Assembly: GCF_902506655.1 (NCBI RefSeq) | Contig: NZ_LR734808.1 | Location: 3,594,501-3,658,500, forward strand | Direction of reading: 5' to 3' | Length of the DNA: 64,000 nucleotides | Source: Marinoscillum sp. 108 | GTDB taxonomy: Bacteria > Bacteroidota > Bacteroidia > Cytophagales > Cyclobacteriaceae | Shown: positions 1-64,000 of the stretch, one piece after another | Layout: every line of letters begins with the position of its first letter | Position numbering within the stretch: the stretch's first letter is position 1 | The notes under the pieces: model-generated | Told to the model about the DNA's origin: nothing | The model's database searches: none | What the model saw: only the letters and a program-made list of their open reading frames with translations | Position numbers and translations under genes: made by a program

Positions 1-2
1 GT

Positions 3-2612
3 GCACCTGGTGCCAGTCCTACCATTCACATTCGTGGAGTGGGTTCTATCAACAATACGGATCCCTTGTGGATTGTAGATGGCATCAAGATGTCGCCAGG
101 CAACCACTTCAACCTCGATGATGTGGAGTCCATTGAAATCCTGAAAGATGCTGCTTCAGCAGCCATCTATGGTGCAGAGGCTGCCCACGGAGTGATATTA
201 GTCACTACCAAGCGCGGGAAAGAGGGACAAACACAAATCAGCTACAAGAGCTCTTTTGCCAAGGTAAATCCTATTCGGCTGCCGGAGCTTCTGGGTAGCG
301 AGGACTTTGTGAATTACAAAAGACAAGCTCGGCTCAATGCAGGTCAGAATCCTGAACCCGCCTGGGACAACTGGGAGTATGATACTGACTGGATCGATGC
401 CTATTATGCGGGGAGCGGTTTTTCTCACTATCATGATTTTTCCATTTCTAAAGGGACTGAGCGCTCCAATTATTACCTATCCCTTGGCTATGATGATGAA
501 GAGGGTATCCTCATTGACAACAGCTTTCAGCGGTTTAGCCTCCGTTTCAATTCAGATTTTGAGCTGGCCAAGTGGTTGAAAATAGGAGAGAGCATACTTC
601 TTTCCCGGGTAGGAGAAAATCCGATCGATAATTTCAATGAAGATTATCAGGGATCTATCCCCTACCGCTCCATCCCCATCATGCCGATCTATGATGAGTC
701 CAACCCTTATGGAGGTTGGGGGCGGGCACCGGTATATTTTCAGGGGCCAAATCCTGTGGCGAGCCAGTATCAGCAGCACGAAAAACAAGTAAACAATCGC
801 CTGGATGGCAATATGTACATTCAGGCCACTCCGCTCAAGGGCCTGACCATTCGGGCAAGGGTAGGCTATAACTATACCTCTTTTTTGGGCCGTGCATTTA
901 AAGAGGCGTTCGATTACGGGGCTTTTGCCAACCCCATCAACTCTCTGACTTACTCAGATGGAAACTACGAGAACATCACGGGAAACTTTGTGACCACCTA
1001 CGAAAAATCATTCGGGAAGCATTCTTTTAAAATCATGGGGGGCTATGAAGCTTCGAAAGTGGAGAATGTGTCCTATAATGTCACTGCCACCGATTTACCG
1101 CTTGATATAGCCTGGAGTTTCAATCTTGCCACCGGCACTTTCAATACCACCAACAGACAAACCCTTTACGAAAGTCGTCTCCTTTCGCAGTTTGGCAGGA
1201 TCAATTATAATTTCGACGATCGCTACCTTCTGGAGGCGAATGTGAGACGCGATGCCTCTGCACCTATTTTCGGACCTAAAAATATTTGGGGGATTTTCCC
1301 CTCTTACTCCGCTGCCTGGAGAATCTCCGAAGAATCATTCATGCAAAATGTGGACGTCCTCTCTAACCTGAAGGTCCGGGCCAGCACCGGACGGCTCGGA
1401 TCTGATAACATTGGGAGTTTCATCTATGCGAAAACCTATACTTCACAGTTTTCCACCTACGCCTATGATGCAGCGGCGCAGAATAAGCAGTCGGGTTTCT
1501 ACATCAGCAAGTTTCCCAATGCCGATGTGAAATGGGAGGAAGTAAACATGCATAACATTGGGTTAGATGTAGGTCTCTTTGATGATAAAATTTTATTGTC
1601 TGCAGATTATTACATCAAAGACACGAAGGACCTGCTGTATGCCGTGCCTATCCCATCATCTTCGGGGATCTCCACCCATAATTTTGATGCCCGAAACCCC
1701 GAAATCAATGTTGGAACCATGCGAAACAGTGGATTGGATCTGGACCTGGCTTACCGGGATCATTTTGGGGTCTTTAACCTGAAAGTCAATGGAAACACCT
1801 CCTTCATGAAAAATGAAGTGTTGCGCCTGAACGGAGATGAGTACATCACTAGTGGCAATGGGGGCGGTCAGATTGGTGGTATGACCAGAACGCAGGCCGG
1901 AATGCCAATATCAAGCTTTTATGGGTATGTGGTTCAGCAAATGCTCAATTCTGAAGCAGACGTCTATGCAGTGAACAGCTGGGCGCCAGACGGCATCTAT
2001 CAGGAAGCGGGCACGGGCCCCGGGGATTTTATGTACAAAGACATCAGCGGACCCAATGGCGTACCGGATGGGCAGATCACCGCAGAATATGACCGTACAT
2101 TTATTGGCAATCCATGGCCAAAGATGATGTATGGACTGAACATCACCGGGGGTTATAAGCAGCTGATCGATGTGATGCTACAGTTTCAGGGAGTGCATGA
2201 TGTAGATATTTTCAATGCCAATAAGGCGTACACGCGCAATTTCTTTGGAGACAACAACACCACCACAGACATTTTTGAAGCCTGGACCGCAGAGGCCCAC
2301 ACCAGTCATCCCAGAAACATAGCGAATGACCCGAACGGGAATTTCGGTAGACCTTCTACTTATTTCATAGAGGACGGCTCTTATCTGAAGCTGAGAAATG
2401 CCCAGATAGGGATCAACATGCCCCCACAAATGTTGGAAAAAATGGGCATCGGCAAAATCAGAGTTTATGTGAATGCTAACAATCTCCTGACGATCAGAAA
2501 GTATTCCGGCATGGATCCGGAGATCGCTGGTTCCAATGTGAGCAGAGGAGTGGACTATGGCCTCTACCCTCATACGCGCACATTTGGAGGAGGGTTGGAA
2601 GTTCAGTTTTAA
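3..2612 (+). CDS. SusC/RagA-type TonB-dependent outer-membrane transporter, 5' end outside window
   Basis: The frame is open from the first bases, so the gene begins upstream and only about 870 C-terminal residues are visible. The visible part starts in the TonB plug domain, with the IHIRGVGS segment and PLWIVDG typical of SusC proteins, followed by a long beta-barrel rich in aromatic residues. The last residue is Phe (GGLEVQF), as expected for an outer-membrane barrel. SusC proteins import oligosaccharides through the outer membrane using TonB energy and pair with a SusD lid. A susD gene follows seven bases downstream, so the two are surely co-transcribed. The missing part would hold the signal peptide, carboxypeptidase-like domain and TonB box. 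The substrate is inferred from the neighbouring GH87 and GH71/99-like genes to be an alpha-glucan. Confidence 0.95.
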   Translation, partial: APGASPTIHIRGVGSINNTDPLWIVDGIKMSPGNHFNLDDVESIEILKDAASAAIYGAEAAHGVILVTTKRGKEGQTQISYKSSFAKVNPIRLPELLGSEDFVNYKRQARLNAGQNPEPAWDNWEYDTDWIDAYYAGSGFSHYHDFSISKGTERSNYYLSLGYDDEEGILIDNSFQRFSLRFNSDFELAKWLKIGESILLSRVGENPIDNFNEDYQGSIPYRSIPIMPIYDESNPYGGWGRAPVYFQGPNPVASQYQQHEKQVNNRLDGNMYIQATPLKGLTIRARVGYNYTSFLGRAFKEAFDYGAFANPINSLTYSDGNYENITGNFVTTYEKSFGKHSFKIMGGYEASKVENVSYNVTATDLPLDIAWSFNLATGTFNTTNRQTLYESRLLSQFGRINYNFDDRYLLEANVRRDASAPIFGPKNIWGIFPSYSAAWRISEESFMQNVDVLSNLKVRASTGRLGSDNIGSFIYAKTYTSQFSTYAYDAAAQNKQSGFYISKFPNADVKWEEVNMHNIGLDVGLFDDKILLSADYYIKDTKDLLYAVPIPSSSGISTHNFDARNPEINVGTMRNSGLDLDLAYRDHFGVFNLKVNGNTSFMKNEVLRLNGDEYITSGNGGGQIGGMTRTQAGMPISSFYGYVVQQMLNSEADVYAVNSWAPDGIYQEAGTGPGDFMYKDISGPNGVPDGQITAEYDRTFIGNPWPKMMYGLNITGGYKQLIDVMLQFQGVHDVDIFNANKAYTRNFFGDNNTTTDIFEAWTAEAHTSHPRNIANDPNGNFGRPSTYFIEDGSYLKLRNAQIGINMPPQMLEKMGIGKIRVYVNANNLLTIRKYSGMDPEIAGSNVSRGVDYGLYPHTRTFGGGLEVQF

Positions 2613-2633
2613 AGGAAAATGACCTTGAGAGCG

Positions 2634-4187
2634 ATGAAGACAATGAGAAAAATACTTTTATTAAGCATCATCACCACAGTTTTGGTGGCATGTGATGAAG
2701 ATAAATTTCTGGACATCACCAATCAGAATGAACTGGTAGCGGAAAATTTTTACACCAACATCACCAACTTCAATAACGCGCTGAATGGTGTTTATTCTGC
2801 AACAAAGAGCCTGGATTTATTCGGCCAGGCCTTTTATATCCAGACTTTGCTGGCGCTGCCACATACCTCGGACTATTGGAATGCTCAGTGTCGCAATGAA
2901 GTGACCTCCGGAGATGGCAATATGTACATCGCCTGGCGTGGGTGGTATCGGGTGGTATCACGAGCCAATGACCTATTGGAGAACGCACCGATCTATCTGG
3001 AGAATGAGTCGCCCAACGAAGCTCAAAAAGCAGAGTTGGCCCAGATCGTAGGGCAAGCGCACTTCTTTCGGGCCTTTGCTTATTTTCATCTGGTGAGGTT
3101 GTGGGGAGAGGCAGGATACGCTGAGGATAGTACCCGACTGGCGGTACCACTCCACCTGAAAGTGCCCACGACAAGAGATGAAATGATGAAGCCAAGGGCC
3201 ACTGTGGGCCAGGTTTACCGACAGATTGTGGCGGATTTCGAAATAGCCGAATCGCTGCTCCCAACCTCTTGGAATGATGATAATATCGCTCGGGCTACCT
3301 CCTATGCAGCCAAGGGCTTCCTGGGCAAAGTGCATCTCTATATGCAGGATTATGCCACCGCGAAAACTTATTTCGAAGAGGTTATCGGTTCTTCTGCATT
3401 CGCTCTGGGATCATTTGAGGAGTATGATCAGATGTTTCAGGGTAAGTTGGAGTTTGGGCCTGAGACCATTTTCGAGCTCAACTATGGTATAGATATGCAG
3501 CAAAATATCTGGGAAAATGGACTAGGATCGGGCATAGCGCTTACACTGGCTCCTCCCGGCAGAGGTTGGAGCAACTGTACGCCACATGGGGTAAATATAT
3601 TCCGGTTTGGAGATGACCCAAGGTTGAAAATATGCACCTATGCTCCCGAGGATTCTGCTGCTAACGTGGATGGTATCATGGAGCCCGTGGGCAAAAGTGA
3701 GTTTAATTATACCGGACATAGCTTTCGCAAGTATGTGCCGGAGGACTATTCAGTGTACTCTACCAACCGCAACAGCGGCATCAACTTCATCATCATGAGG
3801 CTCTCGGATGTCTACCTCATGTATGCTGAGGTGCTCAATCATACGGGCAATGATGTACTGGCGTCTGAGTATATGAATAAAGTGCGCCGACGGGCTTACA
3901 GTTTAGATCCCGAAACTCCCGAACCCACTGTGGATTATACTGGCCTGGGGGGTGTGCAGCTACAGGATTCTATCCGTGAGGAGCGATTCAGAGAACTCTT
4001 CGCAGAGGGTCATCGCTGGTATGATATCACCAGGTGGAAGATTGTAGAAGAGGAGGTAACCAAATACAATGATTTCAGGGTGACTCAGGGTGAGATCATC
4101 TATCAGGATCGCGATTATTACTACCCCATTCCCCTTCAGGAAGTGGACAATAATACCAACATGACGCCTAGTACAGGCTATGAATAA
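2634..4187 (+). CDS. SusD/RagB-family glycan-binding surface lipoprotein
   Basis: This is a 517-residue SusD-like protein that captures oligosaccharides at the cell surface and caps the SusC channel. The N-terminus is a lipoprotein signal with lipobox LVAC, followed by the acidic run DEDKF that fits the Bacteroidota surface-export signal. The body is helical and TPR-like, typical of RagB/SusD, and the end (YYYPIPLQEVDNN) is the usual SusD C-terminal signature. I chose the ATG at 2634 (MKTMRKILL) because it gives a normal short signal peptide; an ATG at 2619 and another at 2643 are also in frame. It follows susC directly and precedes a GH71/99-like lipoprotein. The assignment is firm; the ligand is inferred from context. 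Confidence 0.95.
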   Translation: MKTMRKILLLSIITTVLVACDEDKFLDITNQNELVAENFYTNITNFNNALNGVYSATKSLDLFGQAFYIQTLLALPHTSDYWNAQCRNEVTSGDGNMYIAWRGWYRVVSRANDLLENAPIYLENESPNEAQKAELAQIVGQAHFFRAFAYFHLVRLWGEAGYAEDSTRLAVPLHLKVPTTRDEMMKPRATVGQVYRQIVADFEIAESLLPTSWNDDNIARATSYAAKGFLGKVHLYMQDYATAKTYFEEVIGSSAFALGSFEEYDQMFQGKLEFGPETIFELNYGIDMQQNIWENGLGSGIALTLAPPGRGWSNCTPHGVNIFRFGDDPRLKICTYAPEDSAANVDGIMEPVGKSEFNYTGHSFRKYVPEDYSVYSTNRNSGINFIIMRLSDVYLMYAEVLNHTGNDVLASEYMNKVRRRAYSLDPETPEPTVDYTGLGGVQLQDSIREERFRELFAEGHRWYDITRWKIVEEEVTKYNDFRVTQGEIIYQDRDYYYPIPLQEVDNNTNMTPSTGYE

Positions 4188-4226
4188 TACGATTAAGTCG
4201 GAGCGGAAGTAGGGAATCAATACAAA

Positions 4227-5462
4227 ATGAACGGAATGAAAATGAGTACTTCAGTAATGTGGTTATGCGTGATGCTTTGCGCTGGGCTATTTGGTTGTGA
4301 TACGAGTGGAGGTGAAGAGGAGATCAAAGCAGATGTGTACGAACCCGTAAAGGTGTCGAAAACAAATGCCACCAAACTGTATATGCACTACATGCCTTGG
4401 TTTGAGGGAAAGGAATACTCTGGCTACTGGGGTAGTCACTGGCGGATGGCCAATAAGAACCCTGATAATATGGATAGTGAGGGTAAGCGTGAGATTGCTG
4501 CCCATTATTATCCCTTGATCGGTCCGTATGATTCGGGAGATCCTGATGTGATAGCGTATCATTTACTCTTGATGAAGTATGCCGGGATAGATGGAGTACT
4601 GATCGACTGGTACGGCAGCCATAAAGTGCTGGACTATGCTGCTAATCTGGACAATTCCAATGCGCTAATTGCTGCACTGGATACTATAGGGTTGAATTTT
4701 GGGATTGTTTATGAGGAATATACTGCTGAAAAAGTGGAAACCAGAAAAGGGATCACTGCCATAGAAGCTGCGCAGACAGATCTTTTGTACATGGAAGAAA
4801 ATTACTTTTCCAATGACAGATATATCACCATCGAAGAAGAACCATTGGTACTCACCTTCGGCCCAAGATTTTTTAGAAAGGCCGATGAATGGACAGAGAT
4901 ATTCTCCGTCATGGAGAAAAAACTAAAATTCCTCCCTTTGTGGAACCACGGGAACCTAGTAGGCGCTGCGAATACTGCCGGTGAATTTTCCTGGATAGAT
5001 TTCAATTATACACTCTCCGAGCTGGATAAGTTTTATGCAAAAACCAATCAGGGAGTCACTGTAGGGTCTATTTATCCGGGATTTCATGATTACTATAAAG
5101 AAGGGGGTTGGGGAGAAAGCTATGGCTATGTACGGCATCTAGATGGTATGACCATGCGTAGCACTTTTGATTTGGCCAAAGACTCCAACCTCCAATTTTT
5201 ACAACTCATTACCTGGAATGATTTCGGAGAGGGCACCATGATTGAACCCACTCAGGAATATGAATTCCTCTTTTTGGAGCTCATTCAGGAGTTTTCAGGA
5301 GTGCCCTACACCAAAGCTGAGCTTGAATTGGTGCACACCTACTATCTGAAAAAGAAAGCGCACAAAGGAGACCCTGATGCAGCGCTCAAACTTCGGGAAA
5401 TTTTTACCCTGCTCAATGAGCTGGAGCCCGCCAAAGCTGAACAAATTTTAAAAAATCTATAA
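4227..5462 (+). CDS. GH71/GH99-like glycoside hydrolase, surface lipoprotein
   Basis: This 411-residue protein has a lipoprotein signal (lipobox LFGC, Cys24) followed by an acid-rich stretch, suggesting display on the cell surface. The domain starts with LYMHYMPWF, continues with HYYPLIGPYDS and GIDGVLIDWYG, and ends in ITWNDFGEGTMIEP, the signature of the GH71/99-like group. In classical GH99 enzymes the equivalent end motif is WNEWHEG with two catalytic Glu; here the matching residues would be Asp332 and Glu335. GH99 enzymes are endo-alpha-mannosidases and GH71 enzymes are alpha-1,3-glucanases, so an alpha-glycan substrate fits. The association with a GH87 gene in the same locus favours alpha-1,3-glucan. 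It is a paralogue of the catalytic domain at 12299-14995. The family call is good; the exact activity is unknown. Confidence 0.85.
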   Translation: MNGMKMSTSVMWLCVMLCAGLFGCDTSGGEEEIKADVYEPVKVSKTNATKLYMHYMPWFEGKEYSGYWGSHWRMANKNPDNMDSEGKREIAAHYYPLIGPYDSGDPDVIAYHLLLMKYAGIDGVLIDWYGSHKVLDYAANLDNSNALIAALDTIGLNFGIVYEEYTAEKVETRKGITAIEAAQTDLLYMEENYFSNDRYITIEEEPLVLTFGPRFFRKADEWTEIFSVMEKKLKFLPLWNHGNLVGAANTAGEFSWIDFNYTLSELDKFYAKTNQGVTVGSIYPGFHDYYKEGGWGESYGYVRHLDGMTMRSTFDLAKDSNLQFLQLITWNDFGEGTMIEPTQEYEFLFLELIQEFSGVPYTKAELELVHTYYLKKKAHKGDPDAALKLREIFTLLNELEPAKAEQILKNL

Positions 5463-5492
5463 ACCAAAATGTATCACTTAATCCTAAATATT

Positions 5493-7091
5493 ATGAGAAC
5501 GATTTATTTCAAGAGATTGATGTTACTGGCCATGGTGCTGTTTTCATCCTTGCTGATCTCCTGTGGTGAGGATGACGGCCCAAAGGAACCTGAGGTGCTT
5601 TTACCTAATCTGGATGGTCTTTACGTCTACGGAACGAGCACAGTGGCCGCTGAGCCGGGTGGTGCTGCATCCAAAATCAATCTGGCCATTCTAGATCCCG
5701 GACAGGGCGCACAGGTAGAAAGTATGGACGGGGTGTTTGGTAAATTCATACACATTGGAGCGAACAGCACCATCAGCTTTGCCTATGTATCAGGTGGTGA
5801 AGGTGTAGTGTATGGTGCCGATGGAGGTGGCTCGCTGGATAGCGCCAATACCGTGGGAGGGGTTATCAACGATAAAGTAATCCATGGCACCTTGGTGCAG
5901 GATGCTGACCCCATCAACGTAACTAATGCAGGATTATACTATGTCTTTGTGAATATCAACACGGAGAGTTTCACCCTGATGGAAGTGAAAGCCAACATGA
6001 TTGGTGATGCGACCGAACTTCAGTGGTCTGCAGGCACAGCCCTGGCACTGAAGTCTTCGGACAATGACAAAACCGTCTTTGAGGGCACAGGGTTGGCACT
6101 GACCGGAGCCACAGGCTATCGCTACCGCTTTAATGATGGCTGGCATGTCTATTCTGATGAAACCATCGTGACGCTTTCCAGTCTTGGGGTGCCAAGCTAT
6201 GGGGACGCCTGGGATTCAGGCATCAATGATCTGGGGTTTTATTTAGACAATATTCCGCATAAAGAGACCGGAATCTTTACAGTCACACTGACCTACACAG
6301 CAAGTACGGGAGAGTGGGAAGAGGTGAAAACCAAAACCGGAGACCTGGAAAACGATTACTCAAGCCTTGAGATCGGATGGTTTGGAAATGCCTACCTCAT
6401 CGATGGAGCAGAGCCTTCAGAGCAGTGGGGGACAGTTCACCTGGTGAAAACACCTACCAAGGACCTAAAACTTTACAACTGGACCTGGACCATCGAATTG
6501 ATAGAAGACAGATCGTTTGTACTCAGAGATCCTGATGGTACTGTGTGGATTACCCACGGCGGAGCAGCTAAAGTAGGTGGAGCCTTCGATGATGGTGATA
6601 TCATCAAGGAAGAGGGGCAAGACAATTATTTTGTAGTTACTCCGGGGATTTATGAGGTCACATTTACCATCAACTCTGAAGACGATGGCAGGACGTTGAC
6701 AATGGAGCGCACCACTCAGTTTCCTGATTACTCGGATAAAGAATACGGAATATTTGGCAATGCCTACTACGTGGAGGGCACTACCGAAGGTGCCTGGGAG
6801 GCCATTCATCACATCAAAACTCCAGAGAAAGATGGCAACAAATACAACTGGACCTGGACCCTGGAGTTGATCGAAGGCCGGTCTTTTGTCTTCAGAGAAA
6901 ATGCTGAAAACGGCGAATGGGTGACTTATGGTGGTGCAGCCAAGATCGGGGAGGCTTTCGAAAGCGAGCTGATCATCAAAGAAGACGGACAGGACAACTA
7001 TTATGTGGCCACAGGAGGAAACTATGACATCACCTTCACCATCAATGCCGAAGATGAGGGGCGAATATTGAATATTGTTCCGGCCCAGTAA
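5493..7091 (+). CDS. SusE/SusF-like surface glycan-binding lipoprotein
   Basis: This 532-residue lipoprotein (signal starting at 5493, lipobox LISC, Cys24, then the acidic run GEDD) occupies the SusE/SusF position of the locus. It should hold glycan at the cell surface. The C-terminal half holds two tandem copies of one domain, about residues 291-410 and 412-532. Both start with a GNAY segment, contain NWTWT, ELIE and RSFV, continue with GGAAK and EDGQDNYYV or a close variant, and end with TFTIN. The N-terminal part (residues 30-290) is divergent and I do not recognise subdomains there. An upstream in-frame ATG at 5469 would spoil the signal peptide, so 5493 is preferred. No catalytic motif is visible. 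A strong inverted repeat lies about 95 bases downstream. Confidence 0.85.
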   Translation: MRTIYFKRLMLLAMVLFSSLLISCGEDDGPKEPEVLLPNLDGLYVYGTSTVAAEPGGAASKINLAILDPGQGAQVESMDGVFGKFIHIGANSTISFAYVSGGEGVVYGADGGGSLDSANTVGGVINDKVIHGTLVQDADPINVTNAGLYYVFVNINTESFTLMEVKANMIGDATELQWSAGTALALKSSDNDKTVFEGTGLALTGATGYRYRFNDGWHVYSDETIVTLSSLGVPSYGDAWDSGINDLGFYLDNIPHKETGIFTVTLTYTASTGEWEEVKTKTGDLENDYSSLEIGWFGNAYLIDGAEPSEQWGTVHLVKTPTKDLKLYNWTWTIELIEDRSFVLRDPDGTVWITHGGAAKVGGAFDDGDIIKEEGQDNYFVVTPGIYEVTFTINSEDDGRTLTMERTTQFPDYSDKEYGIFGNAYYVEGTTEGAWEAIHHIKTPEKDGNKYNWTWTLELIEGRSFVFRENAENGEWVTYGGAAKIGEAFESELIIKEDGQDNYYVATGGNYDITFTINAEDEGRILNIVPAQ

Positions 7092-7464
7092 ATAAAATTA
7101 GGACCAGCCAATGGCTGAGATGAAGTTTATGTAAGTAGTAGTATGAAGAAGTAGTATCAATGTAAGGAGACTTCATTATCCTCTTACACCCTGCACCAAC
7201 TTGGTGCAGGGTGTTTACTAAACTATTACCAACTACCCGGCTCACTGATGTGAGAACGGGGATTCGTTGCATGGAGAAGTAGGTTTTGTAAAACCATTAT
7301 TTGTCATAATTCTCTGGCATCTTCCCGAACCATCTATGTTATTAACCAGCAAACCAATACGATATGATTTAGACCTTCCATTTGATTGAAAAAATATTCT
7401 CAGAGTTGTGACTGATAGAGGGGGAGATAAGGATTTACTCTGACTAAACCTTAAAGAACAACCT
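7092..7464. other. 373-base intergenic region between the SusE/F-like and GH87 genes
   Basis: No convincing coding frame is present on either strand. The main feature is a perfect inverted repeat at 7186-7214. The remaining 250 bases before the GH87 start are moderately AT-rich and probably hold a promoter for the GH87 gene, but I find no good match to the paired TTG/TAnnTTTG boxes. Confidence 0.6.
7186..7214 (+). terminator. Perfect 14-bp inverted repeat, probable terminator or processing hairpin
   Basis: The arms 7186-7199 and 7201-7214 are exact reverse complements (ACACCCTGCACCAA and its complement) around a single central base, so the practical loop is about five bases. Only a short T-rich stretch follows. 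It lies after the SusE/F-like gene and could end the susCD transcript or stabilise its 3' end. Confidence 0.65.
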
Positions 7465-10400
7465 ATGAAAACCAATGGAAAATTAAGCTGGATTCTTTCG
7501 AATTCAGTTTTTAGAAATGGACTCACATTTCTGCTCATCCTCTCTTTGGCATTCCAGCTAAATGCACAAAGTGACGGGCTTCCTCGTGGAGCCTATCAAA
7601 TGCCCTATGTACGATATGAATCCGAAGATGCCAACCGTGGCGGAGGAGCCATCTTGTATGAAAATCCCTTTTTCGATGAACTGCTGACTGCAGCCGAAGC
7701 TTCAGATCAGAAATACGTAGGCCTGCCCAACAATGGAGCTTATGTGGAATGGAACATTAACAATACAGCGAATGGAATTACCCTGCGGTTCACCATGCCT
7801 GATGCGGCAGACGGAGAAGGAGAATCCGGTTCCCTGGATCTTTATGTGAACAATGCATTTGTCAAAACCATTAATCTCACCTCCTATTGGGCCTGGCAGT
7901 ACTTCCCGGGTTCGGAGCCGGAGAACCATCCCGGAGACCGGCCGAGAATGAGATTTGATGAGGTGCATTTCCTCCTCAATACGCCTGTTGGCCCGGGTGA
8001 TGTACTCAAAATTCAAAAAGGTGCCGGAGATTCCTTTGAGTACGGGGTAGACTTTATAGAAATTGAAAATGTAGGTGCCCCACTTTCCAAACCTTCCGGA
8101 TATTTCTCGGTGACGGATTATGGAGCGGTGCCTGATGATGGCAATGACGATTTTGCTGCTTTCAATGCAGCCCTCGCTGCGGCCGGTAGTGCCGGTACGG
8201 GTGTTTACATTCCTGCGGGTAGATTTGAACTTTCTGACAAATGGAGTGTAGAGGAAAATAACATAGGAATCCTGGGTGCCGGCATGTGGTACACTGAGCT
8301 GTTTTTTTCCACTGAAGCCGTTTTCAGCGGTGGGATCCTGGCCAGAGCCTCAGACATTGAGATTGGTCATTTTTATATGAATACCATCAATAATCAACGC
8401 TTTCTGAATGGCCAGTATGTGATTTACAAGGGTTTTATGGGTACCTACGGAAACAACTCCAGTATCCACGATGTATGGGTGACGCACTTTGAGTGTGGGG
8501 CCTGGATTGCGGGTTATGACCCGCCGTACCCCATTGACATCACCTATAACCTGGAGTTTACCAGAAACAGAATCAGGAACAACTACGCCGATGGGATCAA
8601 CCTTTGTCAGGGAACCTCCGGTACAGATGTTTCACATTGTAACTTCCGAAGTAATGGAGATGATGCCATGGCTGTATGGCCCAATAGCGATTTCGGAGCG
8701 CCAGAAGCGGTCAACAATATTTTCAGATACAATACTGTAGAGCATACCTATCGGGCAGCGGGATCAGCAATCTTCGGAGGAAACGGGCACCAGGTGCACC
8801 ATTGTATCATCAGAGATGGTCATGCGGGCAGTGGAATTCGTCTGACCACAGATTTTCCGGGGTATCATTTCGAAAATACCACACAAATCAGGTATTTCGA
8901 AAATACCATTGAGGCTTGCGGTACCAGTAAAGACCTCTGGGGGTTTCATCGGGGAGCCATCGAGATCAATGCAACCGGTGGAGGTATTCAGAATATCTTT
9001 TTTGAAAACATTGACATAATCAATGCTCAGCGTCACGGTGTTCAGATAGGTGGTAATGGCACTGATCTGCAGTTTGACAACATCAGTATTAACGGTACCG
9101 GGATCGATCCTTATACCTATTCCTATTATACAGTGGCTTTGGAAGGAGCTGCCGTAATGGCCTTTGGGGGTAATGGTACAGCTGTTTTCAATAACCTCTC
9201 ATTGGAGAATATTGAGTTGGATCCTCCTACTTACAAAGCCAATGAGAACTACAATCTGATCATTCAGAACCTGAACGTACCACTGACCGGAATTTCACTT
9301 TCGGAAAGTCAGATCGATATGGCAGTAGGCGAGGCGGAACCACTTTATGTGAACTACAGCCCGGCCAATGCCACCAACAAAACGGTAACCTGGACGACCT
9401 CCAATGCGGCCATTGCTACCTATGACGAAATAGAAGGCAAAGTGGTAGGGCAAGGAACCGGAACAGCCACGATCACTGTGACCTCTCAGGAAGGTAACTA
9501 TACCGCGCAGTGTACAGTGACAGTGAATGCCGCAGTGAATATCACCGCCAGTGATGATCAGGCGGATGAAAATGGTGGCACCGGGAGCTTTACCATTGCC
9601 ATCAGTGAGATCAATCAAAACATCACTGTTAACTATTCGGTCGGTGGATCCGTATCAGCAGGGGATTATTCCGCAAATCCGGCATTGAATGGCTCTGTTA
9701 CCCTCACACCGGGTAATCCTTCTCAGGTGATTACTATCACCCCTACTGATGACAATGAATTTGAAGGAGATGAGACTCTGACCGTGACACTTCAGTCAGG
9801 CAGTGGCTACCAGCTGGGCGGAGGTACCAGCGCCTCCATTACCATTGGTGACAATGAAAACCCTCCTTGTACGGCGCCAGTCATTGGTTATACCTCGGGT
9901 GGCCCGACTATCAACCAGATCATAGAGTCTGTGTGGAGTACCGCGCCTGCAAAAGGGATTAGTAATTCCACTATTGGTGGTATCCCTGGTGACTATTCGG
10001 GTCAGTGGCGAGCACTCTATGACGCCAGCAACCTGTATGTGCTGGTGGAAGTGGGTGATGCCACCCGCACCAATGATAGCGGCGGAAACTGGTGGGAAGA
10101 TGACGTGGTGGAAATCTTCATAGATGGAAACAACAGTAAAGGCACGTCTTACGATGGCATCAATGATTTTCAGTTGGGCTTCCGATGGAATGATGCCACG
10201 GTGCATGCCGGTGGCAATTCTGTACAGAACACCACTGGCATCAATTTTAGCATGTATGCATCCGGCAGTGGTTATGTTCTGGAAGCGGCCATCCCATGGT
10301 CTACTATAGGTGTAACACCTTCTATCGGAAGTGTCATAGGTTTTGATGTGGCAGTAGATGATGATGACAATGGCGGCACCCGTGATGCTCAGGTAGTATC

Positions 10401-12180
10401 GATTGCTACTACGGATGCAGGATGGAGCAACCCCAGTATTTTTGGATCCATTTACCTGACTGATTGCAATGGTGCTCCCGGTAATCAGTCACCTTTGGCC
10501 AATGCCGGTACAGATCAGACATTGGCGTCTGGAATCTCCACCGCCAACCTGAATGGCTCAGGCTCAGACCCGGATAATGATCCGATCACCTATAGCTGGA
10601 GTCAGGTCAGTGGCCCTTCGGCTACCATCAATAATGGCAGCAGTGCCAGTGCTTCTGTATCGGGTCTTGCCGATGGAAACAGCTACATTTTCCGATTGAC
10701 GGTGAGCGACGGTTCCTTGAGTGCTACAGATGATGTGGTGATCAACGTAAACACCGCATCCCCAACCCAAACCCCTTATGGCGGCACCCCATGGGCCATA
10801 CCGGGCACCATTGAAGCAGAGAACTTTGACAATGGAGGCGAAGGGATTGCCTACCACGATGCAGATGCCAACAACAATGGCGGACAGGGGCGTACAGGTG
10901 ATGGAGTAGACACCGAAAACTGTAGCGCGGGTGGCCTGAATGTTGGCTGGACGAGTGCTGGTGAATGGCTCGAATACACTGTGAATGTAGCCTCTGCCGG
11001 AACGTATGACTTCAACTTCCGGGTGGCTTCCATCAACTCTGGAGGTACATTCCATGTAGAGTTTGACGGGGTAAACAAAACAGGAACTGTAACCAGTGTG
11101 AACACTGGGGCCTGGCAAACATGGACCAGCGTGAATGTAATGGGAGTTTCCCTAAGTGCTGGTCAACAGATTATGCGGATCGCTTTGGATAACCCAAATC
11201 ACAACATCGACAAAGTGATTATCACCAGTGCTACGGGCAATGTGCCGGTGACAGGTGTGAGTGTATCACCATCTTCTGCGAGCATCACAGCAGGTAATAC
11301 CCAGCAACTGACAGCAACCGTCACACCTGCCAATGCTACGAACCAGAGTGTGAGTTGGAGCTCCGGAAACACTGGTGTGGCTACTGTCAATGGTTCTGGT
11401 CTGGTCACGGGGGTAGCTGCCGGAACAGCTACGATTACAGTGACTACTCAGGATGGTAATTACACTGCCACGAGCACCATTACCGTGACATCAGATGGAG
11501 GCGGAGGTAGTGGCTACCGGATCAAAAATGCATGGCAAAACACCTACCTGGCTGATGGTGGCGATCGGGTGACCTATGGAGCCACTCCATCTGGCAGCAG
11601 CTATGAGTGGGAGTTGGAAGATGTGGGTGGAGGCCATGTGGAAATCAAAAATGTAGCCACGGGTGAGTACATGCACATTGAAAACCTGACCGGCTATGTA
11701 CAGTGTACCACCCGAACATTTGGTTGGTATAGCAGCCGCTGGGTGATAGAGGATGCCGGAAATGGAGAGAGCAGAATCAGAAATGCCTGGCAGGGTGACA
11801 ACTACATTCACGTAGAAAATCTGCAGGGTCATGCTCAGCATGGAACGATTTATACTGCATGGGCCAGTGCCAAGTGGGTATTGGAGCCAGTGAGTGGAGC
11901 CAGGGTGTTATCTGAGTCTTTCATTGAGCAAAATGAGATAAAAACAGTACTGGATATCTACCCCAATCCGGTAACGGACAAACTCACCATTGGTTTTAGT
12001 GGGAGTATCGACACAGAGACCGTATGGGCCCTCTATGATTTGTCCGGTAGTTTGATCATGAAGCGAAAGATGACCGCTCCGAGAATGGAAATTCTTCGTG
12101 GTGAGCTCAAATCAGGAGTTTATATGCTCCAGATCAACTCCCAGGGAGAAAGACACACCAGAAAAGTGGTGATTAAATAG
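7465..12180 (+). CDS. Multimodular GH87 alpha-1,3-glucanase (mycodextranase family), type IX secreted
   Basis: This 1571-residue secreted protein starts with a signal peptide (about 1-35, ending LNAQ). Then come a CBM35-like region (38-213) and a right-handed beta-helix (216-607) opening with VTDYGAVPDDG. In the helix, Asp376 (NYADGINL) and the pair Asp399-Asp400 (RSNGDDAMAVWP) reproduce the three-Asp pattern of GH87, including the 23-residue spacing I recall for that family. GH87 enzymes hydrolyse alpha-1,3 bonds in mutan or nigeran. After the helix come BIG2 (609-690), Calx-beta (695-798), a CBM9/DOMON-like domain (802-1002), a PKD-like domain (1005-1096), CBM6 (1103-1257), a second BIG2 (1261-1342), a ricin-like beta-trefoil with three repeats (1351-1479) and a type IX sorting domain (1499-1571, YPNPVTDKL). 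Domain calls are by eye. The catalytic call is strong; substrate fine specificity is inferred. Confidence 0.88.
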   Translation: MKTNGKLSWILSNSVFRNGLTFLLILSLAFQLNAQSDGLPRGAYQMPYVRYESEDANRGGGAILYENPFFDELLTAAEASDQKYVGLPNNGAYVEWNINNTANGITLRFTMPDAADGEGESGSLDLYVNNAFVKTINLTSYWAWQYFPGSEPENHPGDRPRMRFDEVHFLLNTPVGPGDVLKIQKGAGDSFEYGVDFIEIENVGAPLSKPSGYFSVTDYGAVPDDGNDDFAAFNAALAAAGSAGTGVYIPAGRFELSDKWSVEENNIGILGAGMWYTELFFSTEAVFSGGILARASDIEIGHFYMNTINNQRFLNGQYVIYKGFMGTYGNNSSIHDVWVTHFECGAWIAGYDPPYPIDITYNLEFTRNRIRNNYADGINLCQGTSGTDVSHCNFRSNGDDAMAVWPNSDFGAPEAVNNIFRYNTVEHTYRAAGSAIFGGNGHQVHHCIIRDGHAGSGIRLTTDFPGYHFENTTQIRYFENTIEACGTSKDLWGFHRGAIEINATGGGIQNIFFENIDIINAQRHGVQIGGNGTDLQFDNISINGTGIDPYTYSYYTVALEGAAVMAFGGNGTAVFNNLSLENIELDPPTYKANENYNLIIQNLNVPLTGISLSESQIDMAVGEAEPLYVNYSPANATNKTVTWTTSNAAIATYDEIEGKVVGQGTGTATITVTSQEGNYTAQCTVTVNAAVNITASDDQADENGGTGSFTIAISEINQNITVNYSVGGSVSAGDYSANPALNGSVTLTPGNPSQVITITPTDDNEFEGDETLTVTLQSGSGYQLGGGTSASITIGDNENPPCTAPVIGYTSGGPTINQIIESVWSTAPAKGISNSTIGGIPGDYSGQWRALYDASNLYVLVEVGDATRTNDSGGNWWEDDVVEIFIDGNNSKGTSYDGINDFQLGFRWNDATVHAGGNSVQNTTGINFSMYASGSGYVLEAAIPWSTIGVTPSIGSVIGFDVAVDDDDNGGTRDAQVVSIATTDAGWSNPSIFGSIYLTDCNGAPGNQSPLANAGTDQTLASGISTANLNGSGSDPDNDPITYSWSQVSGPSATINNGSSASASVSGLADGNSYIFRLTVSDGSLSATDDVVINVNTASPTQTPYGGTPWAIPGTIEAENFDNGGEGIAYHDADANNNGGQGRTGDGVDTENCSAGGLNVGWTSAGEWLEYTVNVASAGTYDFNFRVASINSGGTFHVEFDGVNKTGTVTSVNTGAWQTWTSVNVMGVSLSAGQQIMRIALDNPNHNIDKVIITSATGNVPVTGVSVSPSSASITAGNTQQLTATVTPANATNQSVSWSSGNTGVATVNGSGLVTGVAAGTATITVTTQDGNYTATSTITVTSDGGGGSGYRIKNAWQNTYLADGGDRVTYGATPSGSSYEWELEDVGGGHVEIKNVATGEYMHIENLTGYVQCTTRTFGWYSSRWVIEDAGNGESRIRNAWQGDNYIHVENLQGHAQHGTIYTAWASAKWVLEPVSGARVLSESFIEQNEIKTVLDIYPNPVTDKLTIGFSGSIDTETVWALYDLSGSLIMKRKMTAPRMEILRGELKSGVYMLQINSQGERHTRKVVIK
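11857..12092 (+). repeat. Near-identical 236-bp C-terminal module, copy 1 (in GH87 gene)
   Basis: This segment aligns without gaps to 14672-14907 with about ten differences by eye, roughly 96% identity. It encodes the end of the beta-trefoil, the linker EQNEIKTVLD and the first two thirds of the type IX sorting domain. The genes diverge on both sides of it. This implies recent duplication or gene conversion. Confidence 0.9.
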
Positions 12181-12205
12181 CCCTGCCATGCGCAGATAAC
12201 CTATG

Positions 12206-12241
12206 AATGAGGAGAGGACCCGAATGGGGCTTCTCCTCATT
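12206..12241 (+). terminator. 16-bp hairpin between the GH87 and secreted GH71/99-like genes
   Basis: Arms 12206-12221 and 12226-12241 pair with a single interior mismatch (outer ten base pairs AATGAGGAGA perfect) around a GAAT loop, followed by a short T-rich run. It lies 26 bases after the GH87 stop and 58 bases before the next start. It could be a terminator, or a hairpin that tunes expression of the downstream gene. Confidence 0.6.
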
Positions 12242-12298
12242 ATTTTCTCATCAAAATGGATGAGACACACCAGCAACCAACCAAAAAAAAAATCTAAT

Positions 12299-14995
12299 AT
12301 GCAAACCAAAATTTTTACCTCCTTGTGGCTGCTCCTGTTTTTGAGTGTAGTCAGCTTTTCACAGCCGGTACAAGTCACAAAATCTTATGGAAAACCTGTT
12401 TTCATGCATTACATGCCATGGTTTGATACACCGCAGTATGGGGGTGGATGGGGCTATCACTGGACCATGGCCAATAAAAACCCGGATGTGATAGTGGATG
12501 GCTCCACGGGTAAAAGACAAATTGCTTCGCACTACTACCCGATGATCGGGCCATATGATTGTCAGGATCCTGATGTGATCGAATACCACTTACTTCTTAT
12601 GAAATATGCCGGGATCGACGGGGTTCTGGTAGATTGGTACGGTTCTCAGGGCACAAATGGGGATGTGGGTAGCCTCCTGACCAACTCTAATGCCCTTATT
12701 GATCAAACGGATGAAGCCGGAATGAAATTTGCCCTCATTTTGGAGGATCGCTTTTCGGGTTCCATCTCTCAGGCTCAGGGCAATATCGCCTATGCCAGAG
12801 ATAACTATTTCAATAGAAACAACTACTACCGACATGGTGCCGGCAATGACCCGTTAGTGGGGGTATTCGGACCCATAACATTTCAAAATCCAGGGGACTG
12901 GACGACCATCCTTTCTGCGGCTAACGAAGACGTAGAGTTTCTTCCCCTTTGGTATGAAGCCGGGGATGGAGGATCCAACTCAGATGGAGAATACGTCTGG
13001 ATCTACGAGGAAAATGATGACTATTACAGTCGAATGCAGACCTATTATCAAAACCGTGCCGGTTCTATGAAAACGGTGATGGGTGTGGCTTATCCTGGAT
13101 TCCACGATTTCTATGCTGAAGGTGGGGCCGGATCCAGCTATTTCCACATTCCTCACAATGGCACCGGGACTTTAAGCCAAACGTTGGGCTTGGTCAATCA
13201 ATATGGATCGAACATTGATATTCTTCAGTTGGCTACCTGGAACGATTTCGGAGAAGGGACGATTTTCGAACCCACTTTCGAGTTTGGGTTTAGTTTTCTG
13301 ACCACCCTCCAACAATTTTTGGGCGTATCATATGGCGAATACGAACTTCAGCAGATTTACAGATTATATAACCTGCGAAAGCAACATGCAGGAAACGGCA
13401 GTATTCAATCTCAACTGAATCAGGCGTATGACCATTTTGTGGCGCTACGGGTGAACGATGCAGTATCGGTATTGAATGCTGTGGACGGGGGTACCCCACC
13501 ACCACCTAGTTGTGATGTGGTGAATATTCCGGGAACCCTTCAGGCAGAGGGCTACTGCGGTATGTCAGGCATCCAGTTGGAAAATACGACTGATGCCGGT
13601 GGTGGTCAAAATGTGGGATGGATTGATGCTGGTGATTGGCTGACTTATCAGGTGAGCGTACCAACTTCTGGTAGTTATGTGGTGAATTATCGAGTGGCCA
13701 GTGGTAATGGTGGCGGTGGCATTCGACTGGAGCGGGCCGGTGGTGGTCAGACATTTGGCACCATAGGGGTTCCGTCTACAGGTGGATGGCAAAACTGGAC
13801 CACTATTTCTCACACGGTACAGCTCACTGCTGGCCAGCAGGAGATTGCCATTGTGGCGACCAGTGGTGGGTACAACATCAACTGGATTTCGCTGGCAGCG
13901 GACGGAGGCGGCGGAGGCCCTAACCCTGTTTGGGGTACTGTGCAGGCGGAAGCCTGGTCTGCCATGAATGGAGTGCTGACAGAAACCACCTCCGATACAG
14001 GAGGTGGAGAAAATGTAGGTTGGATCGATGCAGGAGATTGGATGGAGTATCTCGTGCAGGTACCCACCACAGGATCATATAACATTGAATATAGAGTGGC
14101 CAGTGCGCCTGGAGGAGGCAGTGTTTCGCTGGCTCAGAATGGCGCCAACCTGTCGACCACAAACATTCCCAACACTGGCAGCTGGCAAACCTGGACGACT
14201 GTGAGTACTACAGTGAGCCTTACCGCCGGGGTGCAGACCATTCGATTGACAGCAGCATCAGGTGGCTGGAACATCAACTGGTGGAGTGTCTCCAGTGTTG
14301 GAGGAGGAGGAGGAAATCCTACCGGCGCTGTTTATAAAATCAGGAATGTTTGGCAAAATACATTCCTCGCCGATGGAGGCGACAGGGTGACTTACAGCAC
14401 ATCGGCATCAGGGGCTGCATATGAGTGGGAGTTGGTAGATACAGGCGGCAACAAGGAGTTGAAAAATGTGGCAACCGGAGAATATATGCATGTGCAGAAC
14501 ATCACCGGATATGTACAATGCACAGCGATCACCCCAGGATGGGGCAGTGCGCAGTGGGTAATAGAGGATGCCGGAAATGGAGAGTCCAGAATCAAAAACG
14601 TATGGCAGAGCAATGACTATATCCATGTGGAGAATCTCCAGGGCCATGCCCAGTATGGAACCATTTACCCGGCATGGGCCAGTGCCAAGTGGGTGCTGGA
14701 GCCAGTGAGTGGAGCCAGGGTGTTGTCTGAGTTTTTCATTGAGCAAAATGAGATAAAAACAGTACTGGATATCTACCCCAATCCTGTAACGGACAAACTC
14801 ACCATTGATTTTAGTGGGAGTATTGATACAGAGACCGTATGGGCCCTCTATGATTTGTCCGGTAGTTTGATCATGAAGCGAAGGATGACTGCTCCGAGAA
14901 TGGAAATCGTTCGCGGCGACTTGAAGTCCGGGGTATATATGCTTAGGATCAGCACTGAAAATGGAGTGCTTTCCAGGAAAGTGATCATTCAATAA
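12299..14995 (+). CDS. Secreted GH71/99-like glycoside hydrolase with two CBM6 modules and type IX sorting domain
   Basis: This 898-residue protein starts at the ATG of MQTKIFTSLW, which gives a clean signal peptide ending in SFSQ; a longer upstream reading would run through the hairpin at 12206. The catalytic domain (about 32-398) is paralogous to 4227-5462, sharing HYMPWF, HYYPMIGPYD, GIDGVLVDWYG and TWNDFGEGT (Asp316, Glu319 at the presumed catalytic positions). Two CBM6-type modules follow (405-536 and 542-668), both with the QNVGWIDAGDW or ENVGWIDAGDW sugar-binding motif. Then come a ricin-like beta-trefoil (677-804) and a sorting domain (825-898, YPNPVTDKL). It should be secreted by the type IX system and act on polymer outside the cell, with the lipoprotein paralogue acting at the surface. 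The specificity is inferred from the GH87 neighbour. Confidence 0.87.
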   Translation: MQTKIFTSLWLLLFLSVVSFSQPVQVTKSYGKPVFMHYMPWFDTPQYGGGWGYHWTMANKNPDVIVDGSTGKRQIASHYYPMIGPYDCQDPDVIEYHLLLMKYAGIDGVLVDWYGSQGTNGDVGSLLTNSNALIDQTDEAGMKFALILEDRFSGSISQAQGNIAYARDNYFNRNNYYRHGAGNDPLVGVFGPITFQNPGDWTTILSAANEDVEFLPLWYEAGDGGSNSDGEYVWIYEENDDYYSRMQTYYQNRAGSMKTVMGVAYPGFHDFYAEGGAGSSYFHIPHNGTGTLSQTLGLVNQYGSNIDILQLATWNDFGEGTIFEPTFEFGFSFLTTLQQFLGVSYGEYELQQIYRLYNLRKQHAGNGSIQSQLNQAYDHFVALRVNDAVSVLNAVDGGTPPPPSCDVVNIPGTLQAEGYCGMSGIQLENTTDAGGGQNVGWIDAGDWLTYQVSVPTSGSYVVNYRVASGNGGGGIRLERAGGGQTFGTIGVPSTGGWQNWTTISHTVQLTAGQQEIAIVATSGGYNINWISLAADGGGGGPNPVWGTVQAEAWSAMNGVLTETTSDTGGGENVGWIDAGDWMEYLVQVPTTGSYNIEYRVASAPGGGSVSLAQNGANLSTTNIPNTGSWQTWTTVSTTVSLTAGVQTIRLTAASGGWNINWWSVSSVGGGGGNPTGAVYKIRNVWQNTFLADGGDRVTYSTSASGAAYEWELVDTGGNKELKNVATGEYMHVQNITGYVQCTAITPGWGSAQWVIEDAGNGESRIKNVWQSNDYIHVENLQGHAQYGTIYPAWASAKWVLEPVSGARVLSEFFIEQNEIKTVLDIYPNPVTDKLTIDFSGSIDTETVWALYDLSGSLIMKRRMTAPRMEIVRGDLKSGVYMLRISTENGVLSRKVIIQ
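14672..14907 (+). repeat. Near-identical 236-bp C-terminal module, copy 2 (in GH71/99-like gene)
   Basis: Partner of the copy at 11857-12092, offset by 2,815 bases, in the same direction and reading phase. It covers the beta-trefoil end, linker and most of the sorting domain. The last 28 residues of the two proteins differ. Confidence 0.9.
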
Positions 14996-15018
14996 CTGCT
15001 TGTTACATCTTTTGTGAG

Positions 15019-15043
15019 AGCCCCGGCAATTGATGTCGGGGCT
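15019..15043 (+). terminator. Rho-independent terminator at the end of the polysaccharide locus
   Basis: The 7-bp stem AGCCCCG/CGGGGCT (15019-15025 with 15037-15043) is followed at once by a run of T. It is 24 bases after the stop of the secreted GH71/99-like gene and marks the right border of the locus. Confidence 0.88.
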
Positions 15044-15260
15044 TTTTTATATCTATTCAACGCTCAGTCAATGGTTTACGTATTCCATTTCGGAGTAAGC
15101 GGATCAAAGGATGTAAGATTTCGGGTAATGTCGCAATCCACCCACAGGATTGTCGGATAAGCACATTCATAATCAAAACAGGCCTTGTTAGCTTTGAGAG
15201 AAGTTCGATGACCCTGGGGGCTAGGGTCTGAGAATTGTTTTTTTATTAAAAACGAAAACG

Positions 15261-15515
15261 GTGATTGAGATTTTCAAAACGGATGTGATGAGTACAGAAG
15301 ATGCCTATCTACTGGTTGGGCAGCTAAATCATCAATTGGGTTATATGGCCAATTTCGACCTTCAGGATTGCGATCACATATTGCGGGTGGTCAACTCCGC
15401 GGGTGAGGTTGAGCCTCAAATCGTAATTCGGATGCTGGAAAAACAGGGGTTTTGTGCGGAGGTGCTACCAGATGTGGTGGAACACCCTGTAGATAGACTG
15501 AAACAATTACCTTAA
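15261..15515 (+). CDS. Small HMA-like (metal-associated fold) protein
   Basis: This 84-residue protein starts with GTG (MIEIFKTDV), an N-terminus I recognise from a common Bacteroidota family with a ferredoxin-like, heavy-metal-associated-type fold. It contains NFDLQDCDHILRV and a closing beta-alpha-beta pattern (VIRMLEKQGFCAEVL). The CxxC metal-binding motif of true HMA domains is absent, so metal binding is unlikely. The alternative ATG at 15288 would remove the first beta-strand. A -7-like box TAGCTTTG sits at 15189-15196, but no matching -33 box is seen. A VOC-family gene follows after 11 bases, so the two may be co-transcribed. The function is unknown. Confidence 0.7.
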   Translation: MIEIFKTDVMSTEDAYLLVGQLNHQLGYMANFDLQDCDHILRVVNSAGEVEPQIVIRMLEKQGFCAEVLPDVVEHPVDRLKQLP

Positions 15516-15526
15516 ACATTCATGAT

Positions 15527-15910
15527 ATGGACTATTTAGAAGCGTTTAGTGGGTTTTCTGTTGGTGATTTGAACCTGGCCAGGAAGTTTTACAAGGAGAA
15601 TCTTGGCCTGGATGTACGAAACAATTCAATGGGGTTTCTGGAGCTCCACATTTCGGGAAACCGTCCGGTTATTGTCTATCCTAAGTCTGATCATCAGCCT
15701 GCATCCTTCACCATCTATAACTTTGTAGTGGCAGATATTGAGCAAACAGTGGGCGATTTGACCCGACAAGGTGTCACTTTTGAACAATATAAGGGCGCAA
15801 TAGCTACGGATACTCAGGGAATTAGCCGAAGTAAACATGGGCCGGCAATCGCCTGGTTTAAGGATCCTTCCGGAAATATCTTATCCATCATCCAAAGTCA
15901 TACTTCGTAG
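15527..15910 (+). CDS. VOC-family (glyoxalase/bleomycin-resistance fold) protein
   Basis: This 127-residue protein has one vicinal-oxygen-chelate domain. It starts with AFSGFSVGDLNLARKFYKE, has the central VADIEQTVGDLTRQGV, and ends with the characteristic KDPSGNILSIIQ. Such proteins bind a metal in a beta-alpha-beta-beta-beta scaffold and include glyoxalases, dioxygenases and antibiotic-binding proteins. The usual metal-ligand His near the N-terminus (strand 1) is Ser/Phe here, so I cannot assert catalytic activity. It is cytoplasmic, with no signal peptide, and sits 11 bases behind the small HMA-like gene. The family call is firm, the substrate unknown. Confidence 0.85.
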   Translation: MDYLEAFSGFSVGDLNLARKFYKENLGLDVRNNSMGFLELHISGNRPVIVYPKSDHQPASFTIYNFVVADIEQTVGDLTRQGVTFEQYKGAIATDTQGISRSKHGPAIAWFKDPSGNILSIIQSHTS

Positions 15911-15928
15911 TAATATTTCCTGAAAAAA

Positions 15929-15959
15929 TTGGATTGAGCCTCTCATTGGTTTACTTTTA
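15929..15959 (+). promoter_or_regulatory. Candidate Bacteroidota promoter for the FISUMP-domain gene
   Basis: TTG at 15929-15931 and TACTTTTA at 15952-15959 are separated by 20 bases. The second box has one mismatch to TAnnTTTG. The gene starts 40 bases further on. Confidence 0.45.
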
Positions 15960-15999
15960 TGATCCGCCTTTATGATCGACTCCATTATACCCCTAACTG

Positions 16000-16491
16000 A
16001 TGAAATGGATTGCGATTACCCTTCTGATGATGGCTTCTGGCCAATATGTGACTGCACAAAGTGGCCTTCGCGATCTTCGTGACAATGGGCAATATCAAAC
16101 AGTCGCCATTGATTCTAAAATCTGGATGGCCGAAAATCTCCGATTCAATAGTAACCATAGCCACTTTTACTACCTCAGCGGGAGAGAGGTGTATTATGAG
16201 GGCAATGCCATTGCCAGTGATAGCCTGTGCCCCAAAGGATGGCGGGTGCCTACCCTGGATGAATGGCAGGCGCTGGGAAATCAGGCAAACCGAATCCAAC
16301 CAAAACCTACTGGTTTTCTGGAAGCAGGTCGTTTTTCGGGCTTCGGAAAACAAGCGGTCTACTGGACCTCAACCCTCGATGATTCCTTAAACATGCCCCT
16401 TGCGGTAGAGTTGAACCCGGAGAATGGAGCGGTAAACATAAGACCTGCGTCCCTGTCCCTGCGAACGGCATGTAGGTGTGTGAAGGAATGA
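16000..16491 (+). CDS. Secreted FISUMP-domain protein
   Basis: This 163-residue protein has a signal peptide (about 1-19, ending VTAQ). The mature part carries the FISUMP signature (Fibrobacter succinogenes major paralogous domain): IWMAENLRF, then DSLCPKGWRVPTLDEWQAL, then YWTSTLDD and a C-terminal Arg-Thr-Ala-Cys-Arg-Cys segment. The domain is found in many secreted Bacteroidota and Fibrobacteres proteins and resembles C-type-lectin or formylglycine-like folds, but its role is not established. There is no sorting domain and no lipobox, so it is probably periplasmic. It stands alone between a VOC gene and a tRNA gene, with a terminator just downstream. Confidence 0.85.
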   Translation: MKWIAITLLMMASGQYVTAQSGLRDLRDNGQYQTVAIDSKIWMAENLRFNSNHSHFYYLSGREVYYEGNAIASDSLCPKGWRVPTLDEWQALGNQANRIQPKPTGFLEAGRFSGFGKQAVYWTSTLDDSLNMPLAVELNPENGAVNIRPASLSLRTACRCVKE

Positions 16492-16517
16492 TTTTATTTC
16501 GGTCCTATATTAAAAAA

Positions 16518-16541
16518 GCCCCCTAAACTCAATCAGGAGGC
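16518..16541. terminator. Bidirectional terminator between the FISUMP gene and tRNA-Arg
   Basis: GCCCCCT (16518-16524) pairs with AGGAGGC (16535-16541) with one mismatch. A-runs on the left and T-runs on the right make it usable for the plus-strand FISUMP gene and the minus-strand tRNA. Confidence 0.75.
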
Positions 16542-16548
16542 TTTTCTG

Positions 16549-16620
16549 TGGTCTCACCAGGAATCGAACCTGGATCTAAAGTTTAGGAAACTTCTATTCT
16601 ATCCGTTGAACTATGAGACC
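16549..16620 (-). tRNA. tRNA-Arg (anticodon CCT)
   Basis: Read on the minus strand, 72 bases fold into a full cloverleaf: acceptor GGTCTCA/TGAGACC, D arm GTTC/GAAT, anticodon arm GAAGT/ACTTT with loop TTCCTAA, and T arm CCAGG/CCTGG with loop TTCGATT. The anticodon CCT (bases 16585-16587) reads the AGG arginine codon. The 3' CCA is not encoded. A near-ideal promoter lies just upstream. Confidence 0.96.
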
Positions 16621-16636
16621 TTAAAATTTCGGGTAG

Positions 16637-16666
16637 CAAAAGTAGGAAATTATTGATCTAATTCAA
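16637..16666 (-). promoter_or_regulatory. Bacteroidota-type promoter of tRNA-Arg
   Basis: On the minus strand, TTG (16664-16666) and TACTTTTG (16637-16644) are spaced by exactly 19 bases, matching the Bacteroidota -33/-7 consensus. The predicted start lies about ten bases before the tRNA 5' end. Confidence 0.75.
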
Positions 16667-16779
16667 TTCATCTGTAGGGTATTTTAAAGCCTTTGGAGAG
16701 CCTTATGAGTGGTTTCGGATCCTGATTCTTATCAAACAATACCGCGTTTGTCTGGTTGAGGGGTAAAAAAGAAAGAAAA

Positions 16780-17145
16780 ATGGAAATAGCCGAAAACGAA
16801 ATGCTTTTCATCTATGACTCCAATGATCTTCAGGATAGAGAGGCACTCGCCTATGCTAAAAGTTTGAAACATTATCATGTGAAAGCGCTGGATGTGAGAA
16901 AGCATACCTTCACAGAGTGGCAGTTGGAGGAGATTCTGGAGCGACTGGAAATGGAGCCTGATGATTTGATCAACCAGCGATCTGCGGTTTATCTGGAGGA
17001 GTATGTGGGCGTGGAGTTGAGCAGGGAGGATGCACTGAAAGCCATCAGAAAACATACTGATTTGATCCGAACACCTGTGGCTATCTACCACGATACTGCC
17101 AGACTGATCGGTTCTTCCTATGAGTTTATCAAAAAAGAGATGTAA
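16780..17145 (+). CDS. ArsC/Spx-like thioredoxin-fold protein lacking the catalytic cysteine
   Basis: This 121-residue protein starts at MEIAENEMLFIYDSND; an in-frame TTG at 16756 is a less likely start. Its layout follows ArsC-family arsenate-reductase-like proteins: an N-terminal strand, EALAYAKSL helix, DVRKHTFTEWQLEEIL, and the C-terminal LIRTPVAIYHDTARLIGSS, which matches the conserved ArsC tail. The Cys that normally follows the first strand is absent, and there is no Cys anywhere in the protein, so redox catalysis is excluded. A regulatory or binding role like that of some Spx relatives is possible. No arsenic gene is nearby. Confidence 0.75.
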   Translation: MEIAENEMLFIYDSNDLQDREALAYAKSLKHYHVKALDVRKHTFTEWQLEEILERLEMEPDDLINQRSAVYLEEYVGVELSREDALKAIRKHTDLIRTPVAIYHDTARLIGSSYEFIKKEM

Positions 17146-17216
17146 TAAGACGTTTGCCGGCATTAATTAGGCGCACCCTGTGGTTGAAAATTAAAGATGT
17201 TTTGCATCTTTAGTGC

Positions 17217-18014
17217 ATGAAGAAATTTTTAAGGGTGGTAGGCTATTTTGTGGCCATTTTTTTCATCCTGAATATTTTAATTCAAACCATCAAAGAGACG
17301 GACACGGAGGAAAGATGCCCGGATGGGTTTGATGTAATCAATACCGATAACGACCGCCTGCACACCCGTGGCTGGAATTCAATTGATCAATCCAGAAGTT
17401 TTTGTGGAGCCTATCGTTCGAAGGGAGCTACCAGTGATCGTTTGGCCAAAAAGCGTCTGACCATGAATCTCCGAGGGGACAGCTATTTAGAATTTTGGTC
17501 GCACGTATATGCCAATCTGGTGACAGACAGTAAATCAGACATTGGTTTTTTGGTGGATTCACTGGCGGCCATCGGGGACCGTGATAAGCTCTCCAGGTTA
17601 GAATTGGCAGAATTGATTGTAAGCTTTGTGCAGGACATCCCGTATAGCTTCGTGGTTCCCGAGGATTGTAAGGAAATACAGACAGATGGCAAACCATGTG
17701 CAGGTAACATTCCTTTGGGGATATTATCCCCTTATGAATTTATTCATTCTCTTTATGGAGACTGTGACACCCGGGCAGTTCTCATCTATACCATATTGGA
17801 AGAATTGGATTTTGATCCGATGATTGTGGTAAGCAATGAATACGCTCATGCAATGCTAGCCCTGAAAGCCCCAGCTACTGGTGATTACCTGCTACATCAG
17901 GGGGAGAAATATTACTTTTGGGAAACTACTGCGAAGGGCTGGCCACTGGGCATGCTGCCACCCAACACAGGCAATGTGAATTATTGGAAATCCGTACTCG
18001 CTCATGAACTATAA
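17217..18014 (+). CDS. Membrane-anchored transglutaminase-like protein
   Basis: This 265-residue protein has an N-terminal membrane helix (about 5-24, FLRVVGYFVAIFFILNIL) and an extracytoplasmic domain. The C-terminal half shows the transglutaminase/papain-like pattern: Cys183 in YGDCDTRAVL, His211 in YAHAML, and WETT (Glu236) where the third catalytic residue is expected. It could be a peptidase or a cross-linking enzyme of the envelope. Four other Cys occur before the active site (CPDG, FCGAY, EDCKE and PCAGN), possibly forming disulphides. Its 3' end overlaps the start of the DUF350 gene by 11 bases, so the two are translated together. No close functional assignment is possible. Confidence 0.75.
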   Translation: MKKFLRVVGYFVAIFFILNILIQTIKETDTEERCPDGFDVINTDNDRLHTRGWNSIDQSRSFCGAYRSKGATSDRLAKKRLTMNLRGDSYLEFWSHVYANLVTDSKSDIGFLVDSLAAIGDRDKLSRLELAELIVSFVQDIPYSFVVPEDCKEIQTDGKPCAGNIPLGILSPYEFIHSLYGDCDTRAVLIYTILEELDFDPMIVVSNEYAHAMLALKAPATGDYLLHQGEKYYFWETTAKGWPLGMLPPNTGNVNYWKSVLAHEL

Positions 18015-18522
18015 CATCGCCATTCTTGGCCTTATCGAAATTTTTTCTGCCATCACCATTGGCGTGTTTATTCTGGTATTGACCTACAAAATCGTGCAGT
18101 GGGTGGGTAGAAGATATTATGGTATTGAGTCCTTTAACGTGGCCTACAGTATTTTCATGGCCTCCATTATCTTATCTGTTGGCATTATGGTGAGTGGAAT
18201 CATCCAGCCGCTGATGTCTTCATTCAGGCTGTTGGATAAGCAAAGCGAAAGCTTCATAGTGGCATTGAAGTACATTGGTATTGGCGGTGTTTATATTGCC
18301 ATTGCCTACGCGGCGGCTATTTCTATTGGGCTGATCAGTACTTTCTTGTACAGCAAGCTCACACCCATCGATGAGTTTAAGGAGATCAGGGAAAATAACA
18401 TTGGGGTAGCACTGGTTATTGGTAGCATACTGATCACGCTCACGCTTTTCACCAGAGATGGGGTGATGCTGCTCATCGAGGCAATAGTGCCTTATCCAGA
18501 ATTACCTCCGATGACGCTTTAA
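18004..18522 (+). CDS. DUF350-family integral membrane protein
   Basis: This 172-residue protein has four to five hydrophobic segments: near residues 5-28, 45-68, 85-113 and 132-150, plus a weaker one near the end. The arrangement and the ALKYIGIGGVYIAIAYAAAI segment match DUF350 inner-membrane proteins. The family's role is not known; in other bacteria it sits beside polyamine-like or stress genes. The start overlaps the end of the transglutaminase-like gene by 11 bases, suggesting translational coupling and a joint envelope function. The stop overlaps the stop of the convergent small-subunit gene by three bases. Confidence 0.7.
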   Translation: MNYNIAILGLIEIFSAITIGVFILVLTYKIVQWVGRRYYGIESFNVAYSIFMASIILSVGIMVSGIIQPLMSSFRLLDKQSESFIVALKYIGIGGVYIAIAYAAAISIGLISTFLYSKLTPIDEFKEIRENNIGVALVIGSILITLTLFTRDGVMLLIEAIVPYPELPPMTL

Positions 18523-19073
18523 TAATAGTTTTTCCCAACCTCGGCATAAGGGATGTCACCATCATACACACCGGCAGCGTGCACATACATAAGCTCCTGG
18601 CTGGCGCCAATTTCGGAAGTGTAGTACCCGTATATGGTCATGCTCTTCAGTAGGGAGAAAAAAGAGCCTCCCGGTGTGCTTCGGCCTTCGGATTCCATTT
18701 GTTGGAGTAGCGTGATCTGATCTTTCTGGGATAGTTTGAGGAATGCATTCCCAAACTGCTTTTGGCTTAGTCTATCCATATTCTCCAGACCAGCAATGAA
18801 CCTCTCCTTTTCTGGAACATCGCTCACCATGGCCAGTACCCTGTCGATGTATTGGTTGACACCAGCGGCCTTTGCCCCAGGGGTGTCAGTAGTGGGGATA
18901 ATCAGCTCCACCAGCTCCTGTAGCAGCGCATCCTGATCAGTAGAGAATGTCAGTGCTTGGTAGGAAAGCTGTTTTTTCGATTCACAACTACCAAGTGCGG
19001 CAATGAGTGATGCTGAGAGGCTGATGCCCGCCGCACTTAGCGACATATTGATCAATGCTTTTCGTCTGTCCAT
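18519..19073 (-). CDS. Gluconate 2-dehydrogenase subunit 3-family protein
   Basis: This 184-residue protein is the small subunit that accompanies GMC-type dehydrogenases. Its N-terminus (MDRRKALINMSLSAAG) has a twin-arginine pair before a hydrophobic stretch, suggesting Tat export, and a Cys at residue 30 (LGSC) that could be lipidated. The body contains ELIIPTTDTPGAKAAGVNQY, typical of the subunit-3 family, and ends with a Tyr-Ala-Glu-Val-Gly-Lys-rich tail. It starts five bases after the GMC oxidoreductase gene ends, and the two form an operon and probably a complex. The small subunit is usually needed for maturation or export of the flavoprotein. Confidence 0.87.
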   Translation of the reverse strand: MDRRKALINMSLSAAGISLSASLIAALGSCESKKQLSYQALTFSTDQDALLQELVELIIPTTDTPGAKAAGVNQYIDRVLAMVSDVPEKERFIAGLENMDRLSQKQFGNAFLKLSQKDQITLLQQMESEGRSTPGGSFFSLLKSMTIYGYYTSEIGASQELMYVHAAGVYDGDIPYAEVGKNYY

Positions 19074-19078
19074 GTCGA

Positions 19079-20797
19079 TTAGAGGTTTCCGGATTTTAAT
19101 TGTTTCACAGCAAAATCAGCAGCTCGCGCTGTGAGGGCCATATAGGTAATAGAGGGGTTTTGACAAGGAGAGGAGGTCATACAGGCCCCATCCGTGACGA
19201 ATAGATTCGGTACTTCATGCGCTTGGTTGTTGCCATTGAGAAATGAAGTCTTGGGGTCTCTTCCCATCCTGGCAGTGCCCATTTCGTGTATACCAAACCC
19301 TGGTACCGCCCCGGCGGCATTGTCTTCAGCCGTGATATTGGTACATCCTACGTTTTCCAGCATCTCGGCCATAGAGTCCAGACAATCCTGCCGCATACGT
19401 TTTTCGTTGTCTTTAATTTCTGCGTTGAAAACCATCTTCGGGATGCCAAACTCATCTGTTTCCGTCGGGTGTAGCCGGGCGTGATTGTCGTAGTAAGGCA
19501 GGGTTTCTCCAAATCCCCACATGCCTACCCTCCATTCACCAGCCTCCTTTACTTTGTTTTTAAAGTCTGCACCAAAGCCCTCCATACCAAAGGCTTTTGA
19601 CCATCCCTCACGATAGGCAGACCCTTCAAAGCCATATCCCCTGGAGAAATCGGGCATATCTGACGCTCCTCCTATGTTTCTATACCGCGGGATATAAAAG
19701 CCAATGGGCCGGTTACCACGGGTGGTTCTATCCAGAAAACCAGGGACTGTGGCGTTGACATCCATACCCAGGTGATGATCCATCAGGTAATGGCCCAGCA
19801 CGCCACTGGTATTGCCAATACCGTCAGGAAATTCTTCAGATCTGGAATTGAGCAGGATCTGGGTGGAGGCCATTGCCGAGGCGCATACAAAAATCACTTT
19901 GGCCTTAAACTCTATGGTTTCTTTGGTCTCACTGTCAATCACTCGTACGCCTGATGCTTTTCGGGTTTCCGGGTCGTAAATGATGCTGTGTACTACGCTG
20001 AAAGGGCGGATGGTAAGGTTGCCCGTAGCAGCTGCCGCAGGCAGAGTAGAAGACAATGAACTGAAATAAGAGCCCGTACTGCAACCGCGCCAGCACGGCC
20101 CACAGTAGTGGCAGGGTGCACGCTCGCCAATGGGCTCTGTCAAAACAGCCGCTCTGGCGATGGTGAGGTATCTTTCAGGATAGAGTTCGCGGATTCGCTT
20201 TCTCAAATGCTTTTCGACCACATTCAGCTCCATAGGCTTTTGAAAGTTGCCGTCAGGGAGATAGTCGAGTCCCAGCTTTTCGCCGGAAATTCCCGCGAAT
20301 TGCTCTACATAGTCATACCAGGGAGCTATGTCCTTATACCTGATAGGCCAGTCCACACCCACACCTTCTTTTTGGTTGGCTTCAAAATCCAGATCAGAAA
20401 TGCGGAAAGTATAGCGTCCCCAGGTGATGGATTTGCCACCCACCTGATATCCCCGTGCCCAGACAAATGGTTTTTCTTCTACATATGGGCTTTCTGAGTC
20501 CTTTGAGAAGAAATGCAACGCAGTTTTGTCCAGGTAACCGATTCTTACAGCCTGTGAATATTCCTTTTTCTCCTCTTGGGTGAGTTGCCCCCTCAGGTCA
20601 AATTCCCACGGAGCTTTGTGTTCGGTGATGTAGTCTTTTCGATGCTCCACCGGGCGACCTCTTTCGAGCACCAGGGTTTTTAGGCCTTTTTCGGTAAGTT
20701 CTTTGGCGGCCCAGCCGCCGGAGACACCGGAGCCAATGACTATGGCATCATAGGCATCCGCTTTTTCTCCAATCTGAAAAGTAGTGTTAATGGGCAT
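19079..20797 (-). CDS. GMC-family FAD-dependent oxidoreductase (gluconate 2-dehydrogenase-like large subunit)
   Basis: This 572-residue flavoprotein has the N-terminal FAD site IVIGSGVSGGWAAKEL with VLERG, and a C-terminal GMC domain with HEMGTARMG and PCQNPSITYMALTARAA, which hold the catalytic His and Asn. A cysteine-rich segment HYCGPCWRGC is seen mid-protein, common in this clade and possibly structural or cofactor-related. It has no signal peptide and is presumably carried by its Tat-like partner at 18519-19073. Members oxidise sugars, sugar acids or polyols at the periplasmic side; the exact substrate here cannot be told. It forms a two-gene operon with subunit 3. Confidence 0.9.
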   Translation of the reverse strand: MPINTTFQIGEKADAYDAIVIGSGVSGGWAAKELTEKGLKTLVLERGRPVEHRKDYITEHKAPWEFDLRGQLTQEEKKEYSQAVRIGYLDKTALHFFSKDSESPYVEEKPFVWARGYQVGGKSITWGRYTFRISDLDFEANQKEGVGVDWPIRYKDIAPWYDYVEQFAGISGEKLGLDYLPDGNFQKPMELNVVEKHLRKRIRELYPERYLTIARAAVLTEPIGERAPCHYCGPCWRGCSTGSYFSSLSSTLPAAAATGNLTIRPFSVVHSIIYDPETRKASGVRVIDSETKETIEFKAKVIFVCASAMASTQILLNSRSEEFPDGIGNTSGVLGHYLMDHHLGMDVNATVPGFLDRTTRGNRPIGFYIPRYRNIGGASDMPDFSRGYGFEGSAYREGWSKAFGMEGFGADFKNKVKEAGEWRVGMWGFGETLPYYDNHARLHPTETDEFGIPKMVFNAEIKDNEKRMRQDCLDSMAEMLENVGCTNITAEDNAAGAVPGFGIHEMGTARMGRDPKTSFLNGNNQAHEVPNLFVTDGACMTSSPCQNPSITYMALTARAADFAVKQLKSGNL

Positions 20798-20895
20798 GTT
20801 GATGAGGTTTCAGCTACCCATTTTAATCATAATTCTTCAGAATCTGAAATACTCAGAGGCTTGATGCCTTTGGCAAGACCAACATCACCTTAATG

Positions 20896-22035
20896 TCAAT
20901 AAGTTTCCGGTTCCAGGTAATTGGGATAAATCTTGATGTGCTCTTTTTTTACTTCTTTGGCGAGGAGCTCACGCATCTCCGTCAAATGGTATTTTGTTTT
21001 GGCAGAGACAAACATCGCTTGGTCATTTGCTCCGTTCTCGTTCAAATGAAGCTCGGCAATGTCCTCCACTTTATCTACTTTATTGTAAATCCTAATGGTC
21101 TTAATATCAGCAGCACCAATCTCCTCCAGGGTCTTTTCCACCACCTGTATGTGATCTTCATAAGCCGGGTTGGACACATCGATAACATGGAGCAGGAAGT
21201 CCGCTTCCTTTACCTCTTCCAGAGTAGATTTGAACGACTCGATCAGGTTGTGTGGGAGTTTACGAATAAAACCAACAGTATCGGACAGCAAAAAAGGAAT
21301 CTGATTAATCACCACCTTGCGGACGGTGGAGTCCACCGTCGCGAAGAGTTCGTCTTTGGCATACACCTGCTCTTTGCTAATGAGGTTCATCAGGGAGGAT
21401 TTCCCCGCGTTGGTATAACCTACCAGCGCTACGCGCACGATTCCATCTCTTGATTTTCGCCTGGTGGCAGCCTGAGTTTCTATTTTGTCCAGCTTTTTAC
21501 GGAGGACATTGATCTGATTTCGGATATTCCTTCTGTCAGTTTCTATCTCTTTTTCTCCGGCTCCACCACGTGTGCCAGTGCCTCCCCTTTGGCGTTCCAG
21601 GTGAGTCCACATGCGGGTCAGACGAGGCAGCAGGTATTGATACCTGGCCAGCTCCACTTGCGTTTTGGCCTGTGTGGTTTGGGCTCTTTTGAGGAAAATA
21701 TCAAGAATCAGTAAACTTCTGTCGTATATTTTTACTTTCAGCTCCTTTTCGAGGTTGCGCAGTTGAGAAGGCGTGAGGTCATCATCAAAAATAACGTTGC
21801 CAATGTTTTTGGCCTTGACAAACTCCTTGATTTCTTCCAGTTTCCCTTTGCCAACAAAAGTTTTGGTGTCAGGACGCTCCAGCTTTTGAGCGTAAGTCTT
21901 CTCTACTTTGATGTCCAGTGTTTGCACCAGAAATTCCAGTTCTTCAAGAAACTCAATGGTTTTATCGTCAGCCTGAAACTTTGGGGTGACAGCTACCAAC
22001 ACGCCGTATTCTTGTTCTTTTTTAGTTTCTATCAT
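20896..22035 (-). CDS. hflX: GTPase HflX
   Basis: This 379-residue GTPase shows the HflX N-terminal domain (FVGKGKLEEI), the RGGTGTRGGAGEKEIETDRR linker and the G domain with GYTNAGKSSLMN (P-loop), SDTVGFIRKLP (switch II) and NKVD. HflX binds the large ribosomal subunit and splits stalled or heat-damaged ribosomes. The start is set at MIETKKEQEYG; the reading frame continues upstream to 22122 but that extension (hydrophobic, no family match) would overlap the likely promoter. A -7-like box TAATTTTG lies at 22086-22093 on this strand, without a clear -33 box. The gene is divergent from the glycosyltransferase at 22125. Confidence 0.93.
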   Translation of the reverse strand: MIETKKEQEYGVLVAVTPKFQADDKTIEFLEELEFLVQTLDIKVEKTYAQKLERPDTKTFVGKGKLEEIKEFVKAKNIGNVIFDDDLTPSQLRNLEKELKVKIYDRSLLILDIFLKRAQTTQAKTQVELARYQYLLPRLTRMWTHLERQRGGTGTRGGAGEKEIETDRRNIRNQINVLRKKLDKIETQAATRRKSRDGIVRVALVGYTNAGKSSLMNLISKEQVYAKDELFATVDSTVRKVVINQIPFLLSDTVGFIRKLPHNLIESFKSTLEEVKEADFLLHVIDVSNPAYEDHIQVVEKTLEEIGAADIKTIRIYNKVDKVEDIAELHLNENGANDQAMFVSAKTKYHLTEMRELLAKEVKKEHIKIYPNYLEPETY

Positions 22036-22124
22036 AAAAATTCCCTGATATTGTGCTTCACTACATATATTGTTATCAGGAAGTTCAAAATTAACTAAAA
22101 TCAGGAGGCTGCTCAGTATCATCC

Positions 22125-23237
22125 ATGAAAATTGCGATTATCATTAATACCAGCTGGAATATTTATAATTTTCGCAGGGGTCTTGTGAGGTGTTTTCTTG
22201 ATCGTGGAGATGAGGTGATTGCCATCGCTCCGGGGGATGCATACTCGAAAAAGCTTCAGGACCTTGGATGTCGATTGATTGACCTGCCCATGTCTGCCAG
22301 TGGTATGAACCCCTTCACTGATTTTGTCTTGCTCCTGAAATTGCGAGGCATTCTGAAGGAAGAAAGACCCGACGTGGTGCTGACCTACACCATCAAGCCC
22401 AACATCTATGGTTCGTTAGCAGCCGGGTGGCTTGGAATCCCCTGTATCTGTAATGTGAGTGGATTGGGGACTACTTTTTTATGGAAAGGATGGGTAAAGA
22501 AAATGGCCACAACACTCTATTCATTTGCGTTTCGGTTCAATAGTTGGGTGTTTTTTCAGAACACGGATGATCGTGAAGAATTTGGCAGGTTTGTGAGGAT
22601 TGATATGAGCAAAACGAGTCTTCTTCCTGGCTCAGGGGTAGATGTTGATCACTTTAAGCCGGGCTCACCTCCAGAGAACTCCATTCCTGTCTTTTTAATG
22701 ATTAGTAGGCTTTTGGTGGAGAAAGGAATATACGATTTCATTGAAGCCATCAGGATTTTAAGAAGGAAGGGGAGGAAGGCCGAGTTTCATTTGATTGGTG
22801 GATTGGATGAAGAGCATTCACGAGCGGTTTCCAGAAGTGAGTTGGAAGAGTGGATAGAAGAGGGATTGATCAGCTATCAGGAACATATTGAGGATGTGAG
22901 GGTGGCTATTGCGCAGGCTGATGTGGTGGTTTTACCTTCTTACAGGGAGGGTACACCGCGTACCTTGCTGGAGGCCGGCGCCATGGGGAAGCCATTGATA
23001 GCTACGGATGTACCAGGGTGCAATCATGTACTCATTGATGGATACAATGGATTCCTGTGCAAAGTCAAAAATCCCAATGACCTTGCTGCTAAGATGAGCT
23101 TGTTTCTTTCCCTTAATGATGAGGAGCAATTTCAAATGGCTCAAAACGCTCGCCAGAGCATTGTAGAGCGGTTTGATGAGCGACTGGTCATCAAGCTTTA
23201 TAGTGACAAGATGGATGAATTCGTTTCGGGCTTATAA
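22125..23237 (+). CDS. GT4-family glycosyltransferase (PglA/capsular type)
   Basis: This 370-residue protein is a two-domain GT-B glycosyltransferase. The N-terminal domain starts MKIAIIINTSWNIYNFRRG and includes DVVLTYTIKPNIYGSLAA, typical of enzymes that add HexNAc or hexose to undecaprenyl-diphosphate sugars. The C-terminal domain has FLMISRLLVEKGIYDFIEA and the EX7E donor-binding motif REGTPRTLLEAGA (near residues 275-285). It should act at the cytoplasmic face of the inner membrane. It opens a cluster with an export lipoprotein, a BY-kinase and a phosphatase, so it probably works in exopolysaccharide or capsule assembly. The sugar transferred is not known. Confidence 0.88.
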   Translation: MKIAIIINTSWNIYNFRRGLVRCFLDRGDEVIAIAPGDAYSKKLQDLGCRLIDLPMSASGMNPFTDFVLLLKLRGILKEERPDVVLTYTIKPNIYGSLAAGWLGIPCICNVSGLGTTFLWKGWVKKMATTLYSFAFRFNSWVFFQNTDDREEFGRFVRIDMSKTSLLPGSGVDVDHFKPGSPPENSIPVFLMISRLLVEKGIYDFIEAIRILRRKGRKAEFHLIGGLDEEHSRAVSRSELEEWIEEGLISYQEHIEDVRVAIAQADVVVLPSYREGTPRTLLEAGAMGKPLIATDVPGCNHVLIDGYNGFLCKVKNPNDLAAKMSLFLSLNDEEQFQMAQNARQSIVERFDERLVIKLYSDKMDEFVSGL

Positions 23238-23301
23238 TGAACAGTATCAAGGCTATTTTTAGGTTTTGGCTTATCTTCGCCATCAAACTCAGTTGTTCTA
23301 T

Positions 23302-24096
23302 ATGATTTTCAATATTTCCACGATACGGTGGCTTTTCCTTGGGTGCGTGGTTTTTTTAAGTAGTTGTAAGGTTTACAAGCAGGACATTATGTTCCGGCTT
23401 GACGACAATTTCACAGAAGAGGATTTGTCTGAACCAGTGAAGAAGGCTGAGGAGAACTATCTGATTCAGGTGAATGACTATATTGAGTTAAACTTATTTA
23501 CCAATGATGGGGAGCGAATTATTGATCCCAATCCTGAGATATTTAGTGGAAACAATAATCTGAACAATCGCTTAAATTCACGTCAGCAGTTTGAGTATTT
23601 GGTTCAGGTAGATGGTGTAGTCAAGTTACCTGTGGTGGACCGGGTAAACTTGGCCGGACTTACAGTCAACGAGGCGGAAATAGTGCTACAAAGCGCATAC
23701 AATGAGTTCTATAAAGACTGTTTTGTAAAGATCAAAGTAAACAATAGGCGAGTGGTACTTTTGGGAGCGAATGGGGGGCAGGTGATACTTCTGGAAAATG
23801 AAAATGTTACATTGGCTGAGGTACTGGCCTTATACGGAGGACTCAGTCTTGGAGCGAAGGCAAACAATATTAAATTGATCCGCGGCGACCTATCCAACCC
23901 TATGGTCTATCAGATGGATTTAACAACAATTGACGGTATGAGATCCACGATCATCAAAGTGGAGCCGGGAGACATCATTTATGTTGAGCCCTGGAGAAGG
24001 CCCTGGCTGGCTGGTTTGAGGGACGTGTCCCCAATTCTTAGTATTACTTCCAGTGTGATCGCATTTTTTCTCCTAATTCAGAGTATCACGAGGTGA
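23302..24096 (+). CDS. Polysaccharide export outer-membrane lipoprotein (Wza/OPX family)
   Basis: This 264-residue lipoprotein starts at MIFNISTIRW (23302), giving a signal peptide with lipobox LSSC. It contains the poly-export domain (YLIQVNDYIELNLF, VVKLPVVDRVNLAGLTVNEAE) and one SLBB-like domain (VVLLGANGGQVILLENENVTLAEVLALYGG). A C-terminal hydrophobic segment (ILSITSSVIAFFLLIQSI) suggests an extra membrane anchor, a common trait of Bacteroidota OPX proteins. It forms the outer-membrane exit of a polysaccharide secretion machine. Its stop codon overlaps the GTG start of the downstream kinase by four bases, so they are translated together. Confidence 0.92.
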   Translation: MIFNISTIRWLFLGCVVFLSSCKVYKQDIMFRLDDNFTEEDLSEPVKKAEENYLIQVNDYIELNLFTNDGERIIDPNPEIFSGNNNLNNRLNSRQQFEYLVQVDGVVKLPVVDRVNLAGLTVNEAEIVLQSAYNEFYKDCFVKIKVNNRRVVLLGANGGQVILLENENVTLAEVLALYGGLSLGAKANNIKLIRGDLSNPMVYQMDLTTIDGMRSTIIKVEPGDIIYVEPWRRPWLAGLRDVSPILSITSSVIAFFLLIQSITR

Positions 24097-26432
24097 AGGA
24101 TTTCGATCAAATAGAAAATACGCAAGGAGGAGATGAAATATTCAATTCCTTTGACCTGGAGAAGTTTCTGTTCATTCTGAGAAAGAGTTTGTTATGGATA
24201 TTTTTATTCATAGCAGCCTCGGTCTCTCTGGCCTTTGTGTATGTGAGATACACAAAACCTGTTTTTCAGTCCACTTCGCTACTCAAATTAGATTTTGAAA
24301 GTGAAGCAACGACACTTGGGTTAACTTCAGGATTTAAAGGCACAATGGGTACCGGACTGTCCGGAGAGATTGAACTTTTAAGATCAAAGCTTTTCTTTGC
24401 AAAGGTCGTAGATGTAGTGGATCTGGATGTTTCATACTATTATTATGGTAGGTATCTGACAGATGAGCGCTATCGCAATAGTCCTTTTGTAGTTTCTTAC
24501 AAAATCAAAAATCTTTCGTTCTATAACCGGCCGTTTGATGTCGTTCTAAATTCGGAAGATTCCTTCGAATTGATTTATGTACAAAATGGAATTGAACAAA
24601 GTCATACTTACAAGTTTGGCGAGGACATTATCACAGAGGATTTTAATTTCATTCTGCATAAAACGGATCAGTTTAAATATCCCGAGTCTACAGGAAAGTA
24701 TTACTTCACTGTAAATAGTAAAGATGCCCTTATTAGCTATTTGCAAGGAAAGATTACAGTGAGTCCTGAGAATATTACTGCACGCACCATTCGGATCTCA
24801 CTGGTGGATTATAATCGGTATAAAGCACGTGATCTGCTCATGGCTGTTGATACATTATATCTGGATTATACCAAACAAGCCAAAAATCAAGCACTTGAAC
24901 AGAAGATAAAATTTTTGAACTCTCAAATCCTGGTTACTGAAGATACGCTTGAAACTTATGATTCATACTTTGAAAACTTCATAATAGAGCATCGTACCCT
25001 AAATTTAATGGCTGATATTCAACGTGTGATTGAGAATCTTATAAAATTAGATTCTGCTCAGCATCGATTGGATAGTCAACTTTCAGAAGCTCTTGAGTTT
25101 AATAGTAACTATGATAACTATGATTCTTTACTCTCCGAGTCAGCTGTTCCGGGCATGCCAATGTCTTTGAACGGATTTCTGATAGAATACAGAGAATTGT
25201 TAAATCAACGTAAGGAAAAACTAAGACATTACAATGAGAATACATATGTAATTAAGGGGATCGATGAGAAACTTGAAGTTTTTAGACAATCCATCGAGTC
25301 TCTGATTCCAAAGCATATCGAATACCTAAAGGAGCGGAGTAAAAAACTTGGTGCACAGAGCGCATCCCTTGAAAAATTGTTTGCCGAACTCCCATCGATG
25401 AGGACAAGTTTTGATAGAAACAAGCGATTTTACAACCTCCATGAAAGTTACTTGATGTCACTATGGCGGACTAAAATGGATTTGGAAATTACAAGGGCAG
25501 GAACTGTTACGGATTTCGTAATTCTTTCACCCGCATCAATTCCAGCATCCCCTATCAAACCCCAACCCACTATTATTTATGGTATATCATTGGCTGCTGG
25601 GTTTCTGATTTCTTTTGTATTCCTTCTGATTAGGTATTTGTTGCACAATAGCATTTCCAGTTATCATGAACTGGAAAAGTTGGTGAATGTGCCGATCCTT
25701 GGGTCTGTTCCTGAGTTTACTACTCACAAGCTGCCATTGACCAAGCTGGTAATTATGCCGAGCTCAAAGTCAGCCATAAGTGAAGCGCTGAGGACTATCC
25801 GGACCAACATGGAGTTTCTGAATGGAAACAAGGTGACAAAAACCATTACCATCACCTCTACAATTTCCGGGGAAGGAAAGACGTTCGTTGCGGTCAACTT
25901 GGGGGCAGTGATGGCTTTCTCCAAGCAGCGAGTGTGTGTCGTGGACATGGATATGCGTAAGCCAAAGGTGCACCTGGCCTTTGGTGATGAAGCTCATTTC
26001 AAGGGAATGAGTACGTTGCTTATTGGCAAAAACTCATTGGATGAGTGCATAACCAATACTTCCATCCAGAATTTAGACTATATCCCCGCTGGCCCTAATC
26101 CTCCCAATCCATCGGAACTCATTCTGAATGATGAGTATGACAACATACTGGAAGAGCTAAAAACACGCTACGACCTGGTGATCTTGGATACGCCACCCGT
26201 AGGGCTGGTGACAGATGCAGTACTGAGCATGAAAAAGTCAGATCTTCAGCTTTATGTCGTAAGGTCTGATTACTCTAAGCGGTCATTTGTTAAATCCATA
26301 GAGAATCTCAAGAAGATGAACCGCTTCAACAACCTTACTGTAATCTTTAATTCCGTGAAGGCTGGCGGAAGGGGATATGGTTACGGCTATGGTTATGGTT
26401 ACGGCTATGGCTACTACGAAGAATCTAAATAA
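24093..26432 (+). CDS. Wzc-type polysaccharide copolymerase with BY-kinase domain
   Basis: This 779-residue inner-membrane protein starts with GTG, overlapping the previous stop. It has an N-terminal helix (about 30-55), a long periplasmic coiled region with a Wzz-like domain, and a second helix (about 493-517). The cytoplasmic kinase domain has Walker A (SGEGKTFVAVNLG, near 590), Walker A' (VVDMDMRKPK, near 616) and Walker B (LVILDTPP, near 696). The C-terminus is a tyrosine cluster of seven Gly-Tyr repeats plus one Tyr, the site of autophosphorylation. It controls chain length and polymer export together with the OPX protein and is countered by the PHP phosphatase at 26466. The periplasmic part is AT-rich compared with the flanking genes, a possible sign of different ancestry. 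Confidence 0.94.
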   Translation: MKDFDQIENTQGGDEIFNSFDLEKFLFILRKSLLWIFLFIAASVSLAFVYVRYTKPVFQSTSLLKLDFESEATTLGLTSGFKGTMGTGLSGEIELLRSKLFFAKVVDVVDLDVSYYYYGRYLTDERYRNSPFVVSYKIKNLSFYNRPFDVVLNSEDSFELIYVQNGIEQSHTYKFGEDIITEDFNFILHKTDQFKYPESTGKYYFTVNSKDALISYLQGKITVSPENITARTIRISLVDYNRYKARDLLMAVDTLYLDYTKQAKNQALEQKIKFLNSQILVTEDTLETYDSYFENFIIEHRTLNLMADIQRVIENLIKLDSAQHRLDSQLSEALEFNSNYDNYDSLLSESAVPGMPMSLNGFLIEYRELLNQRKEKLRHYNENTYVIKGIDEKLEVFRQSIESLIPKHIEYLKERSKKLGAQSASLEKLFAELPSMRTSFDRNKRFYNLHESYLMSLWRTKMDLEITRAGTVTDFVILSPASIPASPIKPQPTIIYGISLAAGFLISFVFLLIRYLLHNSISSYHELEKLVNVPILGSVPEFTTHKLPLTKLVIMPSSKSAISEALRTIRTNMEFLNGNKVTKTITITSTISGEGKTFVAVNLGAVMAFSKQRVCVVDMDMRKPKVHLAFGDEAHFKGMSTLLIGKNSLDECITNTSIQNLDYIPAGPNPPNPSELILNDEYDNILEELKTRYDLVILDTPPVGLVTDAVLSMKKSDLQLYVVRSDYSKRSFVKSIENLKKMNRFNNLTVIFNSVKAGGRGYGYGYGYGYGYGYYEESK
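26373..26417 (+). repeat. Gly-Tyr codon repeat at the BY-kinase C-terminus
   Basis: Seven consecutive Gly-Tyr codon pairs plus one Tyr, with a repeating 6-base and partly 12-base DNA unit (GGTTACGGCTAT). Gain or loss of units would keep the frame and change the number of phosphorylatable tyrosines. Confidence 0.85.
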
Positions 26433-26465
26433 TAGCCCTACCTTTGTGGCCAGTTCGGGGAATAT

Positions 26466-27179
26466 ATGTTTGGATGGTTTTCTAAGAAAGTAGGGATTGA
26501 TATCCGGGTTGATATTCATAGTCACCTGTTGCCAAATCTTGACGATGGGGTGCGTGATTTCGATGAATCACTCGAAATTATTCGTGGATTTTCCAGACTT
26601 GGCTTCAAAAAACTCATAACTACTCCACACATTTATTCAGATCACTACCCAAATAACCGTGAGACCATTCTGGGGGCCCTTGATCAATTAAAGGAATTAC
26701 TGAGGCAGGAGAGGCTGAGCATAGAGGTGGAAGCGGCTGCAGAGTATTACATAGATTCTCACCTGATTGATCTATTAGACGGAAAAGCGCCAATCCTGAG
26801 TTTTGGAACCCCGCGATATGTACTGGTGGAAACCGGATTTCATACCAAGCCCATCATTTTTGATGAGGTCATATTCAAACTCAAGTCCCTTAATTACGTA
26901 CCCGTCTTAGCCCACCCAGAGCGCTACATGTATTTGGAGGATGATCTGTCATGGTTAAGGCAGATTCGTGAAAAGGGTGTGAGGTTGCAGGTATCAATAC
27001 CATCACTAAACGGATTTTACGGTTCAAACCCTAAGAGGATGGCGATGAAACTGCTCAAAGAAGGAATGGTGGATTTTTTTGGGTCAGACCTACACAGGAA
27101 GAGCCAGATGGAGGGTTTCGAGAAGTCATTGGGGATAAAAATTTCACCTCAAAATGTGCTGAACAATGAACTTATTTGA
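26466..27179 (+). CDS. PHP-type tyrosine-protein phosphatase (CpsB/YwqE family)
   Basis: This 237-residue protein has the PHP metal-dependent phosphatase motifs in order: DIHSHLLPNLDDG, TTPHIYSDHYPNN, LAHPERYMYL and the closing SDLHR. Members of the CpsB/YwqE family dephosphorylate the tyrosine cluster of BY-kinases and thereby tune capsule output. It follows the kinase after 33 bases, fitting that role. A TACCTTTG box at 26439-26446 could give it its own -7 element, but the matching -33 box is missing. It has no signal peptide. Confidence 0.92.
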   Translation: MFGWFSKKVGIDIRVDIHSHLLPNLDDGVRDFDESLEIIRGFSRLGFKKLITTPHIYSDHYPNNRETILGALDQLKELLRQERLSIEVEAAAEYYIDSHLIDLLDGKAPILSFGTPRYVLVETGFHTKPIIFDEVIFKLKSLNYVPVLAHPERYMYLEDDLSWLRQIREKGVRLQVSIPSLNGFYGSNPKRMAMKLLKEGMVDFFGSDLHRKSQMEGFEKSLGIKISPQNVLNNELI

Positions 27180-27279
27180 TGGTTTGATTGTGGATAACTT
27201 TTCGATATGTGTTGATAAACCGCACTGAATTTTAAAGTATATTGTTTTAACTACAAACAGGCCCTTTTAACTTTTTTAT

Positions 27280-28680
27280 ATGCAAGAAGAGTATAAGCGC
27301 AAGGAAGAGAGAGAGTTGGTGAGAAAGTTTGAAGCGTTCCTTAAAAACAAGGAGCCATTTTACTTCGACGAAGAGACCTTTCTTCAGGTCATCTCTTATT
27401 ATCAGAATCATGAGAAATACAATCAGGCGTTAAAGGCATGTGAAGTGGCTTTGGAGCAGTATCCATACTCCGTGGATATGCTGATGGAGCTGGCGGATGT
27501 GCTGGTAAAGCTGGATAGACAGGATGATGCGATAGAAAAGCTGGAGGAGGCGCTTAACTATCATCCAAATGACCCTGAGTTGCTAATGCAAAAGGGAACC
27601 ATTCATTCTTTACTCTCGGAATATCAGGATGCGGTGGAATGCTATCAGAAGACCCTGGATTTTGCTGAGGATAAAGATGAGGTGTATTACAGCATCGGAT
27701 TGGCCTTTCAGGGGATGGGCAATTATGAGGCCGCTGCGGAAAACTACAAACAAGCCATTGAGTTTAATATGCTCAATGAAAACGCGCTGTATGAACTCGC
27801 CTACTGCCTGGACGTGTCAGGCGAACTCGAAAGTAGCCTTGATTACTATCATAAATTCATTGATCAGGATCCCTATTCTGAATATGCCTGGTACAATCTG
27901 GGTATAGTCTATAACAAACTCGAGCAGTTTGAAAAATCGATAGATGCCTACGAATATGCGGTGGCTATTGACGATGATTTCAGCAGTGCGCACTTTAATA
28001 TGGGCAATGCCTACATGAGTCTGGAGCAGTATGACAAAGCACTAAATGCGTATACCAAAACCATGGACATTGAGGGGCCTACCTCGGAAACATATTGTCA
28101 CATAGGTGCTGCATACGAAAAAATGGAGCAGCTCGAATTGGCCGTAAAAAACTATCAAAAAGCTACAAAGCTCGACCACCTTTATCATGAGGCATGGTAT
28201 GGTCTGGGTATTTGCCTGGGCCTTCAGGAAAAGTGGTATGAGGCCATTCACTTTCTGAATAAAGCACTGAAGCTCGATGTGGAAAATGGCATTTACTGGA
28301 AGGCTGTGGCTGATGCCGAAGCGAAGATGGGCAATATAGTGTCTGCTTTGGAAGCTTATGCGGAAGCGAGTGAGATGGATCCTGAAAACCCTCAGGTATG
28401 GCTGGATTGGTCCAATGTTTATTATGAGCAGGGTGACTTTCAACTGGCTCAGGACACCGTAGAGGAGGGACTGGCCGAATGCCCTGATGATGCAGATTTG
28501 TTTTACAGGAGTGTAGTGTACCTTATTGAGGGAGGGAAATACAAGATGGCCATCAATCGCCTCGAAACTGCCCTTATTTTAGACTTTGAAGGCCACCTAC
28601 AGTTGTTTGATTATTTCCCCAACTTGCACACTCAGAAAGCACTGTACAAAATCATCGAACAATACCGAAAAAACAATTAG
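27280..28680 (+). CDS. Tetratricopeptide-repeat protein
   Basis: This 466-residue cytoplasmic protein is composed almost entirely of TPR units, roughly ten from residue 45 to 440, for example AWYNLGIVYNKLEQFEKSID and AHFNMGNAYMSLEQYDKALN. No signal peptide or enzyme motif is visible. TPR arrays mediate protein-protein contacts. In my memory of Bacteroidota genomes this protein lies next to the phosphosulfolactate synthase, DUF368 and aroE genes, as here, which hints at a shared but unestablished function. Confidence 0.85.
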   Translation: MQEEYKRKEERELVRKFEAFLKNKEPFYFDEETFLQVISYYQNHEKYNQALKACEVALEQYPYSVDMLMELADVLVKLDRQDDAIEKLEEALNYHPNDPELLMQKGTIHSLLSEYQDAVECYQKTLDFAEDKDEVYYSIGLAFQGMGNYEAAAENYKQAIEFNMLNENALYELAYCLDVSGELESSLDYYHKFIDQDPYSEYAWYNLGIVYNKLEQFEKSIDAYEYAVAIDDDFSSAHFNMGNAYMSLEQYDKALNAYTKTMDIEGPTSETYCHIGAAYEKMEQLELAVKNYQKATKLDHLYHEAWYGLGICLGLQEKWYEAIHFLNKALKLDVENGIYWKAVADAEAKMGNIVSALEAYAEASEMDPENPQVWLDWSNVYYEQGDFQLAQDTVEEGLAECPDDADLFYRSVVYLIEGGKYKMAINRLETALILDFEGHLQLFDYFPNLHTQKALYKIIEQYRKNN

Positions 28681-28755
28681 TGGATCGGTAGGTCATTTTG
28701 AGCAGAATTTCTGATTTTTGTGCCTTCTAAAAAATCCCCTGTCAAAACATCTTTT

Positions 28756-29523
28756 ATGAATTACCATTTAAATCAAATACCCTACCGTACGAGCAAGCCA
28801 CGTAATACTGGTTATACAATGATTATGGATAAAGGCCTCAGTATCAGAGAGGTGGAGGATATGATTGACATATCCGGGGATTTTATCGATATCGTGAAGT
28901 TGGGCTGGGCTACATCTTATGTTACCAAGAATTTAAAGGAGAAGCTGGCTGTCTATAAGTCGGCAGGGCTTCCGGTTTACCTCGGTGGGACCCTTTTTGA
29001 AGCCTTTATTGTCAGAAATCAGTTCTCAGACTACCAGAAAGTGCTGGATCAGTTTGGTTTAGAGTATGCAGAGGTTTCTGATGGTTCCATAGAGATGAAT
29101 CATGATGAGAAGTGTGGCTACATCAGTACGCTGGCAAAGCAGGTGACTGTGCTGAGTGAAGTGGGATCGAAGGATGCAGCAAAAATCATCCCTCCTTATA
29201 AGTGGATAGAGCAAATGCAGACAGAGCTGGACGCAGGCGCCTGGAAAGTAATCGGTGAGGCCAGAGAGAGCGGGAATGTAGGGCTTTTTAGGGATTCAGG
29301 AGAGGTAAGACAAGGTTTGGTGGAGGAGATACTTACCAAGATACCAGAGGACAAGATTTTATGGGAAGCTCCCCAGAAGGCTCAGCAGGTGTGGTTTATC
29401 AAGTTGATTGGTACCAATGTAAATCTGGGAAATATTGCCCCGAATGAGGTGATTCCTTTGGAGACGATCCGACTAGGGCTTAGGGGTGATACGTTTGATT
29501 ATTTTCTCGATAGTCTTAAATAA
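28756..29523 (+). CDS. comA: Phosphosulfolactate synthase (ComA family)
   Basis: This 255-residue TIM-barrel protein resembles ComA, which adds sulfite to phosphoenolpyruvate to form phosphosulfolactate. Motifs seen are TGYTMIMDKGLSIREVEDMI, VKLGWATSYV, YLGGTLFEAFIV, EVSDGSIEM, GARESGNVGLF-like sequence (VIGEARESGNVGLFRDSG) and LGLRGDTFDYF. I chose the ATG at 28756 (MNYHLNQIPYRT); an upstream GTG at 28720 would add a lysine-rich tail. Archaea use the enzyme for coenzyme M; in Bacteroidota the product may feed sulfolactate or sulfonolipid pathways, which is an inference. A terminator follows directly. Confidence 0.85.
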   Translation: MNYHLNQIPYRTSKPRNTGYTMIMDKGLSIREVEDMIDISGDFIDIVKLGWATSYVTKNLKEKLAVYKSAGLPVYLGGTLFEAFIVRNQFSDYQKVLDQFGLEYAEVSDGSIEMNHDEKCGYISTLAKQVTVLSEVGSKDAAKIIPPYKWIEQMQTELDAGAWKVIGEARESGNVGLFRDSGEVRQGLVEEILTKIPEDKILWEAPQKAQQVWFIKLIGTNVNLGNIAPNEVIPLETIRLGLRGDTFDYFLDSLK

Positions 29524-29531
29524 GAAATATT

Positions 29532-29549
29532 AGCCACCCCTAGGTGGCT
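29532..29549 (+). terminator. Rho-independent terminator after comA
   Basis: Stem AGCCACC/GGTGGCT (29532-29538, 29543-29549), loop CCTA, followed by six T. The next gene starts 11 bases later, so DUF368 may depend on read-through or its own promoter. Confidence 0.85.
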
Positions 29550-29560
29550 TTTTTGATGGT

Positions 29561-30439
29561 ATGAAAAGAATTGTTCTACTCCTGAAAGGCATGGCCATGG
29601 GTGGTGCCGATGTGATTCCTGGTGTGTCTGGTGGTACGATTGCTCTGATCACGGGCATCTATGAAGAATTAATCCACTCTATCAAATCGGTGGATGCTGT
29701 GGCGTTGAAACTACTCCTGAAGTTGGATATTAAGGGTTTGTGGCAGCGCATCAATGGTGCATTTTTGGTGAATGTGTTTGCTGGTGTTCTGATCAGCATT
29801 TTTTCATTGGCCAAGCTCATTACCTATTTGCTGGAGGTTCATCCTATCCCTGTTTGGTCCTTCTTTTTTGGGCTTATTTTGATTTCGGCATACTTTGTCA
29901 TGCCCCGCACACGTGGTTGGGCGGACTACCTTTCACTTTTTGTAGGGGCTGTTCTGGCTTATCTGATTACCTCACTCACACCAGGTGATACACCGGAGGA
30001 ACTGTGGTTTATTTTTATTTCTGGGGCCATTGCCATATGCGCCATGATCCTGCCGGGAATCTCCGGCTCGTTTATCCTTCTCCTGCTGGGGAAGTATGAG
30101 TTTGTATTGGGTGCAGTTAAAACATTTGATCTATCCATTATTGTGGTGTTCGCTGCTGGTTGTGCTGTCGGGATTATTTCCTTCTCAAAGGTTATTCACT
30201 GGCTTCTGCTTCATCATAAAGGAGTCACATTATCCCTTCTGGCCGGCTTCATGGTCGGGTCACTCAATAAAATATGGCCCTGGAAAGATGAATCCGGAGA
30301 TGTTTTCGTGAATTTGAGCCCCAATGACTTCACAACGGTCACAGATCAACCAAATCAACTATATTTAGCTATTATATTCTTTTCCCTTGGAATCATCATT
30401 GTAGGTGGTTTGGAGTGGTTAGGAAAAAAACTAGCTTAA
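29561..30439 (+). CDS. DUF368 integral membrane protein
   Basis: This 292-residue protein has about eight hydrophobic segments and the DUF368 signature near the N-terminus (KGMAMGGADVIPGVSGGTIALITGIYEE), with a second inverted-like copy (ICAMILPGISGSFILLLLGKYE). The duplicated PGxSG motif suggests a transporter with internal symmetry. Some members have recently been linked to undecaprenyl-phosphate translocation; whether this one has that function is an inference. It is followed two bases later by aroE, so the two form an operon. Confidence 0.85.
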   Translation: MKRIVLLLKGMAMGGADVIPGVSGGTIALITGIYEELIHSIKSVDAVALKLLLKLDIKGLWQRINGAFLVNVFAGVLISIFSLAKLITYLLEVHPIPVWSFFFGLILISAYFVMPRTRGWADYLSLFVGAVLAYLITSLTPGDTPEELWFIFISGAIAICAMILPGISGSFILLLLGKYEFVLGAVKTFDLSIIVVFAAGCAVGIISFSKVIHWLLLHHKGVTLSLLAGFMVGSLNKIWPWKDESGDVFVNLSPNDFTTVTDQPNQLYLAIIFFSLGIIIVGGLEWLGKKLA

Positions 30440-30441
30440 TA

Positions 30442-31188
30442 ATGAAAAGATATGGTTTAATCGGGTTTCCGCTAGGTCACTCCTTTTCCCGTGGATATTT
30501 TCAGGAGAAGTTCACCCGACTGGGGCTTACTGAAAGTCACAAGTACGACCTTTTTGAAATAGAATACCTCAAAGATTTTCCTGCACTCTGGGAGCGATAT
30601 CCTGATCTTGTAGGGGTGAATGTCACGGTTCCGCACAAGGAAAATATACGTCGGTTTCTGGATCGGCTGGATAGCAGTGCCCATAAAGTGGAGGCAGTGA
30701 ATGTGGTCAAGAAGGAGGGAAACAAATTAGTCGGCTACAACAGTGATTTTTTTGGATTCAGACAGTCCATGATTAATTATTTTCAGGGTAACGTGACCTG
30801 TGAGAAAGCATTGATTTTGGGCGGTGGCGGTGCTTCCAAAGCTGTAGAAGCCGCTTTTTTGGATTTAGGTATTAAGTACATGGTCGTTTCCAGGGATAAG
30901 CACAGAGGTGATCTGGTGTACCAGGATCTGAAAGACGACCCCACTTACGTTTCAAAGGTGGACATGATTGTTAATACCACGCCACTAGGCATGCATCCCA
31001 ATCTGGAGAGCAAACCTGATATTCCTTATGATGTCATTCGGGCCGAACAATACTTGTATGATCTCGTTTATAACCCGGAAGAAACGGCATTTATGAAGGA
31101 GGGAAGACGCAGGGGAGCGCGCACCAAAAATGGATTGGAAATGCTGTATGTACAGGCCGATCGAGCCTGGGAAATTTGGAATTCCTAA
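30442..31188 (+). CDS. aroE: Shikimate dehydrogenase
   Basis: This 248-residue enzyme reduces 3-dehydroshikimate to shikimate with NADPH in aromatic amino acid synthesis. The N-terminal substrate domain starts MKRYGLIGFPLGHSFSRGYF and has NVTVPHKENI (catalytic Lys) and GYNSDFFGF (catalytic Asp). The nucleotide domain has LGGGGASKAVEAAF. The C-terminal helix has the NGLEMLYVQA segment of AroE. The start is the ATG two bases after the DUF368 stop; an in-frame upstream start at 30415 would overlap that gene. It is a typical, slightly short AroE. Confidence 0.95.
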   Translation: MKRYGLIGFPLGHSFSRGYFQEKFTRLGLTESHKYDLFEIEYLKDFPALWERYPDLVGVNVTVPHKENIRRFLDRLDSSAHKVEAVNVVKKEGNKLVGYNSDFFGFRQSMINYFQGNVTCEKALILGGGGASKAVEAAFLDLGIKYMVVSRDKHRGDLVYQDLKDDPTYVSKVDMIVNTTPLGMHPNLESKPDIPYDVIRAEQYLYDLVYNPEETAFMKEGRRRGARTKNGLEMLYVQADRAWEIWNS

Positions 31189-31194
31189 ATCTAC

Positions 31195-33216
31195 ATGGAT
31201 TTTAAGATCAGTTCAGAATATGTGCCTACCGGCGACCAGCCCAAGGCTATTGCTCAGCTTACAGAAGGAATCAACAATGGAGAAGGTGCTCAGACCCTAC
31301 TGGGGGTAACGGGCTCCGGAAAAACCTTCACGGTGGCCAATGTCATCGAGCAGGTACAGAAGCCTACACTGGTGCTTTGCCATAATAAGACCCTGGCAGC
31401 CCAGCTGTATGGGGAGTTCAAAAGTTTCTTCCCGGACAACTCCGTAGAATACTTCATTTCCTACTACGACTATTACCAGCCGGAGGCATTTTTGCCTACC
31501 ACCAACCTCTACATAGAAAAAGACCTTTCTATTAACGAGGAAATCGAAAAACTCAGACTTAGTGCTACATCTGCGCTCCTTTCAGGACGCAGGGATGTTA
31601 TAGTGGTCGCTTCAGTTTCCTGTATTTATGGTATCGGCAACCCCGAGGAGTTTGGAAAAAACGTCATTAAGGTTCAGGAGGGGGATACCATTCCTAGAAA
31701 CCAATTTTTATTCCAGCTGGTGGATATACTGTACAGCCGCACGGAGGTGGAGTTTAAAAGGGGCACCTTTCGGGTAAAAGGTGACACTGTGGACGTCTTC
31801 ATTGCCTATGCAGATTTTGCTTATCGCTTTATTTTTTGGGGCGATGATGTGGAATCTATTCAGCGGATAGACCCTCAGACGGGCGAGAAGCTTTCAGAAG
31901 AGCGCATAGTGAGCATATTCCCGGCCAACCTTTTTGTTACAGGAAAAGAGTTGCTTCAGGTGGCCATCAGGGAGATTCAGGATGACATGGTAGCGCAGGT
32001 TCAGTTTTTCGAAGAGGAGCGTCGTTTTTTGGAAGCCAAACGTCTGAAAGAAAGAACCGAGTTTGACCTGGAGATGATCCGTGAGATCGGATACTGCTCC
32101 GGTGTGGAAAATTACTCGAGGTATTTTGACCGCCGTACAGCTGGCGCACGACCTTTCTGTTTATTGGATTACTTCCCGGATGACTACCTGATGATCGTGG
32201 ACGAGAGCCATGTTACAATCCCTCAGATCAGGGGGATGTGGGGAGGTGATCGGAGTAGGAAGGTAAATCTGGTGGACTATGGTTTCAGACTGCCTTCTGC
32301 TTTGGACAACCGACCGCTTACTTTCAATGAATTTGAAAGCATGCTGAATCAGGTGGTGTTTGTGAGCGCTACTCCTAGTGAGTATGAGTTAATCAAGTCT
32401 GAAGGGATTATCGTGGAGCAGCTCATCAGGCCCACAGGACTTTTGGATCCTATCATTGAAGTGCGGCCCAGCGTGAATCAGATCGATGACTTGCTGGAGG
32501 AAATATGGCTGCGGGTGGAGCGAAAAGAGCGGGTGCTGGTGACCACACTTACCAAGCGAATGGCCGAGGAGCTGACGAAGTATATGAGCAATGCGGGCGT
32601 GAAGACCCGCTACATTCATTCAGAAGTGGATACACTGGATCGGGTGGAGATATTGCGTGAGCTGCGTCTGGGGGTTTTTGATGTACTTGTGGGGGTAAAT
32701 CTGCTCAGGGAAGGACTCGACTTGCCTGAGGTTTCCCTGGTCACTATCATTGATGCCGATAAAGAAGGGTTTTTGAGGAATGAACGCTCTTTGGTTCAAA
32801 CCATTGGTCGGGCTGCCAGGAATGAGAATGGGATGGTAATCATGTATGCAGATAAGATTACGGATTCCATGCAGAGATCCATCGACGAGACTAACAGGCG
32901 GCGAAGTATCCAGCAGGCCTACAACGAGGAACACGGAATAGTACCTAAAACCATCATTAAAAACAGGGAAGCCATCTTGGGGCAAACCTCTGCGGCGGAT
33001 AAGAAGAAGGGCGCCAAGAAATATTATACAGGAGATGAAGTGGAGCTGACCGTGGCAGCGGACCCGGTAGTTGCATATATGAATAAGGACCAGTTGATAA
33101 AGCTGGCTTCAGATACCCGTAAGCAGATGGAGAAGGCAGCCAAGGATCTCGACTTTATGGAAGCTGCCAGACTTAGGGATGAGATGCTGGAGATCGAGAA
33201 AATGTTAAAAAAGTGA
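31195..33216 (+). CDS. uvrB: Excinuclease ABC subunit B
   Basis: This 673-residue DNA-repair helicase-like ATPase is full length for UvrB. It has Walker A GVTGSGKT (37-44), the beta-hairpin region (SYYDYYQPEAFLPTTNLYIE), the RRTAGARPFCLLDYFPDD segment, helicase motifs (VSATPSEYE, LLREGLDLPEVSLV, QTIGRAARN) and a C-terminal UVR domain (residues about 635-673, DLDFMEAARLRDEMLEIE). It receives damaged DNA from UvrA and recruits UvrC. It lies six bases after aroE, so it is probably in the same transcript. Confidence 0.97.
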   Translation: MDFKISSEYVPTGDQPKAIAQLTEGINNGEGAQTLLGVTGSGKTFTVANVIEQVQKPTLVLCHNKTLAAQLYGEFKSFFPDNSVEYFISYYDYYQPEAFLPTTNLYIEKDLSINEEIEKLRLSATSALLSGRRDVIVVASVSCIYGIGNPEEFGKNVIKVQEGDTIPRNQFLFQLVDILYSRTEVEFKRGTFRVKGDTVDVFIAYADFAYRFIFWGDDVESIQRIDPQTGEKLSEERIVSIFPANLFVTGKELLQVAIREIQDDMVAQVQFFEEERRFLEAKRLKERTEFDLEMIREIGYCSGVENYSRYFDRRTAGARPFCLLDYFPDDYLMIVDESHVTIPQIRGMWGGDRSRKVNLVDYGFRLPSALDNRPLTFNEFESMLNQVVFVSATPSEYELIKSEGIIVEQLIRPTGLLDPIIEVRPSVNQIDDLLEEIWLRVERKERVLVTTLTKRMAEELTKYMSNAGVKTRYIHSEVDTLDRVEILRELRLGVFDVLVGVNLLREGLDLPEVSLVTIIDADKEGFLRNERSLVQTIGRAARNENGMVIMYADKITDSMQRSIDETNRRRSIQQAYNEEHGIVPKTIIKNREAILGQTSAADKKKGAKKYYTGDEVELTVAADPVVAYMNKDQLIKLASDTRKQMEKAAKDLDFMEAARLRDEMLEIEKMLKK

Positions 33217-33291
33217 CTCCAGCCATGAGAGGATTCCGCTCATCAAACCAACAAATTCTGTTATTTTAGCCACCTGAATTATTAAATCGAT

Positions 33292-34353
33292 ATGTACAAG
33301 CGCATCAATGGCATCCAGCACATCGGAGTAGGTGTATCCGACTCTGAGGTTTCACAAAAATGGTATCGGAAATTCATAGGAATGGACATTCCTATTTTTG
33401 ATGGAGTAGCTCCAGCTCCATTGATGGACGTGTACACAAAAAACGAAACTATTACCAAGCGAGCTACCATGATTTTGAATCTTCAGGGTGGATGCGCTAT
33501 GGAAGTGGTCAATCCTACTTCATTTACTCCACGTCAGCCCGATTTTGAGACTCAGCTAGGTGATATTGGGATCTATATCAATCAGATAAAAGCATTTGAT
33601 GTGGAGGCTGCCTATGCTCATTTTGAGAAACACGGAGCCATCCTGCGCTCGGGTATTGTGGACATGCCGGATGGAGGTAAGACTTTTTATGTAGAAGATC
33701 CCAATGGGTTGTTATTTCAGATTCTTCCAGGGCGCAACTTCTACACGAAGGGGCATCACATCACCGGTGGGCCAAATGGCTGTGTGATTGGTGTTTCAAA
33801 CATTGACAATTCACTGAAGTTGTACGCCGATGTATTGGGGTATGATCAGGTTGTTTATGATGAAACTCGTGTTTTCGATGATTTCAAGTCACTTCCTGGG
33901 GGCGAGAAATCTTTCCGAAGAATCCGGCTAACACAATCCAATCCTCCCGGCGGAGGTTTTGCCAAAGTGTCTGCTGATACTTACATCGAATTGATTCAGG
34001 CTCAGGACTATCAGCCGAGAAAAATTTATAAAGGTCGAATCTGGGGAGATATTGGCTTTGTCCATGTTGGGTTGGATGTTCGTGGAATGAAGGCGCTGGG
34101 TGAAGAGCTGGCCACAAAGGGCTTTGGGTTTACCTGCGATACCCGGGATACCCTGGATATGGGTGGAACCACCCGTGTGCACTGTACATACATAGATGAT
34201 CCGGATGGCGTGCTGATAGAAATGATCGAGGTGTATAAAATTCCGATCATCGAAAAGCTGGGTGTATTCCTGAATGTAGAGAAGCGTGATCCTTTGAAGC
34301 CTCTGCCAGATTTCATGCTGAAGGCGCTGAAATTTAGCAGAATAAAGGACTGA
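33292..34353 (+). CDS. Protein with two VOC domains
   Basis: This 353-residue protein contains two vicinal-oxygen-chelate domains. The first (about 4-145) starts RINGIQHIGVGVSDSEVSQKWY and ends FYVEDPNGLLFQILPG. The second (about 155-320) starts GGPNGCVIGVSNIDNSLKLY and ends HCTYIDDPDGVLIEMIEVY, in the layout of extradiol dioxygenases and related enzymes. His10, Glu-like residues and His near 255 could bind a metal, but I cannot assign the reaction. It is cytoplasmic. It is convergent with the 514-residue gene, six bases apart. Confidence 0.83.
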   Translation: MYKRINGIQHIGVGVSDSEVSQKWYRKFIGMDIPIFDGVAPAPLMDVYTKNETITKRATMILNLQGGCAMEVVNPTSFTPRQPDFETQLGDIGIYINQIKAFDVEAAYAHFEKHGAILRSGIVDMPDGGKTFYVEDPNGLLFQILPGRNFYTKGHHITGGPNGCVIGVSNIDNSLKLYADVLGYDQVVYDETRVFDDFKSLPGGEKSFRRIRLTQSNPPGGGFAKVSADTYIELIQAQDYQPRKIYKGRIWGDIGFVHVGLDVRGMKALGEELATKGFGFTCDTRDTLDMGGTTRVHCTYIDDPDGVLIEMIEVYKIPIIEKLGVFLNVEKRDPLKPLPDFMLKALKFSRIKD

Positions 34354-34359
34354 TACGGC

Positions 34360-35904
34360 TTAGCTGATCTGACCCATAGCTTTCTCTTTGATGATTTCTC
34401 CTACAGGACGATTTTCAATTTTGCTTTCCAGCCAGGAGATGATGTCAAAATAGACGAACGCCCGCTTGTCATATTTGCTTTGAGCCAAATTAAGCAGCTG
34501 ATTTCTGAGCTCGACAAACCCCTGGATCAGTTCCTTTTGGGTGGTCTCTCTGCTCAGGCTTTTCAGGAAAGCCAGGATATACTGCTGAAATGAATGCAGA
34601 TCGTGTTTTTTGAGTAGAAAACGATAAGTAGATCGAATGTAGTAATCGATCACGTCGCGGTTTCCCAGCTCATAGTGGGTGATGAGGTTGACGATTCTGG
34701 CAAAGGAGTGCACGTCCTGACGAATGTCTTCATCTTCTGAATTGATGATTCGGTTCAGCCATTTGAGGGCCTTCCGGTAGTTGGCGTTTCCAAAATAAAG
34801 ACAGGCAATTTTGTAGAAAAGCACCAGCTCGGAGTGTTTGTCCAGCATACCGATATACCCTTCCAGCCTCTTTTCTATCCGTTGTAGGAGATTGACCCCA
34901 CGCTGAAAATCACCTACCATGAAGTAGCCGTTGAACTGGTGAGCATAGCTGTACTTAAAGAGCCTTATTTGCAGATTTTCATTCAGTTTTACTAAACGGT
35001 GGTTGGCAAGCTCCCTGAGTCTTCGGTGAGTTTCCTGAAATTCTTCATGTTTCTGTAGTCTTGCCTGTGCATTCAGCAGGTGGTTGAGTCCTTTTAAGTA
35101 CATTTCAAAATAATAGGCAGAGGTGGGCGGGTAATCAAACAGGCTGACCCATTTTTTGGCATACTCAAAAACCTCATCAAAATCCTGAATAAAACTATAG
35201 TAGCTGAGTTGAATGTCATACCAGAGGAGCCGTTCTCGAAAGGAAAACTCCGACTGATTCCATTCTGGAATTTGGGAGGAGAAGATGTTGCTGATCCTGT
35301 CATGGTCCTCTTTGTTTCTGATGTATCCTGTTTTTAGATAGATCGCGCTTAGTTCCACAGAGAGGTTGGTGAGCTGGTTGACCCTGGTTATTTTTTCATT
35401 AATGTCATTGGATTCGGCAACCACCTGACTTACGCGTTTTTGATTGCCTTTGCCTATCGAGTAGGGGAGCAGATTTTTCTCCCACTTGAGGACCTCCAGC
35501 TGGAGCTCCAGGTTATCACTTTTCTTGATTACTTTCTTGGCTTTCTGTAGGAGCTGCATGCTTTGCTGGTACAGGCTTCTGTCAAAGAGAATCTGGATAT
35601 AGTCGATCTGCTCACGAATGTTAATGTCCTCGTTGGAGGAGGCAGTGTATTCTTTCAGGCTTTGGAGGATTTTCTTGTATAGATGCGCCTTCAGGTTACT
35701 GAACTGGCGTGGGTTGATCCATTCATTTTGCCGAATGATAAGATCTTCATCAAATGCTTCCATTTTGTCCAGGGCATCGAATAACATCAGGTATTTCGCA
35801 TCGTCCTGATTTTGACCTTTGTTGCGGACTTTGAAGTAGCGCTTTTCATTTTTGCGCATGGATCGGATAAGGGTGAACAAGTGATCTGATCGCTCTTTAG
35901 GCAT
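34360..35904 (-). CDS. Conserved helical-repeat protein of unknown function
   Basis: This 514-residue protein starts MPKERSDHLFTLIRSMRKNEKRYF, a motif I associate with a Bacteroidota-specific conserved family. The body is almost all helical, with heptad-like leucines (for example SLYQQSMQLLQKAKKVIKKS and YIGMLDKHSELVLFYKIACL) and a TPR-like spacing. No signal peptide, membrane helix or catalytic motif is seen. The function is unknown. It has the size and texture of a regulatory or scaffold protein. The upstream 200 bases are shared with leuA in divergent orientation. Confidence 0.75.
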   Translation of the reverse strand: MPKERSDHLFTLIRSMRKNEKRYFKVRNKGQNQDDAKYLMLFDALDKMEAFDEDLIIRQNEWINPRQFSNLKAHLYKKILQSLKEYTASSNEDINIREQIDYIQILFDRSLYQQSMQLLQKAKKVIKKSDNLELQLEVLKWEKNLLPYSIGKGNQKRVSQVVAESNDINEKITRVNQLTNLSVELSAIYLKTGYIRNKEDHDRISNIFSSQIPEWNQSEFSFRERLLWYDIQLSYYSFIQDFDEVFEYAKKWVSLFDYPPTSAYYFEMYLKGLNHLLNAQARLQKHEEFQETHRRLRELANHRLVKLNENLQIRLFKYSYAHQFNGYFMVGDFQRGVNLLQRIEKRLEGYIGMLDKHSELVLFYKIACLYFGNANYRKALKWLNRIINSEDEDIRQDVHSFARIVNLITHYELGNRDVIDYYIRSTYRFLLKKHDLHSFQQYILAFLKSLSRETTQKELIQGFVELRNQLLNLAQSKYDKRAFVYFDIISWLESKIENRPVGEIIKEKAMGQIS

Positions 35905-36035
35905 AGTAATTAAAAATACGTTTTATATGCAATTTAGGCTGATTTGATCTGAATTGGTATAATAGAAATCGTAATTAAAAATTTATTTGATTTTTGGCTT
36001 CACCAGTTCCCCTATACTTTCGGGGAGTTAAATCA

Positions 36036-36106
36036 ATGTGTGAATGCACGGCCAGCGGAGGAAACCTTTCCTCAAAGCATCTTGAGGCCTTTTTAAATAA
36101 GATATC
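36036..36106 (+). promoter_or_regulatory. Candidate translation-coupled leader and attenuator of leuA
   Basis: A 24-codon frame beginning ATG at 36036 ends in a TGA that overlaps the leuA ATG. It has three leucine codons (CTT, CTT, TTA). Two mutually exclusive hairpins overlap inside it: GAGGAAA/TTTCCTC, and CCTCAA/TTGAGG (36070-36075 with 36082-36087) followed by five T. A ribosome paused at the first CTT would block the second stem. This is an inference from layout only. Confidence 0.35.
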
Positions 36107-37627
36107 ATGAGTGATAAAGTATATGTGTTTGATACTACCCTGAGAGATGGCGAGCAGGTCCCTGGTTGTCAGTTGTCCACTCCCGAGAAAATTGAAGTGG
36201 CGAAGGAGTTGGAGATCCTGGGTGTGGATATCATAGAGGCGGGCTTTCCGATTTCCAGCCCCATGGATTTTAACTCGGTCATCGAGATTTCCAAGGCCGT
36301 TTCTGATCCTATTATTTGTGCACTCACACGCTCTGTAGAGAAAGATATAGACTTTGCGGCTGACGCCTTGAAATACGCCAAGCGTAAAAGAATACACACA
36401 GGTATAGGCTCTTCCGATTACCATATCAAATACAAATTTAAGAGTGACAGAGAGAAGATATTGGAGCGAGCTGTAGCTGCTACCAAATATGCCAAAAAGT
36501 ACGTGGAGGATGTAGAGTTCTACTGCGAGGATGCCGGACGTACTGACAATGAGTACCTGGCCCGAATGGTGGAAGCGGTGATCAAAGCCGGGGCTACAGT
36601 GGTGAATATTCCTGACACCACGGGCTATTGTCTGCCAGAGGAGTATGGTGCCAAAATCAAATTTTTGAAAGAAAACGTGAAGGGGATTGACAATGCGATT
36701 ATTTCATGTCATTGTCATAATGACCTGGGGCTGGCTACTGCCAATACCATGGCAGGTGTACTGAATGGCGCCCGACAAGTGGAAGTCACCATCAATGGTA
36801 TCGGAGAGAGAGCAGGTAACACTTCTTTGGAAGAGGTGGCTATGATCCTGAAAACGCATAAGGATGTGGATCTGCACACCAACATTGACAGCAAACACAT
36901 CTATGCGTTGAGTCTGCTGGTGAGCAAAATGATGAGAATGCCGGTGCAGCCAAATAAGGCCATTGTGGGCAGAAATGCTTTCGCGCATTCTTCCGGTATT
37001 CACCAGGATGGCGTGATTAAGCATCGAGAAAATTATGAAATTTTGGATCCTGAAGACGTGGGTATCCCACAGTCATCCATTATTCTCACCGCCAGAAGTG
37101 GCAAGGCCGCATTGAAATATCATTTGGACAGACTGGGCTATTCTCTGGAAGAGGCTCGGGTGGAAGAGGTCTACGATGACTTCTTGAAAATGGCTGATGC
37201 CAAAAAAGACGTGACTGATGATGATCTGATTATTTTAATAGAAGGATCGCTGCCAGAGGGGGGTATTAAGCTGAAAAATGTTCAGATCATTTGTGGGGAG
37301 TCTGTGTTTCCTTCAGCCACAGTAGAGTTGGAGGTTAATAAAGAGATCATTCATGCCTCGGCCACAGGTACGGGATCCATTGATGCCGCTTTCAGGGCAG
37401 TGGATGAAATATTGGGAGAGGTGTTCGATATGGATGAATTTTTGGTGCAATCTATGGGCAATAGAAATGATGATGGCAAAGTGCACCTGCGTGTGAAATA
37501 TCAGGATCAGCATTATATGGGATTTGGTGTTCATAAGGATATCATCATAGCGTCAGTCAAAGCCTATGTCGACGCTATTAATAAGATCACTTCAGTAAAG
37601 AGTAAAGTGCTCAAGGCAACCGCGTAA
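36107..37627 (+). CDS. leuA: 2-isopropylmalate synthase
   Basis: This 506-residue enzyme condenses acetyl-CoA with 2-oxoisovalerate, the first committed step of leucine synthesis. It has the catalytic barrel motifs [13 protein letters not shown] and [14 protein letters not shown], the HSSGIHQDG segment, and a C-terminal LeuA-type regulatory domain (about 370-506), which senses leucine. It is full length. No leuB, leuC or leuD gene is nearby, so it stands alone with its own terminator. A possible attenuator in its leader would fit leucine control. Homocitrate or citramalate synthase are less likely because of the full LeuA-type layout. Confidence 0.93.
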
Positions 37628-38037
37628 ACTAGTAGAATCTAAATATTCCAGTCCTCGTTTGGCCCTTCACAGTTTGTGAAGGGCTTTTTTTGTTATTGAC
37701 CAATCTGGTCAAGAGGGGTTGAAATGCACGTGTTAGTTGCTGATTAAATGAGGTATTTACACTTCTTCAAAAATTATCAATATTCCGAAGTAAATTTTAT
37801 AGATGATCGTTAAAAATGTAAGGATATATTGTGAGCGATATAAAAATGGGCATAAACATGGAGATAGTTTTGGTATTGTGAAAGGAAATTCTGTTTCTTT
37901 GGCGCGCTTGAACGTGACCAATCTGTGACAGACGAATCTCTTTCGGCACCCACCCAACCAGCATAGTAAGTTGACACAGTGACTGATTTTCGCAAGTCAG
38001 AATCTGTGAGTTTTTCACATTTAAAACCTAATTCATT
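37628..38037. other. 410-base intergenic region between leuA and the M43 protease gene
   Basis: The first 60 bases hold the leuA terminator. The rest is AT-rich and has no convincing frame. A TAGTTTTG box at 37865-37872 on the plus strand matches the -7 consensus but has no -33 partner at the right distance. It probably holds the protease promoter. Confidence 0.55.
37662..37684 (+). terminator. Rho-independent terminator of leuA
   Basis: Perfect 9-bp stem GCCCTTCAC/GTGAAGGGC, loop AGTTT, then seven T. It lies about 35 bases after the stop. Confidence 0.93.
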
Positions 38038-40659
38038 ATGCGAAAACTATTACTTACAGTGGGTACAGTCCTGCTTATGGCGTTTACAGTAAACGCCCAG
38101 AATCAGAGGTTATGCGCCTCAGATGAAGTTTTTGAAAGGCAAAATGCCAATCCGAAGACACTCGAACTTCGTAAAAATGTCGAGGAGCATACCAGAAACT
38201 TCCTGGCCAAGGGAGGTAAAGCCAACCAGCGCACCGGAATTTTGAATATCCCGGTTATCGTGCATGTTATTTACAATACCTCACAGCAGAATATTTCTGA
38301 CGCCCAAATTCAGTCTCAGATTGATGTACTTACAGAGGATTTCAGAAAAATGAATGCTGATGTGAGTCTTACTCCTTCAGAGTTTGCACCATTGGCATCT
38401 GACATTGAAATAGAATTTTCTTTGGCACAGATCACCAGAAAGTCAAGCTCCAAAACTTCCTGGGGAACTAACGATGCTATGAAATCATCCGCTCAGGGCG
38501 GGGTGGATGTAGTGAGCCCTGATGAATACCTGAATATCTGGGTATGTAATATCGGTGGAGGTATCCTGGGTTACGCACAGTTTCCTGGTGGCCCAAGTTC
38601 CACAGATGGAGTGGTCATTTCGCCACAGTATTTCGGAAGTATTGACCGACAGGGTGCTGGCGAAAACTTTTACCTTAGTTCTCCTTTTGATCTGGGAAGA
38701 ACAGCCACCCACGAGGTGGGGCATTACCTGAACCTGAGACATATCTGGGGTGATGGTAACTGTAATGCAGATGATTTTGTGACGGATACGCCAACAGCAG
38801 GTGGGGCCAACTACGGTTGCCCGAGCTACCCATCCAAGTCATGTAACAACAATGGAGGGTATACCAGCGACATGTTCATGAACTACATGGACTATGTAGA
38901 CGATGCCTGCATGTACATGTTTTCTGCAGGACAGAAAGCACGTATGGATGCCATTTTTGAGCCGGGAGGATCGAGAGAAACACTTGGGACCTCTACTGGT
39001 GGTTGTACATTAGCTGCTCCATCAGGATTATCGTCTTCAAATATTGGTGACAACAGCTTCACCTTATCATGGAGCAGCGTTTCCGGAGCTACCGGGTACG
39101 ACGTAAGTGTAGATGGGACTGTGACCAGCACATCCGGTACTTCTACTACCATTACCGGCCTCACTCCGGGCACTACGTATACCACCAAAGTAAGATCTAA
39201 GTGTGCCATCGGAAGCGGCGCTTACTCTGCTAATCTGATGGTAACTACCACGGGCAGCAATTGCAGCACCGGACCAGTAACGCTTTCACTTACATTGGAT
39301 AATTACCCTTCTGAAACTAGCTGGACCCTTAGCAAAGATGGTTCTACTGTGGCTTCAGGGAGCGGTTATAGTACCAGCGGCCAGACTGTCACTGAAGTAT
39401 TCGACTTTGGTAGTGGTAGCTATTCATTTACCATCAATGATTCTTACGGCGATGGTATTTGCTGCTCGTACGGAAACGGTTCTTATTCATTGACAGATGC
39501 CAATAGCACTGTGATTGTATCAGGAGGGAATTTCTCAAGTTCTGAGAATACCAGCTATTGTGTAGAGGGTGGAGGACCTGCCCCTGATACTCAGGCGCCA
39601 ACAGCACCTGGATCCCTATCAGCATCTAATGAAACTCAGACCTCAGTGGATTTGAGCTGGAGTGCTTCATCGGACAATGTAGGTGTGACTGGCTACGATG
39701 TATTTGTAGATGGCAGTTTGGATGGCAGTACCACAGGTACGTCCTACTCCGTAACAGGATTATCATCCGCGACTACTTATTCCCTTTCTGTGAAAGCAAA
39801 AGATGCTGCTGGTAACATGTCAGCTTCCAGTACGGTTTCGGCTACTACACTATCTTCTGGTGGCGGAGGCTCTAACGTACTGCTGACAAGCTATTTCGAA
39901 TCAGGATGGGATGGATGGTCTGATGGCGGCAGCGATGTAGCCAGATACTCAGGTACCAGGTCCTATGAAGGTTCTTATAGCATCCGACTGAGAGACAACT
40001 CTGGTGCCGCATCAGCAATGACATCTGGTGCAATGAACGTAAGCGCATATGACCAGATTTCAGTCGAGTTTTATTTCTATGCCTATAGCATGGAAAATGG
40101 TGAAGACTTCTGGGTGAGGTATTACAACGGCAGCTCATGGAGCACAGTGGCGACCTATGCCCGTGGAACCAACTTTGACAATAACACTTTTTATGTGGCT
40201 ACGGTGACCATAGATGCTTCCAACTATGCTTTCCCAAGTAATGCGCAGATAAGATTCCAGTGTGATGCCAGTGGCAACAACGATCAGATTTACATTGACG
40301 CTGTGACGGTAACAGGTATCAGTGGTGGTGCCAAGTCTGCTGGTAATTCCATAACCGCTCTGGATATGGAGCGAAGAGTGGTTGAAGCAGACAATGGCAT
40401 TGACATTGACGGATTCAATATGTACCCTAACCCCACCGTAGACCGAATATCCCTGATGGTGGATGTGGATGAAGATGCGGAGGTACACATGGTCATTCAT
40501 GATGTACAGGGTAGAGTGATTCTCAAAAAAGCATGGAACGGACTAGAAGGTGTGACCAAGCTGGATGTGGACGTAAGTTCACTGGAGAAAGGGCTCTATT
40601 TTGTCAGAGTGAGTGATGGCAATGGATTAAATGATATCCAGAAACTGATTAAGAGATAA
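38038..40659 (+). CDS. Secreted M43-family zinc metalloprotease with fibronectin III domains and type IX sorting domain
   Basis: This 873-residue protein has a signal peptide (about 1-21, ending VNAQ) and a propeptide-like stretch. The M43 pappalysin-type protease domain (about 60-320) has the zinc site HEVGHYLNLRH: His225, Glu226, His229, His235. It then has a first fibronectin III domain (about 322-405), a Cys-containing beta domain (about 410-510, with SYGDGICCSYG), a second fibronectin III domain (about 515-615), an MAM/concanavalin-like domain (about 620-760) and a C-terminal sorting domain (YPNPTVDRISL, about 800-873). It should be a secreted or surface-attached protease. The domain limits are by eye. 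Confidence 0.92.
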   Translation: MRKLLLTVGTVLLMAFTVNAQNQRLCASDEVFERQNANPKTLELRKNVEEHTRNFLAKGGKANQRTGILNIPVIVHVIYNTSQQNISDAQIQSQIDVLTEDFRKMNADVSLTPSEFAPLASDIEIEFSLAQITRKSSSKTSWGTNDAMKSSAQGGVDVVSPDEYLNIWVCNIGGGILGYAQFPGGPSSTDGVVISPQYFGSIDRQGAGENFYLSSPFDLGRTATHEVGHYLNLRHIWGDGNCNADDFVTDTPTAGGANYGCPSYPSKSCNNNGGYTSDMFMNYMDYVDDACMYMFSAGQKARMDAIFEPGGSRETLGTSTGGCTLAAPSGLSSSNIGDNSFTLSWSSVSGATGYDVSVDGTVTSTSGTSTTITGLTPGTTYTTKVRSKCAIGSGAYSANLMVTTTGSNCSTGPVTLSLTLDNYPSETSWTLSKDGSTVASGSGYSTSGQTVTEVFDFGSGSYSFTINDSYGDGICCSYGNGSYSLTDANSTVIVSGGNFSSSENTSYCVEGGGPAPDTQAPTAPGSLSASNETQTSVDLSWSASSDNVGVTGYDVFVDGSLDGSTTGTSYSVTGLSSATTYSLSVKAKDAAGNMSASSTVSATTLSSGGGGSNVLLTSYFESGWDGWSDGGSDVARYSGTRSYEGSYSIRLRDNSGAASAMTSGAMNVSAYDQISVEFYFYAYSMENGEDFWVRYYNGSSWSTVATYARGTNFDNNTFYVATVTIDASNYAFPSNAQIRFQCDASGNNDQIYIDAVTVTGISGGAKSAGNSITALDMERRVVEADNGIDIDGFNMYPNPTVDRISLMVDVDEDAEVHMVIHDVQGRVILKKAWNGLEGVTKLDVDVSSLEKGLYFVRVSDGNGLNDIQKLIKR

Positions 40660-40679
40660 TACTTCTTTAATACAATGGT

Positions 40680-40713
40680 AGAAAGCCGGCTCAAGCATTT
40701 GAGCCGGCTTTCT
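40680..40713 (+). terminator. Terminator of the M43 protease gene
   Basis: A perfect 15-bp stem (40680-40694 with 40699-40713) around a GCAT loop, followed by a T run. It is one of the strongest terminators in the window. Confidence 0.93.
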
Positions 40714-40771
40714 TTTTTAGGTAGTGATTGATTTTTGGATATCTTCGGGGAGCAAAAAACGAAAAACGCTA

Positions 40772-41440
40772 ATGCCCATATCTAATGCCAACTTCCGGTT
40801 TCTGAATGAGCTGAGTCTCCACAAAAACAGAGAGTGGTTTGCCGAGCATAAACACGAATATGAAGTCTTCCATGAGGAAGTGAAAAACCTGGCAAAGGAT
40901 GTAGAAGTGCTGATGAATGAGCACGATTTACTAGCTGGAGGCAGAGTCTATCGGATATACAGAGACGTGCGTTTTTCAAAAGACAAGACACCTTTCAAGG
41001 ATTATTGGGCCGGGAGCTTTCGCAGGTCCACAGCACTTCTAAGAGGCGGGTACTATTATGAGATTGCCCCGGGAAGATCCTTCGTAGCCGGTGGTTTTTT
41101 CGGCCCGAACCCCTCGGATTTGCTGCATATCAGGAAGCAAATCAGCCAGGAGCCGGAGCCACTATGGGAGGTGCTTAATCAGAGGGAGTTCAAGCAATAT
41201 TTCGGAGATTTAAAGGGAGATGCCGTCAAGACCTCACCCAAGGGTTTTTCTATTGACGATCCGGCCATTATGCTCATCCGGCAAAAGCAGTTTGTGATAG
41301 AGCATTATTTCACCGATGAGGAAGTGCTGTCACCTGATTTTCCTGAAACCATAAATAGTGCATTCAGAGCGATGAGGCCTTTTTTGGATTATATGAGCGA
41401 AATCCTCACCACAGACTTGAATGGAGAATCAATGGTATGA
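40772..41440 (+). CDS. DUF2461-family protein
   Basis: This 222-residue protein starts at MPISNANFRFLNELSLHKNR, giving the family's usual N-terminus; upstream in-frame codons are too close to the terminator to be used. It contains REWFAEHKHEYE, YRIYRDVRFSKDKTPFKDYWAG and GGYYYEIAPG, the signature of DUF2461 (TIGR02453). The family is widespread, cytoplasmic and of unknown function. Nothing nearby points to a pathway. Confidence 0.88.
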   Translation: MPISNANFRFLNELSLHKNREWFAEHKHEYEVFHEEVKNLAKDVEVLMNEHDLLAGGRVYRIYRDVRFSKDKTPFKDYWAGSFRRSTALLRGGYYYEIAPGRSFVAGGFFGPNPSDLLHIRKQISQEPEPLWEVLNQREFKQYFGDLKGDAVKTSPKGFSIDDPAIMLIRQKQFVIEHYFTDEEVLSPDFPETINSAFRAMRPFLDYMSEILTTDLNGESMV

Positions 41441-41506
41441 TTGTTTACCGTTGGTCAAATTTGCTCCGGTGATGCCTAATCCGGATCGTTTGTTAAATAA
41501 AAGCTT

Positions 41507-42094
41507 ATGAAATACACTTTTACCCTTCTCGTATCAATCGCTTTTGCGATCATGGTTTCCGCTCAGGAGACCCCGCCAACTTCATATGAAGAAATTCCTG
41601 ATTACCCGGCCGAATTTACAGCAGAGACGGTAGAGGCCCGAATGGTTGACGGTTTGGGATTTAGGTACTATTGGGCTACGGAAGGTCTACAGTCTGAGGA
41701 CCTGTCTTTTCGCCCTGGTGATGAAGCCAGATCAACACGAGAAACATTGGAGCATATTTTCGGTCTCACACTGGTGTTAGTGAATTCCACTCGGATGATC
41801 CCGCATAGCTCAGAGGAGGTTATGGATCTGTCATTTGAAGAACTGCGAGCCCAGACCTTGGCCAATATTGCGGAAGCCAGCCAAACCCTGAAAAGTGAAG
41901 GAGCCAGGTTGGAGGACTTTCAGGTTATTTTTCAACGGGGTGAAGCGCAAACAATTTTCCCCTTTTGGAATCAGATCAATGGCCCGATTGCTGATGCGCT
42001 ATGGCATGTGGGACAGGTAGTGTCATTCAGGCGTTCGTCAGGCAATCCTTTGAACCCGAATGTACAGGTATTCATAGGTACTGTGAGGGAATAG
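41507..42094 (+). CDS. Secreted DinB-like protein
   Basis: This 195-residue protein has a signal peptide (about 1-19, ending VSAQ) and a DinB/YfiT-like four-helix body, with RYYWATEGL, DLSFRPGDEARSTRETLEHIFG and the C-terminal NGPIADALWHVGQVVSFRRS. The latter, with His, and the HIFG segment could bind a metal. DinB relatives include thiol transferases and stress-induced proteins. It has no clear operon partner. Its stop abuts the stop of the convergent EamA transporter gene. The family call is good, the function open. Confidence 0.75.
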   Translation: MKYTFTLLVSIAFAIMVSAQETPPTSYEEIPDYPAEFTAETVEARMVDGLGFRYYWATEGLQSEDLSFRPGDEARSTRETLEHIFGLTLVLVNSTRMIPHSSEEVMDLSFEELRAQTLANIAEASQTLKSEGARLEDFQVIFQRGEAQTIFPFWNQINGPIADALWHVGQVVSFRRSSGNPLNPNVQVFIGTVRE

Positions 42095-42967
42095 TCAGTT
42101 TCGCTTTTGAAATATTGATTTCAGGCTTTCGGTCACCACGGTCAGAAAGATCAGTGATCCACCTATATAAGTGCGGCCAGCAGGAATCTCATTAAGTACC
42201 AGAAAACCTAGTAGGATGCCTAACAGCGGGGTGAGTGCGCTGATCACACTCACAGTACTCACCGTGAAATGTTTGAAACTAAGGACAAGAAGTGTGTGAC
42301 CTGTAGCCGTCGTGAATAGGCCCAGAATCAACAATGCTTCCCAGTCTGTAGAGAGTTGTGCAGGCTCAAATTCAAAACCAAATAGAACTGGCCAGAGGAA
42401 TAACGAAATAAAGAGCAGCTGATAAAACATCAGGGTAATGCCTGATTGCTGAGCCACGCGCTTCTTCATGAGGATGTTTCGTATAGAGTAACAAAGGGCA
42501 GAAAAAACCCCAATAGCAATCCCTAAAGTGTGTTCATTTTCAAAACTCAGTTCAGGAGCTAATAATGCCACACCCACAAAGGCCAGTATTCCCAGAGCCA
42601 GACTACTTTTCTGAAAGGGAATTTTCAGCATGACGGGCTCCAGAAATGCCGTGATTACAGGGTAGGTAAACAAGGAAAGCATACCTATTGCGACGGTGGA
42701 AAGTTTCAGGGAGTAGAAGTAAGATACCCAGTGGCCAGCCAGAAGCAGGGAGCTGCCAAAAAGAAGCCAAAAGTTCTTACGATTGCCAATACGTAAGTCA
42801 AACTTCCCTACTTTCAGCACAATAAAGAGGGCAACAGCGCCAATAATACATCTCATCCAGATGGTAACCGGTGGGGGAAGTTCAATATATCTGCCAAGAG
42901 TGCCGGAGCTGGACATGATAAAAATGGCCAGTCCTAGCTGGAGTAAGTGAGCGAGTTGCTGATTCAT
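42095..42967 (-). CDS. EamA/DMT-family transporter
   Basis: This 290-residue membrane protein has about ten hydrophobic segments in two EamA halves, the first beginning LLQLGLAIFIMSSSGTLGRY and the second beginning LGIAIGVFSALCYSIRNILM. The family exports metabolites such as amino acids or drugs; the substrate is unknown. I chose the ATG of MNQQLAHLLQ; an in-frame TTG at 42976 lies inside a TACCTTTG box (42974-42981, minus strand). If that box is the -7 element, the transcript would start only a base or so before the ATG and be nearly leaderless. Confidence 0.9.
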   Translation of the reverse strand: MNQQLAHLLQLGLAIFIMSSSGTLGRYIELPPPVTIWMRCIIGAVALFIVLKVGKFDLRIGNRKNFWLLFGSSLLLAGHWVSYFYSLKLSTVAIGMLSLFTYPVITAFLEPVMLKIPFQKSSLALGILAFVGVALLAPELSFENEHTLGIAIGVFSALCYSIRNILMKKRVAQQSGITLMFYQLLFISLFLWPVLFGFEFEPAQLSTDWEALLILGLFTTATGHTLLVLSFKHFTVSTVSVISALTPLLGILLGFLVLNEIPAGRTYIGGSLIFLTVVTESLKSIFQKRN

Positions 42968-43073
42968 GCGGGCCAAAGGTAAGTGATTATCACTTTTGAC
43001 CGAGGAGTACTCACTTCAGGAATTTAATTAACCGGATCAACCAATCTGTGCTATTTCCGTTCTCAGCATCAAC

Positions 43074-43754
43074 ATGATGCAAATACTGATCATTGAAGAC
43101 GAAGTGAAGGTAGCCAACCACCTGAAAATGGGTCTGGAAGAGCAGGGTTTTGCGGCGGACATTGCCTATGATGGAAATGTTGGACTTAGGCTTTTTGGCC
43201 AGAAGGCATTTGACATGGTGCTTGTAGACGCGATTCTCCCTGGGAAGAATGGATTCGAAATCTGTCGGGAAATCCGGGTGCAAAATTCTGAAGTGAAAAT
43301 CATCATGCTTACGGCACTGGGAACCACCGATGATAAAGTGGAAGGACTGGAGTCTGGTGCGGATGATTACATGGTGAAGCCGTTTGATTTCAGGGAACTT
43401 CTGGCAAGGATACGAGCCATTTTGAAGCGCAACCTACCTTATACAGGGAAGGAGCGCTTAAAAATTGGGGACCTACTATTGGATATGGAGCGGAAGACTG
43501 CCAATAGGGCAGGAGTGAATATAGACCTCACAGCAAAGGAATATGCCCTTCTGGAGTTTTTGATGAGAAATAAAGGTAAGGTGCTTTCCAGAATGGAAAT
43601 CACAGAGAAAGTATGGGATCTGGATTTTGATCCGGGAACCAACGTGGTGGATGTTTACGTGAACATTTTGCGCAAGAAGATTGACAAACAATTTGAAAAT
43701 AAACTGATCCATACCCGCGTGGGTATGGGCTACTATCTGGATGACCTTTCTTAA
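43074..43754 (+). CDS. OmpR/PhoB-family response regulator
   Basis: This 226-residue protein has a receiver domain (Asp52 as phosphoacceptor in MVLVDAILPGKNG, MVKPFDF at the conserved Lys) and a winged-helix DNA-binding domain with VWDLDFDPGTNVVDVYVNILRKK and the ending TRVGMGYYL. It resembles CusR/ArlR-type regulators. Its last 14 bases overlap the kinase gene, so the two are coupled. The start could equally be the second ATG at 43077. The signal and target genes are unknown. Confidence 0.95.
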   Translation: MMQILIIEDEVKVANHLKMGLEEQGFAADIAYDGNVGLRLFGQKAFDMVLVDAILPGKNGFEICREIRVQNSEVKIIMLTALGTTDDKVEGLESGADDYMVKPFDFRELLARIRAILKRNLPYTGKERLKIGDLLLDMERKTANRAGVNIDLTAKEYALLEFLMRNKGKVLSRMEITEKVWDLDFDPGTNVVDVYVNILRKKIDKQFENKLIHTRVGMGYYLDDLS

Positions 43755-45153
43755 GATCAAACTACGCTCTCCGGCCATCAACATCAAGGATGCACTCGTC
43801 CTCCGGTTTGTGTTGATTTTTGGGGTACTGTGGGTACTGGCTTCATTTTCCATCTATTATTCTTCGGCTCAGTTTCGACACGATGAGTTTTATCAGCGCC
43901 TGCACACCAGAGCCAGCACAGCTGCCAAGTTGCTTATAGAAGTAGAGGAAGTAGATGCCTCATTGCTTAGAAAAATAGAAGATGCTAACCCCATCAAACT
44001 GCCGGGGGAGCGTATCACTATTTATGACTATAACAATGTGGAGATTTTCAGCACTGACACTCAGGATTCCATTCGCATGGATGAGGAGCGGTTCAATGAT
44101 ATTCGCCTGGAGGGGGAATACCGCTGGAGGCAAGGCAGCGTGGAAGTTTTGGGCCTACTCTATACTGATCAGTATGAGCGGTTTGTGGTGGTGGCTGCCG
44201 GCCAGGATGTGTATGGTTTCAGAAAGCTGGATAACCTCCGAAACATCCTACTCACAGTATTTTTTATTTCTCTCATTGTCATTGCCATGGCAGCCCGGTT
44301 GTATGCCGGAAATGCACTTCGTCCGATTTCCGAAGTGGTGGAGGAGGTCAACCAGATCGGTATTAGCAACCTGGGTAAAAGAGTCTCAGAAGGAAATGGA
44401 AAAGATGAAATAGCTACCCTGGGGATCACCTTCAACCGGATGCTCGATCGCCTACAGAGTGCTTTCGAAAGCCAGAAAAGTTTCATCACCAACGCTTCCC
44501 ATGAGTTGAGAACACCCATGACCAGTGTGCTATCTCAGGTGGATGTAGCCTTGCTTAAGGATAGAGATGCGAAGCATTACAAGGGCACGCTACAATCCGT
44601 ACGGGACGATATCCAGGAGCTCTCTGCACTGGCAGGTAAGTTGCTGCTACTGGCTCGGGTGGATGCATTCAGAGAGACCTTTGAGCCTATCAGGGTTGAT
44701 TCTATCCTATGGCAGGCCATCAGTGAGGTCTCCAGACATTTTAAGAATAACATTCTTGTCGACTTTTCTTCTGACATTGATGATGAGCAGTTTTTTACCA
44801 TCATGGGCAATGAGCAGCTGATTAGAAGTGTATTGCAGAACCTAATAGAGAATGCGTGTAAATACTCCGAGGGTAAGGATGTGCGGGTATTGGTGGAGCT
44901 TGCCGCAGAAGGGTTATGCCTTAAGGTAGAGGACCAGGGAGTGGGCATTGCACCCGAGGATCTTCCGGAGATTGGTCAGCCTTTTTACCGGGGGAAAAAC
45001 ACTTCGGGGTTTTCAGGGAGTGGGATAGGTCTGAACCTTTCTAAAAAGATCGTGGAGTTGCACCACGGAACCTTTTCCCTGGACTCGCGCATGGGGGAGG
45101 GCACACGGGTGAGCATTGTTTTTGAGTACCTCGGATTTTTAATTCTTTTTTAA
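43741..45153 (+). CDS. Sensor histidine kinase
   Basis: This 470-residue membrane kinase has a first helix (about 21-43), a periplasmic domain (about 44-160), a second helix (about 165-190), a HAMP domain, a dimerisation domain with His254 in NASHELRTPMTS, and an ATPase domain with NLIENACKYSE, DQGVGIAPED and GSGIGLNLSKKIV. It should phosphorylate the response regulator encoded just upstream. Heavy-metal or envelope stress is a common signal for this class, but nothing here fixes it. The genes overlap by 14 bases. Confidence 0.95.
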   Translation: MTFLKIKLRSPAINIKDALVLRFVLIFGVLWVLASFSIYYSSAQFRHDEFYQRLHTRASTAAKLLIEVEEVDASLLRKIEDANPIKLPGERITIYDYNNVEIFSTDTQDSIRMDEERFNDIRLEGEYRWRQGSVEVLGLLYTDQYERFVVVAAGQDVYGFRKLDNLRNILLTVFFISLIVIAMAARLYAGNALRPISEVVEEVNQIGISNLGKRVSEGNGKDEIATLGITFNRMLDRLQSAFESQKSFITNASHELRTPMTSVLSQVDVALLKDRDAKHYKGTLQSVRDDIQELSALAGKLLLLARVDAFRETFEPIRVDSILWQAISEVSRHFKNNILVDFSSDIDDEQFFTIMGNEQLIRSVLQNLIENACKYSEGKDVRVLVELAAEGLCLKVEDQGVGIAPEDLPEIGQPFYRGKNTSGFSGSGIGLNLSKKIVELHHGTFSLDSRMGEGTRVSIVFEYLGFLILF

Positions 45154-45220
45154 TCTCCCACTTAGGAGGGCTTAATCCCCGGACCGTTTTCTCTCCTAAA
45201 CCAAGAAAAATATTAAACCC

Positions 45221-46114
45221 ATGATTACAAAATCTAAAGAGAGCGTTACTGCAGTGATAGTGACCCTCTTGTTCGTCCTTGCATGTAGTGTTGCAGTTTA
45301 TTTTTTCTCTTTAAAGAGTCTGGCTGAAGATGAACTGACTTCAGAGAAAGTAAAAACCGAGAAGATGCTTTCTGAAAAGCTGGCGCTTTCGAAAGAGATA
45401 GAGAAGTTGAAAAGCGAGATTGTTGGATACAAAGGGAAAAGTGCTGATTTGGATAAAAGACTCATGAGTTTAGAGACTCAGCTTCAGCAGAAGGAGAGCG
45501 AGTTGAAAAATCAGGCGAGAAAAGGTGAGACGACCATCGCTGATTACAAAAAGCAATTGGCTGACCTGCAGGCCATCAGAAACAAGCTGAACGAGGAAAT
45601 AGCCAGACAAAATGAGCAACTCGTTGCTTTGCAAAAAGAGAATGGAAACCTCAAAAACACCATCGCGATGATGGAGGAGACCCATGAGGACCTGGTGACC
45701 AGAAACACAGTATTGTCGCAGCTGATCTCAGAGAACTATGGTGTGGAGGCTCATAAGAAAAGAAACAAACTGACGGTGAATTCTAAAAGAACTAAGGAAA
45801 TTCTGTTGGGCTTTGATGTGCCAACGGAGATGACCGAAAAGCTTTCGTTCAAGATCACCTCACCCGATGGTAAAGCAGTGGCGAGCAACAACTCAAAGAC
45901 CATTACTTATACTGTGAAAGAGGATTTTGAATTCAGTGATTCAGAAGTGATGGCCAGTATAAACGGTACTTATGCCAGCATTTCGGACAAAAGAAACAAG
46001 AAGCGTGTAGTGCTCACTTACAAACCCGAGCAGAAACTGGCCGGTGGAGTGTACATGATCGATATCTTCTCTGACAGCACCTTCGTGGGTAGCAGCCAGA
46101 TCAGATTGAAATAG
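45221..46114 (+). CDS. Membrane-anchored coiled-coil protein of unknown function
   Basis: This 297-residue protein has a short cytoplasmic start, a membrane helix (about 10-31), a long coiled coil (about 35-165, with heptads such as LDKRLMSLETQLQQKESEL) and a C-terminal beta-rich domain (about 185-297, ending in FVGSSQIRLK). It resembles a tethered stalk with a globular head. No family name comes to mind. It follows the two-component system after 67 bases and is followed by a strong terminator, so it may be part of that transcript or its target. Confidence 0.7.
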   Translation: MITKSKESVTAVIVTLLFVLACSVAVYFFSLKSLAEDELTSEKVKTEKMLSEKLALSKEIEKLKSEIVGYKGKSADLDKRLMSLETQLQQKESELKNQARKGETTIADYKKQLADLQAIRNKLNEEIARQNEQLVALQKENGNLKNTIAMMEETHEDLVTRNTVLSQLISENYGVEAHKKRNKLTVNSKRTKEILLGFDVPTEMTEKLSFKITSPDGKAVASNNSKTITYTVKEDFEFSDSEVMASINGTYASISDKRNKKRVVLTYKPEQKLAGGVYMIDIFSDSTFVGSSQIRLK

Positions 46115-46154
46115 TAGTAAAGAAGTTTGAGTTAAGGTTAGGTGAAAGGTTGAG

Positions 46155-46178
46155 GGGCCGTCAGTTGGTTGACGGCCC
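46155..46178 (+). terminator. Terminator after the coiled-coil protein gene
   Basis: Stem GGGCCGTCA/TGACGGCCC (46155-46163 with 46170-46178), loop GTTGGT, then four T. Confidence 0.9.
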
Positions 46179-46199
46179 TTTTCTATTGTTAGTTGGCTG

Positions 46200-46346
46200 T
46201 CACGCTCGCTTGATTACTCCCAGAAGGAGAGAGATTACGGCAATGATCAGCAGAATGTGAATCAAACCACCTAGGCTGTAAACAAAGAACCCGAGCAACC
46301 ATCCGATTACCAGTATGACTGCAATTAGATATAGTAAAGATCTCAT
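46200..46346 (-). CDS. Small lmo0937-family membrane protein (48 residues)
   Basis: This gene is only 48 residues long. The translation begins MRSLLYLIAVILVIGWLLGF and ends with a second hydrophobic helix followed by VIKRA. Two transmembrane helices with a short glycine-rich turn and a basic tail are typical of the lmo0937/DUF5670 family found across bacteria. The function is not known; stress-related roles have been suggested for relatives. A GACTTTTG box near 46372-46379 resembles a -7 element with one mismatch. It is antisense to no other gene. Confidence 0.8.
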   Translation of the reverse strand: MRSLLYLIAVILVIGWLLGFFVYSLGGLIHILLIIAVISLLLGVIKRA

Positions 46347-46499
46347 AATTGTTTTTGTTTGGTTGTGTTATGAGGTTCAAAAGTCTTTCCAGAATTGATA
46401 AATACGGTTATATGCCCTGAGGAGAGGTTTGGGTGCTAAGCAATTATTTCAAAATGAGACTTTTTTCTCAATTTTGGACACATCCCAGGTGACGTCTCG

Positions 46500-48848
46500 T
46501 CATAAAGTGATCTCATTGCGCAATCCTGTCAGCACAAGGGTGGTGGAAGAAAGCTCAGCGGGTTGACCATTGACGAGTGTCGACTTTTGCAGCTCAGGAG
46601 AAATCAAAAGAATCTTCCACTCCGGTTGGGTTTGGGTGATAGTAAAACCGGATTTTGTTTTCTCAAAGGAGATCAGGTTGTCACCCACCAGGATATTCTC
46701 CAGCTTCACGTCATCCCATCCTGTAGGGAAATGAGGTTCGAAAGTGACCGTTTGGTTATATGCCTCAGGTTTCAAGCCAAAGTAATGCGCTACAATGGGG
46801 GTGGCTACTGCGTAAATGTTCCAGGCCTGAACGATCATGCCATAGTCAGGGCTCACCTCATACATGGAGCCAGGCAGCGCATAGCCAAAGCCATTGGCCA
46901 ATTTTTTCAGGTAATCCAGAGACGCATCCGGATGCCCGTATCGGGCTTCGCTGATGGCTTGCACACCTGTGGGCAGGGTCATTACTGCGCCCACGTAGCT
47001 AAACGATTTCCACTTGGAGGCCTTACCCTGGTTTTCATCCCTGTCTATACCAGTCACATACATACCAAAAGGGTTGGTGTATTTTCTGGCGGTTTCCAGA
47101 GCTTGTTCTGCTTTGTCCACATCGGCAATACCGAGCTCCATAGGAGTGTTTACCACCCAGTTGTGATGAACCACCTGGCTTTGTACTCTGTTGTCCCTCA
47201 GCCTGCCGACCTGTGCTTTGAGTTGCTTCAGCTCCTCTACGGCCCAGGGTTTTTGGATGGTGTCTGCGCGCACGATGGCAGCGTCTATTAGTTGGAGGGT
47301 TTCCACACGGGTAGCCCTAAAGTCCGCAAATGACCCTGCTGAAGGAACCCACCACTCATCATTAATTTTTTTGGACAGCAACTCTGCTTTTTGCTGATAG
47401 GACTTACTAGCGGAACTATCACCCAGGGCATTGGCCATTTTGGATGCCGCATCGTATGCCGCCTGGGTATACACCACCACATCAATCATTTCTGAGTGTA
47501 GGCCGTGGATTTCCATCATTCCTGCCCCATCTGGATATCCGTTGCCGTCTTTGTCCTCCTGCTCCAGCCATTGTAGTCCTTTTTGTACAGTTGGGTAGGT
47601 TTTGCGGAGCATGTCGGTGTCTCCGGTCCATTGGTAGTACTTCCACAATAGGTGGATGAAATAAGGTGTCGTATTGAGATTTCCAGGGTTGAATACCACG
47701 CCGTTAGTGGAGGCTTCGTGCATGATCCTTCCGTTATCATTTACACTTTCAGAAAGTTTCAGAAGGAGTTCAATAGTGGCTTTGACTTCTTCGTGAGCAC
47801 CAGTGGCCAATAAACCCTGCAGTGCATAAGTATTGTCAGTGCCAAACCACCAGGGGTAATCCGGGATGCCGGCAGAGAGTCCCCGTCCCTGGTTGGCTAC
47901 ATCTCTCATAAGCCAATCAGTATTGTATTTGGTCCAGGTGTACATCGCTTCTATTTCCTGATCAGGAATAGTGAGTCTGGCGGTATTGGCCAGCTCACTG
48001 TAACGATCCATTTTTTGCTGAAGAAGGCTGTTGGGTGACTGCTTAAGTTCTTTGTAAGTTTCCAATGCCTGCGCCTGAGACTTATAGGACCCTGAAATGA
48101 AATACTTCAGAACCTTTTGCTCTCCTGGTGGAATTGTGATTTCGCTTTGAAGGGTTAGGTCAATTCCCTTGCCTTTACGTTCATCACTGCATTCAGTCTT
48201 GGGTTGGGACCATGCAGAAACCTGTTGATCCGAGCCAAAGACCGTATGCCAGGAGTTTAGGGAATCACGGGCGGCCCAGGTGCCATTGACTTCATCAAAA
48301 TCAGCCAGATCTTGGCCATCTGTCTGGTTTAGTCTTTCTGCGAGCCATACGGGTCTCAGGTCTACCATGCCGGTGAAATCTACTTTTAGATTCAATGCTT
48401 CATCACCCGTATTTTTCAGAACGTACTCTATGATCATTCCTTCCTTTTGATCAGGTACAAATTGGGTGCGAATGACAGCTATGGCCTCCGAAGGATAAAA
48501 TCGGTGCTGGTTGGCCATGGGAAAATTGATGAATTCCTGAGCGTCGTTGAGGCAGTAGTACATGGAGCCCGCACTGATCCCAAGTGTGAAGCCATCCATC
48601 AGCTTGATGGGGTGATCCCAAATGCCACCCATCTCTCCGGTCACATGCCAGCCCAGATCTGGAAAGCTCCCATCCTGATGCCCTACTGAGTAGAGCCGGT
48701 CACCAGCGGTGACATATGGAGTGCCCAGGTACTCGGATTTTCCGGGCATTGATGGGAGATCGGTGAGTATCCCCTCAAAAGACTCAGTAGGGGAAGGTGA
48801 AGAGCAACCGACGAGTAGAATTAGTAGGGTTGGAAAGATGGTCTTCAT
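46500..48848 (-). CDS. (alpha/alpha)6-barrel glycoside hydrolase-like lipoprotein
   Basis: This 782-residue lipoprotein (lipobox LVGC, Cys15) has an N-terminal beta-sandwich region (about 30-280) and a helical catalytic-type domain (about 290-700). Segments such as YPWWFGTDNTYALQGLLATG, NLNTTPYFIHLLWKYYQWTGD and LQWLEQEDKDGNGYPDGAG resemble amylo-alpha-1,6-glucosidase/GDE-type and other (alpha/alpha)6 hydrolases. Acidic residues in WFGTDN and in EIHGLHSEMIDV are candidate catalytic residues. It may trim a glycan at the envelope. The exact GH family cannot be fixed here. It has no adjacent SusC/D pair. Confidence 0.7.
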   Translation of the reverse strand: MKTIFPTLLILLVGCSSPSPTESFEGILTDLPSMPGKSEYLGTPYVTAGDRLYSVGHQDGSFPDLGWHVTGEMGGIWDHPIKLMDGFTLGISAGSMYYCLNDAQEFINFPMANQHRFYPSEAIAVIRTQFVPDQKEGMIIEYVLKNTGDEALNLKVDFTGMVDLRPVWLAERLNQTDGQDLADFDEVNGTWAARDSLNSWHTVFGSDQQVSAWSQPKTECSDERKGKGIDLTLQSEITIPPGEQKVLKYFISGSYKSQAQALETYKELKQSPNSLLQQKMDRYSELANTARLTIPDQEIEAMYTWTKYNTDWLMRDVANQGRGLSAGIPDYPWWFGTDNTYALQGLLATGAHEEVKATIELLLKLSESVNDNGRIMHEASTNGVVFNPGNLNTTPYFIHLLWKYYQWTGDTDMLRKTYPTVQKGLQWLEQEDKDGNGYPDGAGMMEIHGLHSEMIDVVVYTQAAYDAASKMANALGDSSASKSYQQKAELLSKKINDEWWVPSAGSFADFRATRVETLQLIDAAIVRADTIQKPWAVEELKQLKAQVGRLRDNRVQSQVVHHNWVVNTPMELGIADVDKAEQALETARKYTNPFGMYVTGIDRDENQGKASKWKSFSYVGAVMTLPTGVQAISEARYGHPDASLDYLKKLANGFGYALPGSMYEVSPDYGMIVQAWNIYAVATPIVAHYFGLKPEAYNQTVTFEPHFPTGWDDVKLENILVGDNLISFEKTKSGFTITQTQPEWKILLISPELQKSTLVNGQPAELSSTTLVLTGLRNEITL

Positions 48849-48899
48849 GTATTTTCATTTTTGGGAAAATGAAGATAACAGATTTCCTTCAAAAGCGAT

Positions 48900-49463
48900 T
48901 CAAGGGCTGGGATTTGTAGCCTCAAAAGTCTGGTTGTAATAGCTGAAAGCCCGATAGACACCTTCTTTGTGATCCAGATCCAGCTGGTTGTTCTTGATGA
49001 ATTGCTCCATCCATTTGGAGTCCCCGCCAAATGCGGAAATCAGGTCTTTTTTTCTTTCCAGGGGGATGAGCTCTTTCTTTTTTCCCACGGTAAAAAACGG
49101 TGGATAAGTACTGTTGGTAAATTCATCTTTGACAATTCCTGGCTTGAAGAGTAGGGTGATTTTGCCATCTGAGAGCACTTCAAAGAGGTGGGCTTCTCCA
49201 TTGAGTGTATGGCCTTTGTAATAGATTTCTTCTCCCTGGGCTCCGGTACCTCTCACCTCTTTGATTTGCTGGGCACTGAATATTTGGGTTTTCTCAGCGC
49301 TACGGCAGAGTACCTGATTTGAGGTGGTGTTGATGTCAATGATCCCTTCGTATTTGCCCTCAGATGTTTTGATTACTCCTGAGGTAGATGCCTTGGCATT
49401 GAAGGTTTGAGCTGCGGATGCCAGATATGAGGCATACAGGAATAGCACGAATGAATATTTCAT
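48900..49463 (-). CDS. Secreted protein of unknown function
   Basis: This 187-residue protein has a signal peptide (about 1-18, ending ASAAQ). The mature part is beta-rich at first (GVIKTSEGKYEGIIDINTTS) and helical at the end, and has no lipobox, membrane helix or recognised motif. It may be periplasmic or outer-surface. A plausible promoter lies 20-49 bases upstream. It is about 50 bases upstream of the glycoside hydrolase-like gene on the same strand and may be in the same transcript. Confidence 0.7.
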   Translation of the reverse strand: MKYSFVLFLYASYLASAAQTFNAKASTSGVIKTSEGKYEGIIDINTTSNQVLCRSAEKTQIFSAQQIKEVRGTGAQGEEIYYKGHTLNGEAHLFEVLSDGKITLLFKPGIVKDEFTNSTYPPFFTVGKKKELIPLERKKDLISAFGGDSKWMEQFIKNNQLDLDHKEGVYRAFSYYNQTFEATNPSP

Positions 49464-49482
49464 AAGCAGATGGTTGGGAGGT

Positions 49483-49512
49483 CAAAGGAAGACCTGGCTC
49501 CTCACACATCAA
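49483..49512 (-). promoter_or_regulatory. Candidate promoter of the secreted unknown protein gene
   Basis: On the minus strand TTG (49510-49512) and TTCCTTTG (49483-49490) are spaced by 19 bases. The -7 box has one mismatch to TAnnTTTG. Confidence 0.45.
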
Positions 49513-49593
49513 AGCGTATTACTACAACTTCATCAAAGCGTAAAATGGCAATAATGTGCAGATCTCGTTATTATGAAATAATGGTTTTTAGGG

Positions 49594-50346
49594 TTACTCG
49601 GAGTACCAGTTGCGTAAGCGCACTTCTATTTGATCGCTACCCTCGCTCACAAGTTTTTTGAACCCCTCTACGTCATTGAGGCCTGCCTGGCCACGGTAAT
49701 GAAAGGGATAGACCACAGCCGGCTTGAATTCCAGAACAGCACTGGCAGCCTGATCTATGTCCATGGTATAGGGGAGGTTCATGCAGACAAAAGCCACATC
49801 GATATCCTTCAAAGCCCTCATTTCGGTGATGTCTTCGGTATCTCCGGAGAGGTAGATGTTTTTTCCACCCAGGTTGATGACATAGCCATTGCCACGGCCC
49901 TTTGTATGACGGGAATCTGCACTTTCAGGGAGGTTATACATAGGCACTGCGGTGATGAGTATATCATTTACTTTTCTACTTTCTCCATTCTTCATCACGA
50001 TGACCTTGGAGGTGATCTCTTTTGGTAGCTGATCCGCAACGGCCTGAGGCACTACGAAAGTGGCTTTTTCAGTTTTGATGGCCAGAAGTGTTTCAGGGTT
50101 GAGGTGATCTCCGTGGATGTCTGTAATGAGAATCATGGAGGGGGCAGGTAGGTTTTCAAACCGGGAAGCTCCACCATAGGGGTCTGCGTAAATCACTTCC
50201 CCATTCCATTCAAGCATCAGAGTGCCGTGCAGGATGGGTTGTATTTTTATACTGGTGTGGTCGGCCGGGATATAATCAGGAGCTGGCGGTTGGGTATTTC
50301 CAATCAATGAAACCAGAAGAAGGAGTATAAGGAGTGGTGTTTTCAT
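49594..50346 (-). CDS. MBL-fold metallo-hydrolase, secreted
   Basis: This 250-residue protein has a signal peptide and a metallo-beta-lactamase-type fold. The metal site reads TDIHGDHLN: the first His of the HxHxDH motif is Asp76, followed by His78, Asp80 and His81. Further motifs are YLSGDTEDITEMRAL and VYPFHYRGQAG. It resembles UlaG-like MBL proteins and a common Bacteroidota subfamily with this Asp substitution. The substrate is unknown. It lies three bases after the upstream transglutaminase-type gene, so both belong to one operon. Confidence 0.85.
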   Translation of the reverse strand: MKTPLLILLLLVSLIGNTQPPAPDYIPADHTSIKIQPILHGTLMLEWNGEVIYADPYGGASRFENLPAPSMILITDIHGDHLNPETLLAIKTEKATFVVPQAVADQLPKEITSKVIVMKNGESRKVNDILITAVPMYNLPESADSRHTKGRGNGYVINLGGKNIYLSGDTEDITEMRALKDIDVAFVCMNLPYTMDIDQAASAVLEFKPAVVYPFHYRGQAGLNDVEGFKKLVSEGSDQIEVRLRNWYSE

Positions 50347-50349
50347 GGT

Positions 50350-52242
50350 CTAGGTTTTGTTCAGCATAACGATTTTCTCCTTGTCAAGTTTTTGAACACC
50401 CCTGATGAACTCTCTCAATGATTCGTATGATGAAGGTGGGTAAGTTCCGCTTTGGATCACAAATTTTCGGATAATCATGAATTGGTTCCTGTCCTGAATG
50501 ATCATTCTGTCATAAGAGCCAAAGGAGGTTTTTACCTGGATGTCCTGTGGGGTGTTTTCAGGAAAATACACTTCCGGGAATGTTACATTAAGGGTGTCTA
50601 TCTGGGTGTATCCATACCTGATTTCCACAGGCTTTTGTCGTTCTTTTGTTTTGAAATTCATATGGTTGACATTGGTAAAAACAAAAGGTTGGTAGAAAAG
50701 TCGGTTGGAATTGGAAATGGCTGCTTTTTTGAGTTGTAGGTTCGCGTTCATCTGAGCAGTGGGTACCACCTGATTGGTAGGTGGTGATAAGTTCAAGGAA
50801 TCCAATACCAGATCACCCCATTTGTGTCGGTCATAGAACCACTTGGATTGTTCACTTGGGGGTGTGAGTACCGATGATTCAAAGCGGTCGTTACCAATTT
50901 CCAGACCGGTATAAGTCCTGTTGATTTTCACATCCGCTGAGCCGTCTATGTTAATACTAAGCTCAGCAAGAGTGATTTGGAGGTTCTCCTTTGGGCTATA
51001 GCTTTTTGTTTTGACGATCACGGCATCATCTTCGGTAACCATCAGTGCATTTCTATTACTGGTGAAAATGCCCTGATACCCAAATGGATCTGTTTGGGAG
51101 GTACATTCGAGCCAGATGGTGTCACTTTCAAACGGCACCGTAAGAATGGCATGATTGAAGCGTGCATTTGGAAATTCCGGGTCAACTTCACGGGCATAAG
51201 GACCGGCATTGATGAGGGTGTAGTAAGATTTAACCCCCAGGCCGGATAGGATGGACTGGGTGTAGAAAGAAAGTGCTTTACAGTCTCCGTACTTACTCGA
51301 ATGCACAAACCCGGATTCAAAAGGTTGCCAGCCTCCTATACCCAATTGGATGCTGACATATCGGGTGTTATCCTGAAGATATTTGTAAGCAATCTTGACC
51401 TTTTCCAGATCGCTTGCCCCTTCAGGAATGAGTTTTTTGATTTCTCCTAATTGTTCAAAAGTGAGCGTGTTCTGATCTTTATTGAGGGCGCGAATCCACT
51501 CCCCAAAATCACTCCAGGTTGATAGGTTTCCTACATGCCCATCCATTTCAAACCTGTTGGGTGCAGTGTATACTACTGGAGCATAATCCTCAAGTGTGTA
51601 GCTATATGGTTCAAATTCAAACGCCGGAAGGCTATCCACTGCCCAGTCGAAAACCAACTGCCCCTGCTCGTAGCTTTCTTGGGCCGAGACGTTGACGGAC
51701 TTATGCCTGAATGGATTGCTTTCAGGACTTTCTATATGGAGGGTAGCGTGCAGCACACTTTGATACTCGTCTGACTGAGGGTACCATGTGGGATAAAACA
51801 TTGAGCCCATATAGTCAATGGTGTATTCCACCTCTACGATGTAAGGGTATTTGTCATCAGTGACTTCATAGTATTTAGTTCGCGAGTCATCAGCTATGCT
51901 CGATCCCTTGGTACTATAGTCGCCAAAGTCTTTCAGTTTGATGTGTTCTCTCTCGTGTTCGTATATATCATATATTTTTATTTGAGCTGATTTGATCGCG
52001 CGGAAATCGTCATAATAGAGGAAAACAGATTTTAAATCTGTCGCCCTGCTGTTTCTGATGATGGCTCTGTATTTTCTGTGAAGAGAGGAGCTGGTTAGAT
52101 CTTTAATCGTGAATGTGGTATGATCATACAGTACTATCTCATTGGCATTGGTTTTCAGGTCTGCGGGTACATCATCCAGCAGACCCTGAGCAACTCCTAT
52201 ATTGAATAGGAAAAAAGATAAAATAACAAATGATAGCTTCAT
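50350..52242 (-). CDS. DUF3857 and transglutaminase-domain protein with intact catalytic residues
   Basis: This 630-residue protein has a signal peptide (about 1-19) and a DUF3857 beta-domain (about 40-240). A transglutaminase core follows (about 270-400): Cys321 in YGDCKALSF, His364 in FNHAIL and Glu379 in WLECTSQ at the third position. A C-terminal domain follows. The family is thought to act in the periplasm or at the outer membrane and may modify or bind proteins or peptides. Its first four bases overlap the end of the paralogous gene at 52239-54212. Confidence 0.85.
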   Translation of the reverse strand: MKLSFVILSFFLFNIGVAQGLLDDVPADLKTNANEIVLYDHTTFTIKDLTSSSLHRKYRAIIRNSRATDLKSVFLYYDDFRAIKSAQIKIYDIYEHEREHIKLKDFGDYSTKGSSIADDSRTKYYEVTDDKYPYIVEVEYTIDYMGSMFYPTWYPQSDEYQSVLHATLHIESPESNPFRHKSVNVSAQESYEQGQLVFDWAVDSLPAFEFEPYSYTLEDYAPVVYTAPNRFEMDGHVGNLSTWSDFGEWIRALNKDQNTLTFEQLGEIKKLIPEGASDLEKVKIAYKYLQDNTRYVSIQLGIGGWQPFESGFVHSSKYGDCKALSFYTQSILSGLGVKSYYTLINAGPYAREVDPEFPNARFNHAILTVPFESDTIWLECTSQTDPFGYQGIFTSNRNALMVTEDDAVIVKTKSYSPKENLQITLAELSINIDGSADVKINRTYTGLEIGNDRFESSVLTPPSEQSKWFYDRHKWGDLVLDSLNLSPPTNQVVPTAQMNANLQLKKAAISNSNRLFYQPFVFTNVNHMNFKTKERQKPVEIRYGYTQIDTLNVTFPEVYFPENTPQDIQVKTSFGSYDRMIIQDRNQFMIIRKFVIQSGTYPPSSYESLREFIRGVQKLDKEKIVMLNKT

Positions 52243-54212
52243 GATTTCTTGAGTACGATGATCTCATTGTTTTTCTCAGCCACCAGTTGATAAAACTGTT
52301 TGAGGTATGGATATTCATCTGGAGAAAAATCCAGCTGATTGAGTTTGAACATACTCATGATTTGAATGTTGCTGCCGATTTGGTTGATGGAGTAGATAAA
52401 TTTCCCTCCATTGTTAGGTAGGGTCACTATGGTGGATTCAGGAAGCTCGGCGGAAAAGCCTTCCGGCACCGCTATTTTGACAATAACTCTCCTGTTGATC
52501 TGATAAGGAAAATCTACCGGAGTGAGCCTTTCTTCCCGTTTGAAAGGATTTTCTGTCACCATACCATAGCTGATCGGCTGGAGGTAGACTGTTGCATTGT
52601 CATCAATGTCTTTGGCTACCGCAAAATTAAGGTTGAAGCCGGTTTCTGTGTCTATTTTCAGACTGTCCATTTCCCATTCCGAAAAGTGCGAAGTGATACT
52701 TTCGTTGTAATGTTCCTGTCCGCCGGATTTTACATTAGAATGAGCCTCCGTTTCGGCGTACCCATCCATTTTTACCGAATACTGGCTATTTAATTTTTCT
52801 TCCTCAAAGTCGAATTGTGAGATGACCGTTATGGAATGCGATGCGTCATTTTTCAAATCGATCCATGAACCTCCGTTTTCTGTGGCCATCCAACCTCGGT
52901 TGTTGAGACAGCGGGTTGGCAACATCCCAAAGGGTAATTTTGAAGCACCGTCAGTCAGGACCGTTCCTTCTGGTGTTTTGACTGCTGCTATCACATAGTT
53001 GTAGTCCTCATAGTTAGGATAGATAGGATGGGGGATGCCATGGCCTCTGGTGCTAAGAATTACAGGGTACGCCTCCAGACCAGCTTCTCTGTATACGGCT
53101 ACCAGGGTCAGATTAATGTCTGCAACGCTTCCCTGGCCGTCGTTGAATGCGGAACGCCCTACTCTGTCACTTGTAAAACCAAACACATCATTGTGTGAAA
53201 AGTGATTGGCTAACCACGTGTAGATTTCTTTGGCACGGGTAGTGGGGTCTTCGCTGAGGGTGGAAATTTTGTCTTTGGCGAAATTGCCATTGTTCAGCGT
53301 TTTGCCAAATGAAGTCCAATCCATGATGTTTTTATTGAAGTCTTCATAGTTGCCGGCGACCATTTTGATGGGTCTGTTGGGCATGTGAATTGACATCAGC
53401 TGAAATTCCAGCCGGGCCGGAACATTGGGCTTGTTGTTCATGAAGGGCTCATCCTGGAGTGGTAATAGGTTATGACCGGTTTGCGTAGTATGGACGCTCA
53501 CAGAAGGTAAGGACCCGGTGCCTCGTTCGACGTTTCCTCCCGCACCTACAGACTCCCACCGGTAGGTGAAGGTTTCATTTACATTTTCCTCCTTTCTATC
53601 CAGGACTACAAAGGAACCTACCTGACTCACGGTGTATTTGAAGAACTCCGGAATAGTGTAGCGAAATTCGGAAATTTCCACTGGCAGGTCATCCTGAAAA
53701 TGCCAGGCAGATAGGGTGGAAATAAGGTCAGAGCTGAGGGTGTATTGATACTCAAACACCGACCCTTCACGTACGTCGGGCATGGCGAAACTGGTTTCCA
53801 TCCTGTAATCATTGATTCTGGTGGTGTATTCTTCAGAATTTGTCAGTTTGGTTTTCTCTATTTTTCCATCGACAAGGTTATAAGTGAAGGCCTTAATGGC
53901 ACCAATTTCTTCCTTGCTGTTACCTTTCAGAGGATCGTAAACCCTGAGTTTTATGTTGGCGATATCCTTGTCGAGTTTGTTAAATACTTTTATCCTACGA
54001 TGCACTACCAGGTTATAGGACCAGCCTTTATCGTTGTTGTACATAAAATTGAGGGTACCGAATTCGCCCAGGACCATTGAATTGGCTTCAGGATAGAAGG
54101 CACATTCGGTGAGGGTTAATTCTTCTTCGGTAACCTTGCCAAACTTAATGTTGGATTTTTGGCCGAAGGCATGAAGGGAAAGTACTAGGAAAAGTAAAGT
54201 TAGGGATTTCAT
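52239..54212 (-). CDS. DUF3857 protein with degenerate transglutaminase core
   Basis: This 657-residue protein has a signal peptide (ending AFGQ) and the same layout as its neighbour at 54372. The core reads GSVADINLTL where the catalytic Cys is expected (Val363) and YNYVI in place of the His motif (Tyr406); the Asp in LTDGASKLPFG is kept. This should make it catalytically inactive as a transglutaminase, although I recall a broad Bacteroidota subfamily with this change. It may bind peptides or polymers. It overlaps the active-type neighbour by four bases, suggesting a functional pair. Confidence 0.85.
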   Translation of the reverse strand: MKSLTLLFLVLSLHAFGQKSNIKFGKVTEEELTLTECAFYPEANSMVLGEFGTLNFMYNNDKGWSYNLVVHRRIKVFNKLDKDIANIKLRVYDPLKGNSKEEIGAIKAFTYNLVDGKIEKTKLTNSEEYTTRINDYRMETSFAMPDVREGSVFEYQYTLSSDLISTLSAWHFQDDLPVEISEFRYTIPEFFKYTVSQVGSFVVLDRKEENVNETFTYRWESVGAGGNVERGTGSLPSVSVHTTQTGHNLLPLQDEPFMNNKPNVPARLEFQLMSIHMPNRPIKMVAGNYEDFNKNIMDWTSFGKTLNNGNFAKDKISTLSEDPTTRAKEIYTWLANHFSHNDVFGFTSDRVGRSAFNDGQGSVADINLTLVAVYREAGLEAYPVILSTRGHGIPHPIYPNYEDYNYVIAAVKTPEGTVLTDGASKLPFGMLPTRCLNNRGWMATENGGSWIDLKNDASHSITVISQFDFEEEKLNSQYSVKMDGYAETEAHSNVKSGGQEHYNESITSHFSEWEMDSLKIDTETGFNLNFAVAKDIDDNATVYLQPISYGMVTENPFKREERLTPVDFPYQINRRVIVKIAVPEGFSAELPESTIVTLPNNGGKFIYSINQIGSNIQIMSMFKLNQLDFSPDEYPYLKQFYQLVAEKNNEIIVLKKS

Positions 54213-54250
54213 ATGGCGGTGAGTTTAGTTTGGGAAGGATTGAAAATAAA

Positions 54251-54278
54251 AAAAGTCCCGAACTAATCCGGGACTTTT
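54251..54278 (-). terminator. Terminator, copy 1, downstream of the 664-residue DUF3857 gene
   Basis: Stem AAAAGTCCCG/CGGGACTTTT (54251-54260 with 54269-54278), loop AACTAATC, with a U tract on the minus strand. Nearly identical to the hairpin at 56401-56427. Confidence 0.85.
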
Positions 54279-54371
54279 CTTAATTATTTTGGAAACGACT
54301 GAAGGACAGGATATGTAACCCAACTCTAGGGGTTGAATTTAACTACTGTAAACAGTGTTCTGGTAATTTTC

Positions 54372-56366
54372 TCAAAGTCTATTCAAGACGATCAATTCCT
54401 GATTTTTGTCGGTTACTAGTTGATAAAATTGTTTAAGATTTTGGTATTCGTTTGGGTTGAATTCGGTTTTAGATATTTTGAAAATCCCAACAAGGTTTAT
54501 TGTGTTTCCCACTTGGTTTGTGGAGTATATGAAGCTTCCATCATTACTTTGAAGTTTGAAAACCCCTGATTCAGGGAGTATGGCAGAATAGCCATCAGGG
54601 ATTTTTATTTGGGCTATGACCCTATATTCAAAACCATATGGGAAGTCAATTGGTGCTACCCTTTCAGGTCTCCTAAAGGGGTTTTCAAGCGGCATGCCAA
54701 GAATAAAAGGGCTAATGTAGATTCTCTTATTTGCATTAATGGCACGGCTTGCCGTTATTTCGAACTCGAAATGCTCTTTGCTTTCCTTGGTACCTGACTT
54801 AATATTGAAATTTTCAATATCCCAGTCAGAAAGCTTTTGGTCGATCTCCTGAATGAAGTTGGTTGCTCCGATTGAATCAACTTGCTCCCAGGTAGTAACG
54901 CCAGCGTAGTTCTTGTGTGTAATGTGTAGTTCTGAAGTTATTTGAGTCTCTTCGAGTGTCATGTTAATGGAAACTTCAGAGGAATAGTGAGCCTCTTTTT
55001 TGAGGTCAACCCATTGACCAAACTCATTGTCAACTAACCAGCCTTTCCCATTTAAGCATCTCTCCGGGATAGTGCCAAAAGAGAGCTTGGTGGTGGCATC
55101 TGCCAGAATCAATCCTGCTTCAGTCTTCACTCCCACGATTACATAGTTAAAGTCTTCATAATTTGGGTAGACTGGATGTGGGATGCCATGCCCTCTTGTG
55201 CTTAATATGATAGGGTAAGCGTTTATTCCGGCCTCTCTTAGCGCTGCAATTAAAGTTAGATTAATGGCCGGAACATTTCCTGAGCCTTCATTGAAGGCAA
55301 TTTTCCCAGCCTTGTTATTTGTAACACCATATTCATTTGTGAATGAAAAATGGTTTTGTATCCAGTGATAAATTGCTGAAGCAAGATCGGAGACAGAGTC
55401 AGCCCTTAATTCCTTTATGGCAGGAGATGCAAAAGCCCCTTGGTCAAGGGTTTTTCCGAATGACTCCCAAGTCAGAATATCCTTGGTGAAAGATTCGTAA
55501 TTGTCCGCGTAGAATTTCACAGCGGAATTTGGCATTTGACTTGAGACTAACTGGAACTCGAGTCGAGCAGGAAGGTCCGGTTTGTTATTGATATTGGGCT
55601 CATCTTCCAAGGGAAGAATATTGCGAGCTACAAATCTTTGTTCTTTGCTTACCGAATTTTCAGCTCCTATTGCTACTGCTTTGTTACCACCTATCCCAGG
55701 CTCTGATTCCCACTTGTATTTAAAGGATTCATGAACTGAGTTTGTTTCTTTGGTGAGCTCAATTGAGGTGCCTAGTTGGCTGGTTATATAGTTGAAATAT
55801 TCAGGGATCACATATCTGATTTCTGACACCTTGGTTGGGATAGATTTCTGAAATTTCCATGGAAAAAGAACGGAGAGATAGTTAGATATGAGTATAATTT
55901 CATAATCTATTACCGAACCCACCTGAACATTCGGTAAGGTGAAACTAATTTCGGTTCTGTGGTCACTTAGTCTCGTTCTAAAAACCTCACTTTGATTCAA
56001 TGGAGTCTTTTCTATTCTTCCGTCAACCAAGTTGTGGGTAATGGCTTTGACCGAGGATAACCTTTCGTGAATGCCTCCGTCCACAGGGTCATATAACCGA
56101 ATAGATACGTTTGCTTGGTTCTTACCTTCCGTTGTGAAAATTTTGATGCGGCGTGTTATTGTAAATTTGGTGGTCCAATTATCGTTTAGATAATTGAATC
56201 GCAGATCACCATACTCCGCTATGACCATTGCTTTAGCTTCCGGGTAGAATGAACATTCCTTAAGCGTGAGTTCTTGCATATCTAATTTACCGAATTTCAA
56301 AGGAGGTTTTTGAGCCAATGATGGTAAGGAAATCAGAAGAAGGAAGGGAAGGATATTTCTTGGCAT
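54372..56366 (-). CDS. DUF3857 protein with degenerate transglutaminase core, tandem paralogue
   Basis: This 664-residue protein is a paralogue of the gene at 52239-54212, with a signal peptide (ending LAQ). The core again lacks the catalytic residues: GNVPAINLTL (Val365 at the Cys site) and FNYVI (Tyr408 at the His site). Shared stretches such as RGHGIPHPVYPNYED make the duplication clear. The coding sequence is more AT-rich than that of its neighbour. Both sides of the gene carry almost identical terminators, so the gene plus its upstream terminator looks like one arm of a tandem duplication. Confidence 0.85.
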   Translation of the reverse strand: MPRNILPFLLLISLPSLAQKPPLKFGKLDMQELTLKECSFYPEAKAMVIAEYGDLRFNYLNDNWTTKFTITRRIKIFTTEGKNQANVSIRLYDPVDGGIHERLSSVKAITHNLVDGRIEKTPLNQSEVFRTRLSDHRTEISFTLPNVQVGSVIDYEIILISNYLSVLFPWKFQKSIPTKVSEIRYVIPEYFNYITSQLGTSIELTKETNSVHESFKYKWESEPGIGGNKAVAIGAENSVSKEQRFVARNILPLEDEPNINNKPDLPARLEFQLVSSQMPNSAVKFYADNYESFTKDILTWESFGKTLDQGAFASPAIKELRADSVSDLASAIYHWIQNHFSFTNEYGVTNNKAGKIAFNEGSGNVPAINLTLIAALREAGINAYPIILSTRGHGIPHPVYPNYEDFNYVIVGVKTEAGLILADATTKLSFGTIPERCLNGKGWLVDNEFGQWVDLKKEAHYSSEVSINMTLEETQITSELHITHKNYAGVTTWEQVDSIGATNFIQEIDQKLSDWDIENFNIKSGTKESKEHFEFEITASRAINANKRIYISPFILGMPLENPFRRPERVAPIDFPYGFEYRVIAQIKIPDGYSAILPESGVFKLQSNDGSFIYSTNQVGNTINLVGIFKISKTEFNPNEYQNLKQFYQLVTDKNQELIVLNRL

Positions 56367-56400
56367 GATTAGGAGCTGAACGGAGAAAGTAATAATAAAA

Positions 56401-56427
56401 AAAAGTCCCGAACTAATCCGGGACTTT
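56401..56427 (-). terminator. Terminator, copy 2, downstream of rny
   Basis: Stem AAAGTCCCG/CGGGACTTT with the same AACTAATC loop as copy 1, with a U tract on the minus strand. It ends the rny transcript. The flanks (TTAATTATTTT) match copy 1 as well. Confidence 0.88.
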
Positions 56428-56453
56428 CTTTAATTATTTTAAAAAGCGGTTTC

Positions 56454-58013
56454 CTACTTGGCGAACGCCACGGCCCGGGTCTCACGGATCACGGTCACTT
56501 TGATCTGGCCGGGATACTGCATGTCTTTTTCAATTTTCTGAGAAATATTGAAGGACAGCTCTCCCGCACGCTGATCGGTAACGTTTTCAGCATCTACAAG
56601 TACTCGGAGCTCACGGCCCGCCTGGATGGCGTAGCATTTATTGACACCTTCAAAGCTGAGCGCTACTTCCTCCAGTTCTTTGAGACGTTTGAGGTACTGC
56701 TCCATGATTTCACGACGAGCACCAGGTCTACTGCCAGAGATGGCGTCACAGGCCTGTACGATGGGCGAGATCATAGTGGTCATCTCTATTTCATCATGGT
56801 GAGCACCTATGGCATTGCAGATGTCTGGAGATTCTTTGTATTTCTGTGCGAGCTCCATGCCTATGATGGCGTGTGGCTTTTCTGGCTCATCTGGCCATAC
56901 CTTGCCAATATCATGCAGGAGGCCGGCACGCTTGGCTTGTTTAGGGTTAATTCCAAGTTCAGAGGCCAGGGTAGCACACAGGTTGGCTACTTCTCTGGAG
57001 TGCTGCAGCAGGTTTTGTCCATAGGACGAGCGGAACCTCATCCTACCCACTAATTTGATCAACTCCGGGTGCAATCCGTGAATGCCCAGGTCAATGACGG
57101 TACGCTCACCGATCTCTACAATCTCCTCGTCAATGTTCTTGGTGGTCTTACTCACAATCTCCTCTATACGGGCGGGGTGTATTCTGCCGTCTTGTACGAG
57201 TCTGTGAAGTGAGAGCCTGGCGATCTCTCTCCTTACAGGGTCGAAGCCAGAGATGATGATGGCTTCAGGGGTATCGTCTACAATGATTTCCACACCGGTG
57301 GCGGCCTCCAGTGCCCGGATGTTTCTACCTTCTCTACCAATAATTTTACCTTTGATGTCGTCACTCTCTATGTTGAAGACAGACACACAGTTTTCAATGG
57401 CATGCTCGGTAGCAGTTCGTTGGATAGTTTGAAGTACTATCTTCTTGGCTTCTTTGGTAGCCGACATATTGGCTTCCTCCATGATCTCTTTGATGTGTGC
57501 CGACGCGTCTGTACGAGCCTCATCTTTGAGCGTCTGTATCAGCTGAGCTTTGGCTTCCTCAGCGGTGAGGTTGGACACCTTTTCCAGAATAGAAACCTGC
57601 TGATTTTTTAACTTCTCGTATTCTTCTTTTCGCTTTCGAACAATTTCCAGCTGAGCCTGCAGGTTTTCTTTGGCAGATTCCAATTCAGCTTCCACCCGTT
57701 TGTTTTGCTCTATTTGCTTGGAGATGGTAGACTCACGCTGCTTGAGTTTGTTTTCGTTGGTGATGAGGAGGTTCTTTTTGCGGTTGGCCTCTTCTTCAAA
57801 TTCTGTTTTGAGTTTGAGAAATTTCTCCTTAGCCTCCAGTACTTTGTCCTTTTTGATGCTTTCGGCGTTTACCTCAGCTTCTTTCAGGATCAGTTTCTTC
57901 TGGTCTTCAGCACTTTTTAGCTTCTTGGTGATAGACCGTTTGAGTATGACCCGGTCTATGACAAACCCCAGGAGTATCCCCCCCAGAGCAATCAAAATGT
58001 ATAATATATCCAT
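56454..58013 (-). CDS. rny: Ribonuclease Y
   Basis: This 519-residue endoribonuclease has an N-terminal membrane helix (about 3-20), a long coiled coil (to about 190), a KH domain ([20 protein letters not shown], about 215-285) and an HD domain with the metal site LLHDIGKV. It starts mRNA decay at the inner membrane. It is full length for the family. It is the last gene of the pheT-zapA-rny run. Confidence 0.96.
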
Positions 58014-58095
58014 CGATCAATTTAAGTAGGTATTTCACATACATGGCCTGTCGGGGAGGGCCGGGAATGGGGTGTGGACTGTATTACGGAGGGGT

Positions 58096-58380
58096 TTAAA
58101 TAGCGTTCGCTATCAATTGGCTAATGTTTCTCAGTTGATCAAGTGCTACTTCGTCTGTGGACTCTATAGTCTCTTCGTTTTTCATTTTGTCTACCAGGCA
58201 ATCAAATGCCACCATGGCAAGCAGGTCTTGGTTGTCTTCTATACCAAACTGGTTCCGATAAGATTTTATTTTTTCATTTAACATCTTACCAGCACGTCTG
58301 ATACGTTCCTCATCCTCGGCCTTTACCCTCATGGGGTACTCCCGGTTTCCTATTTTTAGCTTTATTGATAATTCTGCCAT
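58096..58380 (-). CDS. zapA: Cell-division protein ZapA
   Basis: This 94-residue protein starts at MAELSIKLKIGNREYPMRV and has the ZapA layout: a small N-terminal strand region and a long helix with MLNEKIKSYRNQFG and QDLLAMVAFDCLVDK. ZapA bundles FtsZ filaments at the division ring. An upstream in-frame ATG is too far out. It lies between the coiled-coil gene and rny, a common Bacteroidota arrangement. Confidence 0.9.
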   Translation of the reverse strand: MAELSIKLKIGNREYPMRVKAEDEERIRRAGKMLNEKIKSYRNQFGIEDNQDLLAMVAFDCLVDKMKNEETIESTDEVALDQLRNISQLIANAI

Positions 58381-58387
58381 CAGGTAT

Positions 58388-58687
58388 TTAAGCTTCACCC
58401 AAATGAGCAATGCATTTATCTATCTCCTTAATATAGTCGTCAAGCACATCCTTCACCTCGTTCGCATCGCTATCGCCGACTACCATGCTTTCTACAATTT
58501 TACTAATTTTCATTTGATTTTGAAAGTTTGCAAGATTGGCCTCCTGCTGTGAAGCCTGAGCTTTCAACTGTTGGTTCTCATTGCTTACTTTTTGGAGCTC
58601 TACTTTAAGCTGTGCGTGTTCACTAAGTAAAAGTTTAACCCTTCGTTCCAGATTGTTGATTTCAGTTCTCAGTGTTTCGTTGCCCAT
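58388..58687 (-). CDS. Small coiled-coil protein, candidate ZapB-like partner of ZapA
   Basis: This 99-residue protein is a coiled coil (MGNETLRTEINNLERRVKLL, then AQLKVELQKVSNENQQLKAQ) and ends in an amphipathic helix. It has no membrane helix and its size resembles ZapB or other division coiled coils. It sits exactly between pheT and zapA: the pheT start codon follows directly on one side and zapA is eight bases away on the other. I infer a role in cell division by position only. Confidence 0.75.
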   Translation of the reverse strand: MGNETLRTEINNLERRVKLLLSEHAQLKVELQKVSNENQQLKAQASQQEANLANFQNQMKISKIVESMVVGDSDANEVKDVLDDYIKEIDKCIAHLGEA

Positions 58688-61093
58688 TTACTTTCTGATA
58701 ATTGCTCCTACTTCATTTTCAAATGTGCTGATCAGGCCATTCATGACCTTATCAATACCCTTATCTGTGAGTGTTTTAGTTTTGTCCTGAATAAAGAAAC
58801 TCAGTGCGTATGATTTTTTGCCTGCTTCCAGTTTGTCTCCTTCATACACGCTAAAGACATTAATTCGATTTAGTAATTTTTTTTCAGACTTGAAAGCTAA
58901 ATCTTTAATCTCATTGTAAGATACCTTTTTATCCAGTACCAACGAAAGATCTCTGCGGACCTCAGGATATTTTGAGATTTCTTCAAACGACGTTTCCACC
59001 TTAGCGGCTCTTACCAGGTCTTTCCATAAAAACTCAGCGTAGAACACTTCCTGTTTGATGTCGAAGTAACGAGAGATTTTAGTTTTTAGCATCCCCAATT
59101 TCCCAATCACCTTATTATTGAGTTTCACAGCCAGTCCGTATTCCAAAGCCGGGTCCTCCGTTGGTTCTGTGGTATAGCCAACGACCTTTAGGTGCTGAAG
59201 CGATGAGAAAACGACTCTTGAGAGGTCGTGAAATCCTATTTTTCGGGCGCCTTCCAGCCAGCTTTCCTCGTGAGAGTCGCCACTCATATAGAATGCCAGC
59301 AGTTGGTCTTCCTTATATTTTTCGTTCTTCTGGGCGTAAATTTTACCAAACTCGAAAAGATTCAGGTTTTTGGTTTTTCGGTTGATGTTGTGTCTGACTG
59401 ACTCCAGGGCGGTGTAGAGCAGTGAGGTTTTCATATACCCCAGGTCTTCACTCGATTTATTCAGGATCTCCACCGGCTCACCTCCAAGGCCCAAATCCTT
59501 ATAGTATTTGGGGTTAGTGAGAGAATTGGTTTGTATTTCTGAAAAGCCCTTTCCGGCCAGGTAGGTAGAAAGATCTTCCTGAAGCTTGTAAGGCTCTTTT
59601 TCGCTGAATGAAGAGAGGTATCCTGCAGAGAGGGTTTCTTCCAGCGGGATATTGTTAAACCCATAAATTCTCAGAACTTCTTCTACCAGGTCTGCTTCGC
59701 GCGTCACTTCACTTCTGTAAGGAGGCACAATGGCGGTGAAGGAGGCGTCATCAATAGTTTCTGTCTGGATGTCCAGCAGATTAAGGATTTCGATGATCTG
59801 GTCGTTGGGCAGTGTAATGCCTATTAGTCGATGAAAATTTTGATAGGTGGTAGGAATCCTAACCGGCAAAATAGGTTGTGGATAGATATCCACCACTTCG
59901 GATGCCACGTGGCCACCTGCGAGCTCCAAAATCATCTCTGCAGCCATTTGAAGGGCTGGGAGGGTCATCTCGGGATCAGAGCCTCTTTCGAACCGGAAGG
60001 AAGCATCGGTAGAAAGACCGTGTCGCATGGCCGTACCACGTACCCAATCTGCTGAGAAGTGGGCACTTTCCAGGAAAATGCTGGTGGTGCTGTCTTTCAC
60101 ACCGGACTGTGTTCCACCAAATACTCCGGCGATGCACATACCCGATTGATCATTGCAGATCATCAGGTCTTTGTCACTCAGCTTCCGCTCCACTTCATCA
60201 AGGGTGGTAAATTTTGTGCCCGCTGGTAAAGTTTTTACGGTGATTTTGTTTCCGGTAATTGCGTCAGCATCAAAAGCATGCATCGGCTGACCGAGACTCA
60301 TCATTACATAGTTGGTGATATCAACTACGTTGTTGATAGGGGACAGCCCAACAGCCTTTAACCGCCACTGCAACCAATCAGGAGAAGGCCCTATTTTCAG
60401 TCCGCGAATGGTGAGGCCTGAATACCTCGGGCAAGCCTCATTCTTTTCTACCGTTACCTCAATGGGTCGGTCGATTTCCGTTTTTAGACTTTTGGATTGG
60501 CGTGGTTCAATGGGTCTTTTGAAAAATGCTTTCAGGTCCCGGGCGGCCCCCAGATGAGAGGTAGCATCCCCACGATTGGGGGTCAGGCCAATTTCAAATA
60601 CATAGTCAGAGCCAGATTCGAAAATCTCAATGAGCGGGGTGCCGTTGGGTTTTTCGGTATCCAGGATCAACAGACCCGCATGGCTTGTACCCAAACCTAT
60701 TTCATCCTCTGCACAAAGCATGCCCTCAGAAACCTCTCCTCTTATTTTGGCCTTCTTGATTTTGAAAGGCTCACCGCTCGTAGGGTAGATGGTCGTGCCT
60801 ACTGTGGCTACGATGACCTTGATCCCTTGTTTAACGTTGGGCGCACCACAGACGATAGGAAGAAGTGCTCCTGTTCCTGCATCCACTTTGGTGAGCTGTA
60901 GCTTATCTGCGTCAGGGTGGGGCTTACATTCGATGACTTCCCCAATGACAAGCCCTTCAAATCCCCCGGGTATTTTTTCCACGTGTTCTACACCTTCCAC
61001 TTCCAGACCGGTCTGGGTAAGGGCAGAGCTGATTTCTTCGGGTGATTCTGAAAGCGATATATAGTCCTTGAGCCAATTGTAGGAAATCTTCAT
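58688..61093 (-). CDS. pheT: Phenylalanine-tRNA ligase beta subunit
   Basis: This 801-residue subunit is full length. It has the N-terminal tRNA-binding (EMAP-like) domain (IGEVIECKPHPDADKLQLTKV, about 40-150), B3/B4 editing domain (about 210-380), B5 domain (about 405-475), catalytic-like core and C-terminal anticodon-binding FDX-ACB domain (YPEVRRDLSLVLDKK onward). The gene for the alpha subunit is not in the window. A TATTTTTG box at 61194-61201 on this strand is a possible -7 element, although the -33 box lies too far upstream. Confidence 0.96.
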   Translation of the reverse strand: MKISYNWLKDYISLSESPEEISSALTQTGLEVEGVEHVEKIPGGFEGLVIGEVIECKPHPDADKLQLTKVDAGTGALLPIVCGAPNVKQGIKVIVATVGTTIYPTSGEPFKIKKAKIRGEVSEGMLCAEDEIGLGTSHAGLLILDTEKPNGTPLIEIFESGSDYVFEIGLTPNRGDATSHLGAARDLKAFFKRPIEPRQSKSLKTEIDRPIEVTVEKNEACPRYSGLTIRGLKIGPSPDWLQWRLKAVGLSPINNVVDITNYVMMSLGQPMHAFDADAITGNKITVKTLPAGTKFTTLDEVERKLSDKDLMICNDQSGMCIAGVFGGTQSGVKDSTTSIFLESAHFSADWVRGTAMRHGLSTDASFRFERGSDPEMTLPALQMAAEMILELAGGHVASEVVDIYPQPILPVRIPTTYQNFHRLIGITLPNDQIIEILNLLDIQTETIDDASFTAIVPPYRSEVTREADLVEEVLRIYGFNNIPLEETLSAGYLSSFSEKEPYKLQEDLSTYLAGKGFSEIQTNSLTNPKYYKDLGLGGEPVEILNKSSEDLGYMKTSLLYTALESVRHNINRKTKNLNLFEFGKIYAQKNEKYKEDQLLAFYMSGDSHEESWLEGARKIGFHDLSRVVFSSLQHLKVVGYTTEPTEDPALEYGLAVKLNNKVIGKLGMLKTKISRYFDIKQEVFYAEFLWKDLVRAAKVETSFEEISKYPEVRRDLSLVLDKKVSYNEIKDLAFKSEKKLLNRINVFSVYEGDKLEAGKKSYALSFFIQDKTKTLTDKGIDKVMNGLISTFENEVGAIIRK

Positions 61094-61229
61094 CCTGATG
61101 TAATTGTATTTTTTAAATCTGTTTTTAACCGGATCATCAGAGGGAATTCTGTCATTTTTCGTAGTGAATACGATCCCCCCGATATGTAACCGGCAAAAAT
61201 AGGAAAGTGAAGTCTAATGCCCTATCAAA

Positions 61230-61838
61230 TCAATGGTTATAATCTTTTTCGCCGGCTTCTATACGGAGGGGTAGCACATTTTCGGCAGGGGGCAGAGGGC
61301 AGGAGTATTCACTGACGTAGGCGCAGTAGGGATTGTAAGCGAGATTGAAGTCGATCTCAATGTTATCCGACTTACCTATCTGCAGGTCCAGGTAGCGGCC
61401 ACCGCCATAGGTGCTTTCACCACTTGTGTCATCCGCAAAGGCTGTAAAGTATGTGTTAGGGAGAGCCCCAAAGCCGGCAGGCTTGAGAATGAGTAGTTTA
61501 AGTGATTGACCCTGAAACTTAAAAGATGCATAGGCAAATTTGGAATAGGGAGCTGAGGTGCCATCGCTACTTTGTATCATCACTCGGGAAGGTGATTGGA
61601 TTCTTTCCAGATTGGCTCGGACCTTATAGGAGGGATCGATGGTGAAAAAACTGAGCGGCTCGTATTTCAGGTCAAACTGTGTAAAGGGCGATTGTTCAGA
61701 ACTTTTCAAAAAGCGTACACGCTCGGCCCGTGTGTCGGCGACTTTGCTGATGTAAGCTTCATCTGAGTTGCCCGACAATGAATAGAAAATAATAGCAACA
61801 GCAGCTACCGGGATCAGTATAAAAAGAAGTTTTTTCAT
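61230..61838 (-). CDS. DUF1684-family membrane-anchored protein
   Basis: This 202-residue protein has one N-terminal membrane helix (about 4-22) and a DUF1684 domain, with YGGGRYLDLQIG, AYNPYCAYVSEYSCPLPPAENVLPL and a C-terminal IEAGEKDY. This C-terminal Cys-Pro-Pro motif is characteristic. The function is unknown. It lies 13 bases after radC on the same strand, so the two are probably one transcript. Confidence 0.86.
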   Translation of the reverse strand: MKKLLFILIPVAAVAIIFYSLSGNSDEAYISKVADTRAERVRFLKSSEQSPFTQFDLKYEPLSFFTIDPSYKVRANLERIQSPSRVMIQSSDGTSAPYSKFAYASFKFQGQSLKLLILKPAGFGALPNTYFTAFADDTSGESTYGGGRYLDLQIGKSDNIEIDFNLAYNPYCAYVSEYSCPLPPAENVLPLRIEAGEKDYNH

Positions 61839-61851
61839 GTTGGCTCGAGCA

Positions 61852-62556
61852 CTAAGGCATTATGGATTCATCCGAAAAGCTAAAATAGGTGTGATCTGTG
61901 AAAATGAGATGATCATATACCGGAATGTCCAGCGTCTCGCCGGCTGATTTTACTTTCCGAGTGAGTTTCTTGTCAGCTTCGCTGGGTTGGGCATTGCCGG
62001 ATGGATGATTGTGTATGAGGATGAGGCCACTGGCCATCACATCCAAGGCTTTTTTGAAAATAACTTTAGGGTCTACCGCAGTGCCTGATACTCCGCCCAC
62101 ACTGATTTGCTCCTTTCCTATAATCGCATTGTTTCGTCGGAGCATGATGATCCAAAATTCCTCATGAGGCAGATCGGTGAGCTCCGGCTTCATGTATTCA
62201 TAGGCATCACTGCTTGAGGTGATTCTGAGGGTTTTTCGTGGTTCGGATTCTTTTCTTCTTCGTCCGAGCTCCAATGCACTCACTATGGTGATGGCCTTGG
62301 CTTCTCCTATGCCTTTGAATCGGATGAGATCGGTGACAGAGAGCTTTGCCAGAGCATGCAAGTCATTATGAACGGTACTGAGGATTTGCTTGGCGAGATC
62401 CACGGCGCTGAGAGTTTTCGTGCCAGAGCCGAGAAGGATGCCTATCAATTCGGCATCAGATAAGCTCGCCTTTCCCTTGAGGAGTAGCTTTTCCCGTGGA
62501 CGGTCTTCTTCGGCCCACTGGTGGATAGCTAGATAAGTATGATCGGATTTTTCCAT
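61852..62556 (-). CDS. radC: RadC-family JAB/MPN protein
   Basis: This 234-residue protein has an N-terminal helix-hairpin-helix region (LIRFKGIGEAKAITIVSALELG) and a C-terminal JAMM/MPN domain with HNHPSGNAQPSEAD (His182, His184 as zinc ligands). The original repair function is doubtful; many members relate to mobile DNA or nucleotide metabolism. No mobile element is seen around it, so this copy looks like the chromosomal type. Confidence 0.92.
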   Translation of the reverse strand: MEKSDHTYLAIHQWAEEDRPREKLLLKGKASLSDAELIGILLGSGTKTLSAVDLAKQILSTVHNDLHALAKLSVTDLIRFKGIGEAKAITIVSALELGRRRKESEPRKTLRITSSSDAYEYMKPELTDLPHEEFWIIMLRRNNAIIGKEQISVGGVSGTAVDPKVIFKKALDVMASGLILIHNHPSGNAQPSEADKKLTRKVKSAGETLDIPVYDHLIFTDHTYFSFSDESIMP

Positions 62557-62594
62557 TACCTGCCAGTATTTTACAGCACTGAAGATAATAAAAA

Positions 62595-62619
62595 ACCCTA
62601 TTCGCCATGCGAACAGGGT
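62595..62619 (-). terminator. Terminator of rpsT
   Basis: On the minus strand the stem ACCCTGTTCGC/GCGAATAGGGT (one mismatch, loop ATG) is followed by a U tract. It lies about 30 bases after the rpsT stop and about 40 bases before the radC start. Confidence 0.88.
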
Positions 62620-62649
62620 GTGAATATCCTGAAGAGGACAAACTAAGTC

Positions 62650-62901
62650 TTAAAGCGCGTTAACTCTTTTAGTTAAGCTTGATTTAAGATTAGCCGCCTT
62701 GTTATTGTGAATGATATTATTCTTAGCAAGTTTATCTACCATGCCCAAAACTTCACCCAAAAGCTTCTGTGCTTCGGTTTTGTCTGTAGCTTCTCTCAAC
62801 CTTTTGATAAAGGTTCTGGTAGTTTTATGCTGATAACGATTTCTGAGTCTTTTTGCCTCGTTTGATCGTATTCTCTTTAATGCGGATTTATGATTTGCCA
62901 T
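62650..62901 (-). CDS. rpsT: 30S ribosomal protein S20
   Basis: This 83-residue basic helical protein starts MANHKSALKRIRSNEAKRLRNRYQ, the standard S20 N-terminus, and ends in the usual NNKAANLKSSLTKRVNAL. S20 binds 16S rRNA early in small-subunit assembly. It has its own promoter and terminator. Confidence 0.98.
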   Translation of the reverse strand: MANHKSALKRIRSNEAKRLRNRYQHKTTRTFIKRLREATDKTEAQKLLGEVLGMVDKLAKNNIIHNNKAANLKSSLTKRVNAL

Positions 62902-62936
62902 AAGCTTTTTATTCTCCTATCCTTGTTTAAGGGATG

Positions 62937-62966
62937 CAAAGATAGAGCAATTGGTAAAAAAAACAA
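62937..62966 (-). promoter_or_regulatory. Bacteroidota-type promoter of rpsT
   Basis: On the minus strand TTG (62964-62966) and TATCTTTG (62937-62944) are separated by exactly 19 bases, matching the Bacteroidota consensus. Transcription would start about 30 bases before the rpsT ATG. Confidence 0.8.
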
Positions 62967-63027
62967 ATACATTTCATAATGTTCACCTTAAAAAACCCAC
63001 GAAAAAAATGACTAATTTCATTTTGCG

Positions 63028-63990
63028 ATGAAAGGAGCACATAAAGTTTATCTAATAGTGCTATTGGGGGCGATAGTCTCCAGTAGTTGGGGGTTTTTCT
63101 CCCATCAGAAAATCAATCGGGTGGCGGTGTTTACACTGCCCATAGAAATGATGGGTTTCTATAAGTACCACATTCAATATATCACCGAGAAGGCGATTAA
63201 CCCCGACAAACGCCGATACATCATGAAGGAGGAGGCTGCCAGACATTACATAGACCTGGATGTATATGGCGACAGTGCTTTGTATAATATGCCTCGCTAC
63301 TGGAATGATGCTGTAGCCATGTACACCGAGGATACTTTGCAGGCCTATGGCATAGTGCCCTGGCATATCAATCTGGTGAAATATCAGCTGACCCAGGCGT
63401 TTCTCAATAGGGATGCTGACCGTATCTTAAGGTATTCGGTGGATCTGGGGCATTATATAGGAGACGCTCATGTGCCTCTGCATACCACCGAGAATTACAA
63501 TGGGCAGCTTACGGGACAGTTGGGTATTCATGGGTTTTGGGAATCTCGCCTGCCGGAAGTATTCTTTGAGCACTATGATTTGTTTACCGGGAAGGCAGAG
63601 TATATCAAAAATACTCAGCTGGAAGCCTGGAAAGCAGTGGAAAGCTCACATCTCGCACTCGATTCGGTATTGAGGTTTGAGAAGCTCCTGACCCTAAGGT
63701 ATCCGGAAGATAAGAAATATAGCTATGAAGAGCGGGGAGCCACGACGGTCAGGGTTTATTCCTATGACTTTTCGCGGGACTATCATGAGATGCTCAATGG
63801 TATGGTGGAGCGTCAAATGAAGAGAGCTATCAAGATGGTAGGGGATTTCTGGTTTACCGCCTGGGTGGACGGGGGGCAGCCTGATCTCGATTTGTTGATC
63901 AATGTGCCGGCTACCGAGGAGGAGATTGCACCGGCTACAGAGCAGATCAAGCTCCGCAGCCACGAAAGTGGGGAGGAGATAGATTCTTAG
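63028..63990 (+). CDS. Zinc-dependent phospholipase C/S1-P1 nuclease-like protein
   Basis: This 320-residue exported protein has a signal peptide and a start of the mature chain at WGFFSHQKINRVAVFTLP, where the N-terminal Trp and the following His bind zinc in the PLC/S1-P1 fold. Further ligands are in PWHINL, LGHYIGDAHVPLHTTENYNG and GIHGFWE, matching the family. The protein may be a phospholipase or nuclease; Bacteroidota members are poorly characterised. It ends ten bases before the end of the window. Confidence 0.88.
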   Translation: MKGAHKVYLIVLLGAIVSSSWGFFSHQKINRVAVFTLPIEMMGFYKYHIQYITEKAINPDKRRYIMKEEAARHYIDLDVYGDSALYNMPRYWNDAVAMYTEDTLQAYGIVPWHINLVKYQLTQAFLNRDADRILRYSVDLGHYIGDAHVPLHTTENYNGQLTGQLGIHGFWESRLPEVFFEHYDLFTGKAEYIKNTQLEAWKAVESSHLALDSVLRFEKLLTLRYPEDKKYSYEERGATTVRVYSYDFSRDYHEMLNGMVERQMKRAIKMVGDFWFTAWVDGGQPDLDLLINVPATEEEIAPATEQIKLRSHESGEEIDS

Positions 63991-64000
63991 ACTCTGAAAA

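What the first reader, a model, noticed from the sequence alone, without database searches (positions are those of the whole stretch)
3..14995. Probable alpha-1,3-glucan utilization locus built on GH87 and GH71/99-like enzymes
A susC/susD pair is followed by a GH71/99-like lipoprotein, a SusE/F-like lipoprotein, a GH87 protein and a secreted GH71/99-like protein. GH87 enzymes cleave alpha-1,3-glucan and the three Asp are present with the spacing I recall for the family. Pairing GH87 with two GH71/99-like enzymes (GH71 is also alpha-1,3-active) suggests a dedicated system for mutan, nigeran or fungal-wall glucan. No common alpha-glucan enzymes (GH13, GH31, GH97) are visible in the part seen, though the locus runs off the left edge.
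Basis: partly seen in the sequence, partly recalled or inferred. Interest (0 to 1): 0.75.

Follow-up and report, generated by a model that had tools for sequence, protein, structure and literature searches.

The report
Bacterial locus for digesting alpha-1,3-glucan
A bacterium of the Bacteroidota carries a gene cluster that very probably lets it digest alpha-1,3-glucan, the tough sugar polymer of fungal walls and dental plaque, using a known type of glucan cutter together with a widespread but barely studied type of enzyme.

Summary
The locus is complete: eight co-directional genes, two of them left of the window: ECF sigma, FecR, SusC, SusD, GH71/99-like lipoprotein (G71a), SusE/F-like lipoprotein, T9SS-tailed GH87, and T9SS-tailed GH71/99-like protein (G71b). 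GH87 is firm: solved alpha-1,3-glucanase 5ZRU aligns end to end (E 2e-167), three catalytic Asp in register. No GH13, GH31 or GH97 lies in the locus; the genome has one GH31 and three GH97 elsewhere. The GH71/99-like enzymes have a GH99-like fold and loop, but two active-site residues are GH71-type (Asp in the dyad, Trp beside it), and the -2 position carries the Tyr that in GH99 favours glucose over mannose. In relatives they accompany alpha-glucan genes: GH97 lies beside them in 79 of 80 named loci examined, and GH87 genomes of one genus are enriched for them (20 of 25 against 26 of 224; not corrected for phylogeny). This favours alpha-1,3-glucan over mannan. Nothing is assayed; mutan, nigeran and fungal-wall glucan cannot be told apart. 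A Prevotella locus with GH87, GH97 and a GH71/99 enzyme was printed in July 2026, so this is a new variant of a just-described kind.

The parts
3..2612 (+). SusC (TonB-dependent importer), C-terminal 869 of 1152 aa; the gene starts 846 bp left of the window. Left of it lie FecR (window -1889 to -843) and an ECF sigma factor (-2697 to -2032), all + strand
2619..4187 (+). SusD-type surface glycan-binding lipoprotein
   Evidence: PF07980 E 7e-37, PF14322 E 2e-26; lipobox by eye
4227..5462 (+). G71a: GH71/99-like lipoprotein, single barrel; presumed catalytic Asp332 and Glu335 of the 411-aa frame (codons at 5220 and 5229) in the motif WNDFGEG
5469..7091 (+). SusE/F-like lipoprotein with one C-terminal repeat more than 6 of the 7 relatives aligned
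7465..12180 (+). GH87: catalytic unit at residues 41-601 (about 7585-9267), Asp376, Asp399, Asp400; then Big_2, Calx-beta-like, CBM9, PKD-like, CBM6, Big_2, ricin-like and T9SS sorting domains
12203..14995 (+). G71b: GH71/99-like catalytic domain, two CBM6 stretches, a ricin-like part (by its 80% DNA identity to that of GH87) and a T9SS sorting domain

Best explanation
This is a polysaccharide utilization locus for alpha-1,3-linked glucan (mutan, pseudonigeran or fungal-wall alpha-glucan). Proposed working: the T9SS-secreted, CBM-rich GH87 cuts the insoluble polymer inside the chain and the secreted G71b acts beside it, both held on the substrate by their binding modules. SusD and the SusE/F-like lipoprotein capture the released nigero-oligosaccharides at the surface. 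The lipoprotein G71a shortens them by an inverting reaction (Asp base, Glu acid, as proposed for GH71). SusC imports them. A periplasmic alpha-glucosidase coded elsewhere (a GH97 in a starch-type locus, or the GH31) finishes them to glucose. SusC with FecR and the ECF sigma factor switches the genes on. Shown here: gene content, families, conserved residues, comparative linkage. Inferred: substrate, localisation, division of labour, regulation, inverting mechanism.
For: GH87 is firm. Closest solved structure is an alpha-1,3-glucanase. The GH71/99-like family has D-[FY]-G-E in 100 of 101 relatives where GH99 has E-W-H-E, Trp in 42 of 42 opposite BxGH99 Tyr252 and Tyr in 40 of 42 at the -2 position, which PMC12394665 and PMC11025385 (passages) tie to GH71 and to glucose preference. 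GH97 lies in 79 of 80 named loci examined; the one partner tested is of alpha-glucosidase type. GH87 genomes are enriched for the GH71/99-like gene: 20 of 25 against 26 of 224 in one genus, 6 of 6 against 16 of 389 in the phylum sample. The same gene order from sigma factor to GH87, with the same two left neighbours, is in Marinoscillum pacificum. The Prevotella GH71/99-like enzyme acted weakly on S. mutans glucans and not on yeast cells (PMC13421300, results section). The SusE/F-like protein ranks SusF first in the fold search.
Against: No assay. Overall fold is nearer GH99 than GH71 (TM 0.57-0.63 against 0.47). Only 2 of 80 named loci hold GH87, and in 5 of 5 other sampled GH87 loci no GH71/99-like gene is near. 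5 of 25 GH87 genomes of the genus lack the GH71/99-like gene. Co-occurrence is not corrected for phylogeny or genome size; 18 of the 25 GH87 genomes are of 5 Mb or more. 8 of the 20 further relatives' stretches lack GH97. The GH97 link speaks for alpha-glucan in general, not for alpha-1,3. No finishing alpha-glucosidase is in the locus. Reported activity of the Prevotella GH71/99-like enzyme was low on all substrates tested and its authors call its preferred substrate undetermined.
Confidence: 0.72

Rival explanations
1. The locus serves a mixed alpha-glucan: nigeran (alternating alpha-1,3/1,4) or a branched alpha-1,3/1,6 glucan such as streptococcal mutan or alternan. GH87 cuts the alpha-1,3 parts (or acts as a mycodextranase) and the GH71/99-like enzymes cut the others.
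For: GH87 also holds mycodextranases (PMC13421300, discussion part 1). The usual partner GH97 is a broad alpha-glucosidase family (PMC10316084 passages). The Prevotella enzymes acted on S. mutans glucans of mixed linkage.
Against: The closest structure by far is an alpha-1,3-glucanase (562 bits against 120 or less for the other GH87 structures). No dextranase (GH66), GH31 or GH13 is in the locus. No mycodextranase sequence was available for comparison.
Confidence: 0.2
2. The GH71/99-like enzymes are mannanases of the GH99 kind, and the locus works on a fungal wall with both mannan and alpha-1,3-glucan.
For: GH99 structures are the best fold and sequence matches.
Against: Asp for Glu in the dyad, Trp for Tyr252, and Tyr at the -2 position; GH97 neighbours; no activity of the Prevotella relative on yeast cells. 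The tools searched no mannan-specific families genome-wide.
Confidence: 0.07
3. The SusC/SusD/GH71-99-like core serves another alpha-glucan (starch-like or dextran-like) and GH87 is a recent, functionally loose addition.
For: Only 2 of 80 named loci hold GH87; GH87 stands apart in the other five sampled loci; this genome's nearest GH97 is in a starch-type locus.
Against: GH87 and the GH71/99-like gene still co-occur by genome when unlinked. An independent Prevotella locus also joins them (PMC13421300). A GH13 stands in a different locus of this genome.
Confidence: 0.13

Closest known systems
Putative mutan locus of Prevotella melaninogenica (pPmPUL; PMC13421300, July 2026)
   Same: SusC/SusD locus that joins GH87 with a GH71/99-like enzyme of single-barrel type and D-Y-G-E motif
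   Different: There GH97 is in the locus, the regulator is SusR-like, GH87 is a lipoprotein with few domains and there is one GH71/99-like enzyme. Here GH97 is absent, regulation is by ECF sigma/FecR, GH87 is a large T9SS protein with CBMs, a SusE/F-like protein is present, and there are two GH71/99-like enzymes, one T9SS-tailed
GH87 alpha-1,3-glucanases Agl-KA (Bacillus circulans) and Agl-EK14 (Flavobacterium sp. EK-14, PMC10696023)
   Same: Catalytic unit, three Asp; Agl-EK14 also has Ig-like, ricin-like and C-terminal sorting domains and acts on fungal-wall alpha-1,3-glucan
   Different: This GH87 scores much nearer to the 5ZRU enzyme than to the stand-alone GH87 of the Flavobacterium genomes read (34.9-35.4% identity, 277-302 bits) and is part of a PUL. 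That those Flavobacterium genes are orthologues of Agl-EK14 is my inference from length and start
GH71 (AnGH71C, PMC12394665) and GH99 (BxGH99, BtGH99, human MANEA)
   Same: GH99: fold, long loop after the first strand. GH71: Asp in the dyad and Trp beside it
   Different: Lacks GH99's E-W-H-E; lacks the tightly packed C-terminal beta-sandwich described for GH71 (G71a is a single barrel) and has the loop that AnGH71C lacks
Branched dextran utilization locus of Flavobacterium johnsoniae (PMC10316084)
   Same: SusC/D/E-type alpha-glucan locus of the same phylum with a GH97, the family that accompanies the GH71/99-like gene in relatives
   Different: Uses GH66, GH31 and GH65; GH87, GH71 and GH99 do not occur in its text

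Membership tests
GH87 | CatAgl_D1 and D2 catalytic unit along its length | tested here: met
   Pfam E 3e-44 and 6e-19; 5ZRU residues 12-578 aligned
GH87 | three catalytic Asp in place | tested here: met
   aligned without gaps between them, invariant in 3 of 3; their role from PMC10696023 passages
GH87 | hydrolysis of alpha-1,3-glucan | not testable with these tools
   needs an assay
GH99 | GH99-type barrel with about 50 residues between first strand and first helix | tested here: met
   model of G71a: strand 30-35, first long helix 86-99; GH99 are fold matches 1-36
GH99 | E-W-[HG]-E catalytic motif | tested here: not met
   D-[FY]-G-E in 100 of 101 relatives and in both window enzymes; aligned with E-W-H-E
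GH71 | D-Y-G-E type motif and Trp at the AnGH71C Trp185 place | tested here: met
   the Trp equivalence goes through BxGH99 Tyr252 and was counted by hand
GH71 | sequence and fold nearest to GH71 members | tested here: not met
   GH99 nearer: profile E 2.5e-18 against 0.15 for AnGH71C; fold TM 0.57-0.63 against 0.47. PF03659 just over cut-off for G71a, below it for G71b
GH71 | C-terminal beta-sandwich packed on the barrel | tested here: not met
   G71a ends with helices and has no such domain; G71b was not modelled
SusCD-type polysaccharide utilization locus | adjacent SusC and SusD genes with carbohydrate-active enzymes | tested here: met
SusCD-type polysaccharide utilization locus | induction by the target glycan | not testable with these tools
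   needs culture and expression data
SusE/SusF family | PF16411 over its cut-off | tested here: inconclusive
   26 bits against 27.5; SusF first and SusE third and fourth in the fold search at TM 0.15-0.16 (query) from a model of pLDDT 77

The most novel reading that the evidence does not exclude
The GH71/99-like enzymes are a separate glycoside hydrolase family: a GH99-type barrel and loop with a GH71-type inverting active site and a glucose-selecting -2 subsite. They are the core of a widespread alpha-1,3-glucan system in Bacteroidota and neighbouring groups, whose usual form is SusC/SusD/GH71-99-like/GH97 with GH87 unlinked or absent. The window locus is the fully armed form, with GH87 and a second, secreted family member brought into the locus.
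Probability: 0.45. Interest if true: 0.65.

Novelty: new variant of a known kind. Interest (0 to 1): 0.5.

Why it matters
Alpha-1,3-glucan helps shield pathogenic fungi and holds dental plaque together. [quoted passage not shown] This locus and its relatives give a testable set, and the neighbours and active-site residues give a reason to test the GH71/99-like enzymes on nigero-oligosaccharides and alpha-1,3-glucan and not on mannan. They may also be useful for studying how one barrel changes between retaining and inverting catalysis.

Tried and rejected
Mannan reading of the GH71/99-like enzymes: judged unlikely on residues and neighbours. Plain membership of GH99 or of GH71: each fails a tested feature. 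Recent tandem duplication of G71a and G71b: rejected; they are 45% identical and fall in different supported clades. What GH87 and G71b do share closely is the C-terminal ricin/T9SS part (80% DNA identity over 623 columns). A signalling (STN) domain in SusC: the sequence looks like it by eye, but Pfam does not report one. Genome-wide content rests on single-family searches (GH87, GH99, GH31, GH97); GH13, GH15, GH65 and mannan families were not searched genome-wide, though one GH13 was met in a starch-type locus. The SusE/F model is moderate, so its fold match is weak. A GH87 tree with Gram-positive members and mycodextranases was not made. Pfam scans of 19 further window proteins showed no other part of this system.

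Full report
OBSERVATION. The window is bases 3594501-3658500 of contig 1 of a 5.21 Mb genome. I fetched the sequence to the left. SusC starts 846 bp outside the window and codes for 1152 aa; a FecR-type anti-sigma gene and an ECF sigma-factor gene precede it, and then two genes run on the other strand. The locus is complete and has eight co-directional genes. Pfam finds no GH13, GH31 or GH97 in any of the eight.

GH87. The protein at 7465-12180 matches both parts of the GH87 catalytic unit and aligns over residues 41-601 with alpha-1,3-glucanase 5ZRU at E 2e-167. That 5ZRU is Agl-KA of Bacillus circulans is recalled, in line with a reference title seen in PMC12394665. The Asp of the ADG motif and the two of the GDD motif (residues 376, 399, 400) align with no gap between them and are invariant in the three sequences. 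Their role is taken from PMC10696023 (passages). Ig-like, CBM9, PKD-like, CBM6, ricin-like and T9SS sorting domains follow. GH87 is rare in the phylum: 6 of 395 sampled genomes, the window's own included, pass the cut-off, and one more has a weak match.

THE GH71/99-LIKE ENZYMES. G71a and G71b are 45% identical. The model of G71a, from 42 sequences, has mean pLDDT 94. Fold matches 1 to 36 are GH99 enzymes (TM 0.57-0.63); GH71 AnGH71C is match 38 (TM 0.47). Fifty residues lie between the first strand and the first long helix; PMC12394665 (passages) says that GH99 has about 50 residues there and AnGH71C lacks them. The active site departs from GH99. E-W-H-E of GH99 aligns with D-F-G-E, and D-[FY]-G-E is in 100 of 101 relatives. 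PMC12394665 says that Asp in this place is almost exclusive to GH71 and proposes an inverting mechanism. It names a second difference, Trp185 in AnGH71C against Tyr252 in BxGH99; opposite Tyr252 the family has Trp in 42 of 42. A third position, human Tyr189, sets glucose (Tyr) or mannose (Trp) preference at the -2 subsite of GH99 (PMC11025385, passages). The family has Tyr there in 40 of 42, aligned with the human Tyr, where the two Bacteroides enzymes have Trp. I counted these equivalences by hand; the numbering fits E333/E336 of BxGH99 (recalled; titles name E333Q and E336Q variants) and the 195-199 motif of the human enzyme. PMC11025385 also says that a fungal GH71 has no residue analogous to Tyr189, and that some GH99 proteins carry D-Y-G-E, so the motif alone does not decide the family.

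NEIGHBOURS. A scan of named genomes found 174 relatives; the best 80 loci were kept and annotated with profiles from this genome. GH97 lies in 79 of the 80. The exception is Marinoscillum pacificum, which has GH87 instead. GH87 lies in 2 of the 80 (Marinoscillum and Parachryseolinea silvisoli, which has both). Still, the pairing is seen in named members of eight families, Prevotellaceae, Dysgonomonadaceae, Paludibacteraceae, Flavobacteriaceae, Cesiribacteraceae, Cyclobacteriaceae, Fulvivirgaceae and Balneolaceae. Of the 20 further stretches 8 lack GH97: five are deep-branching relatives, one is a 3.8 kb contig, one is the nearest relative of G71b, one is a fragment that was not placed. The one partner GH97 tested matches alpha-glucosidases far better than alpha-galactosidases (E 2e-204 against 9e-67).

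CO-OCCURRENCE. In the 395-genome sample 6 of 6 GH87 genomes have a strong GH71/99-like match, against 16 of 389 others (p 1.5e-8). I take the genomes to be the same set, since the handles agree. Phylogeny and genome size are not corrected for; 18 of the 25 GH87 genomes are of 5 Mb or more. In five other GH87 loci read, 0 of 5 have a GH71/99-like gene in about 20 kb; one has a SusC/SusD-like pair directly beside GH87. So the link is mostly by genome and only seldom by neighbourhood.

WHERE IS THE ALPHA-GLUCOSIDASE? The genome has one GH31 and three GH97 genes, none in this locus. One GH97 is 59-61% identical to the GH97 in the loci of four Cytophagales relatives. It sits beside SusC, SusD, a SusE-type protein, a GH13 and a DUF6377 protein: a starch-type locus. 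The DUF6377 family also stands by the GH71/99-like loci of relatives. I infer that one GH97 may serve both loci. A characterised GH97, FjGH97A, does cleave nigerose (PMC10316084, passages).

OTHER PARTS. The SusE/F-like protein lists SusF first and SusE third in the fold search, with low TM-scores from a moderate model. The window and Marinoscillum proteins carry one repeat more than the six others aligned. G71b belongs to a clade with the second copy of Nafulsella and a 1310-aa protein of another genome. Marinoscillum has a single GH71/99-like gene and a 2425-aa protein with two copies of both GH87 catalytic domains.

PRINT. The searches (open-licence PubMed Central only) gave one paper that joins GH87 with a GH71/99-like enzyme in one locus: PMC13421300, July 2026 (outline, results, first of three parts of the discussion read). 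It says that no PUL with GH87, GH97 and GH99 had been described and, to its authors' knowledge, none with GH87 characterised. It reports low activity of the GH71/99-like enzyme on S. mutans glucans and none on yeast cells, and calls its preferred substrate undetermined. The pairing is thus in print. In those listings I saw no account of the family-wide GH97 linkage, the GH87 co-occurrence, or the form of the locus seen here; I did not read every listed paper.

VERDICT. By inference this is an alpha-1,3-glucan utilization locus, unassayed, and a new variant of a kind first described about a week before the library's date.

Noticed in passing
L062:13029-20306 (Marinoscillum pacificum): One 2425-aa protein with two copies of both GH87 catalytic-unit domains plus CBMs and a T9SS tail: a possible double-headed alpha-1,3-glucanase.
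   Followed up: partly
window 11521-12136 and 14339-14951: The C-terminal ricin/T9SS parts of GH87 and G71b are 80% identical in DNA over 623 columns, as after a recent copying or conversion of a shared tail between unrelated enzymes.
   Followed up: partly
L063:9905-16208 (Nafulsella turpanensis): A locus with two GH71/99-like genes and a GH97 and no GH87: the window's two-enzyme form with the usual partner.
   Followed up: partly
L069:1663-5297 and similar places in Flavobacterium, Dysgonomonas and Prevotella loci: DUF6377, DUF5004 and DUF4961-like proteins stand before SusC in the GH71/99-like/GH97 loci; DUF6377 may be their regulator.
   Followed up: partly
window 22125-26432: A glycosyltransferase-like protein (by eye), a polysaccharide export protein and a Wzz/tyrosine-kinase-like protein: start of an exopolysaccharide cluster.
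   Followed up: no
window 50350-56366, minus strand: Three consecutive proteins of 630-664 aa with DUF3857, DUF3858 or transglutaminase-like domains.
   Followed up: no
window 46500-48848, minus strand: A 782-aa protein with weak matches to six-hairpin glycosidases (alpha-rhamnosidase-, GH116- and debranching-type models), specificity unclear.
   Followed up: no
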